Shown here piece after piece: positions 1 to 64,000 of a stretch of 64,000 nt of DNA. The notes under the pieces are model-generated. The model was not told where the DNA came from, made no database searches, and was given only the letters and a program-made list of their open reading frames with translations. This DNA comes from Paramacrobiotus metropolitanus. Lineage: Eukaryota; Tardigrada; Eutardigrada; Parachela; Macrobiotidae. The number at the start of each line of letters is the position of its first letter. The stretch's first letter is position 1. The stretch is taken from assembly GCF_019649055.1 (NCBI RefSeq), contig NW_026570229.1, positions 1,116,001 through 1,180,000 of the forward strand. The letters are read 5' to 3'. A program made the translations under genes and the position numbers.

Positions 1-517
1 AACAACAAACGTGGCGACCCACAAACGAAAGCTGGACGCCATTTTTTTTATTGTACTACTTGGTAATCATTATATCTACCCCTTACCTCGGATTCGCCTA
101 CGAGGAGAGATGCAATCAAGGCGAATGCCGCAAGCGTCAATCCGCCGCTCTAAATCGTCCTCTTCGACTTCGGAATCTGGCTGATTCCGTTCTTCGGCTT
201 CAGTCAAAATAAAATCCATTTTAAGTTTACGTTCCGTCAGTGATAGTTATAAACTAAAAGTAAAAGAATAAATGGAGACAATTTTCATTTCAAGAACGGG
301 TAAAATCAGCGGCTTTCATAACTCCGCCTTCAAGCCAATCTAACTGGTTTACTGTCGGCGGCATCTCTGTGGAATATCCACGCTCTTACTCTGCCGTGCT
401 TACAGTATTGCAGCCCTACAAAATGATGTCTTGCCAATGTCCACAGAGCAGTCTTACTGAATACCCGGCCGCTTTAATTCGAATTAGAGTATTAGACGTA
501 TTTCAACAAAGGTCACC
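1..517. other. Upstream region, no gene seen
   Basis: No supported coding exon lies here. It precedes a well-placed ATG at 518, so it probably holds the 5' UTR and promoter of the following gene. I see no clear TATA box or repeat. Confidence 0.4.
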
Positions 518-3500
518 ATGGGCAACGAGGAAGGTAAAACAATGGCTTTTCACAAATGTTTCGACTTTTGCGATATTGAAGTGCCACCGTTTTCTTGTGA
601 AAGGTAAACCAGCAGTACCTGAAGAGAGTGATGGAACATCGCCTGAGGACAGTGATAGAGATTCCATATTTACGGATGATTCTACTCCAACTCCCAGTCC
701 GCAGCCTTTACGGGCTGAGGAGGTATGTTGCTGTGTAAAGGTCCTACAAAACTGCTCAAAATAAATTGACTGCTTTTAAATTTTTGTAAAGTTTAATTAA
801 TAATCGATATTGCTAACATGATTGATAGGTTGAGTAACATTAGTATAATTACTTATAAAAATTCTGTTCAATAGTCATGGCATACGCTGCAGGTTTAGAT
901 AATAATGACAAATATGTGAAGACTCGACTTGTTACACGAACAGAAAAATGCTTTTTGAAATTTTGAAATTATTCAAGTTCCACTAGAGGTATCGGCCGAG
1001 CATTTACTAATCCTTCTAATTGTTTGCCCATCAAAGTGATTGATTGATTGATTGATTTATTTTGAGTAGCCAAGCCCGTAAACGGGCACTCTCACATTGC
1101 GCCTCACAGGTCAGTCTTAAGACGCAACGAATGTATGGCATTACGGTTTTCGTTCTCATGTCATCGTCTCGCTGCAGAAAATTCCTGTTTTAAATAATTT
1201 TGATGAAAGCGCTACCGTGTTTTTTTAATGGTCACGACTCCGTATCTATCCATACATTGTACTCGGTACAATATTTTCGGTTCTTTCTTTACCTGCTAGC
1301 ACGAAAATTTACTTTTTCAATTTGTTTTCATCACGAAAAAAACTTTTTCGTTAACCTTGTTCTCGTTAACTGTCATCGCTGTCAACTGTCATCGCTGCAT
1401 AAATTAAAGTATTAAATTTTTTTCCGTGAATAAGTAAATCATGGGCGCCCGTATGCCAGTTTTTCTGCCATGGTTTGGCTAGTATCTTTTCTGATTCAGA
1501 AGTGGTTGAGCCAACCTATGCGAGAAAAACTGGAATTTGGACTCAGTTTCGCAGATCGTGTCTTGTGTAAGTGTTGCCTGTTACGGACGTTTGTAGAAAG
1601 TTTTTCATAAAATTATTAATATGCAGACTAGACTTTTTTGTAAAATATGGCATTGCGCCGAGTAAAACAGCGTAGATTTGTGTCAAACCGAATGAATGTC
1701 AGTATTAAAAGTAATCTGCCGAACGAAAGAAAGGGTCAGAGCAGGTAGTGCACGGAATACTAGTAGTGCCAAAGGTTAGTGTACAGAAAAAATTTAGCAA
1801 GGAATATTGAGCAGCCTTTTAACCGTTTGTAATTAATATAATTACCAAGTGTTCGACAGACTTTGGGTTTGGTTGCAGTCTCGCAGTTAGCCTTTAACTT
1901 ATTTACTAGAGCACGGCATTCAGGTTCAAAACCAGATAATCATACAGTAGTTAAACTAAAATTAGATGGGTAATTGTATTTTATGCTATTAGAGTACAGA
2001 ATCAGCACCATCCGTAATAAATTTTTTGTTTTACGACGCTTTCATTGCGCAGTGCTTCTTCTTTGTTGTTATGTACAGGCTTTGTTTGCGTAATGTTACT
2101 ATGCTACTATATACAATAAACATTGCAGGTAGTTTACTTCAAATCTACGCTCCGGTTTTGTGACATCGGACTTTTTTCAAATCGTAAAGATTTCTCCGGC
2201 TGTGTTAGCGACCAGTGAACTATTATGATTTAACGAAACAGTCCGGTACCGCAATGTAATAGACTAAGACAGCTGTTATTCGTCTGAATTTGTGTTCGGC
2301 CGCTTTTATTCGTTGTGGGTGTAAGATTGCTTACCAAATTACATAACGGAAGCGTATTAACTGGGTATATACAAAATGCAGCATATTGCTTACGTTGTGT
2401 GATTTGTCGCAAAATAACCAAAAGAGTTTTATTGTTGCTTATCTCAGATCATCGAGAAATAACAACCGCTTGTTTTGCTGCATTAATCACGTTACGTTTT
2501 TCCGTCTGTTTGCTTTATCTTAATGGTGCACAGCCTGAATGCATAGCTTTAAAGTAATGGACTTGTTAACTCACAATACATTACTCTGTGGCGAAACCAA
2601 AGTGTGTGAGAATGTCTTTGTGATTTATGGCTGGCGCTGGATCGTTAGCGGTTACCAATAGCCTTCACAGCATGCACGTGCCGCCTTGTATATCAGATTA
2701 TAGAATGCCATCGCTATCCGACAAGTGGTGCCATATGCCGCACTTAACGTGTCTGGGCTTGCGCCTGTCATCGGATGTGTCCTAATTAACACTTCGTCGA
2801 CTGGCAGTTTTGAACAACGAGGTCTACTTTCATGGTGTAAGCCACCAGAACCACACGATTGGTCATTAGCTTTTTCTGCCCAATGGTGCCTTTTGTTTTC
2901 ATTATGTTTGACCAATTCCATGAAGGGAGAAAACAAAAGAAACAGAGTAAGACACGTGCGCCAGATTTACTTGTGATGAAAGAGAAAGGAGACAACTGAT
3001 CAGTGCTATCTCTTTCTGTCTTTCATCAGCCCAGCTGACCCGGATCAGCCATACTTCTATACCTAGACCGGCTTGCGGTATGCTCACCTGCGCTGCGTCT
3101 TCTCGGCTGCTTCAGTTGTCTTCCATGTATGCCGTTTTGTCGAGCACGGGAATCATTGGGCAGTCTTCTCAAACTTCCCAATGCTTCCCATTTTTTTGTT
3201 GGGCAACGGCACAACATATATCGCTGAAAATTTACCAGTTACATATGAATGTTGTTTAGTAAGAGGCCTGATTTTCTCGAAACCTTTCATTCACGCAGCA
3301 GGACGGTGTGGCCCTTTGAATGCTCATATCCCAGAAGGATGGTGACTTACACCATCTGAATACTGGACTTCCGGTAGCATCGAGTAGGTCGAAACCAACA
3401 CGATCAGAAACTAGACCCGTTTTCACTCACATAGCCAGAAAGTTTTGTTAAAAAATTATTTTTTTGAAATTTGTTACTGAATTAATAAGGTCACTTCTGG

Positions 3501-5640
3501 TGTGAGTAACCGTGATAGTAGACGAAGTGTTAACAAACCATTAAACGAAAGCCCATTTGCAGTGAAGTCAGTGCAATAATATTTGACGTAACTTGAAAGT
3601 CGCTTAGTACTTGCAAATTGTCTGTCGCATTCACGTGGTGTTCAAGTGACCCGATCACAATACTGATGATAATTTGCATCATTCACCGGCATAATTGCAG
3701 CACGATACTGCACCACGTGATATTTTTAGGGAATTATACCCGCCACCTCCCTATGGGGTTGCGGTGTACAGTTGACTGGCCAAAAGGTATAACTCTTTTG
3801 TTAAAAAAACTTTTGTAAATACAGTAATGTTTTTCCTAGGCGTTAGCACAGGATTTGGGTTCATTTTTTCATTGCAGTTTTCATAAAAATCGCATAAAAC
3901 GTAGGAAATGTCTACGAAAAACTCAAACTAGAATGGCTACATTTTCTCTAAGATTTCACAGCATGAAAAAACTCAATTAAGAAAGGAAATTTTTTGTGAG
4001 CTTGTGCCGGCCATAGGTTAGCGGAGCTGACTATGTCGCCTGCTAAATGCCACTGCCCATTGACGGTCTACACCATAAAACGTTTAATTTTGTGAAATCT
4101 GGGCGAATAGGAATTACGTGAAGGTAACTTCATTAAATTGCAAACCAAATTCTCTAAAACAGAAGCGGTCAATAAACTGACCACTGGCCAGCAAAAAACT
4201 GTAAATGTCTAAAACCAGTTTTCGTATGTTTTGAACGGTACTACAGGTAAAGTACAAATATACGTTGCTTACGATGTTTCTTCCCAAAGCTTTCATTATA
4301 CTCTTATATGGGATTGCCCGAAGCCGCATTGTCCGCGATTACACTTTTTCAGATTGTGACCGCAGGTGGCAGTGTCAATAGAGCGGCGCGGAAGGTCAGG
4401 ATGCAGTGGTCATTGGCGCCAACCTCAGATATTATTTAGCACTAACAATTTTTGGAACGCGTTAGCGGTCCTAAGTAACTAGTACTGCTGACGCTAAAAT
4501 CAACATTATTGATGTGCTGTCTTCATTGTGCATTTTCGAACTGTAGTTTGCAACCGCCCGAAACTTATCAAAACTCGGAACACAGGTTTCTTTAAAGCCG
4601 CGCAGTGCTCTCCTAGGTTTCCCAAGCGATGCATCGATGTGCACATACGCGGCTATGCGCACGGTGTTGTGCCGCCATTTGACAATGTTATTGCAATGGC
4701 GATAGGATTACAGTCAGGACGGTTTCCCTAATGTTGTTACCCGGAAGCCGACCGCCCGAGGTGTTGATTAGCAACAGCGTTTTTTTGCCAGCTTGCGATA
4801 ACCGGAACCGTGTGGCACATGTTTTGCGTCCGAATCGACAGTAACTTGTTCCATTTAAGTAATAAAATGAAGCTGTCGAAAGAGGATCCACCCGTGTATT
4901 CGAAACACTTCATGCGTTTAGCAAACAAGACGTATTTTTGACGAACATTGGCCTCGTAATCTTTGATTTCCAAATAATCTGGTGGGCATTTCTGAATAAA
5001 GTATTATCAATTGTACCTTGCCGATTTATTTCAAATTTATCGAATCATATCGACTAGAAAGTTATTGCTTATTAATATTATTATTACTATAGCTTATTAC
5101 GTTATGGTAAAAACACATTGTCGCCTCCTCAACGGTAATGCCCGTCAACGGGCTAATATCCGTAAAAATATTCGATTTTTGCAGACTGTAGCACCCGCAT
5201 CACCGGCGCGCATTCCGGACTTGGATTTCGATCCGACCTTGAACTCTCGTTTGGCGGTACGTTTTTAAACGTAAAACGTATTTGATTTTCTGGTTTCTGT
5301 GGTTCAGCGCGTAGTGCAGGTTGTGCTACTCGGCTTCTTTCGATTCTTTTATCATAGGAACGTATTTTAATTCTGGTATTTTCAGGTTGAAGAAAACGAA
5401 CTTCTCTTGGAGTTTTTTGCGAATGATCACACATGCAACAGCGACACCTTGGCTTTTTCGGACGAGATGTTGCAAGAATACTACTGTTCTTGCCTCGGCA
5501 TCTTCGAGTGCTGTGTATGCCGCTACGAGACAACAATGCGTCACCAGATTTGTGACCACGTTGCAACGCATATTATGGAAAGCATCGCCGATGGAAAAGT
5601 GCTGGGGACCGAAAAGGATCACATTTGCATGGAGAACTAA
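518..5640 (+). CDS. Unrecognised small four-exon gene, 153 aa
   Basis: Proposed exons are 518-533, 604-722, 5185-5256 and 5386-5640. All junctions are GT-AG and the phases agree (1, 0, 0), giving one 153-aa frame. The start MGNEEGKP sits in a good context (gtcaccATGG). Residues 7-45 are acidic and rich in Ser/Thr/Pro (PEESDGTSPEDSDRDS). The last 84 residues are acidic with a Cys cluster (YYCSCLGIFECCVCRYE) and end MEN-stop. The Cys/His spacing suggests metal binding, but I recognise no family. Gly2 after Met could be lipidated (inference). The weak point is the 4.5-kb third intron, very long next to its neighbours: the first two exons and the last two could be separate genes, or exons may be missing between them. 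Confidence 0.45.
723..5184. other. Long putative intron, no exon supported
   Basis: Open frames here (for example 2315-2557, 2652-2936, 3073-3345) lack matched splice sites, domain motifs or coding-like composition. One TGAT microsatellite lies at about 1037-1058. I see nothing else to report. Confidence 0.35.
1037..1058. repeat. TGAT microsatellite
   Basis: Five tandem copies of the tetranucleotide TGAT are read directly. Confidence 0.85.
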
Positions 5641-7445
5641 CTCGATAAACCTGCTTCTTACAACACAGTGTTCCTTTGTTGATATTTTGTCGTTTCATAA
5701 CATTCATGTCGCAGGAGGTAACCCTGCTATCAGTATCTGTTCTGTGCATTTTACCATGAGGGCAGCAGTACTTCGTAGTGCGCTTAATTACTGTAAGCTT
5801 CCTGTTTCAAAATTTGATAGCGTTCGTATTTGACGTTTTACTGAATAACCCTGCGACCTTACCGCACACTTTTCTGGAGTTTCGCGCTTCTGGTAACTGT
5901 AGACGTAGTCACAAACTATTCGTGATCGCGAATCCCTTTTTCAGCCTGAACAACCTGCTTGCTAGAAACATTAAAGAAGTAATCCCAAGTGCAGCCCTGG
6001 GCAAATTGCCGAATATATCCGGCTTCTTTTAAACTAGAAGTCTCCATGAGTGGATCGTGCTTGAAGTCACAGTGAGGTGAAAACTGAAGTAGATCAGCTT
6101 AAAAATAGCGTTAAGCCGGTACCGAGCGACACTTAAGCTTGCACTGATTATTTTTTTAAAAATTCGGTTGAGGCCCTATTCTTCAGGTGATATGCTACAG
6201 TTGTTTATCATCCAGTTTTGCCACGGGTGGTTACTGACAACAGTCGATTTCAGTTAAGTGTTGATGACCTTTACCTTGCGTCAGCGAGCACCGTCAGACT
6301 GAAGTGTGACCTTAAATGTGAGCTCGCCGAGCACCCGCATGTTCTCGGAGAAGGCGGTTTCTGCTAAAATCTCGATTCCAAAGCGTTTAGCGTCAACTAC
6401 AGGTTATTAATCCATGTAGCAAGTTAAAGACACTCGGCTCCTACAATCTTTACTAGCCACCGTAACTTTTTATTGCTACCGCTTTGCTGGTTTTTTCTTC
6501 CACTTTTCTGACACTTCCACACCATACAAGTCTGTGGGAAATGCCCTTGTTGCAACGCTACGTCAACCACTGATTGCACAAAATTTTTGTTTTGGCCCGT
6601 AACGTATGCCTTTTGGGTCACTCAACAGCTTGCAGAAAAGTTCATGAAAATTATCATTGGATAAATCAGTTCTCGGCTTCCTACTAACCGATCAAAAGAC
6701 TTAATAGTTAATATTTCTAGATTTGCGATAGAAAGCTACACGGAGGAAGTTCAAATAGAAAAACAGAATAGCTTGCAGAAAAAATTGACAGTTGTTTTAT
6801 AAAAACGCCCGAACTTCGCTGCCCAGGGCTTTAAGAATCTTTAATAACACCGGTTAGGACGTACACTCGTGTATGGGCACTACGGCCAAGTTCGTGTGAT
6901 CCAGACATCTTCCTCCGTGTTAATTTGCGAACACAACTAGGTATGCAGTTTATGCCTGGCCCAACCAGCTGTGGTCAGAAGAATCCAGAAGATGGACCAC
7001 AGTTGGCCTTGAACAGAACGCATCACTGAGAGTTAAATCCTGCAGAGGAACTACCAACAGTAACATTTCACCTTTTGTATATCCTGGCTTAAAGGTCTTT
7101 TTGTCATCTATATAGATGCAACTATTATTACAAAAAAAACTGAATTGCTATAACAAGTATCTCAGTAGGATGCAATGGAGAAAAACTGTTATAAATGCCA
7201 TTGAAAACTTCTTAGCATTTCCATGGATTTTACCGGGATAATTTCAGTAATTTATCACACACATCCTTCTAATAATTTTCACGTGCTAGGCGTCTTCTAG
7301 TTCAGGTATCATCTTCTTATTTTACTTAATAAACAAAGGCACTTGTTCATACTGCTTCTCAGTACCGGTAGACAAATAACCTGCAGGTGGGTTTAGAAAA
7401 CTTACAAAGGTGTGAATCCAAACATGATGCGCCAAAACTCATTTC
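5641..7445. other. Intergenic, no gene seen
   Basis: No supported exon. The minus frame at 6424-6621 is open for 65 codons but has no domain or splice support. A short inverted repeat (CTGTGGTC / GACCACAG) sits near 6970-7005. Confidence 0.35.
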
Positions 7446-8060
7446 GAAGAATACGAGGAATACCGGTAAGAAGGCCATACACGCTAGGCGAAGTTGGCGA
7501 ACACTGACCGGACAAGGCGGAATACAGGCAGCACATGCAAGAATACTTAGAGAATGCGCGGAATACAAGTGCCTCATACGAAGGCACACCTGGCGAACAC
7601 TGGCCGGATAAGGCGGAATACAGGCAGCACATGCGGGAATACAAAGAGAATACGTGGAATACATGTGCCTTATACGAAAGCACACCTGGCGAACTCTGCC
7701 CCGACAAGGCGGAATACAGGACGAACGTACCGGAATACGTAGAGAATACGCGGAATACAGGTGCCTCATACGACACCTGGCGAACAGTGGCCGGATAAGG
7801 CGGAATAAAGGCAGCACATGCGGGAATACATAGAGAATACGTGGAATACAGGTGCCTTATACGAAGGCACACTAGACAAACTCTGCCCGGACAAGGCGGA
7901 ATACAGGACGAACGTACCGCCGGAACACGTAGAGAATACGCGGAATACAGGTGCCTCATACGAAGGTACACCTGGCGAACACTGGCAGGATAAGGCGAAA
8001 TACAGGCAGAGCGTACCGGAATACGGAGGGAATACGCGGAATACTTGGAATACGTATTGA
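7446..8060. repeat. 96-bp minisatellite, 32-codon unit open on both strands
   Basis: About six tandem units begin at successive GCCTCATACG/GCCTTATACG landmarks at 7571, 7667, 7763, 7853 and 7953, spaced 96, 96, 90 and 100 bp. Two subtypes alternate (GGCGAACACTGGCCGG and GGCGAACTCTGCCCGG), giving a 192-bp higher-order unit. GGAATAC recurs several times inside each unit. Because 96 is a multiple of three, both strands translate as 32-residue repeats with few stops (ENTRNTGASYEG on plus; RHLYSAYSLRIP on minus). The small indels shift both frames, and no start, splice site or flanking exon ties the repeat to a gene, so I call it a minisatellite. Confidence 0.8.
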
Positions 8061-8322
8061 AAATAATGGTGCGCATTTTTGGAGTGGTACGAAATGGGCC
8101 ATAGGTGTGATAAAGGGGAGAATATTGATTAACGGGCGGAGTTCCTACGGTGGATAAACAATGCGACCGCTAGTGAGTAACGGCGGAGTTATATGCTGCA
8201 TGACAGTAACTTACATCATGTGCTGGGTCTGTACTCGGTCTGCATAATATCGCCTAATATAGTCAGTGAACGATTGTTTTCATTGTTTTGAAAGCGCTTG
8301 ACTCGAAGCCAGTCTCAGTAAA

Positions 8323-8535
8323 ACGGGGTTTGAAAAGTCTTTTACTTTTTCCCTAGACAAGGAAAAAAAATTCTCGTCCTATCCGGAAATCTTGACCGAA
8401 TCCGTGGTGGTCTTGTGGTTTGCCTGCCAAATCTGCTTGAAATTCGGACTGCGTGTTCTTCCTGAATGGCGTGCTAGTCGATTAGACTCCGACAACTACA
8501 ACTATTTCGATTCTCTGCTCGAGTTGTCTGGCCTT
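8323..8535 (+). pseudogene. F0: orphan first exon of the membrane family, start codon lost
   Basis: These 71 codons align with exon 1 of F3 at 56125-56334: F0 has SYPEILTESVV, ICLKFGLRVLPEWRASR and an ending ELSGL followed by GTAAGT. Where F3 has ATG, F0 has ACG, and the upstream frame reaches a TGA with no ATG. It contains one predicted membrane segment. No exon 2, 3 or 4 follows. The only other piece is an exon-5-like fragment at 32169-32541 on the same strand. Either a family copy was split by the intervening elements and lost its middle, or two fragments arose independently. A functional non-ATG start is possible but less likely. Confidence 0.75.
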
Positions 8536-9099
8536 GTAAGTCTTGTTATGTATAGTTAGTGAATAATTTCACTTTGATATAAGAAAAATATCTATACAAG
8601 CTACGCTCGGCCTCCCCATAGTTTTATACGAGTATTTTGCAGTAGTAAAACTGAAGGCGCAAAATATAGCAGACTTCAATGGCGCTATGATTTTGCTAAT
8701 AATAATAATGTAAATATGTGAGACGCGATTCACATCAACTGTGAAGTGAACGCGGTTCCTAATGTCAGTGCAACCACAGATAATTAGATAGGAAAACTTA
8801 AGTACTCTGATGATATGACCAAGAAACTGTACAAAAACGATTACAAAAAAGATACCACATTTCTACAAGCATGGTTATAATGTATTTGCAAATAAGCTTA
8901 CTTTATTGAATTTTTTTTAGTTCCCGAATACAGCGACGAAAGAAGGCACAAGCTTTTCCCATTCCTGGTTAAAGTAATTCTGCACTAACAAAAAACACTT
9001 AAGCATTCCAGAATAAAAATCAAAATGCTTCACATCATCCATAGCAAACCGAGATCTATTTACACAAATGCCTAACCGCTAAAAAATTCGTAGCTCAGA
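8536..9099. other. A/T-rich spacer, no gene seen
   Basis: Non-coding sequence between the orphan F0 exon and the 3' end of the Ig gene on the other strand. No repeat or exon is supported. Confidence 0.4.
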
Positions 9100-10602
9100 C
9101 TAAATGACGTGCAGATACGCTTCCTGCATGATCCACTCGTCGAGACGATCGTCGATGCGGAACCAGCACTCGTACAGACCGGCGTCCTTCCATGTGACAC
9201 TGTGGATCGTCATCGTCGAGTTGCACTGACCTTCATAGGCGCCGTACCCAAAGCTTCCATAAAATCCCCACCAATAACTGGTCTTCTCGGCGACTTCCGG
9301 AATTGATCTGGCGACAAGTAAGTAATTTCCAGCGCGCCACAGGAAGCGGGTTTTGAGGTATCCGGGAAGGAAATTGAAGCGTACCGCGCAGACCATCTCC
9401 GCTGGGTCGCCGTAGCGGACGGTAATGTTCTTCATGGGCGGATTGAAGACGTTGTGGCGGAAAAGGGTCGCGCTGACCCAGTAGCGCTGCGTCGCCACAT
9501 ACTCGCTCCCGTTGAAGTACTGGCACTCGTACAGTCCTGTGGCCGCGTACGTAAAATTCGGCAGCGTGATGGAAAACGCACCCGTGGTCAGATTGATCAT
9601 TTCGGCCTGCACCTTAAAGTCCGCCGGATCGTAGTCTGTCGTCCAGTTGCAACAATAATTCACCTCCTGCCCCCGTCCCATGTTTACCGCAATGCCCTGA
9701 AAAACGGGAACCTGCCATTCGTTGCGTGCGAACGCCGGCGGATTCCGAATGTCGTAAGCCTGTTAGTAATGCAGACAGTTAAACCATGCTGTATTTTTTG
9801 CCTCGCAATCGTTATTAGGATAATTAGGGCTAAGAAAATCTGATTCGGAAAACCAAATTAACACGAACACCTAAAGGGCATTCAAGAATTGCTAGATGTG
9901 CCATAACTAAACCGACGATGCGAATCTGACTGTGGAAAGCAAACCAACCTATTCGCCAGGCAAGCGACATAACATAATAAAATTGCTCTTTCACTACCAA
10001 GCACAACGGACGGTAAACAAAGAGCGCAGAAGAGGGGACAACAAGGTAATTAAGTATTCACTGTCAGCAACCATAATTTTCTGCGTGAAACTGGACTATG
10101 CCCGGTTTAAACCGGTATATCAGATTATTGCGGAAGTATTCTGCTTATTTCCAGCCGACTCATTTGCCTGCGACTCTGCACGCGCGCGCGTCGTCTTACG
10201 GTACGAGTTACCACAAATCGGGCAATATTACAGCCTTCAAATGCCACACTCACCTTTGGTGTGTTGTTAAGGTTGTTGTTGCAGGGAATCACCAGTGTGC
10301 CACCCTCTGGGGCTCTGATAACCTCCGTCCCCGGCGGCCATTCCGCGATTGGGTATCCCTTGTTCGACGGACCACGGCCGTAACCCTGCAGATGCATGGT
10401 TCCGCTCCCGTTACGTTGTTTTGCTTCGTTCAAGACCCGATTCACTACGACGAAGAAATAACTCAAATAAGGCAAAAGGGGCGTAAAATAAGCGCCGCAG
10501 CGCGCCACTGCAAGATCCTTTGGTTACACGAAGCTGCGGTCATACTTTGTACGGCACGTACAGACACAAACTACCTAAAATAGCTAAATACAGCGGATGC
10601 AT
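9100..10602 (-). CDS. Secreted protein with two immunoglobulin-like domains
   Basis: Proposed exons on the minus strand are 10602-10575, 10507-10254 and 9759-9100, with GT-AG junctions and matching phases (1, 0). The last acceptor follows a TACTAACAG branch-like motif. The product is about 313 aa. The N-terminus is hydrophobic (MHPLYLAIL, then PLLPYLSYFFVVV), consistent with a signal peptide. Two Ig modules are marked by an early Cys and the F-strand patterns TGLYECQYF and AGLYECWF; WRAG in the second is a plausible C-strand Trp. At least six Asn-X-Ser/Thr sites are present. There is no C-terminal membrane segment: it ends LHVI-stop. Role unknown; secreted recognition or adhesion is inferred from the fold. 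Exon 1 is the least certain part. Confidence 0.75.
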
Positions 10603-10970
10603 AAAAAAATACCCAGTTTGGCGTAATAAAATAATTTCTGGAAATAAAAGGGATAAATCAGTTCGGAGGTGAGCAAAGAACTGGCAAAAAAGGCAGTAAA
10701 AATCATAATGATACTAGTAATCTTAAGCTGAGAACGAAGCGAAAGTACGTATTGTATATCGGCCTGAAGACGGGCCGGCCGGCTAATAGCGTAACACAGC
10801 GATTCGTGAATACGGTGTACATGTACTGTATTTACACAGGGTTAGGAAACCGGATGGGACGGGCCAGCACACACGGACCGTCGGTTACTTTGATCTCGAA
10901 GGAGAAAGGAGCCGACACTCATGTGCGCGGCTCGGCCCCTGAAGCGTTCCTTAAAACCTGTGAAAATACA
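10603..10970. other. Spacer between Ig gene and LTR element
   Basis: This is upstream of the Ig gene and probably holds its promoter. Nothing else is seen. GTAC at 10971-10974 is the target duplication of the adjacent LTR element. Confidence 0.4.
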
Positions 10971-10974
10971 GTAC

Positions 10975-11435
10975 TGACATGCTATACGGAAGTCGCACCG
11001 ACTACCGTACTCGATGACCAACCATACACAGTCGATAGTGACTCGGTACAGTGGGAATACACTCTGGACTCCGATGAGTGGTCGTACACAAACAAACTAC
11101 TTCCGCTAGGTACTACGGATGTGCCTAACGAAAGCTACCGAAACCCAAACACTCAGGAACTTCCCAAATGTTTAATCAACAAAACAGAACGCACTTCTAC
11201 CAGAAGGTCACACCAACATTCTAGTAAAACCTAACTTCTCAGTCTTCAGACTCTCCTCACTCGTCAAGCCAAAGACTCGAACACCTCCTCAACACACTGA
11301 ACATGCAACGAGAATCGCTAATGGAATTAGTGATCAAATGCGTTAGATAAGAACAGCAATCGTACGTAACAGAACAGATAACGTACGTCACAGCACGTAC
11401 GTACGTAATACACGCTTTCTACGCACAGCGTGTTA
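10975..11435 (-). repeat. 3' LTR of the retrotransposon
   Basis: Nearly identical to 15725-16185; three substitutions by eye. On the plus strand it begins TGACATGC and ends GCGTGTTA. It contains a GTACGTAC-rich stretch near its right edge. Confidence 0.92.
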
Positions 11436-11442
11436 CCCCCAC
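11436..11442 (-). promoter_or_regulatory. Probable polypurine tract edge
   Basis: On the minus strand the bases AGTGGGGG abut the 3' LTR, the expected place for plus-strand priming. Short and inferred from position. Confidence 0.45.
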
Positions 11443-12439
11443 TGCGCGGAATTAACGTCCGCGTTAATTAACAGCAAAACAAATAAAACCAAAACCAAGT
11501 CAAAGAAACACTCAAAATCCAGGAAAAGTACCGTAATCCTGGAGGATCCATCGCATCATCCGTGCATCATCATCCGTGTGTGGAATCCGGGGTATAACGG
11601 GGGTTCGAAGAGCGGTCCAAATCAGCGATCCGTTCACGTCCTCCGGAGTTCCTGGTTCCACACGGGTTCATCATCATCCATCCAAACGTTGAACTTTCCA
11701 TCCGTTCCATCCATGAGTTTTTCATCCATCCTCTCCCTCCATAGAGCTCAAGGATGCACAGTCAAACAGGCCAAACACATCAGAAATGGCACGATTTCTG
11801 ATACAACTGGCCACCGCAATCAATCAACAGCACACATCAAAAAGGATAAATAAAATCCATTTTACAGCATCTTCAAAGTGCACCATAAAGTGAAAATCAA
11901 TTTTCGCTTATTACTGGCACTCACCCCCACTGCAAGCTTGCACTTGCAGTCAAACGATCAAACGAAATCTGAACCAAGCAAATCACAAGAACCAACACAA
12001 TTGTACGGTTCTTGTAACGATCAAGCAACCTCGGCCATTACAGCCATCCTCATCCAGAATAAACTCAGGGATGATCAATCAGAACTGGATTAAACGCATC
12101 TAGTTCTCAACCAACAAACAGTAAACTGTACTGTTTACAACTGCAGAAATTGAAAATGATATCAGAGAATCATTCTCGAAAACTGCCAAAACTGCACCGC
12201 AGCAAAGCACGTAACTGCAACACCGGCGGTTACGGCACAACACACCAAGTACTTACACGATAAGTACTCGTACTAAATTTCAATTTTATAAACAGTCATA
12301 ATCATCAACTGTTTACTATCAATCACCATTACAATCACCATCCCCTTTTTGCTGATTAATTCTGCGGCTGCGAGTAAAGCAAGTTACTGTCAACACACCC
12401 GTGACAGAAACAGCGGACTCACAACGTTGCATTCATAAC
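11443..12439. other. Non-coding 3' interior of the LTR element
   Basis: About 1 kb between the truncated pol-derived reading frame and the 3' LTR has no domain. It includes CATC/CATCC-rich sequence at 11550-11740. Confidence 0.5.
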
Positions 12440-13378
12440 TTAAACGTGAGCATGACAATGCACACATTCTACTCCCATTTCCCACAACTGTGCATTCATT
12501 CCCGGCCAGTAATAATTCCGTAGAATATGCTTACGTACTGACCAACAATCATGCAATTTACCAGCATGATACCTATCATGGCATTCTTGTAACAGGTCCT
12601 GACGGCTTACTTCCGGTACGACAACACGGTGTCTACCGTATCTAAAGCCCTTGCTACGGTACACGATGCCACGATAAATGTGAAACTGTTTTACATTTAT
12701 TTGTTCATCCCGACTCATTTCTGCTTCGGGATTTTCAATCAGAAACTTTAGACGCTTATCATAAGCACATCTTGTCTGCTTCTGACGCCAGCTTCCGCGA
12801 GCCTGAGCACCCCCACTGCGAAGCGAGTGTCTCATTGGACGGCGTACCGAGCTCAACTGATCTTGGGCAGCTACGCTCTCACGGCAAGTTTCCTCCCGTG
12901 CAGCAACTTTCTGTGCACGTTTAACCTGCACACCGAAAGAATTAACTTCCGGTTTACGCATCAAACACAACCCCAAATTATTACTTTCGGGATTTGTCCC
13001 TGTCGACTTTCTCATCATGTAAGCCTTGACAACATGATCAGGCGGTTCAGCCGTCACAGGCTTCCGTGGTTCAGTGCTGGTACACTTCTTACCAACATGT
13101 GCACCATGACACTTGAAACAAATCGGCTGTCCGTCTGGGAAATACCACTTCGCGTAATTAATGGTAACCTGCTTACCATTATCACTTGCAGTCCCACCGG
13201 ACTTCTTCAACTCACTAACAATGGCCTTATCTGTACTGTTGTTAGCATCACTTGGCTTCCTGCCACTGAACTGCTTCTCATCCGAGTAAATCGAACCCGG
13301 ATTACTATTCCGCAGTTTAAACTGCAACTTCAGTTCTGACAGAAATTCTTCTACATCTGTCACTCTTTTTTCTTCCAT
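12440..13378 (-). pseudogene. gag zinc knuckle fused to integrase H2C2 finger (deleted pol)
   Basis: A 312-codon frame. A CCHC-type knuckle (CFKCHGAHVGKKC) is followed within about 150 residues by an integrase zinc finger (HDRYHAGKLHDCW ... CVHCH), then a stop. In an intact Ty3-like element the protease, reverse transcriptase and RNase H lie between these parts and the catalytic core follows the finger; all are missing here. The deletion keeps the frame open across the join. The frame differs from the gag frame just upstream, from which it is separated by about 30 bp and a stop. I do not propose a repaired protein. Confidence 0.75.
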
Positions 13379-13407
13379 GTACTTAAACCAACTGAAACGA
13401 TTCTTCT

Positions 13408-14058
13408 TTAAACCTGCTTCAAATAGTACACACGTTCGGATTCGCTCAAGTCTAACTTTTTGAACGAAGTCGTGAACCCGTCAAGATACGAATTCGGAGT
13501 ATCGTCATTATTGAAATGACGATCGGCTACCTTATCGCGAACAGCCATCAAATCTTTCTCATCCGAGAAATGTTCTCGGATCATCTTCCACTCGGACCAC
13601 TTCAACTTCTTACTTGAATCGTACTTATCTAAGTACCAGGTAAGCGCCGTACCAGTAAGGCAGCGCGACAGGCACTTACTGATGACGTCACTGTCAGCCC
13701 AACTGTTGTGGTTCTTACAGTTATCCACACTTTGGATAAACTGTTCAACCTTATTAGTATCCGTTTTTCCATCAAACTTTTCAGGATACATCGTATCCGT
13801 CCTGAACGCGCCCTTCATCGCGCTAGTAAACTTCTCCATATCGAATGGAGCGGAAACAGTACTACCGCCCTTGATCTTCTGTTCCTTCAATCGACGATCA
13901 AGTTCAGCTACCTTTGCTTCCATTTTGGCCAAAGCAATTGTGCTGACTTCAGATATCGTAGGTGAGGGACTGCGCGACTCACCCAAACATATCTGAATAT
14001 TATGAGCACGTTCACGCAAATCCAGAAATTCATCCAGTTTGTGGTTATCCTTAACCAC
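13408..14058 (-). CDS. Retrotransposon gag core
   Basis: A 216-codon frame with the retrotransposon-gag signature (LTGTALTWY, then YLDGFTTSFKKLDLSE). It lies between the coiled-coil frame at 14225-15229 and the zinc-knuckle frame at 12440-13378, in a different frame from both. These breaks may be mutations or recoding. The region opposite in the plus strand (13682-13996) is a shadow. Confidence 0.75.
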   Translation of the reverse strand: MVKDNHKLDEFLDLRERAHNIQICLGESRSPSPTISEVSTIALAKMEAKVAELDRRLKEQKIKGGSTVSAPFDMEKFTSAMKGAFRTDTMYPEKFDGKTDTNKVEQFIQSVDNCKNHNSWADSDVISKCLSRCLTGTALTWYLDKYDSSKKLKWSEWKMIREHFSDEKDLMAVRDKVADRHFNNDDTPNSYLDGFTTSFKKLDLSESERVYYLKQV

Positions 14059-14224
14059 AAAGACGGGCTTCTGAATTGCACTGTACAGCTTTCATACAGG
14101 ATCAGCCGCATCCTGTACTACAAAGCTGCGTCGATCTGCCTCAACATGCGGAACAAAGATGACGTCATCATTAACTGAATGTCGTCTATTATTCCGATCA
14201 GCTTTAAACATGTCGACTTTAGCT

Positions 14225-15229
14225 TTAAAAAGCTTTCTGCTCAGTTAGAAACTTTTCATTCTTCTTATTCAAAGCAGCTGTGCCTTCTTGAAAACTTTTC
14301 TGCGCCTGCTGCTTTTCCAACTGGAATTTCTGTTTTTCCAGTTGCAACTTCTTGCTTTCTTTATTGACATGCTCGAACGCGTCCTGCATTAACTTTGCAT
14401 CTCGCGTACGCATAATGCCAAGCAATTTCACCTGATCAGCAAACTTGTTATTGCGATCAACAACATCGTCATATCTTTCGATTAAATCGTTATACTTTCC
14501 AGTTAATTCATCATGTTTCAAAATGAGCGCATGATATCGAACCTTTTCTGCATCCAACTCTTTACGTAACTGATCAACCATGATAGTGGTTGATGACTCA
14601 TCGCCTTCTTTGGCAACAGACTGACTGTAGTGCAAATCAGCGGCATTATCGCGCTGATAATCAACACCATGCAGTTCTAACTCAGTATTGTTATCATCTT
14701 GATTAACTTCAACAGAACAATCTGGAGCATTATTTATCTGCTCCAACATCTTATTCATCGCAGTCAGGTCCAGATGCTGATTTACCGCGGTATCCTTCGC
14801 AGTACCATCCACGTCACTGGCTGACAGTGCATTGCCCTCACTGACTGTAGATTGCACAGCAACGCTTTGCTGCACATCCGACCCTGGATGAGCTGCTTTG
14901 CTGCTACCTGCTGCAGACGTATCCGGCTTCTTACGAGCAAGATGCTGCATCCACTTACCATGCAGTTCAGTGCCGTACTGCTGATCGTAATCATGCAAGG
15001 TCAAATGGATCGTTCTACGGGCGGGAATCTTCCTTCCTGCCTGGATCCACTGATCATAACCTCCAGGTTTTTTACCACCTTTTAAATCATATTCAACCCA
15101 CTCCTGGCTTAACTCACCAGTACGAGGAAGAACAATTTCCCACTTCTTACAAAATTCACCAACCTGTTCGTCTTCAGGGAGAAACCATTGCACTATAGGC
15201 GGAGACAGATAATCCGCCTTTTCCAGCAT
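14225..15229 (-). CDS. Retrotransposon gag-type N-terminal protein with coiled coil
   Basis: A 334-codon frame on the element strand, starting MLEKADYLSPP about 500 bp after the 5' LTR. Its second half is strongly charged and helical (KYNDLIERYDDVVDRNNK, EKQKFQLEKQQAQK), typical of gag assembly coils. I recognise no enzyme domain. It stops before the gag core frame. Confidence 0.65.
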   Translation of the reverse strand: MLEKADYLSPPIVQWFLPEDEQVGEFCKKWEIVLPRTGELSQEWVEYDLKGGKKPGGYDQWIQAGRKIPARRTIHLTLHDYDQQYGTELHGKWMQHLARKKPDTSAAGSSKAAHPGSDVQQSVAVQSTVSEGNALSASDVDGTAKDTAVNQHLDLTAMNKMLEQINNAPDCSVEVNQDDNNTELELHGVDYQRDNAADLHYSQSVAKEGDESSTTIMVDQLRKELDAEKVRYHALILKHDELTGKYNDLIERYDDVVDRNNKFADQVKLLGIMRTRDAKLMQDAFEHVNKESKKLQLEKQKFQLEKQQAQKSFQEGTAALNKKNEKFLTEQKAF

Positions 15230-15489
15230 GGCTTCGACTCTTCAACTCTAATCATCCCTTTTCGTCTGGATGATTTACTTTGCCCAGTTGATGGCTCTTC
15301 TCTACCCTACTCCTGTCCAGCAGTTAATGCTGATGGTTCAGACAGTACACCATCCATTTCACCTGCTTGACAAACACAGACACGAAATCCAGGTCAACGT
15401 ACCCGGATGCAAGTCTGTCCGAATAACAAGGCTTACGCCACAACTTCTCAGTACACACCGTACCAATCAACAGTACAAGAACAGATTAT

Positions 15490-15625
15490 GGACTCCCGTC
15501 CTGCACCTGGCTCGCACTTAGGAACCGTGCCTCGCGTGACCTTCTGAAGTCACTGCGGTAACAAACTGCGGTCTAGCACGTGGCTCTCACTTAGGAACCG
15601 TGCCTCACGGGACTCTCTGAGGATC
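15490..15625. repeat. Imperfect direct repeat in the LTR-element leader
   Basis: The block CACTTAGGAACCGTGCCTC occurs twice about 73 bp apart, between the 5' LTR and the first reading frame. A packaging or leader structure is possible; function unknown. Confidence 0.6.
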
Positions 15626-15705
15626 CGCGTGGCCAACCAACACAACCAAAACCAAAACAAAGAAACCAGACACTTACCAGACGATCCAGAACTCCCAAGG
15701 GTTGT

Positions 15706-15724
15706 TAAAATCCGGAAGGCGCCA
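15706..15724 (-). promoter_or_regulatory. Putative tRNA primer-binding site
   Basis: On the minus strand TGGCGCCTTCCGG directly follows the 5' LTR end (ATGTCA). TGG at this place is complementary to a tRNA CCA end; TGGCGCC matches the start of lysine-type primer sites. The tRNA identity is not proven. Confidence 0.55.
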
Positions 15725-16185
15725 TGACATGCTATACGGAAGTCGCACCGACTACCGTACTCGATGACCAACCATACACAGTCGGTAGTGACTCGGTACA
15801 GTGGGAATACACTCTGGACTCCGATGAGTGGTCGTACACAAACAAACTACTTCCGCTAGGTACTACGGATGTGCCTAACGAAAGCTACCGAAACCCAAAC
15901 ACTCAGGAACTTCCCAAATGTTTAATCAACAAAACAGAACGCACTTCTACCAGAAGGTCACACCAACATTCTAGTAAAAGCTAACTTCTCAGTCTTCAGA
16001 CTCTCCTCACTCGTCAAGCCAAAGACTCGAACACCTCCTCAACACACTGAGCATGCAACGAGAATCGCTAATGGAATTAGTGATCAAATGCGTTAGATAA
16101 GAACAGCAATCGTACGTAACAGAACAGATAACGTACGTCACAGCACGTACGTACGTAATACACGCTTTCTACGCACAGCGTGTTA
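15725..16185 (-). repeat. 5' LTR of the retrotransposon
   Basis: Pairs with 10975-11435. The three differences are cgatag/cggtag, aacctaac/aagctaac and gaacatg/gagcatg. Confidence 0.92.
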
Positions 16186-16367
16186 GTACTAATATACGCA
16201 ATCTTTGTCGCCTTTATTTTAGCATCATAAGAATCTATGAATAATTCTACTGAATGTCGTTTCGTTTTATGGTCGAAACAAATCTGTGAGTGCGAAGAGA
16301 GGACGATAAAAAGTCAGACAGCAATACACTAGCGGAATCTCCATTACACACTACACAAAATGCCTGG

Positions 16368-16441
16368 TGTAGCGGTCTCATTAGCAGCGCCGTCAGATTA
16401 GCAGCAAGGAAAGTTTCATTGGTGCTGTTGAAAGCAATGGG
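16368..16441 (+). repeat. Left terminal inverted repeat
   Basis: Starts TGTAGCGGTC. The outer 21 bases are identical to the right end; it then shares several blocks, with TTAGCAGC repeated inside. The preceding 5 bases CCTGG are repeated after the right end. Confidence 0.88.
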
Positions 16442-16607
16442 AACGCCTACGCTACGCCCCTTTCTGGATCCAAACAGCACTGCAGATACTTACTGCTGCT
16501 GCTATCATTCTGGGTAGTGACGCAATATTTGCGTAGCAGTTGCTATTGCTGTTTATTTTCTTGGCTGAAACAAATAATTTATAAAATAATGTGATTTGAA
16601 CTTTTGC

Positions 16608-19600
16608 ATGACAATGGAAGAGAGGATTATATTTTGCAAAACTGCTTTGAGTTCTTTGTGTGAAACAGCTCGAACGTGTTCGTCCGGTTTGTATGTTCAA
16701 GCTGCAGCAATATGGGAGGAACTGGGTTCTCGGGGTTTCACGCTTGATTCCTTGAACTATCTGGATGAACTGAATCCAGGACAGACCGCAACTGAAGAAA
16801 CAAAGCAACTCAGAGCTCTTGTTCCTATAATCTTTGACACGTCTCGCGCACTCCAGACCACGGGTGATGGAAACTGCTTTTCAACGCTTTGGCGATACTT
16901 GGGAACGGTACAGAAGCACTAGCAGTTGAGTACCGGCTTAGAACAGCTCTCTGCTTGATTTTGGAAAGAGAAGCTTTAATTATTCACCCAAATGATCAAA
17001 AGATTCTTGTTGTCGCTTCGAGAAACACCAGAAGACATTAGTAGCATCTCTTGCACAGTTTTGTGCAGAGCGGCATATGTCAAATTTGCACCTGAAGTAT
17101 GTGGATAAAGAATCTCTAGAACCAGTAACGCGCAGAAACAATATTTCTGAAGATTGTATTTGGATCCTGCCATCGGAAATGTACGTACCGTGGCTTGATG
17201 AGCATGCTGTGAAAATTACCCAGGATTGTAGCTGGACCTGCTATATGTGGATAATTGCTGCTGCGGTTGCGCACGACAATAATATTATCATCATACGCCC
17301 GCAGGTCAGTTTGATCTCAAGATCAAATACGGAACTCAATAACAAGATTTCGTTGCTGTTATTCACATTGCATCTTTTACAGGGCTATCATTCGGTGTGG
17401 GTCCGCTGTAGAACCGATAAAGCAAAAAAGCCGTGGTGTTTGTTTTGGGAAAACAACCATTTTTCTGCCGTGCGACTCGACCTTTTCGCTAACGGCATTC
17501 TTTTGGAATACCTTGATTCTTTGGAAGCAAAAGATAAATCCCAACTGACTGAAGTTGAAGTGTGGTGCATCTGCGATTTTCCAAATATGGTACGCTTTCA
17601 AGAGCACTCACTCTTCCTTTCAACAAATAGCACTGCCGAACATGATCAGGATGTGGTCGATGTACCGGAAACCATAAACCAAGCAGAGGAAGTTTTTGCT
17701 TGTGAAAAGCGACGCAAACCTTTATCTACTACGATTTTATTCAAGAAAGGATTGATGAATTCTTATACCGCCGACATAATGGAGCCAAAAGGTCAACTAT
17801 AGTCTATAAAAATGCATTTTTTAATATCATTGTTTTTTTCTTAATTGTTGCTTTTTAGGCTCTGGTTTTGCTGGTGACGTCGCAGCAGAAGGTAAAAAAA
17901 TTAAAGTTAAAGTTTCAGTATGATTTTCACGTTAAATTGCTATAGAAGAACGAGTCTTTGGAATTGTGACGCATCTGTTCCAAGGTCAGTTGGACTCTTC
18001 AAAATTTTCCGTCCGAGGTTTTATCAGCGACGCAACAATATCAAAAATTGAGCGCCTTACAAAAAGATTGAAAGATAAAGATGTAAGCAGTAATTTCTTG
18101 TTGTGATCTCAAGATCAAAACTAACACCTACTTTGGAAATTTAGGCACTCTCACTAGAGGAACGAAATCTTCTGCGGTCGCGATCACGTTTTTTTTACTT
18201 TGGAAAGTTATCTGAAGAAAATTATAGGTTTCGGTATGACGATCTGGGAAATTTGCTGTACAAGACCAAGCCATGTCAGGAGAGAGTGTTCTGCCGCTTC
18301 CGCAAGGCTTTCGAAATCGTATGGAGGAACCATCTCTCTCCATCGCTGACATGTGCGCCAAAAAGCGCAAATCTATTGGCAAAGCAGTCGCTTCGACAGA
18401 TATACTGCCCCTACGCCAAGACCGTTGCGGCTTCTATAAAAGATATTTGCAAGGGCTGTCAAATTACTCGCCAGGCTAAGCCAGTCCTGCCGTATGTCCC
18501 AAAAATAATTCGAGTTCATGAAATAATGGAAAGGCTGCAAATCGATTTGATCGACATGGCGCCGGACTCTGATGCCGGGATGCGATTGAACTATGCTGAG
18601 TATCGTTATGTGTTATCTGTTACGGAATGTCTAACGCGGTACTGTTTTTTGTATCCTTTGCGATCTAAATCCGGCCAAGAAATGCGAAAAACCTTGCAGC
18701 TTTTTTTTATAAATGAGGGCGGCCCACAGCTGCTTCATAGCGACAATGGAAAGGAATTTGTCAATAAGCGCGTTAAGGAGTTGTTAGAACCTGCTGGAAC
18801 CGTTTTTGTTCACGGTGCACCATACCATCCACAATCTCAGGTTTGCCGTGTAGTAGCGTTCTATGTTCCTCAACCATTTCATTTTGTTTACTAGGGACAA
18901 GTTGAACGGCTAAATCAAAAAGTGAAACGTGTTTTGGCTCATCTTATGGCTAACACGGATGCCGCTTTACAAGCGATCGCGTGGCCTTACTTGCTTCCAA
19001 CAGTTCAGCGGATCCTCAATTGTACTGACCACCATTCCATTGGTATGACACCGTTCGAAGCATTTAAAGGATATCCCTCATTACCGGATGGAAACGAATT
19101 TGGCATCGGTAAACGTAGTGAATATAAGAATTAATAATATGCAATACCCTTGATTAACGCTTTGATGTAACTCGCAATCATGTGATCTCAAGATCAAATA
19201 AAGTTTTATTTCTCTTAGAACTGGACCCTATCGAGCCGAACGAGTACCAACTGGACATGCTACGGAACCTCACTCCGGAAAAAATTTTGACGAAGAAGAA
19301 GAATTTCAAACCATTGAAGAAGTTGAGCAGTACGAAGAGGATTGCGATGAAAATATTGCTAGCCATTTAGACCGATTAGAAAAACTACCGGAGCCGGTGC
19401 GTTCCCATGCTTTAACTGGGCTGGAAACGCTTGCATTTCGTCGGGCCTGTGTCAGAGATACGATACTGGAATGTGTGGAGCGGCGTTTTTATCGCAACGT
19501 TTACAAGCCCGCAGTAGCATCTCGCAAAGTCTCCATTGAAAAAGGTGACATATTTCTTTGGAAGCCGACGTTTCGAAAGAAGCCTAAGAGCAGCGCACGG

Positions 19601-20305
19601 ATTCGTTCAAAAGTCGTAAGAATAACTGAAACTTCACGCACACTCCCGGGTCGGTTTAGGATTGAGTATTACGGGAACGGCGACAGAGATCCGCCATGCA
19701 GAACTGCTGAAAACGCAAAAATGTTCACAGAAATGTATGTCAACGGGAAAGAGCTTCTTTTTAGCAGAAAATCGCAAAGCAATGTAGATATTTCGGATTC
19801 AACGACTTTGGCTTATTCTGTGCGTGATGACGTATGCCAGACTGCTCCAACCAAAGAGGAAATCGAAAAACTGATACCAGACTTTGCCGACAAGATGCGA
19901 CAGTATTTCAAAGAAAACGGATTTCTGTCGAAAGTAATTCCTAAAGATTTGCCATCAACTTTAGAAATTGAAACGTATTTTGGTTTCCTAGAAAAGATTG
20001 CTGGTGAGCATTACAAAGAGACACACTGTCCGGGGTCAAGCATTCTGGATGCGGCGCTGCAGGAGCTGTATCAGATGCGTCAGGAGAAGGACATTGGGTG
20101 TTGGATGAGTGGCCTTGAGAAATGGGAATGCTTGACTAAACGAGACTGCTACAAGATTCAGAACTACTTAGCTGGAAGTGACATGTATCACAAAGGATCG
20201 TGTCTAGACTGCCTTGGTGGTATTTCAGGCTGCACTCATTCTTGCTGCGATGACCTTTTACTTAAAATCTGCGCTAGACGCGGTGGTACTTTTGTGCCAA
20301 TTTGA
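16608..20305 (+). CDS. OTU protease-integrase fusion (transposase), with frame breaks
   Basis: Exons are 16608-17304, 17383-17791, 17859-17891, 17946-18082, 18145-18840, 18895-19108 and 19220-20305, with consistent phases. The OTU domain shows the Cys motif GDGNCF and, after intron 1, the His motif WENNHFSAV. The integrase has a zinc-finger tail (ICKGCQ) and a DDE core: LQIDLID, LHSDNGKEF and QGQVERLNQ, followed by IGMTPFEAF. The C-terminus is Cys-rich (KGSCLDCL ... CTHSCC) and may bind zinc. Three apparent frame breaks exist: near 16900 (one base short in a G run), near 17000-17060, and at 19280-19285 (one base short in an A run). Homopolymer position suggests sequencing error or recent decay. 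The catalytic residues survive. Introns 1, 4 and 6 carry the palindrome. Confidence 0.8.
17310..17327. promoter_or_regulatory. Palindrome site 1
   Basis: TTTGATCTCAAGATCAAA, two inverted 8-bp arms around CA, in intron 1 of the OTU-integrase gene, just after the splice donor. Confidence 0.85.
18104..18117. promoter_or_regulatory. Palindrome site 2
   Basis: TGATCTCAAGATCA in the 62-bp intron between exons 4 and 5 of the OTU-integrase gene, just before a CTAAC branch-like motif. Confidence 0.85.
19183..19196. promoter_or_regulatory. Palindrome site 3
   Basis: TGATCTCAAGATCA in the 111-bp sixth intron of the OTU-integrase gene. Confidence 0.85.
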
Positions 20306-20325
20306 TAAGAATTTAAACTCGACTT

Positions 20326-20339
20326 TGATCTCGAGATCA
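20326..20339. promoter_or_regulatory. Palindrome site 4 (perfect palindrome)
   Basis: TGATCTCGAGATCA, fully self-complementary, 20 bp past the OTU-integrase stop codon. The only copy outside an intron. Confidence 0.85.
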
Positions 20340-21200
20340 GACAATGATTGCAAATCTCAGTTTTCTATTAAAAGCCACTGCACTACCGTTTAGCACTGTT
20401 ATATCTGCAAATCATTACGGCTTGTAATCTATACAGCGTCTAACTAACGTGCCTCTAACTAAGGTGCCTCTAGACATACTAGATTTAGGTACCGGATAAA
20501 GTAAATAAAACAATCCGGACATAAAACACAAGAAAAAAGTTCTACAAACGCCTTGATATGAGCGAGGGTATCAGAACATTACATGATTTGGAGTACAGCT
20601 TAGATGATAGTACTCTGTATTTGTCAAAACTGCAAATAGTACGAGAATTTTCGAACTCTTAGGGATTGTTCAAACGACGAAGCTCTGAGCGGTTTTGCCA
20701 GCACCAGTGATGGGTTACTGAGTAGACAATAAGTAAGAAAAAGTTACTCAGTAAACAGTAGCGTAATATTAAGCGTTCAGTAACCAATAACGTTTTGAAT
20801 CTGAAGTAAGAGTAACAGTAAGTAAGGTTTTTAAAATAATATTAAAAGTAAGTATAAAGTAATTTGCTCATCTTCGCGCTTCGCGCGAAATTTGCTTCCT
20901 AAAACATAAGTTTTAGTTATTAGTACTTGGCTTACTAAGTAATGTTTTGTAATTAGTAAAGAGTAAGTAAAAGTAGCGTTTGCGGCAGCGAAAAAGTAAC
21001 AGTAAAGTAAATCAAAAGTTTTGCAAATTATCTTTCCAAAAAGGGCAGTGGCACTCTGCGTACCCGGCGAAAGGTCATGACTTATAAGCTGCCTGTCACT
21101 GACGCTTACGAATAAGAATTGTGGCAGGGTGCGATAAATCATATGCAGCCGAAAAGACTCGGTCATCTTTTGCATTCCGTTCATAATTCAGCACTTCAAG
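20340..21200. other. Non-coding stretch between integrase and cadherin relic
   Basis: Simple AGTAAGTAA-like sequence is frequent at 20700-21020, and TCTAACTAA-GTGCC is duplicated near 20440-20470. A minus frame at 20831-21184 has no domain I can recognise. Confidence 0.4.
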
Positions 21201-24200
21201 GATTTCGGACCACGTTCAAAAGGTAGTTGTGCAGGTCGTCGACATCGGTCATGACGATTTCAATGCTCCTACAGGAGTACAGGAGCTAGCGTCCTCGTCG
21301 TTAATATCCAGAACCTGGAAAGCGAATTTATATAATTGCGCACTTGCTTCGAAGAGGCAGAAACATCGTATGACTGTATAGTATAAAAAGATCATAGAAG
21401 CGCTATAAGTTTACATGACAGAGCACGGAACTTTGTACAGGTGGTTGGTGTACAGGTTGTCGTACGGACCGTACGGTGATTCGACTGTAACGGCAAAAAC
21501 GAAAAATGCTTTGCAGAGGCTTACATCAGTTTCCACAATCATTGTCGAAATGAGAGCCGGTACGCCGCTGTCCACTTCCATAACTTTCACAACAATTTTG
21601 CTGTCCATCTCTCGATCTATCGTCGTTTCCAGCGTCAACCATCCGGATTTTGGATCTAACGCAACTGGCAATTGTGACGCGTTGACAAGGTCGTAGCGTA
21701 TCATCGCATTCTGCCCATAATCCATATCATACGCCGAAACTGGAATTAATCGGACCGGAGCGGTGTAGTTCTCCGGCGTCTGGACGGTGACCTTATCGGC
21801 GAAAAACACGAGCGCATTGTCATTCTCATCGTTAATACGGGCCTGAAACTCCACATGGCTGACCAACAGCGGATTGTCTTTGAACGTCGCCTGTACGAAT
21901 ACTTGTTCTGCGCTTCAAAACCCAGTTCCTTAAACACAACGAGACGGCCGTCTTGGCGAATGGAAAACGGCAGTTCAGTTTGGTTTAACGCCGACGGGGG
22001 TATCACGGTAAAAATGACTGGCTAAGGTTATTTCAGTTTCACGGTCAGCAGAGTTGCGTTCAGTGGAGCGCTCTCGTGGATACTAAAAAGATACAGCAAC
22101 TGGTCGATCTCGGGCAGAATGTTTGTGTTATCCACCACGAAAATTTCGACAGCCACTGAGGACCACTGCAAAGGGCTTCCTTCATCCGATGCATCGACGA
22201 AAGAGGACAACGTCTCGTTTGTGAATTCTGCAATAAATAAATTAGGTGCAACACATGCAACGTTAATTTTTGTTTTCGCGAGTTTAATTTCATAACTATA
22301 CTAGTATCTTCGACTAAACTTTAAATCATGCAGCACGTGCATATACATGTACCGTGTCACCGTGAACACTGTCAATTCAGTTAATACGGATCCGAGTCAT
22401 CCGACACTTCGTTCGGCATGTCTTGAATTGTCTTCGTTAAAAATATATGATATGATAATTTCTGTTGTCTGCCTTACCAGTGCCAAAAGGTTTCTTCAGT
22501 TTAATTATGCCAGTTCGGAAGTCGATGTAAAATAAATTAAAATGTCTGGAATTCTCTGAACTGATGCTATACACAACGGAACCATTCTGTCCAAGATCTC
22601 GATCGGTCGCCTCAACCTTCATGAAAAAAACAATTCTTAGCGCTGTCATATTTGAGCAATCGTTCTCACCAATCCCCTTCAGTATGGCTGCATCAGCAGC
22701 AAGGTTATCGAAGACAGTGACAGTGTAAGTCTTCTTACAAAGATTGGCGCTTCATCGTTCATATCTGCAACACAAATTTATCAATCAGTTATTTGTTGGG
22801 GCACGTAGAAAGAGGTGGGTGTGTTGAAGCTTAGCAGAGATAAATTTAAATATTGCGGTTAAGTACCGGTGAGAGTTATGTTGACTTGACAAAAGTCACG
22901 TAATCCGCCCAAATCTACCGCCTGAATCCAGAATAGGTAATCAGCTTGACGCTCACGATCCAGATTACCAGCCACGGAAATGATAGGGCTCTCGGCGTCA
23001 ACAACAAAACGATCGTCACAATGGAGTATCGCAGCTGACCATTGCGTCCAGCGTCTAAATCACTGGCCCGAACCGCACCGATGACACTGCCCAGTGGGGC
23101 ATTTTAAGCAGTAGTTAATGCATAGAATGGCCAGTCAAACTTTGGTGAATGGCGATTGGAAATGACCGGAAGAATCTTCACTTGAGTACACGCGACATGT
23201 ACACCGTCCGACGCGGAAATATTCAGCTGGGCAGAACTCCGCAGGAAACCCGTTGCTCCAGAGAAAAACGCAACTATTCCTAAAGTACCACTCTGTTACC
23301 ATTATGCTGTTTTTTATTCTAAAGATTATGGGCTTTTTTTGCATGTATCTACGAGTATATATGTATTTTCGAAGCAAACCATAAAAATTTAAGTATAATG
23401 ATGTTATCTTCAGGCAAATTTAAATACAATAGTTTTAGATTTTCACAAATGCCTTCGGCCAATGGTGTTAATTGCCAGAGTTTAGTACCTTGTCTGTCGA
23501 TGGTAAAGAGGCCGGTTGGACTTTCCTTACCGATAAACAAGTTTATTTAGTCATTTGTATCTCACCTTTCACTACGACGCGCAGGGTCATGGCTGAGCTG
23601 CGGCGAGGATGGCCGGCATCTGATACGATTATCGTCAGGTCAAGTTGGTCAATCATCTCGCGATCCAATTCGTTAATCAGATACACTGTGCCGCTAGTGA
23701 AACCAATCTGGAAATAAATCGCCGGCTTTGAACTCGTCCGCACCGCTAAGGCTCTTCTTGATGCCGCATCGGAAAACACATCTTCATCCGATTTCCGGTT
23801 GCGAATACGGCTTACGGTTACACGTGCAGCGTCTTCCGAACATTGCAGACTGAAGGGAAGTTCCGCGTTCTCGCCGCTATCGGCATCGGATGCCACAGGC
23901 TGACAGATTTCTTTTTTCCATGGTGTAGTCTCGGCTAGTTTGATTGTTTGAAGGTCACTCCATCTAAGAACCAATTATTTCATTAGCACTGTAATATTTA
24001 TTCAATGTCTGAGAAATATTTCTTATTGAAAAAATTCGGTAAATTGTACTAATCAGATATATTAAGAAACTGAAAGTTTGTTTGGTTCATGTTTAATGTA
24101 CACGTTAATTATAGCTCATTTTTGCATTGTGTCAGTCGAGAATGTCAACAAATACGACAATATCCGAGTATAAAATTTCCCATTTGGCCGGATCCATGGC

Positions 24201-25180
24201 ACGTACACACAGCGTAAAATGTTTCTGTAGTTCGAAGAATCGAAGTCAACCGGCTCCAGCAGACGAATCACTCCTGTAATTACTGGCGCTATCATATTTC
24301 CGTTAGTTCACTACTCATATCGGCAATATCGATACATGATGTGAAATCAATGTCAAAATTGTTGAAGCGGTCGCCCTCCATGATAGTGTAGACGATCTCC
24401 CGGGAAATGTTGACCAAGCCGGCATAAGTCGCACTGACAGTAAGAAGCAGTGTCCCGACTTCGGCGGCTTCCGATACACTGGTGCGGTACGTATTTTGCG
24501 GGAAAAGTGGCACCGTATCCGCCACGATGCGAAGGAGAACGGCGGCGTCGGAATGCAGGCTGATGTTACCACTGTCGCTCGCACGAATAGTATACGAAAG
24601 TTCCTGTGTTAACTCCTTTTCGGTCAAATCCTTCGCCAAACTCGCATCGCCGGTGGAAGAGTTTATTGATATTAACGGCTGGTTTAAAATCACTGAGACT
24701 TATTACACCCTTCTTCCTCTCGTCCGCATCGGTTGCGGTCACCTAAAAAGCATAATAAAATTAATATAAATCAGCTAACAATTTATCGCGTATTTGTTAT
24801 ACTAATTTTATAATCATTAATCAGCGCTTAAATCATGATAGGTTCAGGCATTAATTACTTTCCCACAAGTAAACCTTTTTTGCCGTAAACCGGTGTAGCC
24901 ATTACATAAACAGAATCGTTAAATTTGGGCGGATTATCGTTTTCATCTAGCACAGCACAATTTGATTTCCGTGCCCGCTTTTTGTTTGTGGCCTCGGCAA
25001 AGCTGACAGCTTCCATAATAAGCGTTATCGTTTTCGCCTGCTCCCGATCGAGCGAAACATTTGTGGTCGTCATAGTCCCTGTCAACGAAACGACGACTAT
25101 CCAGAGATTTTCAATCATCATTTCATACCGGATATTTTCCCCCAAAAGAGAATCAGGCAATGAAAGACCACATTTCGTAA
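21200..25180 (-). pseudogene. Decayed cadherin gene (several EC repeats)
   Basis: Minus-strand fragments carry cadherin-repeat signatures in order: DENDNPPKF and NVSLDRE (24855-25160), INSSTGD (24292-24693), INELDRE and DADSGENA (23543-23974), ATDRDLGQNGSVVYSI (22437-22649), INDENDNA and TIDRE (21411-21866), and VLDINDED near 21290. Lesions are plentiful: single-base shifts near 24670, 24220, 23030, 22730 and 21890, and two in-frame stops (TAA, TAG) near 22020-22030. No membrane segment or cytoplasmic tail is found. It lies inside the transposon but has none of its palindromes, so it is probably host-derived cargo or a nested remnant. Functional cadherins mediate calcium-dependent adhesion; this copy cannot encode one. 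Confidence 0.85.
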
Positions 25181-25388
25181 AACTGATTTCAGTATGTAAT
25201 TACCCATCGTTGATTTATTCCGCACAGTGTGAGCGGGATGTGCTACTACAAAATTTACCTGACAACAGTATACATTCAAGTTTCACATAAAAAAGCTCAA
25301 CAAAATATTGAAAGTCTAGCATATACATATAAAATTCAAACTAAAGAACAAAGTGCTAACAGGGCATCAAATCAACAATTTGCTCGCA

Positions 25389-27950
25389 TTATTCGAGAAT
25401 CTCACTGAATTTTTCGATATCAATGCTGACAATTCCCAACTTGTACTTGTACCAGGTTTTATCAATAAAATAAACCTCATTTTTGTGAAGAGAAACCCGT
25501 TCCTGTTTAGAGTAGTCTCGTTTTCCTTTCTCCAAAATGCCGAACGAATCGGTGGTGATCATCTGTGTAATGCGATCGATTTGACCATCATGATACAGGG
25601 TACGTTTTCCATCCAGGAAGCACATGTGCCGTACGGAACTCACGATTGAATGAGCCTAAATGGCAATTACAGTTACTACGCTTAATTACTTATTAAGTTT
25701 GAAGACTAAATACTTACGAACTGTTTTTCGAGCCGCATGAATGGGAGTCGACTGCCCTCGGACGGCGTTGGAGAACTTTGTCCAGCGCTGCTTGCCTTCA
25801 AATAACATTTCTTGTGATCTCAAGATCAAACTTAAGCAGTCTGAATTTTAACTACTTTATAAAATCTAGAGTTGAATGTGAAACAATGGTTTAATGCGTA
25901 CCTCTATCGCCCGAAGTTTTGCAAGCATTTCCTCTTTCTCTTTTCGTAGGTTCACCAATTCTTCCGATATGGTGACAAGAGCGGTCTACAAAAACAGTTT
26001 GTAGCTCGAGTAACGCTTGACATCTGGCGTTTTGCATTAAAGCTGCCTGTGATCTCAAGATTAGATGTCGCATTTAAAATTACCTTCTCCTTCTGTAGGT
26101 TTGAAAGCGCTTCATCTCTTGCCTCACGCATTTTCTTCAGTTCTTTAGTGAGGTTGTTAGCGGACATCTACAAACACACGCATATACACCAGCTCCAGAA
26201 CAAAAAGGTGCTTTAGCTTATTGCGTACATGTTCTTTCTCAAAACTGGACAGCGCTTCCTCCTTCTCTTTACGGACAGTTTCCAGTTCTTTAGCTAAGTC
26301 GCTCTGCAGATAGACATGTTGACGTTACGTTGCAAAGTAAATATTATTATTTTATGGATCAAATGTGATCTCAAGATCAATTGTGCCAAGCTTGAAACTT
26401 CAGAGGACTTACTGGTCGAGAATCCACAGTGTCAGTCTTGGGTGGAGAAATCTTTGCGACGACGTCAACCGGCGCAGCTGATCCATCGGCACTAGCAGTT
26501 TTGACTTTCTTGGCTCGGGACGAGGGAGACGAGACCGGCCGTTTGGTTCCAGCGGTAGTTGATGTCGTCGCCTTTGTAGCGGTAGCTTTTGCTTTGGCTG
26601 AACACGCAATATAGTACTTAAGCATGTACAGCGCAACAAAATTCAGAAATTCATACCTGCTTGTTTTAACGCCGTTACTGGGGCATAACTCCTTTGAGCG
26701 ATTGCTTCTTTCAAAACTTTTTTAATGACTTCGTCGGTTTTCAAAACGGTCTTGATATCTTTAAAAACAATTCCACGGTGCTTAGCTTCACGTACTTTTC
26801 CCTCGACCTTAACTTTTTCGCTCTTGTCTGTTTCAAAAGGAACGTCAGCAAAACCGTCTCCGCTTTCCACGGCAGTCATGAATTCTTCCACAACGGCCCA
26901 CGTATCAGCTGGAAGTCTGGCACATTCCAAGAAATACCGATGCGATGCACTCACATTCTGCAAAAGGATGAAACCCGGGCGATTATACAGTTTGATCCCA
27001 GGATCAGATATGCAACTATGGTAAATTTTGATAAATAAATACTCGTTAACGGCGTTTTGATCCCAAGATCAAACGGAAAATCTCTTTCTCACCTGAATCG
27101 ACGTAACGGCAGCAATTTTTCGATTGCAGTTAATGACGACCGATTTATCATTATTCACTTCTACAGATTCATCGCCAATATCTTCCTGGTGCATAAAACA
27201 AATATCCCGAAACAAGCGGCAGAGGTCCCATATAGTCTCTTGGCGCTGGTTATTGACAGATTCTGCCTTTTGCCGCGCTAGACGCATGCCGGCATATTTT
27301 GACAAAGGCTTGTACACTTTCACAAGTACTTCGCTTTGTTCTGACCACGTCGAATCCTTTTCTTCAGCAAGTTCTTTCAAGGCGCGCAAACGGTGGTTAC
27401 CTATAACAATTGTTGAATTCTGATTTTATTATTGCCAGGGCTGACACAAACATTACCGTCAATAATATACACGGGAATGCGATTCTCTTTGACTGCTTGT
27501 ATAATGTCCTTGTCCAAAGTTCCATCGGGCTGCGCGTCAATGATTCCCGTTAAAAAGATGGACTGCGAAGACGGAGCTTTATCGCGAAAAGTTTCCTTGA
27601 AAGATTCCAAGTGCAGTGGATTTATAATCCGAATTCGGTGCTTTCCCTTAACAGCGTTGAAGAGATTATGCAGCGGCAACGAAGCTTCTCTTACTACAAA
27701 ACAGGTGGAATCAGACTAGCAATGTGATCTTGAGATCAAACAACCAGTATTTCACATAATCATTAGCTTGATGCGCAACATACTCAGAACTTCTTCGCTT
27801 TCCAGGGCAAGCTTCTCGTGGATTCCGCCTGATGACTCATCTCCTGAAGTTCCAACCGCTCCACTAGACTGCAAAGAACAACTTGCGCTTCGAAAGCTGG
27901 ATAACGAAGAATTTGCAACTGTTTCTTACCTGATCAGATGATAGCGCCAT
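25389..27950 (-). CDS. ParB-like domain protein with coiled coils, 574 aa, transposon-borne
   Basis: Eleven exons: 27950-27930, 27868-27784, 27693-27457, 27400-27093, 26957-26657, 26597-26413, 26303-26229, 26167-26084, 25985-25902, 25795-25718 and 25655-25389. They sum to 1725 nt in one unbroken frame with consistent phases, which argues for a functional gene. Residues about 45-140 look like a ParB/Srx-type fold: INPLHLESF, then IIDGNHRLRALKEL, resembling ParB box II (GERRxRA). A helical stretch with ARLPADTW follows, in the place of the ParB DNA-binding helices (inference). Next come a Ser/Thr/Lys-rich segment with a basic nuclear-localisation-like patch (RAKKVK), three similar 25-28-codon coiled-coil exons (REKEEAL, REARDEAL, REKEEML type) and a globular tail (YFIDKTWYKYKLG). 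Palindromes occur in five of ten introns. Confidence 0.8.
25815..25828. promoter_or_regulatory. Palindrome site 5
   Basis: TGATCTCAAGATCA in intron 9 of the ParB-like gene. Confidence 0.85.
26050..26063. promoter_or_regulatory. Palindrome site 6 (one mismatch)
   Basis: TGATCTCAAGATTA in intron 8 of the ParB-like gene; one arm has a single change. Confidence 0.8.
26366..26379. promoter_or_regulatory. Palindrome site 7
   Basis: TGATCTCAAGATCA in intron 6 of the ParB-like gene. Confidence 0.85.
26993..27006. promoter_or_regulatory. Palindrome site 8 (variant)
   Basis: TGATCCCAGGATCA in intron 4 of the ParB-like gene. T-to-C in one arm is nearly balanced by A-to-G in the other, so the inverted symmetry is kept. 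Confidence 0.8.
27058..27071. promoter_or_regulatory. Palindrome site 9 (variant)
   Basis: TGATCCCAAGATCA, 65 bp from site 8 in the same intron of the ParB-like gene. Confidence 0.8.
27725..27738. promoter_or_regulatory. Palindrome site 10 (core in opposite orientation)
   Basis: TGATCTTGAGATCA in intron 2 of the ParB-like gene. The two-base centre is inverted relative to sites 1-3 and 5-7. Confidence 0.82.
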
Positions 27951-28165
27951 TATGATACAGGGTTAGCGGTTCTCCAGGCTCTTTTAGCAGATAAAATTCT
28001 TCACGTCTTTAAAGGGCCAACGCTAGGCGTGCTGTCGACCACGCTTCAGAACACCTTGCCCGTGATATGTCAACACCTTCTCAAAAAAATTGTCTTAGAT
28101 AGCCAGTTTGCACGAGTTTTCAGCTGTGTGTGTGCGCATAGAATCCAGAAACGTAATGCACAAAC

Positions 28166-28273
28166 CTGTTCGTTAATCCGTCTGGACAGAGCTGGGGACA
28201 GCCTGACGAGTTGGTGGAACCGCTGCTCGTCACCGCAGATCTCCGCAGTCTTGACGATCCTAGCTTTCAGACA
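28166..28273 (-). CDS. Possible single internal exon near the right end of the transposon
   Basis: Thirty-six codons flanked by an AG acceptor and a GT donor on the minus strand; composition is coding-like (RIVKTAEICGDEQRFHQL). No ATG exon or partner exon is established and no domain is recognised. It could be an upstream alternative exon of the ParB-like gene or chance. Confidence 0.25.
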
Positions 28274-28689
28274 CTGCAATCATGGGGCATTATTTAGTAT
28301 GAGGGAAGGAATGAGCTCGCCCGTAGCGAAGCATGGAAGCATGGTAGTGGAAAGAACTTTGAATGCTCAGGCTCGTGAATCGGCAGAGAAATAATGCACT
28401 GTCACGAAAAGATCAAAGGAGACCTACCAAGGCTCACGATAATATACGGACAACACCTGCGGCACGACGCATCCAGCTCAGAAAAGAACGTTTGAAAGAT
28501 GAATTTCAAATTTCACAAGAGTATTTGAATAATTCGCTAAAAATTCTTTGAAATTAAAAACTATAATTAATGCAGAAAGCATGAAAGTGAGCGAATACGA
28601 TTAGAGTTGAAACACAATGCAGGGTACGGCGGCGCTGCTGTTGCTAATTTGCAACTTGGACGCTGCTTGGTGACTGACAGCAATTCCAA
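28274..28689. other. Subterminal non-coding region of the transposon
   Basis: No gene is supported. GCTGCTG/TTAGCAGC-like words increase toward the right end, as they do inside the left end. Confidence 0.4.
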
Positions 28690-28763
28690 CCCCATTAACT
28701 TAGCAGCACCAATGGAAACAAGCCTGCTGCTAATTTCGCTGTGCTGCTAATGAGACCGCTACA
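28690..28763 (-). repeat. Right terminal inverted repeat
   Basis: The reverse complement begins TGTAGCGGTC and matches the left end at 16368. It is followed by CCTGG, the repeated target site. Confidence 0.88.
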
Positions 28764-28897
28764 CCTGGTTTCACCTAACAGCGACTGAATAATCGGGGAA
28801 ATGAAGCATGAATCCTTAACCATGCTGTTCTAAGCTAGATTCGAGATTCATCTTGTGCGCGAAGGCTCTTTCACGTGTTAGGTCCAAGCAGACTTAC

Positions 28898-29105
28898 TGC
28901 ACATTCCGACACGCACGAAAGGCGGACTCGCAACTTCGTGCCGGGAGAGAGGAAACAACGAAGCTGCCTTAACAAAAATGTTAAATTTCTACTCACATTT
29001 TTCCACAGTGAGACCTTTCTGAGCTGGGCAGGTGTGGATGCCAAGTACGCAGAAGGCCAGCACAACCACGACAGCAACCACGAGAAGAAATACAATTGCG
29101 CCCAT
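28898..29105 (-). CDS. 5' part of a small secreted protein, cut by the transposon
   Basis: Exon 1 (29105-28997) encodes 36 residues with a textbook signal peptide (MGAIVFLLVVAVVVVLAF, then a Cys) and ends at a GTGAGT donor in phase 1. A 63-bp intron leads to a probable exon 2 (28933-28898) that ends at a GTAAGT donor. Any further exon on this strand would have to lie past the edge of the 12.4-kb transposon, which begins only 135 bp away. The transposon may therefore have landed in an intron of this gene. The family is not recognised. Confidence 0.5.
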
Positions 29106-29186
29106 TATCGAAGATTAGTCAGGATGAAATGACACAAGAGTAACAAAATAAACACGAGTACCTGATAGTAGAAAATGCTAACAAGT

Positions 29187-29310
29187 TTTATCAGGCACAA
29201 AACGAATCAGGCACAAGAAAACAGGCGCAAAATTTATCAGGCACAACGAAAATTACCAGGCACCAGGCACGACAATGCACAAGTTCAATCAGGCACAAGC
29301 CGCATAAGTT
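29187..29310. repeat. Irregular AGGCACAA repeat
   Basis: The word CAGGCACAA or a close variant occurs about six times at irregular 17-25 bp spacing. Confidence 0.7.
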
Positions 29311-29598
29311 CAATTCGTGATGCGCAGGCGGAGTGGCAGCCGCCACAGATGTTGCTTCGCGCGTCACTAACTACAGGAATTTTGCATTGCGCCAAAAGGG
29401 GAACTGCGCCTACGCAACGTAACACGCGAAGATGGTTGCACTTTAGGCGTCCTGTTATTTTAATATATGCTGCAGCCATCGGCATCGCCACAGAATTTCT
29501 TGCTAGATTTACAAGGCAGCCAGCTAAGAGATGCCCAGAAGTCAGCGTAAGTCTGTAGTCCCGTAACTGATTAAAAAGTGTAATATGTTCTGTAAATA

Positions 29599-30565
29599 CC
29601 GGGTGGCCGAACAAAATGTCACCTAGGTTTACTAAGGTGCCCTGGGCCTATCCAGTGCTTGATTGACATGATGTTAGTTTTATTGGAAAGAGAAATTTTT
29701 ATGACACAAAAACGTTAAGCCAAACCAACAGGATAAAAGGGTTTCCTTTTTCCCGGCAGTACTGTATTTTAAAAAAATGGGTAGAGCTGAATAATGTCCT
29801 GGAAATACAAATTCAAATTTTCCTATTTTCAAATTAAAATTGCAGATACTCAACCACGTGCAATAATGTCTGTGACGTTACTGTTTCGCAAAGAGGGATT
29901 GTTACTGATTTGTTTATTGTAAAGAACAACGACATTTTAGTGACCCTGCCTGGCCAAGGAGCGAAAGATTTGAAACTCCCCACATTTGATCCTCATGAAA
30001 CGGGTATCAGATTTTTCGAAAAGAATTTCATACCATCGCTTCAATAGAAGTCCTGGTTCAAACATGTTTTTGAAAGAGTAACCACCCACCTACAATTGCC
30101 AGTTAAAGCGGCTTTTTTCGGTGCACCCTGTCATGAACAAAAAAATTGTAACCAATATATTCAGAAAAACAGATGAAAAAACTCTTGATTTTTTCGAAAA
30201 GTTGAAAAGGTTGCATAGCGCATAGTCCATCCAGCGCTTGCACCATGCCAACAATTTTTTCCCAATTGAAACACAAAGACCTTCCTTAGATAAAACGATT
30301 TAAAAAATTTAAATATTGCGGAGAGACAAAAAGTGAGACGAAAATTTTAACTTTGCGAGCTGGGACACTAACATTTTCGACACCAATGTACTTGGCGCCA
30401 TTGTTGACGAGAAGCCTCAACTACACTGTATTCCAAAAATTATTTTATTGCTTCTTGTAGCTCATGAAATTGTCTATCGAGCAAGTCCATGCAGCCTGGA
30501 TTACGTCAAGGAGTTCGCGCGGGCCAAAATAAAAGCGCTTGGTGACATTTTGTTCGGCCACCCGG
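29599..30565. mobile_element. MITE-like element A, TA-flanked
   Basis: A 967-bp element with inverted ends reading CCGGGTGGCCGAACAAAATG at both sides, each directly flanked by TA (29597-29598, 30566-30567). TA duplication points to the Tc1/mariner group. No intact transposase is seen. A diverged relative lies at 46230-47030. Confidence 0.8.
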
Positions 30566-32168
30566 TAGTGTACCCTACAACAGGAGTATCTCTTATATTT
30601 TGCGCACGTAGCTTTAGCTGCTCAGGTTTTGAGTGATTTGGGCTGCCGTGACGAAATTAGTTGCATTTTGCATTCGCAATAACCTTTTCGTTCATTTCCT
30701 GCCGGTAATTTTTTGCGCATCTCATTTTTTCGTAGCAGCTTTAAGCGTACGGCAACAGTAAATGGCATCGTACGGCAACAGTAAATGTTAACAAGGAAAT
30801 TCACGCTCCTTCGGTCACGTAGCGGCCTCGCGAAGTAATTAACAGCCATAACAGTGCTATGCAAACAGAGCAAACAATCACCTAATCAATTTCTTATATT
30901 CGCCATCCCAGTTTTTGGATTTTTACAGCGGATTAAAACCTTGCTGCCCATAGGTTTGAAAATTAAGGTCTGGTCTGGTCTGGTTACACGAGTAGCGTCC
31001 TGGATTGCACAGATAACTGGTGGTTGCTGCACCGTAGGCTCTGCATTCTTCCATTCTTCCCACGTTAAGGTATCCGTGCGAAACGGGTAGACTAGTACTA
31101 GTGCGGACGGTGCTGGGGTTCGCCGGCGAAGCAGTACTGGCTTCTAGCGGTTTGACGTCGCAATCGGTTTCCGGTTCGTCACGGGCTATTTTGAAAAAAA
31201 AGGTTTGCTTGCAATGAAGCCTGGACGTTCTACCGTATAGTGCAAACTACAAACTACGTGCACTTAATTTCTACCGATAATCAGCCGAAATTTAATTAAA
31301 AACGTTTATTTGAAAGGAAACAATCGTTTCCGAGTTGTTAAGCAGGCTGACACGCAGGCATAATTATGCATTTTCAATAAAAGTTCTATTGCAACCATGT
31401 GGTGTCACATAATTAAATCAAACACAATCTTCAAAACCCGCTAAAACCGCAAAAGCTGGGCGGGCAAAATTGAAGGTCAATATGATCTCAGTTGTTGATT
31501 ATTTTGCGTTTAAGGAATAAGTAAAGACCATCTGATCACCCGCCCGGAATTTTTTCCCGCCCGCATAGTACTTTCGATTAATTTTTATCTATCGCTTACA
31601 ATAATTTTTTATATACATCGTGTTTGTATAATACTGAAAATGCGCCACTTTCAGACGCACAAAGTTTGTTTACAAGATTATTTAGAATAAAACTGAATCA
31701 TGAAATTCGTTAATTATGACAACTGAGGAAAATAAAAAATAACTGGGAGCGTTCCCGACCATAATAGAGCCAGATCAACGTGGTTTTGCTATCCTTAGAA
31801 TCCTTGAAAAATCAGTAATCGTATTCAAAAATAAAAATACCCCATACGCTATTTTAATCAAGATGAATTCAAAGACTGCTGCGCATCACTCATCGTGAAC
31901 GCTGTGTAGCGCTTCACGGTCTGAGTGGTGCATATGGACGTCTATACGGTGTATCAACATCATGTTCGCATTAATTCCTCTGAGATCTGTATAGATTCCT
32001 ATTCTTTGATATGGGGTATTTGGATTTTCGAAAATAATTACCGATATGCTAAGGATTCTATCATCTGCTTTTCCATGTAGCGGGTAACAATTATCTTTAG
32101 ACGACAACAGCACGAACACGGGAGCGAGTACGGGTACTGGAAAGTGACGACCCTGTTTATTATTTCAG
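30566..32168. other. Intergenic, no firm gene
   Basis: Unconvincing open frames at 30622-30873 and 30854-31090. A search by eye for exons 2-4 of the membrane family found none. A short duplicated ACGGCAACAGTAAATG lies near 30750-30788. Confidence 0.35.
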
Positions 32169-32541
32169 CGATAAATCTTCGAAGCCGTTAACGTTACCTG
32201 TGGACCTTGCGGCAGAGGAGACCGGTACACCGGGCAGTTCGCCCTTAGATCATTTCCCTGCACCAACTCAAGCGGAGGTCTGCACAGAGCCATGCTATCA
32301 TTCGCACGGGAACGATATGGCCAAACAGGAGATCCCGGGAGAGAAGTTAATGGACTTAGGCGCGCACGTATCTATTGTGTGCGTACCCAAGGCTCTGACG
32401 CCACAACCCACATCCTCCTGCTTGTGCAAGAGACTGCGCTACTGCGTGTTTGAGGGAGTGAACAGTGTGTGGTTATTCTTGCTGGCCATCCACTGCCCGC
32501 TGATCGGCTTACTGCTGCCGTATTCCCTGGTGGGATTTTAA
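32169..32541 (+). pseudogene. F0: truncated last exon of the membrane family
   Basis: After a TTATTTCAG acceptor, the frame aligns with F3 exon 5 (61441-62017): DKSSKPLTLP against DKSHVLTADA, then a variable acidic linker, a Cys cluster, and VWLFLLAIHCPLIGLLLPYS against AWLFILAAHCPLVCGVWLPYS. It stops at SLVGF-stop where F3 continues with LFLPERLQLPG, losing about 70 residues including the last membrane segment and the family's most conserved block. Taken with 8323-8535 it marks a fourth, dismantled family copy. Confidence 0.75.
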
Positions 32542-33660
32542 AAACTCCTTCGGAATTCGGATTATCCGCTTGCGGCCTTAAGTACATACACCACGTGCGT
32601 GACTACGGAATCCGACCGTACACCACTTTCATGCTGTGCGATGATCTGTTTGTCACTTGCGGAAGGGCAGGTATACCCGGCTTTTTTCGCTGCACCTTTC
32701 ACGTCCGACAACCGGTTCTTTTATAGTGATAGCCTGTGCACCTGTGCTACATTGTGTGCAAGATTGGGACATGTGTAAATAACGATAATTCATCTATCAA
32801 CACAGAATCTCATCCCGCCTTTGTGTCTTCGTTTCTTCTTCATTTGTATAAGAAGTAACTGCTGGTACGCGCATCTTAAATTACCTATTAATTTCATGAT
32901 TAGTTTTATAACTCATTCGTGTCAAATGCAGTGTTTAATGCAAGTTCAACTGGCTGTTAAGAATTTTTGAAGACCAGATAATTGTCTTGTACTACAGCTA
33001 TCTGGTCTGGTAAACGATATTGTTTGCTGACGATTATTCGGCTCGATAAACTAGTCAAAACAATGAGAAATCAAAATGTCACACAATGCAAAGGTACACC
33101 AGCTTAGGTGCTAATATGCACTTGAATACCGGCAGCCGTTGCTGCTGTCGAAAGTTGTAATTATCCTATATTTTTCCTACGTGCAGATACACCACATTTA
33201 TACGATGCACATGCTTTTTCGTATTTCTACTCCAGTTAATAGCATTAACCCATTAAATACATCGTTCAGCGAACTCACCGTCGTCCAATACCGTTCAGTA
33301 ATCCACTACCTATATCGTCCAAATCCATTCAACGTACACTTAGTTTCCCGAAATCCAGTGGTGTAATACAGATATCTATACAACGAAGCACACGATAACT
33401 ATGTTGTGTATTTGTATTTCGTACGTAGAATACCTCGTAGCGGTCGGTTTATGCTTGTTTCCGTATAACGTAGCTGGGCATTTGCTGGAAACGTTCACTT
33501 ATCATGCAGTATACGGCGTAACGAGATTTCGACATTACGCAAAGAGACATGCCTCGAAATACTCTAAAATAATGTGGTTGTTATTATTTTTGTTGGTAAT
33601 TATTGTTACAAGAGTTTATTTCACGATTAATAGAACACAAATACGATTCAACTAGGAAGC
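32542..33660. other. Spacer before the nidogen-domain exons
   Basis: A hydrophobic stretch MWLLLFLLVIIV at about 33571-33606 could be a signal-peptide exon of the next gene, but I could not connect it by splice sites. Confidence 0.35.
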
Positions 33661-34695
33661 ATGACAAATTACCATGCACTCCAAATCTGTCAATTACCCT
33701 GCAGTTTTGGTAATTTTGAAATTATTAGAATTACGCGCACGGAAAGTTTGGAATTATTGGAATCATCGTGCAAAAACACCTTCCAGCTGCTGATTGTCAC
33801 TGATGAGGAAAACCTCTGTTATGCCATTTTCAATTACAAGGAAATTTCCTGGATAAATTACACAGCAGTTTCTGATCATGCGAGATCTGATCATCAAGCG
33901 CGGGTAAATATTTCATGTGTTCAGCAAAAACTTCCAGATGCACCGCATACTGGAATACTGTTGTTCACCAAAACGTTTGGCTGCCAAAACAACGAAATCA
34001 TCCATCTCCATCATTTACCGACCTGCAGTTTTGCGTTTTGATTCCACACGTCCTAAGGTCACTTTGGTGGAGACTCGAGATTATGAACTCGTAGTTCTAT
34101 TATCGTTCTCAAGACGATTTTGGTATCTGCAATTGAAATTTGCCGCCAAACTGGTTGAGCAAAAGTCAAAGCTATTAATCGGCAAAAATTTTTGTGCTGG
34201 GAAAACATGAATCGCTCAAAAAGCCCACTTAATGTCTCGGTCGTTCAAACGTTTTGGCGACCTGCAGTATGCCTCATCTTTTAAATTAGTATTTCATTCC
34301 CTTTTCGAAGGTTTGATTTAGGTTTTATGTAGGTCGGGTTTAGCGGCGGTTATGGCGCTGGATTTTGGGAGTTCGCTCCATTCTCACACAACCGTACGAT
34401 TGATGCACTGTCTAACGTCGATTACACCGGTCGGTATATCTTCCGCATTGACAAAGAAATTCAGCCCGCTGGATGCGCTGGAATAGCTCCTAGTAAGTTG
34501 CCCTTATTTTTTCTCGGGCGGTTAGCTGGTCTGCAATATTCTACTCACTTTTTTACAGACGGTAGAGCATACCATGCACCCGGTAGCGGGGACATGCTGG
34601 GCGGGGAGATATCAACGTCACCGGTCCGTGTTTTTAACCGATCAGTCAGATTCGGTGTAAATTCGGGCAGGCCGAATCACCCGGCTTCTGCGTAA
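33661..34695 (+). CDS. 3' part of a nidogen (NIDO) domain gene
   Basis: The exon ending at 33903 reads NTFQLLIVTDEENLCYAIFN, the core NIDO pattern. It splices in phase 0 to 34333-34492 (VGFSGGYGAG ... LSNVDYTGRYIFRID), which completes the NIDO motif. That exon splices in phase 1 to 34559-34695, which ends HPASA-stop. The first exon here may begin at 33729 after an ATTATTAG acceptor; its 5' partner exons are not identified. NIDO domains occur in extracellular matrix and secreted adhesion proteins such as nidogen. The short tail after the domain suggests a small secreted protein. Confidence 0.7.
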
Positions 34696-34762
34696 ATCGC
34701 GTAAAAGCCAGGTGCAGAATTCTAGTGATGTTCAGACCGGTTGGCTCTAATTCGCATAGTAC

Positions 34763-35010
34763 GTCCAAGTTAAGGCATTAGTGAAGCTGTAGACCACCAC
34801 TCGAGTGGTTCCCTTGGTTCTGAACCAATTGGGCCAATAGAGAAACGCTGACGTTAAATAGATCCACGTGACCCAAAGAACCACACTGAACCGCCGTAGA
34901 ACCACAACTGTACCCCACAACTGAACCACGTATGTTGTAACTCGCCAACGCACTGCCGCATTACCGCTCTCCTGCTGCGAACCAGTGAACCACTAATGCC
35001 TTACTTGGAC
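34763..35010. mobile_element. Small MITE-like inverted-repeat element
   Basis: The ends match as inverted repeats (GTCCAAGTTAAGGCATTAGT and GTCCAAGTAAGGCATTAGT). It is 248 bp with repeated GAACCAC words inside and is not coding. The target duplication is unclear. Confidence 0.6.
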
Positions 35011-35103
35011 ACTTTCTCAAAGGTTTATACACTAAGAACCACTTCACCATATGCTATTAAAACCAGGGCGCTACCCACTGGAAACCGAGATACGGCTGAA
35101 AAA

Positions 35104-35174
35104 GGCGCCGATGGGGAATCGAACCCCGGCTACGTCGTTAGATCCGCGTAGGCAGTACCACTGCACCACGGCGC
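35104..35174 (-). tRNA. tRNA-like gene or tRNA pseudogene
   Basis: On the minus strand a 71-nt segment has a Pol III A box (TGGTGCAGTGG) and B box (GGTTCGATTCC). It has an acceptor stem with six of seven pairs (GCGCCGT / TCGGCGC) and a T arm (GGGG TTCGATT CCCC). The anticodon arm is odd: CTACG pairs with CGTAG but encloses 12 nt, with a possible inner 2-bp extension and a bulged A. If that fold is right the loop is GATCTAA. The isotype is not assigned. It could be a degenerate tRNA or the head of a tRNA-derived SINE. Confidence 0.55.
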
Positions 35175-36519
35175 AATACGTTGAAATCCTTTGAAAGACT
35201 TTATCGCTGTACGTGAGCCGCTTCTCCGCTCACACTATGCTTTTTCTGCAGGTCAAATACCAAATACTTCAAACACCGAACCGAATATCCGTCAGTAGTG
35301 CAAAAATGTAACGGAAGGCTATGTTGTGAAGACTCAACAGCCGGTGGAAAACCGGCTTCCAAATTTTGACAAGCCAGCACATCCGCCATGGAACAGCACG
35401 TTACGAATGTAATACTTAACTATCCCTGATATATATTATTTGTTCGTCGTTTTCAGCCCCAATTAAAACCATTACGACACCTTACACTAACCCGCACATT
35501 AATATTGAGTGGATATAAATTCAGTTTTGCTAATGCGGACTCATTTTTTCGCTGCACAAGCTCGCCGGGCTAAAGAAAAAGAGACTCGCGTTGAATAAAA
35601 TATACTCTGGTCTTCGATTAAAGAATGCGAGTATTTAAAATCATTTCTAAAAAAAAATTAAGAGCAGCTCGTCATCGTAAATGCCCGCATTTCGTTTGGC
35701 TACATCAGTATTTAACTGTGTATGAGCAGACGAACTCTGTCCGAGCAAGTAGTGTCCAATTGTCCATCGTGCTAAGCACTAACATCGCGCTCAGTATGCA
35801 TTACCTCTACCATTACTTTACGTGATGAAACTCCGGACCGGCTTTCATAGTGTACAGATACATCGGTTGAGCTGTATGACAACAGTAAAAAAGGTAATTT
35901 TTTAATGTATTAAGTACCACCACAGTGGGTGATTGCATTTGGTGACGCATGAATACATGTCATCGCGCAAGTTGCAAGACTGTACCAAGACCTACAATCC
36001 AGTGCTGGCGTCTGCTTTAATAATTATCAGGTGCTGACAAATCACGGGCTTTACTGTAAACTCATTTTGGATGGAAGCACCGGCACTTATACAACGCGAG
36101 CACCTTGTAAACAACGTTGCCATGAAATCGGTGTCTTCCTCCTCTTAACTGTAATCACAGAACTTTGGAAATTGATCGCTCCGATTCGCTCGTCCAAGGA
36201 CAATACGACTGTACATACATGAGTCATCTGTATCGCAGTGATATTATTATACAGTATTGGCGGAAACACAGCCGGCAACTTCGCGTCTGCAGCAGCAGTA
36301 TACTGCATAAAAATATGATCGGCCAGTCGATTGCTTCTTGGATCGATGATATCGTCAGCCTAACCTCTTACTCAGAGTGCCGGAACAGCCAATCGAGAGC
36401 GCAGGAACCCGCCACTACTCTAGATTAGACCCTGCAGTTTTTCACCTTAGTCCGTGAATTTTTTTGCTTGGACTGCACTAACAATTCCTGTTTTAATTTC
36501 CTCACGAATTGTTGCGATC
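35175..36519. other. Region upstream of F1
   Basis: No exon is supported. The last 120 bp (about 36400-36519) resemble the region before F2 (about 42870-42958): both contain GGAACC, CTAGATTAGA/CTGATTAGAT and a T-rich stretch ahead of the ATG. Probably a duplicated promoter. Confidence 0.4.
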
Positions 36520-39500
36520 ATGGTGAAGTTCTACAAGACCATCCAACGTTTCCTCCGCCGAGATCTGGACTGGGCATATCAGGAAACCCTGATGGAATCA
36601 TGTTTTGTCATCTTCTTTGCTTACTACATGGCATGTCTCAGCTCTGGTTTCCGGATCTTCCCGGAACGGCAGTCCAGCTGCATGGAAGTGAGCGAGTCCA
36701 CCACACTGAACACAACGTCTCTGCCAGGCGGCGCAGTAAGTAAATTAGGACCATGACTTGTACTCGTATATTATAATAATAGCATCTGATTTGGCCACTT
36801 TGACATACGTTATGTCCAGCCGTGTTTTCGTTGTACGTAATAGGGATTGTTATAAGACTAAGTAGTAATTAGTATTCCTTATAAATGTTCTTTTGTTGCA
36901 CACCTAAGAATAGCGAAGGCGTCGAAAGGAAATTATTGCTTGTATCGTTGTTGTTTGATATTTACCGCACCAGTTCTTTTTAAATTTCGAAATACAGTAT
37001 ATCGTACGGTATGTAGGTACATAGCGAGCTTCGCTCATCGAACATGATCAAATGAATAACTTGTCCCAATTATCACGAGACGAGACTGCATGCACAACAC
37101 AGATTTTGTTGAGATATGATTTGCTTTGAAAATTTGGAATACCGTAATAAAACATTCTAATCCAGGAAGTGAAATTCTTTCAGAATTCAAAAGCCCATAA
37201 TTTAAAAAAAATCAAGTGACGGTCCCATAAATTTGACAAGCCAGCAAAAATTATATATGCTACAATACATACGGGACACATGGCAACCATGCAAATGTCT
37301 AATTTTAATTACGTTCAAGATCGTATTTTTTTAATTAACATTAATAACGTGCATATTAATGTTATGAATAATATTGATAATAAATTATGCATAAACAGGT
37401 TAATATAAGGCATTGCACTGTGGTGTGGGTGATAAGTGTTTTCTAATAAGAACGTTTTCCTAGGCGGTCAACGTATCCTACGGGGATCGGCTTAACTCGA
37501 CCGAAATACAGTTATCTAACCTTTCCCGGAAGCCGGACAAGTTGGTGCACATGATTCCTGTACAACCGGCAGCAACGCCACTGGGCTTTATCGCCGCCTG
37601 TGTCACTTCCGGCCTGGCAACCATCTTGGCAGTTTCCCTGGCTTGTTCGCTAATGGTCAACCGGCAGTGGCGCTACTCTATCGGGCAGCTCCATATGCCA
37701 TACTGCCGCAAAATCACGGTATTCTTCGGTTACGGGAATAAGGCCGAGGGCGTGGCGGATTTCCTGGACGCCAGGTATCATCCTCTGCGAGTTGCACTGA
37801 ATGCGGTGGTACTGGTGGTCATGTGGTTCTGTTTGGTAATGTTGTGCTACTTCATGGCGATGATGCCTGTACTGCTGTCCGAGTTGCTTTTGACCCAGCT
37901 GATCATCAGTGTGTTCGGCCCAGAAAGCGAATTTCCGTACCGTATCCTTGTCGCTTGCTTTCTATGCGTCCATTCGACTGGCAGAATTTGGGGATTATGG
38001 ACACAAAAAGCATATTTTTCGTGCATTAATGACGACATCAGGTGAAGTATGCGGTAGTGAAAAAAATATTGTTATAATTTTTTGTCAGTTATCTTAAGTC
38101 GCTAACTAATCACTATTAGGAAATACATAATCACATTTACTGAAGGAAGGTTTTAAAGACCGTGCCAGATCAGTTAGGTTAATGAGCCTATGTTACAGCG
38201 AGGTCTACGGTTGGAAGATTTTCCGCGCCGAACGCATGAAGGAGCCGAAATTCCCTCCACTACCGTCGTCGTTCCAGAAGAAGTCCCGCGGTCCATATTT
38301 GCATAGCGGACCGAATATCATCAAGCAGATGCAGGTGGGAGCAGCTTCTTTCCTTTTTATCATCGTTACAATGAAGGCGTGGCCAATATGCGCTAAGTTC
38401 CTCCATGTGGGCCATTGGAAAAGCGTATCAAATTTGGAAGATTGGGCTAATTACTTTATTGTTACGGAGAGACCAACTGCCGATTGCTGTGGGTGTGATT
38501 GTGAACTCCCAACAGTAAGAAAAAGCAAGAGCATTGCAGTTTTGTGAATTATGTATTACGATAAAAGTTAAAAGTATGAAAATTAAAAAGATTTCAAACC
38601 AGAAAATTCCTTTAGCTACCCTAGAAATTAAAGGAAGCTGCGCTGTAAAATAAATTACTATAAAATACGTAAAGGTTTACACCAAACTCAGAAAAACCTA
38701 AAGAAGAAAAATTCTATATTACATAACGCACTCTATAAACGAAAGGAAATCTGGAAACTTTCAGACCCGTAAAAGAATTCGTAGATCTTTACAAGTAAAG
38801 GAAAACAGCAGCCAAAAAGATGCGATTAACGGTTAATTTGATGTTTTAGAGATATAAACCGGGAGCCGCTATGCTGTCGTACTGGGCATGCCAAGTATCC
38901 GAGCAATTCGTTTCCGAGAATGATACGAGCTCCATTTCTTCAGCGAGGACTTTGTTGGCTACCGCTTACACAGTTGGATGGCCGTTGGTCTGGAGCGGAA
39001 CATTACTGCTCCTTAGTGGTTTACCTTGCGCTCTCGTGTGCACTTGCGGTGGATTGATTGCTATCATGATACTGGATGCGAACCTCTTTGAAGGCTGGAA
39101 AAAGACTTTTAACCCGACTGTCAGCCGATCAAATAGGAATGCGGAACAAGATGCGGAAGAAGCAGGGTATAGTATACATTTCGCATTGGTTTTTTTGCCA
39201 GATATTTTTAAATTTGTGAATTTACGAGTATACAATTTTAGTACTACTCTGTACTCTAGGATAACATGACCAAAACGATACTGTTTTTACTTGTAGTCGA
39301 ACTGCTGACCTAGTGCTTTAAGGGATCTTTTAGCTGTGTAGGTTGAAACGAGATTTAAGGTTTCCAAAAAACAGCATAATTTCACATGTACCAGATGCAG
39401 AAATCCGTATGTTAGGCGTTAGGATCGCTGCGTACGTACGTAAGAAATCATAATAACCGCAAGTAAAGTTAAACATTCGTAGGTTGAACACTGCTTGACC

Positions 39501-40170
39501 AGTTTCTGAATGAAACTGCACAGTAATTTTGCGCTCATGGCAAACTGGCAGAACAGTAAGCATAGAAAGCTTCTCATGATTTTCGATCAATAACGTGAAA
39601 TTTCGGTGTGACTCCTCAATATAAAATAACTTCAACATAATGAAATTTACATGAGATGATGAGAATAACATGATTCGTTTGTCTGCTTATAATTTCAGAG
39701 ATGACGCACATCCACAGCCGACGAATACATTCAATATGACGAAGTTCTATGCGTTCTGTGGGGGCGTCTTTCCAGAAGCCATGAAATGGACGGTGACCCA
39801 GCTAAAGGATCTGAACCAGGAGCGTTCAACCATGTCGGAAGAAGCATATTTCTCGGTGATGGATAGCATATTTCTTGGAGCACTAGCGATCAGCCGCGAA
39901 TTGCACTTTTGCGTGTGTGCATCGTGGGGCGAATGCGTGCTGTACCCGCTAATTGCCCTTAGTCCCTACTTGTGGTGCTCGTATCTGCCGACAACGCTGG
40001 TGGAAGTTTTCTTGCCGGAACACCTCCAACTGCCCGGCTTGCTGTTGCTGCTAACCGGCATCTTGTTGTGGGCATATCGTTTACTGGTGCAGGCGATCCG
40101 AGCGCCGCACTCTTGCCGCAATTGCATGCCAGCCGAAAGCCAGGACCTTGAGACAGAGGAGACAAATTGA
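36520..40170 (+). CDS. F1: unrecognised multi-pass membrane protein, 639 aa
   Basis: Five exons: 36520-36735, 37464-38041, 38178-38514, 38850-39166 and 39699-40170, phases 0, 2, 0, 2, all GT-AG, 640 codons with stop. I see about nine hydrophobic segments: one in exon 1, three or four in exon 2, one in exon 3, two in exon 4 and two in exon 5. Family signatures are ACFLCVHSTGRIWGLW at the end of exon 2, a W-P-C-F-HW pattern in exon 3, AMLSYW opening exon 4, and CASWGE plus HLQLPGLLLLLTG in exon 5. The start is chosen by alignment with F2 (ATCATGGTGAAGTTC); an in-frame ATG also exists at 36454. The tail is acidic (ETEETN). Function unknown; a channel, receptor or transporter is possible, and I recognise no family. 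Confidence 0.85.
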
Positions 40171-42958
40171 AAGGGCGACCTTTGGAGTTTGAGCTATTCG
40201 TGGCACCGTCAGCAGCCGACGCGAGAGCATTTACTCCATTCTGAAAAAGGATTACATGCGTGTCAGCGGCTACGATTTTCAAGTCGAAGTTCTTGCTATT
40301 TTAATTGAAATTGCACCCCAACGAGATTTTTATCTATTGCTTTTAACTCTTATGAGCAGTGCAGCTGGTTTGAGTGACCGCTTTCTGTTTGGCGATTGTT
40401 TTTGTTTCAATAGTAACTCTGTCGTTCATAGGAGTACCTATGGAGGACGGAACTGGCCGGAAATGGCAATTCTATCTGATCTAAATCAACTCTTTTTCCG
40501 AGAATGTTATTTTCGTCCTAATATTTTGTTAATTCATGTGCAATAGCCGTGCTTGTTTAAGATTGTTTAATTGTGCTTCGAACTGCGTTATTTATTATTA
40601 TCCTCGAGTTATTTGCTTCGGTATCCTTGAATTAGCTTGCCTATCGATTGTTAATTCAGAATGTTATTAGTTTTCAAGTTTTCCGAATATGTGCGGATCG
40701 AATGTACAGTAATTTTCCGAAATTAAAAACACAGTTTTAATCTCTGGTTTGCGCTTGGCATATCAACAAAGCCTTTGTGGCTGATTTTTACAAAGAAGCT
40801 ATTTTTAAGACGTAAATCGAAAAGGCTGCGGTTCAAAAAATTGTTTACAGCTTTCTTGTACGGAGGTATTTCCCACTTCCAGAAATGGATAACGGTATAT
40901 TGCATTTTTATGACGACTGTTTGTTGACGTAACTTGTAAGCCGCCAACGTAAATCCAGTGCCGGTTAGCCGCATCGCCTACGATCACGTTGGTCTCATAA
41001 TATGATAGAAGGATAAGTAATTTCTAAATGAGATTTGATGATTTAATTTGCGACCACACATGCATTACATGCAGTCTGGAATTTACTGCAATCTGCATCC
41101 TGGATCGGAAAACGTTAAAAAAGACTTTGTCAATGTGCAAGCAATGTACTGGTCTAACAGCGGTAGTAGGACTGAGAGTCTGAGATGGATAAGGTGTGTG
41201 AACTACAGCCGTTGATCTTTGTAGCTACAGATCGAGCGCCATTTTTGCTCCACACCAACATCGAATCACGGAGAGCTTGTGCGACCCCCGATGCGGCTTT
41301 ACTATGCGGTGGGGCATCGCGCGGCTCGCTATTTTGTCCATGGTATACGACCACACGTCAGCGAAAGTCAACTGTAATATTCAAAAAGAAAATCGGCATA
41401 TTATTTGTATGTACAAGATCCGTCTGGTGTCTGCATGGTTGGCCGGAAACCGGGTTGCCTATGTAAGGCGCTTCACACCCGCCTTGCGCTGTCTGTCATT
41501 ACAATATGCCAACAAAAAAGATTCTTTCTGTTGGGCGGCGTTTTCTGCACGGCGAGTAACCTCACCCTGGATTTTTACAATAAAACTTCAAACTCCCCCT
41601 GTACACACTGGTTGGTGTTGTTTAGGTGAGATCTCGCATGTACAAATGACTTCCTCTTTGATAAGTAACACACGCTCGGCATCCCCGGCTGAATTAGCGC
41701 CGGTACGGGATCGAATGTTACTTCGCAGCGTCTTTTGCCTTTCTAAGAGTTCGGAATTCGAGCTGCATGATTAAATATTTTTTCGGCTTTTTCGTGGAAA
41801 TGTGCACTGTGTTTTCTGCTCCGTTTTTATTTCAGATGTTTGAAGCGCTAACAGCAATCGAAGTTTATCATGTAGTCCTGCTACGCTTCACTCGCGCAGT
41901 TCCGCGGTAAACTAGTGCGCTTTCTTATTAAATTAATTTATTTTGCGTCCTGATTGCGCTATTTTACTTTCCGCCCCGATTGTGGAGGCGCAAAGTGATT
42001 TCGTAAATTAAATGGAAGCCTCTGTTGCAGGTACGATAAGACAACCTTCCATAAGAAAATATTTCATTGTCATTTTGGATAACGATACTAACAACTTTGC
42101 GTCGAGCGGACAAAAACTGTGCCAAGAAAATGTTACAGGGTTCGGCCAAATGCGACACTCATTTAAACTGCTTTTCAGTTTTTCTTCACAAGTATTTCTT
42201 GCAAGTCCACGATCCTTATTGTGCTGCTAATTTTCGGAGACACCTACAGATCACTACAGCGGCGGGCAATGTATGTCTAATATAGTGTTCTGTACATACA
42301 GTAGTACAAACTACTAACTCCTGCATCGCTATAAAACTGCTTGGCAGAAATGTGAAACCTTTGATACCGCAGTGTTCGAAATTACGCTTTCTAATGCCGG
42401 GGCTGATGATGAGCGTGCAACATTGCAAGGTGCAAAATACAACCCGTTACGCTGGTTCGATATGTCCGTCGGCTTTAGCAGTTACGGATCAACTGTTGAT
42501 TGTCGATTAGATCATGGAACCTACTATAACATCATGGAACCTACTCTTTCTCGATGGATGCACCGGAAGGCGGAAACCACGAAAAATTGTTGCAATAAGC
42601 TTCCTTCTCCTGACTGCACAATCACAAAATACATATACGCAATCGATCGCAAATTACCTTGGCCGTCAGTATTACGGTTAAGTTATGTATATCATACATA
42701 CTGTGTAATCCGCAACCTACTCTGTAATTAGACAGTACTGTACAATGTGACCGGCAACGGCAACAGCAGCAAAACTTCCCATCAGTCGACTAGTTTTAGA
42801 TCGATGGCGTTGGCGTTGTTTCGATAGATTAGCGCAGCTGTATGATATACAAGTAATGCGGGAACCTACTCCTGATTAGATCCTTCCGTTTTCATCTAAT
42901 TTATCTTTTTATACTACGCTAATGTTTATTATTTGAATCGTCTAAAACTGTCACAATC
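40171..42958. other. Intergenic between F1 and F2, no gene seen
   Basis: Overlapping open frames at 41154-41774 on both strands lack splice sites or motifs. The last about 90 bp resemble the F1 promoter region. Confidence 0.4.
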
Positions 42959-44539
42959 ATGGTGAAGTTCACCAGGACCATCCAAGATCTCCTTGGCCGA
43001 GATCTGGACTTGGCATATCAGGAAACCCTGGTCGAGTCCTCCTTTGTCATCTTCGTTGCTTACTACATTTCCTTGAGTTTCGGCTTTCGTGTCTTCCCAG
43101 AATCACAGAGCGGTCGCAAGGATCTCACTATAAGCAGTATCACGCCTTTGGATACAACAACGTCACAGCAGTCTGGCTTTGTGAGTAATTTCTTTATAAA
43201 GTAACTGTATACAGTAGTACAGTATATCTAATTCGATTTCTGGGCTCATTTACGATTGAGCAGTGTTTGCGTTTCTGTCAAGTATGGTTTTCGAAAAACA
43301 ACATTTTCGTGGTAAAATTAAGTTTGGCACGCCACACAAAAATTTTGAGAATATTAATCAGCTTACTATTATAAAATTACAGTACTGCACATAGAGTGCA
43401 TGTTAAATTTAACGCACCGGTTTTTGTTATTTGGTTCATTTGAGATTTTGCTAAGAAAATCCGGATTTGTCGATTAAATTTTTTCAAAGTAGAATTATTT
43501 TCTTCAAAATTAATGAGGCAAGATTTGTAGCGGGGATCACGCACTCTAGCTCAAGTGTCCGATTAAATCGATAAGCGATAGAAGAGGGCAGGATGTTTAA
43601 AGGGCATGCCGATTTAACCACATCGCCATCTTTGATTAGGTTCAGCGCCAAGTTTTTTAAGAATTTCTTCGGTAAAAAGCGGGCTGTTTAACACCGCACC
43701 GTACCGTGAATTTATGTTCTCTGTCCTCTGATACTTTGCTTTCCCAGACGCTGAGTGAATCCAACCGCTATCGCTATATTTCGTCCGGAATGCCAATGTG
43801 TCCCGCTTCCCAGAAACCATTCATCGCGACAAGCGCGGCTTTCATACAACCAAAATCCGCACCACTGGACCACGCTGCCGCTTCCATTATCGTCGGCATA
43901 GCGACTATTTTGACAGTTTCCCTAGCCGGATCGCTGTAGGTCAACCGGCACTGGCGCTACTCCATTAACCAGCAACATCTACCGGACTGCCGCGCGATCA
44001 CAAAATTCTTCGGCTACTGGAATTACGCTACGGGTGCGCTGGATTTTATGAGAGTCTCGTCTGATCCTGTGCAAACGGCGCTGGACGCGCTATTGGGGAT
44101 TATGTGGATAAGTTCGGTTATGGCAAGCCTGCTCCTCGCGGTAGCGCCCCTCGTCATGGCCGAATTGCTTTTGCCGTTGATCATTCGTGTAGTCGGGCAT
44201 GAAAACGAGTTTCGTTATCACGTCCTTGTTGCTTGCTTTCTGTGCGTTTATTCGACAGGAAGAATTTTGGGATTGTGGACGTCAAAGACTTATTTCTCCT
44301 ACATTGCTAACGGGATCCAGTAAGTGCTACTCAACACGGAAGGCTGTATATAAATATACGGTTTTCGGTTCAATCAAAGTTACAGATTTTCTACCGTCAA
44401 AAATGCTCAAGGCTCGGGGCAAATGTTTTTATTGTTAATGGAAAACGTTATAATGGAAGTGGATTTTTTAATATTTATTTTAACATAATTTAATAATAAT
44501 ATAATAATTTAATATTTAATTTTTTGATATTTATTTTAA

Positions 44540-45160
44540 TTTTTAAATTATTTTTCTTTCATGGTCGAATTTCGGTGACAGTGTGACAGCTGCGCCTACT
44601 TAAGTTACGTCACTACCAAAATATTATTTTTTAATATTATTTTTTAATTCATTTTTCTTTCATGGTCGAATTTCTGTGACAGTGTGACAGCCCCGCCTAC
44701 TTAAGTTACGTCACTACCAAAGTATTAATTTTTAAATCTTAATTTTAATGATTTTCCTTTCATGGTCGAATTTCGGTGACAGTGTGACAGCCCCGCCTAC
44801 TTAAGTTACGTCACTACCAAAATATTATTTTTTAATATTATTTTTTAATTCATTTTTCTTTCATGGTCGAATTTCTGTGACAGTGTGACAGCCCCGCCTA
44901 CTTAAGTTACGTCACTACCAAAGTATTAATTTTTAAATCTTAATTTTAATGATTTTCCTTTCATGGTCGAATTTCGGTGACAGTGTGACAGCCCCGCCTA
45001 CGTAAGTTACGTCACTACCAAAATGTTATTTTTTAATATTATTTTTTAATTTATTTTTCTTTCATGTCCAAATCTTAATTTTAATGATTTTCCTTTCGTG
45101 GTCGAATTTCGGTGACAGTGTGACAGCCCCGCCTATTTATGTTACGTCATAATCAAAGTT
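44540..45160. repeat. 100-bp satellite in a 201-bp higher-order arrangement
   Basis: CATGGTCGAATTTC recurs at 44560, 44661, 44761, 44862 and 44962, with a truncated copy at 45062 and a variant at about 45097. Two subtypes alternate (TTTCGGTGAC and TTTCTGTGAC, with different A/T-rich spacers), giving a 201-bp dimer. Each unit holds GACAGTGTGACAG, a CCGCCTACTTAAG block and GTTACGTCAC, close to a CRE/ATF half-site pair. It lies in the exon 2-3 gap of F2. Confidence 0.88.
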
Positions 45161-46229
45161 TAAGTACAGTAATGAAATAGAAATTAATATTCATGTGGGC
45201 TCTCCTTTAAGAGAACACCTGGACTAATAAGTAGTTACTAGTAACTCGCAAGTCACTTACAAATCTTATAGTATTGGGTGTAGTAAGTACAACACAGATA
45301 ATTGCAATCAGTACTAATAATTACTGATAAAATAATTGCATTAGGACGTCTTTACAACATGAATTGTAATGTCTGCATGAATTTCAAGACTTCAACCAGT
45401 AATCAGCATTCTTCATTTTGCGAAAACTGAAAAGCCACATATCTTTTGCAACACGTGTTTATCACACGATTTCTGCTCGACATTATATACAGAGTACAAT
45501 CGATGATCTTTGCCGTAGGATGAATCTTGGGCCACATCTACGTGTGGGAAGACAGTAAAGATCTACAAACGTTTTGATACACTTGACCTTCTAATAAATA
45601 AAAAGTGCCTACTATAGTTTTTTCAAACTGAAGTAAGTATTACAGTACTACTCGTAGTCCCGTACATACTACATGTAGGTAACAGTAGGTACCAATTTTT
45701 CTCAAGAGTACAAGAGAAGTAGAAACAGGGAAAGAAGATCGATAAAGTACTATGTGCAAAACGATTATCTATTAAGCACGCGCATTTATTAGAAATCCTC
45801 CCCAAAAAATCCTTCTCAAAAAAATGAGCACACCGAAATTCTTACGAAAAACAGCAAACTCGGGAAAAAATAATAATTACTGTACGTTGGATAATTACTA
45901 TTTTTATACGGATTGTTTATACATGTAGTGTGCTGCTACTTCGTTGGACTGAAACAGCAGTATGTTCTCTTACTGCGCACCTTAAATGCTCTACCGTAAT
46001 AAAGTGGGTTTTGCTTCAAGCATACCGTTTGTGGCGCGTGCAAAGTTATAAATTTTCTGTGTCTTAAAGGATTCTGAAAATTCTTCCAACTTAAAAAAAA
46101 CTTTAACGTTTGCAGCGGGAGAGACTGTTACGGGGAACTGCTGCATCGATCTGGTTGAAAAACTAACCAAAGAATGGTAACCAGTTTGGCTTTCAGAAAA
46201 TTTTTTTCCATTAAAGTAGAGTAACATTA
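45161..46229. other. A/T-rich spacer inside the F2 gap
   Basis: No gene and no clear repeat beyond short A/T tracts. Confidence 0.4.
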
Positions 46230-47030
46230 CTGTGCAGCCGAACAAAATGTTGGTCTATTTCTATGAGGCTCTGCGGGTCCGTCCAACCTTTAATTGACAG
46301 CTTCTAGTTTTATTTGAAATAGCAGTTTTCGCTCAATTAAAAAATAGGTAAAACTGACATTATACAAAACTTTGAATTTTTTATAAATTCTTTGGAAAAA
46401 ATGGATGGAGTTGGGGGATGTCCTGGAAACCTACATTAAAATTTGCCCATTCCGTAATATTGCCGTTATTCGACGAAGTATTTCATGGGCATAACCTTTC
46501 TAAAGTATTTTGCGTAGCGAAAATGTTTATTGTTTTTTGTAAAAAACTGTGACCTTTATTAACTGAACGTGTCCGGGTAAAAAACGGAAGGCAAAATTCC
46601 GCACTCAGGACTCTCATAAAATAAGCTAGCGGGAGTTTTGTAAACAAAATTCCTCTCCTACGCTTCAGAAACTGACACGGTTTAAACTTATTTCTATGAA
46701 AGCAATGATTTAGCAACACTAACCAACTGAAAACGATTTATCTGGTTGCAGCCTATTTTGCAGCAAAAAAATTTTCCAAAGATAAGTGAAAAAATCTAAC
46801 AAAAAACTTGCAGTTTTTCGAAAAGTCACAAAAATGCGGTAATTACGTACATAGCTCATTGAGAGCATGGATCACCAGCAACTCTTTTTTCTTTGAAAAG
46901 CAGAACTGTTTTTCGCAAAGTAAATCAATTAAAAAACCTAAAATACGGCTTGCTGGAGAAAAGTGTCACCAGGTTCAAACGTCTGCGGGCAAGACCAAAA
47001 TAAGAGACCGACATTTGTTCGACCACACAG
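46230..47030. mobile_element. MITE-like element B, relative of the 29.6-kb element
   Basis: An 801-bp element with inverted ends (CTGTGCAGCCGAACAAAATG and CTGTGTGGTCGAACAAATG) and TA at both sides (46228-46229, 47031-47032). The end motif CGAACAAAATGT and parts of the interior (TGTCCTGGAAA near the left third) match 29599-30565. Not coding. Confidence 0.75.
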
Positions 47031-47406
47031 TAGAATAAATTGAACAAAAGACATAAAAACTTAACAATTAATAATATTGAATTAATAATAACAGTATGTA
47101 GATATTATGTAATAGTAATAATAATAATATGAGTATAATATATATTATTATATTATTTATTTAATTACTGTATATATTTATTATAATAATTTTTACTTGA
47201 ATACTGACGGAAGATGCACTGTATCTTCTGTATAGCATTCTGACCGTACTAAATGACCATTCAAACTAACTAATAATAATCGCCCCGTAAATAAATTAAT
47301 AATAATAATGGCCCCGTAATCGGCTATAAATTCAAAACAATTTCATTTTTTGTGTGAAGATAGAGTAACATTAGAGAATGCATATAAAACTTTTCTCAGC
47401 TGGCGT
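47031..47406. other. A/T-rich spacer with TAATAATA runs
   Basis: Low-complexity A/T sequence at 47080-47180; no gene. Confidence 0.5.
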
Positions 47407-47534
47407 CATCAACAGGGCGTGGTGAAAACAAAATTTATACGAAAATTCTACACTGTACTGCAGTCTATAAGTTCTACGTAGGCAATACACCGCACACTAC
47501 TACCATAAGCAACCCAGACATAATTTTGAGTAAA

Positions 47535-47594
47535 ACCATAGAGACAGCAAACAATACTTGCGGAGCGCAGCAGTTTGTTTGCTGTCTCTATGGT
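47535..47594. other. Perfect 18-bp-arm hairpin
   Basis: ACCATAGAGACAGCAAAC at 47535-47552 and its exact complement at 47577-47594 enclose a 24-nt loop. It could fold as a small-RNA-like stem or be a nested foldback. Confidence 0.85.
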
Positions 47595-47720
47595 AAAACG
47601 CAAAAATGAAGAGAGTTAAATGGTAATTTTCCCAGCGTATAATTGTTTTCTTATGTTGTGTTGCTTAAAAAACTAACATTTTTTGTTTAACTTAGGTTTA
47701 TCATTACTGCAAATATCAGC

Positions 47721-47772
47721 AGGCCGAAATACCCGTGTTCCACCATAGGCCGAAACACCCGTGTTCCACCAT
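47721..47772. repeat. 26-bp tandem duplication
   Basis: Two copies of AGGCCGAAAYACCCGTGTTC plus CACCAT in tandem with one change; a third partial copy follows. Confidence 0.8.
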
Positions 47773-48007
47773 GGGCCAAACTGCCCAGTAAAACAAAAAG
47801 GCTATTGTAGGACTGATACAATGGCCGGCCGAAACGCCCTCTGAACCAAAACTGGTACAGATTGCTTTCCTTAACGCTATAACGTTTGATTTGCCAGACA
47901 GGTGCATAGCCTATATAGGCTACTTCATATATGAAGTATAAAGTTATAAACTACAGCATAGTGTAGAATTTACTTTTAATTTTTGTTTTGGTCACGCCCT
48001 GTTAATG

Positions 48008-49097
48008 ATAGCAGCGAATAATATTTTTATGTTTACCCTTATGTTAATCTGTCTTTCACACCAAAGATGAAATTTTGCTGAATTTATAGAATTTATTTCC
48101 GTTTAATATGGACAAGTTAGAGCTAGAAAACATAAAACCACGCCGACGTTATTAAACGGCAACGCCGTATGCTCTGTACACCAAGGCAACGCCTTGCGCT
48201 TACATCATCAAAACTTTTTTATGTTTTTTGTATTGTAACTGTACGGTTCTACAATAAAATTTCTGTTTGTACTAGTTCCGATCATTGTCTTGCTTCCTAT
48301 CACTGTAGTCCCTATAAATTATAATGTACTTAACATTATATTTCAATAACTTTTCTGGGCAAAGTAAATTTTCTAGAAAATCTCGCGCCATTTATCGGTA
48401 CCATTTTTAGAAACTGAATCTGTTTCTGCTAATATGCTTTATGTGTTGAATCGCGCTTACACTGCAACTATTTTACAGATCGATAGGTGGCAGATTTTCT
48501 AAAATGTTGTCAAATCGGTTAAGTATTATTACATGAAATCGAGTAATGAACCAAGGTTACAGTGGTGAGTTTAACCCAATGCTCCGGAACTGGCTGGTAT
48601 GGCTGTCGTCAGCTGGCTGATATTAATTTATGTTCTGGCTAACGATAAACATGGTGGGTAAACATAAACATGGTGGATTTCACCGTATGTAATGCCACAA
48701 CATCATACTCCAACCGGGTGACGAAAGCAAGTACAGCGAATGCTTGCCTAAGCAACTACAGTCGGCAGAAAGGGAAGGAGCGGCAGCGTTAAATGAAATT
48801 TTTTTACTTTGACTTATTGTTTTGAAACTGTGATGTTACCGCATTTTGTGAAATAAAATCTCATCACTACAGTCTGTACTGTACTGTACTGTACTGTACT
48901 GAATCCTACGAGCCAGAAATTACTTGCTTGGCGTTCCGTGATGTGGCGCGGGTACGCCGAGAGGTTGCTTTCATGCAAGTACTGCCAAAATACAAATATG
49001 TGCAAAGACATGGAATCTAGATCGCGCAATGGGCTTCTTATGGGAGTTCCGTTCTCATTAGTCTGTTAAAGGAGTTAACGGTAGAACGACCACTTAA
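48008..49097. other. Spacer with small repeats, no gene
   Basis: GGCAACGCC occurs twice near 48160-48195, AACATAAACATGGTGG is duplicated near 48645-48676, and a pentanucleotide microsatellite lies at 48875-48901. Confidence 0.5.
48875..48901. repeat. TGTAC microsatellite
   Basis: About five tandem TGTAC pentamers. Confidence 0.85.
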
Positions 49098-49774
49098 GGG
49101 AAGTGGCTCGGTACATGGTACCAAAATCGTGTAGATGGACGAAATATTTCACTCTCGCGCACTCCCAAACCCTTTTTTCTTTTGTTTTATGACATTTTGT
49201 AGCCAGATGATTTGTATACACAGGCGTGAAAACCGTTTGTACGCGCAACATCCGGTTCGGGAGTTAAGGCTCTTAGAAAATTCCAAAAAGTTTAAATGCA
49301 TTCAGGTGTACCAAAAGTCTCATTATGGACCGATCTCCTTCAAATTTTGCACGTAAATGAACATAACCACGAAGAACGTTTTTACACCGATCCACTGTTC
49401 TAGCATGTTTTTCAAATTTTAAAATGAATTTCAAAAAATTTAAAATTCATTTTAAAATTTTAAAAAAATCATGGAACCCTGGATCGGTGTAAAAACGATC
49501 TTCATGGTCATGTGCATTTACGTGCAAAATTTGAAGGAGATCGATCCATAATAAGACTTTTGGTACACCTGAATTCATTTAAACTTTTTGGAATTTTCTA
49601 AGAGCCATAACTCCCGAACCGGATGTTGCGCACAAACGGTTTTCTCGCCTGTGTATACAAATCATCTGGCTACAAAATGTCATAAAACAAAAGAAAAAAG
49701 GGTTTGGGAGTGCGCAAAAGTGAAAGATTTCGTGCATGTACACGATTTTGATACCATGTACCGGGCCAGTTCCC
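49098..49774. mobile_element. Foldback element, TTAA-flanked
   Basis: Two arms of about 300 bp (49098-49400, 49475-49774) are inverted copies with high identity by eye. The outer ends read GGGAASTGGCYCGGTACATG. The centre is itself a smaller A/T palindrome. TTAA flanks both ends (49094-49097, 49775-49778), as in piggyBac-type insertion, though the end sequence does not look like a canonical piggyBac repeat. Not coding. Confidence 0.8.
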
Positions 49775-50557
49775 TTAAGTTGCCGCTTTCAATACAAACA
49801 GATACACCCATCGTCATGACAACTGCGCGCAATGCACAACCTTCGATGAGGCGATAAACGATGCAATGCTCTAAATCGTATCTGATGCAAAGTGCGGTAC
49901 GATTATCGTACAGTTCCGAGGAGGAACTTCCTACTAGTAAGGTGTGTGCTGAGTATTGAGCACGCTCCTTACTTGTCTATGTATTGAATTTCCACATTAA
50001 TTATAAAAATAATGCTTACCAAGGCACTTTTCATCAAACAAATTTCATTATTTTAAAATGGAAGGCTTACTACCGTGGTATGCTTTATATTTCATCTGCA
50101 AAGGTCAAAAGGGCGTGCCTGGTGCCCAAACAAAAATGAGTACTACACAGTATACAGTAGGCAGTGTTTAATAACGCGCGGAGCAGCACAAAATCGCCGC
50201 TTGTTTTATGGTCTGCTTTTCGTGCACCCTTATCGTACCATAAACGATGTACAATAGTCTTCGCTGGACAATTGTACTGACTACTAAAAAAATGGGCCGT
50301 GCTCGTTAACTATAGCGTCAAATGAAATTATGCAAAAATTTATCGAAAATGCAGTTTGGTACGCAAGAATCTGTTTGGCTGACTGAAGTGCAATTTTCAG
50401 ATGAGAAAATATGGGAAAATTCGTATTTGGTTTCTGGAGAATTCTCAAACTTCAGTTTTGTTAAACAATTCACAAAAAAATAACTTTTTCTTTAAGATCG
50501 GCTTGAATTCAGTTTGGTGTGTTTTAGTTTGTACAAGTTGTTCGTCGAACTTCCTTA
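49775..50557. other. Spacer between two foldback elements
   Basis: No gene or repeat is supported. Confidence 0.4.
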
Positions 50558-51273
50558 CCAGTAATGCCAGGATAGTGCCGTATTCCTCAAAAATTGAGGC
50601 TTACATCACTGAATAGCATAAAATCTGTTCTATTTGAATAAATTTTTTGTTTTCCGGTAAGTATTACCAATTTCTTGTAATAATCATCTAAAGTATGGGA
50701 AAACGTTCGGTGACGTTTACATGCGCACATCACAGATGCCGCCCATCGCGCACCTGAGATACCGATCTTGCACTACCGCTTATCGCGGATATGCCGCAGC
50801 GCATGGCTATCTGCTGGGAGATTCAGTGCGAGTTGAAGTAAAGTGAGCTGCATCTACTGAGCACTGAGCGGCATACTTTTTGGTTCTTTTCTCATCAACC
50901 AAAAAAATTGCAGTTCAAGGATTGCTAGACTCAAAAATTAATGAATATAATAATAATCCGTCGGTACTTTATGTGGATTGAAAATTACAGTTTATAAAAA
51001 CTTTCTTTTATCGCTAACCTATCTGCCGTCCTGGTAGGCCAGCGCTCAAGTTTGTAAGGAAGATCGGTATCTCAGATGCGAGTGGGCGGCATCTTTGATA
51101 TGCGCGGGTAGACGTCACCGAACGTTTTCCCATACTTACTTTAGATGATTATTACAAGAAATTGGTAGTACTTACCGGAAAACAAAAATTTATTCAAATA
51201 GTACAGATTTTATGCTATTCAGTGATGTAAGCCTCAATTTTTGAGGAATATGGCACTATCCTGGCATTACTGG
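50558..51273. mobile_element. Second foldback element
   Basis: Inverted arms of about 215-250 bp, with ends reading CCAGTAATGCCAGGATAGTG, enclose about 230 bp that is also partly complementary (GATACCGATCTT / AAGATCGGTATC near the arm tips). Unrelated in sequence to the 49.1-kb foldback. No clear target duplication. Confidence 0.78.
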
Positions 51274-52029
51274 ATAGCGCGATGTCAGTCAGGCCCTGGA
51301 CGATCCCAGTGCAGCTTATTTAGCAGATAGCCATCATGTTTAGCCAACCAGTACAACGTACATACTCGTAGTACGTGTTATTAAGTTGCAGTTATTATTG
51401 CATTGCATGCCTTAACAATAATATTATGTTTGCGGACAGCGGGCACTTCACGTTTCTCTGATGAAGAGCCCAAATAGAGTAACCCACACGGCGACACTGA
51501 CTGCACAGCTGAAAAATTATCAGTTCATTATTAAACTTGTTAATTTTTAATCTGCTTGCACGAGCTATTCGGGATAGCTTATTAGGATGCTTATGCAGAT
51601 CCTGCACCCACTTTTTGAATGAATTAGGGGCAACTGATCTCTAGTCATACAAGTTATCTCTAGTCATACACGCGTTTTATAATATTCGTGCAAATTTAAA
51701 ATTTGCTCTGTATTAAACTACGGTAATACAGAACGTGAAACAACTGTGCCTAGGATAACGCGCATCACTAATGTTTTAGAATAATTGTAATAATTCCAGT
51801 TGAAATTCTGTCTTTTAAATATTTAATTTTTGATAATTTAGAAACTGAAAAAAGTTTATTTCCAAGAAACCCCCGGCCCCCAAGGGGCCATTCGCATTCC
51901 AGGAAAGGTAAAAAAAAACATCTTAGCAATAAATTACTTAATTATGATTTCCCAGTACTTCGTTTTACTGCTGAAATTCCATTTCCAAGCAACAATCCCA
52001 ATTAAAAGTATTGCAGTTCCAATGAAAAC
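51274..52029. other. Spacer before F2 exon 3
   Basis: No gene. A short duplicated ATCTCTAGTCATAC lies near 51639-51670. Confidence 0.4.
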
Positions 52030-53686
52030 CGTTGCCCCGAGACACTTCGGTCAAAAATGTAATGTTACAAGTAGAAGATTATATGACTGTATGCGCAGAC
52101 GAGCTTCTGTATTGCAGCCGGGTTTTTGGTTGGAAGATTTTGCTCGCCGAACGCATAAAAAAACCTAACTCCCGGAAAGTACCGTCATCATTCCACAAGA
52201 AACCCCGTATTTCGCATTTCCATTCCTGTAATGCTCCGCAATTGCGTCTGGTGGCAGCGTTTTTCCTTGGTATTTGTGTCAAAATTGTGTGACCATGAAG
52301 GCGTGGCCAATATGCGCCAAGTTCCTCGTTGTCAACCATTGGAATAGTGGGTCTAGTTCCTCGTTGTCAACCATTGGAATACTGGAATAATGGGTCCTTA
52401 CTTTTACGGAGAACCCGGATGCCGACAGCTGCCCGGATACTTTCAAAACTCGAATGGTAAAAAAAATCAAAGCTATCGATAAGTATAAAAGAATAGCGCA
52501 TTGGAATACAGACTTCAAGCCTGAAGTAGTCTAAGAAGTGTAATAATAGGTACTTCAAGAATCTAGGCAAGTAAAGAACCTGAAAAAAAAACGGAAGAAC
52601 CGAAAGAGTTTTTGAAAACCCAAGGAATCGGAAGAACGTTAGAAGTCTTTATGGAAAAATGTAAAGCTTCACAACATTAAAGCAGCAAGCAAAAGGATCC
52701 AAATAAACGGTAGCGTTCGCCTTACAGGCGTATAAACCCGGCAGTGCCATGCTGTGGTACTGGGCGTGCCGGGCATCCGAGGAACTGGCCTCCCGGCATG
52801 ATACTAACTCCGAATCACCGTTCAAATCCCTTTCAACCGCTACATACATAACTGGATGGCCGCTGACGTGGAGCGGGGCGTTGTTGATCTTAACTTCCTT
52901 ACCTTGCGCAGTCATGACAATATTGGGCTTCTTAATTGCTGGCGTACTACTTTATACGAGCCTCTTTGATAGCTGCACAAGAACGTTTCACCCTTCCGTT
53001 ATCCGAGTAAATACGGATAATGAAGAAGACGAACCAGGGTACGACTTTTGCAACGTCTTGTTAACCTCGTATTGCTACAGTATTACCATCTTAATCTTAT
53101 ATCACAATCACTAGTTGGGTTATATCTATAAACGTGCAAAACATATAAATTTATTTGACACATTTATTTACTGTCAGCTTAAAAAATAAAAAGGCAGAAC
53201 GTTTGCGCCGATAATTTCAGGGACATTGCAAATCCAAAGCCGAGTCAGAAATCTGTTATTCGGTTACTGCTTGTCTTTATCGAGGAGTACTGTACCGAAG
53301 CTCTTCAATGGATGGCGACCCAGCTAAAGAATCTGGACGAGCTGCGCTCGACCATACCAGAGGAGACGTACATTTCCATGACTGACGAAATATACTGTGA
53401 AGCATCCGCTATCTGCCGTGAATTGCAGTTTTGTGTATGCGCATCGTGGGGAGAGCTAGTTCTGGCTCCACTGATGGTTTTTGGTCCCTACTTGTGGTGT
53501 CTATTTCTGCCGACGCAATTGGTTGAGTTGTTCCTGCCGGAGCGCCTCCAACTGCCCGGCTTGCTGCTGCTGCTAACCGGTATCACGGTGTGGGCGTATG
53601 GTTTACTGGTTCAGTCGGCGCGGACACAGTGGACAACTGCAGTCTTCGTGGGCCGCCGGAAAGCCAAAACAGCACAGCGGACGTGA

Positions 53687-56124
53687 CCGATGACAAAGAA
53701 CCATGTAACTGCGCCGCCAAGGCCCGCTTTCCTGACAGCAAATTTTCCGAAACTAACCGCTTCGTACTAATAAAAATTAAACAATATATCCCTCCCAAAT
53801 GAAATGCAGCAGAGCTGGTTAGAGCCGTCCGCGGATCTTTCGTTCGTTACTTATTGCTATTGCAGCCATCACTGTCATTTTATCGCCCCCAGGAAACATC
53901 ACATGGAGACAAAATAAGATTTAACTGGTAACTTGTTAGGTTTACATTAACAGTATGTCTGATAACAATTATGCGAAACTTTCGAGTTTCGAGCAAGTAT
54001 CAGATGTTGTTCTTTGCGGGGTTGGAGGTCAATTTAAAATTTGAATCACGTTATTATTGCGGAAGTACTCCTATTCGAACCCAGAGCCATTATTTTTCCG
54101 ACTAATGATAGAACTTTTGTCGATCCTCGCGATTCTTCAATATCCCCGCATACTGAAATAAGTCGCCAACTGATTCTTGATTAAGAAAAGCTGGCCGTTT
54201 TCCTCTCAAATCTCGGTTCTCAATTCTCATTGCCTACTGCGTAATGTACGTACGAGCATTTTCACGAAATAAAGAAACAAGTTTCGTCCCAAACTGGCGC
54301 TAATACGCTACTACAGATATGCTTGCGGCTTTCTTGGTCACAAAAACTACGTATCGCTACCCAGAGGCGAATCGAAAAACTGCTTTCTAACTGCAAAAAT
54401 GCAGCAGCAGGAATATTATTATTGCAATAATATTATTATTTTCAATTTATTTGCACCATTTGGCAATATTATTAACATATGGATTCTTCATGGTAATGGA
54501 CTGCGCTTCAGGTCAGAATGCCGGCAAAGTTGGGAATGCCGATGCCGACAAACATGATGCTGTTGATGATTTATGCCGGAATAAGGTTGTGTGATGGGTA
54601 GAATAAAACTATGTGGAGGGTAAATCGTTGCAGTTACTACAGGTCAGCGGAAACCACTAAACAAATGCCATTTAATAAACTTCAACACTCAAGAGAGGTG
54701 GACGTCGTTAGGCATAGAAGTAATGACAGAAGGCAAAGACGGCACTGATTCTTTTTCCAACCTTCGATGAGTTGATTGTTCCAACAAACCTTAGATAAAC
54801 AAATTACTGCAGGGTCATTCTGCATAAAATTACTAAAAGTTGCGGTCAGATCCTTTTGGAAAAATTACTTTTGTATTTGAAATGGACAAAAACTGTGCGA
54901 AAAACGTTTTTGGGAGTTCGGTTAATTATTAACTATGCATTTTAGTATTTCCTCGCTGGCATTTCGCTCGAGCCCGGCCCTTATTATAATGTTATAGAAC
55001 AAGAACATAGAACATTGTAATAACATAGAACATTATAATAACCAACAAGTCACTTGAAAACTATGTTATAGTTTTAAAGTCACTTAATACTAATCCCTGT
55101 GATCAGTCCAGCTGCATGCAGTATACAAGGTACCTGTACAATGTACATATGCGACTTGTGTGCATTATATTAATAAAGCTACTGTATTGCAAAAACTCAT
55201 TTCTTTCATTCCGCAGTAGTCGAATGCGCTTTGTATTATGCACGAATAGGCATGCGACATTGCAAAGTGCATGGTCTAAGGGCATCCGCCACACTTTATG
55301 ATGTACGTCTTCTTTAACAGTTACGCAACAACTGTTTTAACTGTTTTAACTTCCCCAACTTTTTAACTTCCCGAAGCAGTTTTAGCTTCCCAAATGTGCG
55401 AGCTAAAAAAGCCTGATTATAGTGTGTTACACATTATAGTTTGTCAACTGTAGTGTTTTCAAAACGCCATTACGTTTTCAGTAGATTGATGTGCAATTTT
55501 CGTTTCTCAACCGCGTATAGCAAATAAAAGATTGTGATACTTTACACTGTTCCTCCAAATGTCCCACAGTTACTGTTCGCAAAGTTTCCATTTTGTGATT
55601 CCAGATTCCATTCTAAGCCGCCGGCAGTGTTAAGCTGCTACCCTAGGTTATTTCTGGAAAGTCGACCGTCAGTGCTACTGCTTTCTGAAGATTTTATTCA
55701 TACAAACATTGGTCGAACAAACCGGCGATCCTCAGTTGAAACAGCAATCGATACCGGTGGCCGATTCCTTTCCACCATACGTTTACAGTACACAGCAGCA
55801 GTGAACGGATCTGTTATGACGCCAGCAAATTACCGTGATTGTATTCTTACAGATACAAGCCCATAGTCGTGTTCTAATGCTGGCAAAGAAGAGCCTGAAA
55901 ATATCGATTTTTTATTGGGGTCATACCTGGAATCCAACGCTAACGTTAACGTTAAGTTCCAGGTTGAAATTGGACCATGCTAACGCCAGCGCTTAGCAGT
56001 TTGCGTCAGGGCTGAACATTGCATAACGCCATTTTACACGATAAACTGGGTGTGCGTTTGTCCCGGGTGGCCTTAGCTTTCGATAGGTCATAAAGTCCAA
56101 TAATTTGAAACAAATTTTACTATA
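53687..56124. other. Intergenic between F2 and F3
   Basis: Mostly A/T-rich. A plus frame at 55534-55866 (110 codons, including SEDFIHTNIGRTNRRSS) looks mildly coding and follows a TTCCAG-like acceptor inside it, but I recognise no domain and do not call it a gene. Confidence 0.35.
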
Positions 56125-59100
56125 ATGGACATCAGAAAGTCTTTTACTTTTTCCGCAGACAAAGAACGGTTTGCTTCGTATCCCGAAATCTTGACAGAAT
56201 CGGTGATTGCCCTGTGGTTTGCGTGCGAAATTTGTTTGAAGTTTGGGCTGCGCGTTCTTCCAGAATGGCGAGCCAGTCGGGTAGACCCTGACCGACGCAA
56301 CGATTTCGATACCCTAATCGAAATATCTGGACTTGTAAGTCTCGCCGTAACATGCAGCAATAATAATAATAGTAATAAAAATCCTATATATTAATAAAAT
56401 AAGCCTTCGCGAAAAAATCGTCCGCCTTCCTTTTATGAGTTGCACATTTACGATATGTATATGTATATATCATTTGATAGCGTCGTATGCCGTAGTCCAG
56501 TTAGTCTTCCGATCGTAGCTATGGTTAACTGATGCGCATAATAAAATGAAATGGTTAACATAAAGAACCATTATCGACCGGAGCGTAGCGAAGGTCCTCT
56601 ATATTCAAGACCTATGCATTTGTTGATTTCTGTCCGTTACGAAAACCCGTTACGGAAGTTTGTTACGGAAGTTGGTTACGGAAGTTGGTTACGGAAGTGC
56701 GTTACGGAATTTTGTTACGGAAGTAACAGTTTCATGTCCCACAGCTGACCGCTATGACGTCACCACTGCCAATGCCTTAACTGCCTGTAACGTCATTGGT
56801 GGCTGCCGTGAAACAGCGGGTTTATAAAGTGGTGCTGCAGCTCTTGATTTCTACCCGTAACGGAAGTAACGCTATAATGTCACGGCAATTTAACCACAGT
56901 GAAGTTATCGGCTGTTGCTGGATGCTGCTTTGTTGCGGGCCAATAGAAAGACCCCATTTTTGATTTCTATATTTCACTTTAATAATACATGACCTTCGAT
57001 GCAGATACTGACATATATACATCTGCGTAATGCATACAAGTGACCAGCAGTAAAAATCCCCCGCCTTGAGTTTTACTTTGGACCTTAAGATAATTTTCTG
57101 GCCCTCTTAATTGCTGCCATTCTTAGAATAATAGCCCTTTATCATAATGGCGCCCTTGTGGCACTACCACCAGTCACCGACATGGAAACCCGACTTCAAA
57201 TCAATTTTTAACCTTTTATAAACCACTCATATGCTTCGTGCAAGTGCTTCTGCCCGCTACGGCACACTCGCGGACGAAATACCCTTCGAAAGTGAAATCC
57301 CATATTGCAATAGTGTGCTCGTAGCTACAACAGCCGCTTTAAAATTTCTTTTGAAACGTTAATGTTATCTTTAATGTTTCACAAAACTTTAAATTTTGCA
57401 CATCAGTTTTATTCATCATTCCATAAATTCGCGCCATTTCTAACCAACTAAATTGTGAAAAACCGGAACAATAGCTCATCCCTTCCTCTATTACCGAAGT
57501 TGCCTTATAACCCATGGAAATAAATAACCCATGGAAATTTACCTAATAAATTATGTTCTTCTTGAATATTTCTTTTGAGACGAACCTTTTCAATTAAATG
57601 CCGTTTCCAACAAACAAAATTACGAGAAAAAAGTCGCCTTGCAGCGTGTGTTTACATAATAATTTTTTACGATGTCCTTTTTCCGTTATTCGACTACATA
57701 CCTGGTGAGAAGCTATATCGCAAAACTAGCGCAAATTTCACTTAGGTCTCGCTCCGGTTTGTCAATGCACGCCAAAGTGCATTTTTCTAGTATAACGTTT
57801 ATTTTTCAAACACTGTACTTCGCCTACTCGTGGTCACAGCGATCACGGGGTTTTGCACGAATGAGGCCACCAGCAAGTTCTTTTTTGCAAACCTCTTGCA
57901 GACGGTGTACGGCGTTTTGCCATATAACCTACGAAATAGCTGAACCGAACAGGATTAACACGGTTACAACTTACAACCAGATTGATCTGCTAAAAGAAAT
58001 GTAAATGTTTAATCGTTTAACGTTTTCTCAGATTTTCTTAGGTTGTAAGAAGAGTTAAAAGCGGGAAACAATTCAGAACCAGAAACTGTTTCAGTCAACT
58101 TTCAGGAAACGTACAAGTAAAATCAGTTACCTGAACAACAGCGGGTATGCAGCTCTCTCCAGCATCAAAAACGTCGGTCTTCTTCACAAAGAAACGAGCT
58201 AGGGCGTTCAGCAACTATAAACACATAAATCAAACCATTAACGTGAAATAGTATGCGTACAGTAATGCGTACAATACTACGCAAAATCTCTTTTATTCGG
58301 TTAACGCTGGCTTCTGGGATGATGTCATGTCGGGATGGATACAGCCGCATCCGATCACCGTTAACGATTCGACACCGCATAGGCTGGATGTTGCGCACCC
58401 TGCGGCGACGACTATGGTTCTCGGTTACTTGGCCACCTGTGCGACCATCATTCTTACAGCAATCCTCAGCATCTCCTTCTTTTACCTGGTAGCCGCCAAC
58501 CGCCACTGGGCGTATCCCAAATCAGAGGACCATCTGCCACACTGTCGTGGGTTGGCGGTGTTTGCCCGGTACGTTCGAGTGGTCGCGAAAATTCGTTTGC
58601 CTGTGTATTTAATGACTACGCTGTATGTGGCTATCGGCATGGTCAGCGTCGTCGCTTGTTATGGTGGATGGATAATCTTGAACGTTCTACCGATGGTTAT
58701 TCTGGGATGGTTGTCACTGACACTGACCATCGCTGTATTTGGACCAACCGCGGTGTTCCCTGCCTGTATCCTCTTCGCTAGTATACTGACCGTTTATTGC
58801 ACCGGTCGGATTTGGGGATTGTGGATGAATGACACCTACTTAGCTGTGCTTAAAAAGGGATGCAGGTAAACATTCAAGCGATCGGTAACGAACTCTCTAA
58901 TTGCAACTATCCGGTTCGTATACGTGTGATTTATTTCACAAGACCGAACCCCTCTATGTAATATACGAACAATATTAGAAGCTACGTTTGTTATTATTCT
59001 TTGATGTGTAAATTTCGAATCGTTTTAATTATTGTCTATCAGCCCATGCTTTTTGTAATTGGAACGGGAACTGCTAAATAAAAGTTTTAATATTCGAGCC

Positions 59101-62017
59101 ACTAGAGCTCTCGTGTCGGACACAAGAACATTTTTGGCTTTGCTCTTGGTGTTTGTGCCGCTGTACTTGTGCTTCCAGTTTTCATACAAGTCGGAATGTA
59201 ATGCATGTACGGTAAACTGTACTACTAACCAGGGGCCGGTCAGAAGTGCCCCCTCCGAAAAATTTCGTTTTTTGCTAGAAGACGGAGTAGGCAGAAGGAA
59301 CACTTCTAAAAATAGTTTCACCGGCAATGGTCCAGTGGGCGTGGCCAAAACCAGTTCAAAGGAAATCGTGTATGTATTAGCATATTAAGTGTACTGCTCA
59401 GTTACCATATTAAGTTATCCTCTTTCGCTGTCGAGCGGTGAAAATATATTTTCCGGTCATAACCGCTTGCATTGTAAATTTTCCCAACACTTTTTTCAAT
59501 ATCGTATAACCGGCTTGGTCATATAAAACGTTTGTCGTGTTTTTGACTTATCGGCTTAATATTCACCATTTAATTTAATGCTGCTACAATATTTTGTGTG
59601 TTGATATGCAGGTACGTATTTGCTGTTAAGCGCGATATGTGGCAAGATGTTCTAGAATATTAGTGTTTATATTAGGAAGCCAGTTTATTCAAAAATAAAC
59701 GCACATCTGTAGTGATAGAGTGGCAAACATTATGCTCGTCAAATATCGCTTCACACTCAAATCAGAAAATTTCTGATTTGACTGCCAAACTATTTAATAG
59801 TTTGGCAAGTCAGTTACTAATGGTAAGTAAGTAAAACATTGACAATACGTACGATACCTGCATCTTTTGAAAATGTTTTTTGACCACGCCCACTGAACCA
59901 TTGCCGGTGAAACTATTTTTTAAACTTTTCTCTCTGCCTACCCGGTCTTCGAGCAAAAAACGAAATTTTTCGGGGGGGGGGCCTCTGACCAGCCCCTGGT
60001 AAGGAAATGCTGTACGATACCGGAAATAATTAGAAAAACGTGTGTGCTTGATCGATTGGTACTACCGCAACGCCACACTACTTTTTGCAAAAGTTAACTG
60101 CGAAGCTGGGAAGAAGCTGCGAAGCTAATTATTGCAGTAGAGACTTACTTAAGACAAAGCGTATAGTATGCGGTTGGTTACGAGAAATTAGGCGGATTTT
60201 ATTTAGTATACCGTTGAAACCGATGCGTGCTTATGGAAAATATAAGAGAGAGATCCTTCTGTGTACATTGATGCCAATTTTCACACCGCGATTCTTATAG
60301 GAAATTGGTCGCCGCGAAATGGATCGTGGAATCTTTATCGATCGATTTCCCAGAATATGAGTCCGTAGGGTTTGAGAAGATCAGAGGATTTGAACACATA
60401 GAAGATGCAATTTGCAGCTTCTATACCTTTGGTTTCGGATGCATTGCCGTCTACGACAGCGTCTGGCCGTTGTGCCAGTACTTCCCCTTCGTCGATCATT
60501 GGCTAAGCAACACCGGAGGGGCTGACTGGAGATATTGGCGCATTTTCAATTTGGCGGATGCCTTCGATAAAAATGGAACGGTATGCGCGCACGTTTGCAA
60601 ATCAATAATTTTGCGGGTCACGAAAAACGTAATGGCAAGAACAGCAACAGACATTTAACAACAGAATTGAACGACGGAACAAACAAACAAACGACAGCAT
60701 TTTTCCTTCCATACATCTTGTTCGTTCAGACTGCATTGTCAATTAACTTTATCTACTACTAGAAAAAATGCACGTTGGCGTGCATTGGCAGACCGGAGCG
60801 CAGCAGCTTTTCGCTTGTACGAATGATAATTATTTTTTTAAATATTAGCCAGCATCACGCATTAATTCTGCAGATGTTTAACTAGAAGAAATTCTTTTAG
60901 AGATTCTATCAAGAGCCCGCAATGTTGTCATACTGGGTGGATCTGCAGTCGGCAGAACTGCGTGCGATGCATTCCTTTAGTTCCGATCTCCTGGCCAGGT
61001 TCACACCGTTCTTCTCACCCGCCTTTGGCTGGATGTTCCTGGTGTGGTGCGCAGTGCTGACTATCGCCAGCGGCGTGCATTATGTCATCCTTGCTCTCAT
61101 CATCTTGTTCGCCGGTGGATTACTCGTCCATGGAGGCGCCAGTTTCTGCTGTGACGTATGGCGTAAGCTTGCTTCAGTCAAGCGTTGTGTGGAAGCCGGG
61201 GACAGGTAATTTTAGCCTAACAAATAACTCGCTAAACCCAAATTATTGGTAATGTCACCCGAATAAAATACCTGCCAGGGCTAGCACGCTACAGACTACT
61301 GGAAAGTTGACTTAGGTCCGAACCAAAACTCCCAATTTTGCAACCACTAAAGGATAGCACCATATTCATTTCCCAGAATGGAGTGCTTCTGGTGTGTGGA
61401 ACATACATCCGATGCGGCTTTCAAACTGTTGTAATTCCAGGGATAAATCGCACGTATTAACTGCCGACGCTGTGGCGCCGGAGATTCCGGATAGCGCGCC
61501 GATGGATCGTTTACCAGTACTGGCTAGCGTGGCGCTGGATGGTTCCTGCATTGTGCCATCGCATGAATCGCAGGGAGGAGTCATTGACAGTCAAGTAATC
61601 CCGGCAGTCAAGGAGGAATCCGATGCGCAAGGGTCTGTCTTATGCGCATCCAAGGCTCCTGTACCGGCCGATGCCGAGAAGGTGGAGCACTTCTGCGCAT
61701 GTCTGATCGTATTCCGCAACGCTTGGCTGTTCATACTGGCCGCCCATTGCCCGTTGGTCTGCGGCGTATGGCTGCCGTATTCCTTGGTGGGTCTGTTCCT
61801 GCCCGAACGTCTGCAGCTGCCTGGCCTCCTGCTGCTGCTAACGGCCTACGTCGTTTGCATGTACGGCTTCTCGGTTAAGTTTGTGCGGCAGATGCAATGC
61901 GGGATGCGATCCATGTGTTTTGTGGATGACAACGGCCATCGTCTTGGCTGCAAATGCATTGACCGTACTGCGATTATCTGTCCCGAGCGCCCAGCGGAAT
62001 CGTACCCCACGAAATAA
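56125..62017 (+). CDS. F3: unrecognised multi-pass membrane protein, 661 aa
   Basis: Five exons: 56125-56334, 58252-58865, 60301-60580, 60901-61205 and 61441-62017, with the same phases as F1 (0, 2, 0, 2); 662 codons with stop and no break. Start: MDIRKSFTFS. Family motifs kept: TGRIWGLWMN at the end of exon 2, VWPLCQYFPFVDHW in exon 3, AMLSYW in exon 4 and ERLQLPGLLLLLTAY in exon 5. It differs from F1 and F2 by a long Pro/Asp/Glu-rich, Cys-flanked linker at the start of exon 5 and a Cys-rich tail (LGCKCID). The F0 fragments resemble F3, not F1, so there are two subfamilies. The exon 2 acceptor (58251) has a weak pyrimidine tract and is set by phase. Function unknown. Confidence 0.83.
56637..56735. 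repeat. GTTACGGAAGT repeat in F3 intron 1
   Basis: GTTACGGAA occurs about six times at 13-16 bp spacing; a related GTAACGGAAGTAACG lies near 56852. Confidence 0.75.
59229..59999. mobile_element. MITE with TAA target duplication, in F3 intron 2
   Basis: A 771-bp element. Inverted ends begin CCAGGGGCYGGTCAGA and stay similar for about 130 bp, including CGAAAAATTTCGTTTTTTGC and ACCGGCAATGG. TAA flanks both sides (59226-59228, 60000-60002), as in PIF/Harbinger-type insertion. The open frame at 59059-59388 runs into the arm and is not a gene. Confidence 0.82.
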
Positions 62018-64000
62018 TTTTGTTTGGTTGCACCTGCTCATTTGCATTAGTATCTTCAGCATCGGGCACGAATCACGATTATTCAGCAGCGGCACAGTAA
62101 AGGTTAGATATTTCGTTTGGAAGGTGCACAAATCGTACATATCTATTCTAAAATTAATGTGCCCGATGCCGTCTGACTCCGTATGTACTACGCGCCCGAC
62201 GATAACAGGAAAAGAAGCGGAATTATGCATACTTCGAGAAACTTCATTTCCGGCACCCCTTTAACTTTTTTACTATATTCCGCCAGCCGGTACGTGCTGC
62301 TGTGGTACAATCACCGCTCTATTTAACCAATAGTTCGAGCGAGTTATCAGCGAACAAGAACGGAAAGTGTATCGGACTCGAATCCGGAATAGTTTCGAGG
62401 AAGAACATCGGAAGTTTGGTTGCCACTGTTCAGTGAAAAACACTCTTCATCATTCTCACTTTTCCTCTTCATGCCATAATTAACCCAGATAATTTGCGGA
62501 CCTCACTGGAAGCCGACCGTTACCCAATTCCGCCCAGCTCGCACTTTCCCATCCATACTCTGTCCTGTCCCTGGCTTCTGACAAGGAGGAGCCAGCAAAA
62601 TCGTTGCTGTTATAACATGATTTATTTACATCCAATAGCGCACAATTCTAAGCGCATTTTACGCCCATATACTCGCACTGTGTGGAACTTTGTGGCGCAA
62701 TTAATTAATGCGAAGGACGGAGAATCAGTATTACGTAATTGTAACATTGAACCGCTTGACATTTTATCTAATTCTTTTTTAATTTCCTGTCGTATAGTTA
62801 CCAAAAAATTGGCTTGGGCTGTACACTAACTTAGCGTCAAAGAAACAAATTGCCGTAACGTTTGCTGCTATCGTTGTTATCTACTACTGTCTTGTAAGGT
62901 ACTATGGTACACATGTACGAAGTACAACAGCATCAGAAATCACGAGATTCATTAAGTACACCACAGCAGCATACCTCAATTTCGAATGAAGAAAAAAGGA
63001 AATAATAATCCTGTTCTTCTGGCAACACTTTTCTGACTAGCTGTTGGGAATTAGGAGTGCTTCGAATGTTAATTTTTAAGGTACACATTAGCTGGCTTTT
63101 TTAAATAGTGTGCACTACTTCTATGTCTTTTTCAAACAGCCGCCGCATCACGCATGGTACAAAGAAATATACTATATATCTTACTTAATACGTGTCTGTA
63201 GGAGACAACATACGCCACAGTGTCGTACGACGCCGATCATTTGTTCGAGGTTATTTTGATTCAACACATAGCACAAATTTCGTTTCATTAATTTCATTCA
63301 CTTTACACTGCTTGAATCAGAATGCAAAGTCACATGGATGGTAGTTTCATTGGTCAACTTTGTGAATCCTTAAATTATGCTTTTAGAATATTCTGATGAT
63401 AGCGGTTCCGGTATTCTACCGAGAGCCTATGCCCTCGATCCATGCAGCAGTCGACCACCAATGCAACTGCTGTTTACGCGAAGTTGCCGGCAGGTTTTTC
63501 GACATAATGGACTAATAAATTTTTTTGAATGCGATGCGAAACTCATATACGTCTATAGTGATGTTGTCTTTGTACGAGCGACCGATTTCACATATTCTGT
63601 GACTGCAGTGTATCCTGTGACTTTCCTTAACCCTCAAAGGCCGTAAATCGTAAAACTGATATATCGCAAACAGAAACGCATTGTATACAGCGCACAAGCT
63701 AACGTTTTACGTGTTTTCTCATGGTATGCTATGCTGACACCTGCAACATACTTCCACCATTTTTTTTAAATTTTAAAAGTTAATGGTTAATGAAAAAAGC
63801 TGATGCATCCAGATGATGCACGTTTTGCCGGGAATAAGTCAATGCAAAGACGCCCAGCAGCCTGCCTGTATCTCTTTTGCATCTATTCTTCTTTCATTAG
63901 CTAGAGACGCTTAACAGGCGCCTTATTTGGGCCTGGAGATTAAGAAGTGAAATGATTTTGAAGAAAATTGAATAACATATCCTGAAAATTCCCGGACACA
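62018..64000. other. Downstream of F3, no gene supported
   Basis: Open frames at 62494-62829 and 63377-63646 have no domain or splice support. Confidence 0.35.

Follow-up and report, generated by a model that had tools for sequence, protein, structure and literature searches.

Why does a DNA transposon in an animal genome carry both a gene for a possibly ParB-like protein and an array of short palindromes, and what could the array be for? We analyzed the window, a 64,000-nucleotide stretch of Paramacrobiotus metropolitanus DNA whose positions are used throughout, and searched the 170-Mb genome. The locus is a mobile element, as a reading of the sequence alone had held: element A begins with TGTAG at 16368, ends with CTACA at 28763, is flanked on each side by CCTGG and encodes a DDE integrase (Table 1). 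Its 65-nt end arms are 80% complementary. Three copies with about 99.5% identity were found in the genome; one of them (L001) lacks 20686-24710 and looks like a deletion derivative, because the last part of the cadherin piece is still present. The only other divergent family found, sister family B, also has three copies, with an integrase about 50% and a ParB-like protein 28% identical to those of A. A 2.8-kb non-autonomous element (C33:877677-880492) has ends 80-88% like A and no integrase or ParB-like match.

Table 1. Features of element A, numbered by position in the 64,000-nucleotide window.
Feature	Positions	Strand	Remarks
Element A, Ginger-like DNA transposon, 12,396 bp	16368..28763	.	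Target duplication CCTGG at 16363-16367 and 28764-28768
Left terminal inverted repeat, begins TGTAGCGGTCTCATTAGCAGC	16368..16427	+	84% to right end over 60
Right terminal inverted repeat	28704..28763	-	Inverted counterpart of left end
Integrase gene, six introns	16614..20305	+	Splice sites read by eye; rve E 4.4e-13
Captured host cadherin gene piece	21297..25147	-	90-92% identity to three pieces within C15:353148-357394
Gene of 574-aa ParB-like protein, eleven exons	25389..27950	-	Splice reading by eye
Dyad TGATCTCAAGATCA	17312..17325	+	Intron 17305-17382; matched B intron has dyad
Dyad TGATCTCAAGATCA	18104..18117	+	Intron 18083-18144; matched B intron has dyad
Dyad TGATCTCAAGATCA	19183..19196	+	Intron 19109-19218; matched B intron has one-mismatch dyad
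Dyad TGATCTCGAGATCA	20326..20339	+	20 bp past end of integrase reading frame
Dyad TGATCTCAAGATCA	25815..25828	+	Intron 25796-25901, ParB-like gene
Dyad TGATCTCAAGATTA, one arm mismatch	26050..26063	+	Intron 25986-26083
Dyad TGATCTCAAGATCA	26366..26379	+	Intron 26304-26412
Dyad TGATCCCAGGATCA	26993..27006	+	Intron 26958-27092; 65 bp to next dyad
Dyad TGATCCCAAGATCA	27058..27071	+	Intron 26958-27092; matched B intron has two dyads 64-65 bp apart
Dyad TGATCTTGAGATCA	27725..27738	+	Intron 27694-27783; matched B intron without dyad

Several features of Ginger transposons were found in these elements, namely TGTNR ends with inverted repeats, a Gypsy-like DDE integrase and a 5-bp target duplication. 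TGTAG ends also occur in family B, with an inverted match of 31-40 bp (BLAST), and the integrases of both families share the catalytic spacing D-62-D-35-E and an rve match above the Pfam cut-off. Duplications were checked in six of the seven elements (the C11 copy of B was left out) and are exact in five (CCTGG, GCAGT, ACAAG, GCTGT and, in C33, ACAGA), while ACAGG/ACTGG agree at 4/5 positions. Published Ginger elements have TGTNR termini, inverted repeats of about 40-270 bp, a Gypsy-like integrase, an H2C2 zinc finger and an OTU or Ulp1 domain (PMC2836005). Ginger1 and Ginger2/Tdd are thus among the closest known elements, with OTU as a possible further likeness to Ginger1. The 5-bp duplication resembles TDD-4 and TDD-5; other Ginger2 elements have 4-bp duplications at AT-rich RTATAY targets (PMC2836005). 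The integrase gene encodes, in order, an OTU-like N-terminal part (with frame breaks in the window copy of A), the DDE integrase and a long C-terminal part, whereas the OTU domain of Ginger1 is C-terminal (PMC2836005). Two pieces of the B gene gave sub-threshold N-terminal OTU matches (E 0.014 and 0.015) and the A pieces scanned gave none; Pfam reported no Integrase_H2C2 match in the integrase stretch of A or B. The elements are also larger, at 8-12 kb (the short non-autonomous one excepted) against about 2.6-7.1 kb for Ginger entries, and the Ginger account drawn on here does not describe a ParB-like second gene or a dyad array (PMC2836005).

The ten palindromes that had been counted in element A were all confirmed as TGATC-N4-GATCA dyads, nine of them with exact arms. 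Among 300 dinucleotide shuffles of A, the best repeated palindrome with 5-bp arms reached five copies once and otherwise three at most. Across the whole window, the palindrome gave 20 strand matches with up to three mismatches against 6.2 expected, a number reached by 0 of 100 shuffles; outside the element, 51,000 bases of window sequence yielded a single site when one arm mismatch was allowed. The exact 14-mer has 22 strand matches in the genome (reversed control, 0), of which 18 lie in the three A copies, two in a related non-autonomous element and two singly; each A copy carries nine exact TGATC dyads. The earlier reading had confined the sites to the two gene arms, and their placement proved sharper: none of the ten touches an exon, nine being intronic and one lying past the integrase stop, and the cadherin piece contains none. 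The array is real and lies outside the readable exons. Its core, T-N-TGATCT-NN-AGATCA-N-A, has flanks near 0 bits, and the sites are not part of a larger repeat, because conservation ends at the dyad. They are dispersed, with a single pair spaced by 65 bp; in B and C33 there are local pairs at spacings of 55-80 bp. The dyads almost certainly form an operator array.

The A copies are too similar for selection on the sites to be shown within A. Family B carries eleven TGGTC-N4-GACCA dyads, eight of them exact (300 shuffles of B gave four copies at most), and 0/11 overlap the exons read. Exact dyads number eight in each of two B copies and seven in the part of the third copy that was examined. 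Within one arm mismatch, no TGATC dyad was found in B and no TGGTC dyad in A, and C33 carries four TGATC dyads; the arm thus reads TGATC...GATCA throughout A and TGGTC...GACCA throughout B, a symmetric difference that extends to every site of the two families. A relative with the protein and no palindromes had been named as evidence against a link between the two; the outcome favors the link, since B keeps the protein together with its own symmetrically changed array. Every one of the seven elements found to have A- or B-type ends carries a dyad array. Eight introns could be matched between A and B by place and phase: four bear sites in both families, one of these with a pair of sites at a spacing of 64-65 bp in each, and one has a site in A only; several other sites sit in introns that could not be matched. 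The same kind of array with changed arms in a sister family suggests that each transposon may mark itself for its own protein. Host transcription factors often bind dyads, and an operator-like dyad located in introns could act as an ordinary enhancer for such a factor. This is very unlikely, however, given that only two exact 14-mers in 170 Mb lie outside A-type elements and that two arm types coexist in one genome, which a single host factor does not readily explain.

The intronic position of nine of the ten A sites could instead reflect RNA elements, that is, hairpins that aid or regulate splicing or bind an RNA-binding protein, unrelated to DNA recognition. Site 22-mers from A and B do fold as hairpins in 20 of 21 cases (-3.0 to -8.0 kcal/mol, three with imperfect stems), the hairpin is present in the predicted folds of 4/8 site-bearing A introns, and introns with sites are longer than siteless ones (62-135 versus 54-67 bp). 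We nevertheless consider an RNA role unlikely. Half of the A introns (8/16) lack a dyad, and the exceptional site at 26050 (-0.6 kcal/mol) is unable to pair fully. Sites occur as well beyond the stop of the integrase frame (20326) and, in B, within the convergent gap (B position 7070), and C33 keeps its four in the absence of an integrase or ParB-like match. The arms are fixed in sequence, beyond mere complementarity. Finally, the non-palindromic centers in A read CA on the + strand in 8/9 cases, whichever gene hosts the site, so that orientation tracks the element and not the transcript, as expected of a DNA-level signal.

Removal of the ten GT-AG introns picked by eye gave a stop-free product of exactly 574 aa that includes IIDGNHRLRALKEL, in agreement with the intact protein read earlier. 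Its box, IIDGNHRLRAL, is interrupted by intron 27401-27456, a coiled-coil-like stretch spans about aa 376-462, and the C-terminal domain is partly conserved in family B. Below the Pfam cut-off, parts of the A protein match ParBc_2 (E 0.011), DUF1015 (0.02) and DndB (0.083), and the B protein matches DndB (0.002-0.015) and GmrSD_N (0.0041-0.007). These four we take to be one superfamily; unrelated families match about as strongly (SACK1 0.068 and ATLF 0.096 in A; DUF5824 0.2 in B). One PHROG ParB-like match covers residues 109-142 (E 0.025). An hhalign comparison with chromosomal ParBs, low in power because the profile holds two sequences, scored 13.4 (E 0.41), inside the range of 100 shuffles (median 12.7, maximum 18.4), although it placed IIDGNHRLRAL in register with IVAGERRFRAA and NNQRQ with ENLQRE, non-significantly. 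PF02195 is absent from the Pfam matches of the spliced A and B proteins and from a six-frame genome search, the latter being a weak test because the box is intron-split in A and B alike. Predicted models of single exons are of low confidence (exon 3, mean pLDDT 50.5). Membership of the ParB/sulfiredoxin superfamily is possible on these matches, and the ParB assignment is weak, no single test being significant.

Bacterial ParB-parS likewise combines a box of this resemblance with palindromic sites on the same element, and a true parABS-like system would have a CTP-dependent ParB clamp load at the dyads, spread, and bridge copies or tether the element for segregation. The GxHR/GERR-type box, the PHROG match and the in-register alignment point that way, but such a system is highly improbable here. 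In place of the GERR of ParB, the box has GNHR in family A and GQHR in family B, neither PF02195 nor an HTH family is among the matches, and the profile score is no better than shuffles. The window holds no site within three mismatches of a parS consensus, the element pieces scanned (part of the reading frames) gave no ParA match, and partition is of no evident use to an integrated element. Of the self-recognition by a ParB proposed in the sequence-only reading, the tie between array and transposon stands, through the B array and C33, whereas the ParB assignment falters on weak matches and the missing GERR; segregation, CTP switching and spreading are supported by nothing seen.

We propose, at slightly better than even confidence, that the dyads serve as dispersed operators marking the transposon's DNA for its own predicted dimeric binder, likeliest the 574-aa protein. 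One trans-acting factor would read all dyads of the element, and the specificities of factor and dyads would have changed together. This binder is probably encoded by the element, and the ParB-like protein is a moderately likely candidate for it. The integrase protein is an alternative candidate: the dyads could be operators for it or its long C-terminal part, serving as internal enhancers of transposition-complex assembly, with the ParB-like protein acting elsewhere. Both proteins are element-encoded and diverge between A and B, and the non-autonomous C33 keeps ends and dyads as a transposition signal would. We regard integrase binding as fairly unlikely, since no dyad occurs in the outermost 300 bp at either end of A, B or C33, a change of specificity is less likely to stem from the integrase, the more conserved of the two proteins, and the spread across the element body better suits a chromatin or regulatory factor. 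Under the proposed self-marking, many internal sites would recruit the factor over the whole element while copies of other families are ignored. The outcome would be element-specific regulation, likeliest active chromatin (VANC-like anti-silencing) or transposition control (TNPA-like); anti-silencing over other regulation is a tentative choice, at less than an even chance. A more elaborate version, in which a ParB-fold protein is a nucleotide-gated clamp that loads at family dyads, spreads, bridges copies, shields them from silencing, tells own from foreign and gains new specificities via concerted replacement of every site, is improbable.

TNPA of maize En/Spm is element-encoded, binds a repeated short motif and affects expression and transposition. 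The repeated motif on element A is comparable, its binder being putative; TNPA motifs are subterminal, unlike the dyads, all of which are more than 300 bp away from the ends. VANC21 and VANC6 provide a precedent for transposon-encoded, motif-recognizing anti-silencing (PMC5735166; PMC10398659). As in these Arabidopsis VANDAL systems, a transposon-encoded accessory protein accompanies a short motif that is concentrated in non-coding element DNA, introns included, and that varies from family to family along with the protein (PMC5735166; PMC10398659). The VANC21 motif YAGTATTAY, as described there, is no dyad of this kind and lies in tandem repeats (PMC5735166; PMC10398659), whereas the present sites are mostly dispersed; the host here is an animal, the integrase Ginger-type and the binder putative. 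Among algal transposons, Sola1-1_Ec32 of the brown alga Ectocarpus is a large DNA transposon whose ParB-like accessory protein is likewise transcribed opposite to the transposase; it carries a DNA-methyltransferase domain in the same protein, for which A gave no match in the Pfam scan, and proteins of this kind were suggested by the authors to act on the transposon that encodes them, by binding and modifying it (PMC12477816). A site array is not mentioned in the part of that account used here (PMC12477816).

If the fold is confirmed, ParB-like accessory proteins, reported from algal transposons, would extend to an animal Ginger-type element (PMC12477816). In plants, transposons are documented to counter silencing in a sequence-specific way (PMC5735166; PMC10398659), and an animal case with dyad operators, if true, would be a clean system for transposon evasion of silencing in animals. 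Its assets are two diverged specificities in one genome and an element, C33, that keeps only ends and sites; it would let one ask how specificity shifts jointly in a protein and in some ten scattered sites.

Element A, a Ginger-like transposon, is one transposon spanning window positions 16368-28763; it starts with TGTAGCGG, finishes with CCGCTACA and is flanked on both sides by the target duplication CCTGG. Its plus-strand gene encodes an rve integrase core (Pfam, E 4.4e-13) with the catalytic spacing D-62-D-35-E, together with a TGDGNC stretch of the OTU-protease type, and the OTU-like part contains frame breaks in the window copy. The longest pieces of the genomic copies L001, L002 and L003 that align with element A measure 4,330 bp (8 mismatches, 13 gaps), 7,067 bp (25 mismatches, 9 gaps) and 5,348 bp (11 mismatches, 7 gaps), respectively; since indels are nearly as frequent as substitutions among the copies, some of the frame breaks may be assembly errors. 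Splicing of the minus-strand gene yields exactly the 574-aa product that the sequence-only reading had described as a ParB-like protein. The stretch between the two genes includes a piece of a cadherin gene captured by the transposon; the captured piece is whole in two of the three A copies and mostly deleted in the third. Since the remainder of the cadherin piece is retained in copy L001 although 20686-24710 is missing, this copy is probably a deletion derivative. The cadherin and immunoglobulin domains encoded in the window point to an animal as host.

Features of element A and its neighbourhood (window coordinates; C numbers denote contigs of the genome)
Feature	Position	Strand	Details
Terminal inverted repeats of element A	both ends		~60-65 bp
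Integrase gene of element A	16614-20305	+	six introns
ParB-like gene of element A	27950-25389	-	ten introns
Cadherin gene piece in element A, between the two genes	21297-25147		90-92% identity to three pieces within C15:353148-357394
Short repeat between integrase gene and captured piece	~20702-21200		dozens of genomic relatives, ~70-91% identical
LTR retrotransposon	10975-16000		276-nt repeats 10975-11250 and 15725-16000, 99% identical
ORF of LTR retrotransposon	13408-14058	-	Ty3-type capsid, below Pfam cut-off
ORF of LTR retrotransposon	12440-13378	-	integrase zinc-finger, below Pfam cut-off
ORF with imperfect direct repeats	7402-8076	-	repeats at 7490-8018, repeated SAYSLRIP-like peptide
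ORF with immunoglobulin V-set domain	9100-9681	-	

Element A carries ten copies of the 14-bp palindrome TGATC-N4-GATCA (the A dyad), nine with exact arms and one with one mismatch, and the remaining 51,000 bases of the window hold a single one at up to one mismatch. Repeated palindromes with 5-bp arms and a spacing of 0-8 reached a maximum of five, and never nine, in 300 dinucleotide shuffles. In the 170-Mb genome, strand matches to the exact 14-mer number 22, against 0 for the reversed control: six in each of the three A copies, two in a short non-autonomous relative with A-type ends (the C33 element), and one each on C8 and C11, where 3-kb stretches show no A- or B-type ends. The palindrome array noted earlier in this transposon is thus confirmed, and is stronger than had been claimed. 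None of the ten dyads overlaps an exon; nine are intronic, distributed over 8 of the 16 introns (one has two), and the tenth lies 20 bp past the end of the integrase frame. With sites taken as independent, the chance of such exon avoidance is ~5e-5 for random sites in the element minus 20686-24710, and ~1e-7 for the nine sites within gene spans. The site consensus is T-N-TGATCT-NN-AGATCA-N-A with flanking conservation near zero, and because conservation stops at the dyad, the sites could be ruled out as remnants of a larger repeat.

A protein search revealed a sister family, B, with three copies (on C3, C2 and C11), in which the integrase and the ParB-like protein are ~50% and 28% identical to those of A and the gene order is likewise convergent. 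The B ends read TGTAGACAGCCC[GA]TTA[GA]CAGC, and the target duplications are ACAAG for the C3 copy and GCTGT for the C2 copy. The C11 copy (C11:705224-723162) has ~18 kb between its ends versus 8.2 kb in the others and so probably carries an insertion. No A dyad occurs in B within one mismatch; B has its own dyad, TGGTC-N4-GACCA, at 11 sites (eight exact, three with one mismatch; maximum 4 in 300 shuffles), none of which overlaps a readable exon, the exons being read by eye with the OTU-like part as a single block and the 9620-10394 stretch left open. Family B thus keeps the ParB-like protein together with an array of its own, an outcome in favour of the pairing of protein and palindromes that the sequence-only reading proposed. 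Genome-wide, the B-type dyad pattern is found at 15 places, 12 of them inside B copies, which is not above the reversed control (18), so the evidence for B is clustering rather than the genome count. A fragment on C28 that is 85% like B positions 288-638 has no dyad in the surrounding 1.4 kb, and B 288-638 is likewise without one. Beyond the host genome, profile scans returned 55 pattern matches in viral contigs and 75 in other genome contigs, but not one could be verified as a relative.

Introns of the two families were paired by visual comparison of their splice sites and phases, which left A 26304-26412, 25986-26083 and 25796-25901 and B 4534-4879 unpaired. Four matched introns bear sites in A and B alike, namely A 17305-17382, 18083-18144, 19109-19218 and 26958-27092. 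Intron 26958-27092 holds a pair spaced by 65 bp, and the pair in its B counterpart is spaced by 64 or 65 bp. Three matched introns have a site in neither family (A 18841-18894, 27401-27456 and 26598-26656) and in one (A 27694-27783) the site is confined to A, although these eight cases are too few for significance alone. Sites are also present in the three unpaired A introns, where B introns occur with and without sites, and B 4534-4879 has two. At every exact site the arm difference between the families is symmetric, with A versus G on one side and T versus C on the other. Comparison of the two families thus indicates that site positions are partly old while the arms differ symmetrically, for which a single trans-acting reader of all sites would be the simplest cause. 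Coevolution of the sites with the protein is read here from two families in one genome.

The dyads may instead act in RNA, as short hairpins: 20 of the 21 site 22-mers fold into a hairpin alone, and the hairpin appears in the predicted fold of four of the eight site-bearing A introns (one of the two sites in intron 26958-27092 was inspected). However, some dyads lie outside introns, the arm sequence is fixed, and the centre is CA on the plus strand in eight of the nine A sites whose centre is not palindromic, though six of the nine are in the opposite-strand gene. Dyads also occur in the C33 element (L009/L020; C33:877677-880492), in which tblastn at E up to 1 detects neither the A ParB-like protein nor the A integrase. 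This 2,816-bp element has ends resembling the A end at 88% and 81%, a target duplication of ACAGA, no DNA match to A beyond the ends, and four exact-arm A dyads at element positions 316, 396, 2127 and 2182. An open stretch from its position 1783 may be another captured host exon.

A-type ends were found on four elements (the three A copies and the C33 element) and B-type ends on three, and an array of the matching type is present in all seven. This distribution speaks for the dyads as a DNA-level signal accompanying the ends rather than for a part in splicing two particular genes. Because the B-type search was run with the left end alone, it may have overlooked B-type elements whose ends differ. 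A terminal inverted repeat pattern search of the genome gave 19 matches, 12 at A, B or C33 ends and seven elsewhere (reversed control, 4). Six of these seven, together with an integrase-like place on C84 (7-8 kb each), had no partner end fitting the pattern and no A or B dyad and were dismissed as chance; the seventh match to this shared end pattern lies at C50:812125-812145.

The box of the 574-aa protein is of the GxHR kind, reading IIDGNHRLRALKEL in A and EILDGQHRLESILAL in B. Taken over A and B together, sub-threshold Pfam matches at or near it are to ParBc_2, DndB, GmrSD_N and DUF1015, which we take to be one ParB/sulfiredoxin-like superfamily, and a ParB-like family of PHROG aligns with residues 109-142 (E 0.025); unrelated Pfam and PHROG families match the ParB-like proteins at similar strength. 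PF02195 is absent among the Pfam matches of the spliced A and B proteins and from a genome search, the latter a weak test given that the box is interrupted by an intron. Profile comparison with three solved ParBs gave the right register but a non-significant score (13.4 versus a shuffled top of 18.4), and no parS-like site is present in the window. Searches of solved structures matched only residues 317-476, a low-complexity, coiled-coil-like stretch, for the single protein (best E 0.0018, a plastid protein) and only a myosin piece for the profile, with no ParB among the matches of either. Exons folded alone with AlphaFold had mean pLDDT values of 50.5 (exon 3) and 34.0 (exon 11), too low to be informative about the fold. 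The protein is thus possibly a member of the ParB/sulfiredoxin superfamily and is not filed as a ParB: the tests for a true ParB by PF02195, profile score, parS and solved structures all gave a negative answer or none.

At the DNA level, the symmetric, family-wide site difference lends good support to the proposed self-recognition; the binder, its fold and its function are predictions. The nearest protein precedent is the brown-algal transposon Sola1-1_Ec32, in which ParB-like and DNA methyltransferase domains are joined in one protein; its describers propose that proteins of this kind act on their own transposon by binding and modifying it (PMC12477816). A literature search at the level of listings turned up neither a ParB-like gene nor a dyad array reported for Ginger elements, which falls short of proving absence in print, and the part of the Ginger description consulted (PMC2836005) mentions neither. 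As a functional model, the VANC system known from VANDAL transposons of Arabidopsis comes closest; there, VANC21 is described as binding YAGTATTAY, mostly in non-coding sequence including introns, of its own family and inducing loss of silencing, while VANC6 has other targets and other motifs (PMC5735166; PMC10398659). On this model, the ParB-like protein, given its coiled-coil-like stretch and the dimer type of the sites, would coat its own family, either keeping it active or controlling it.
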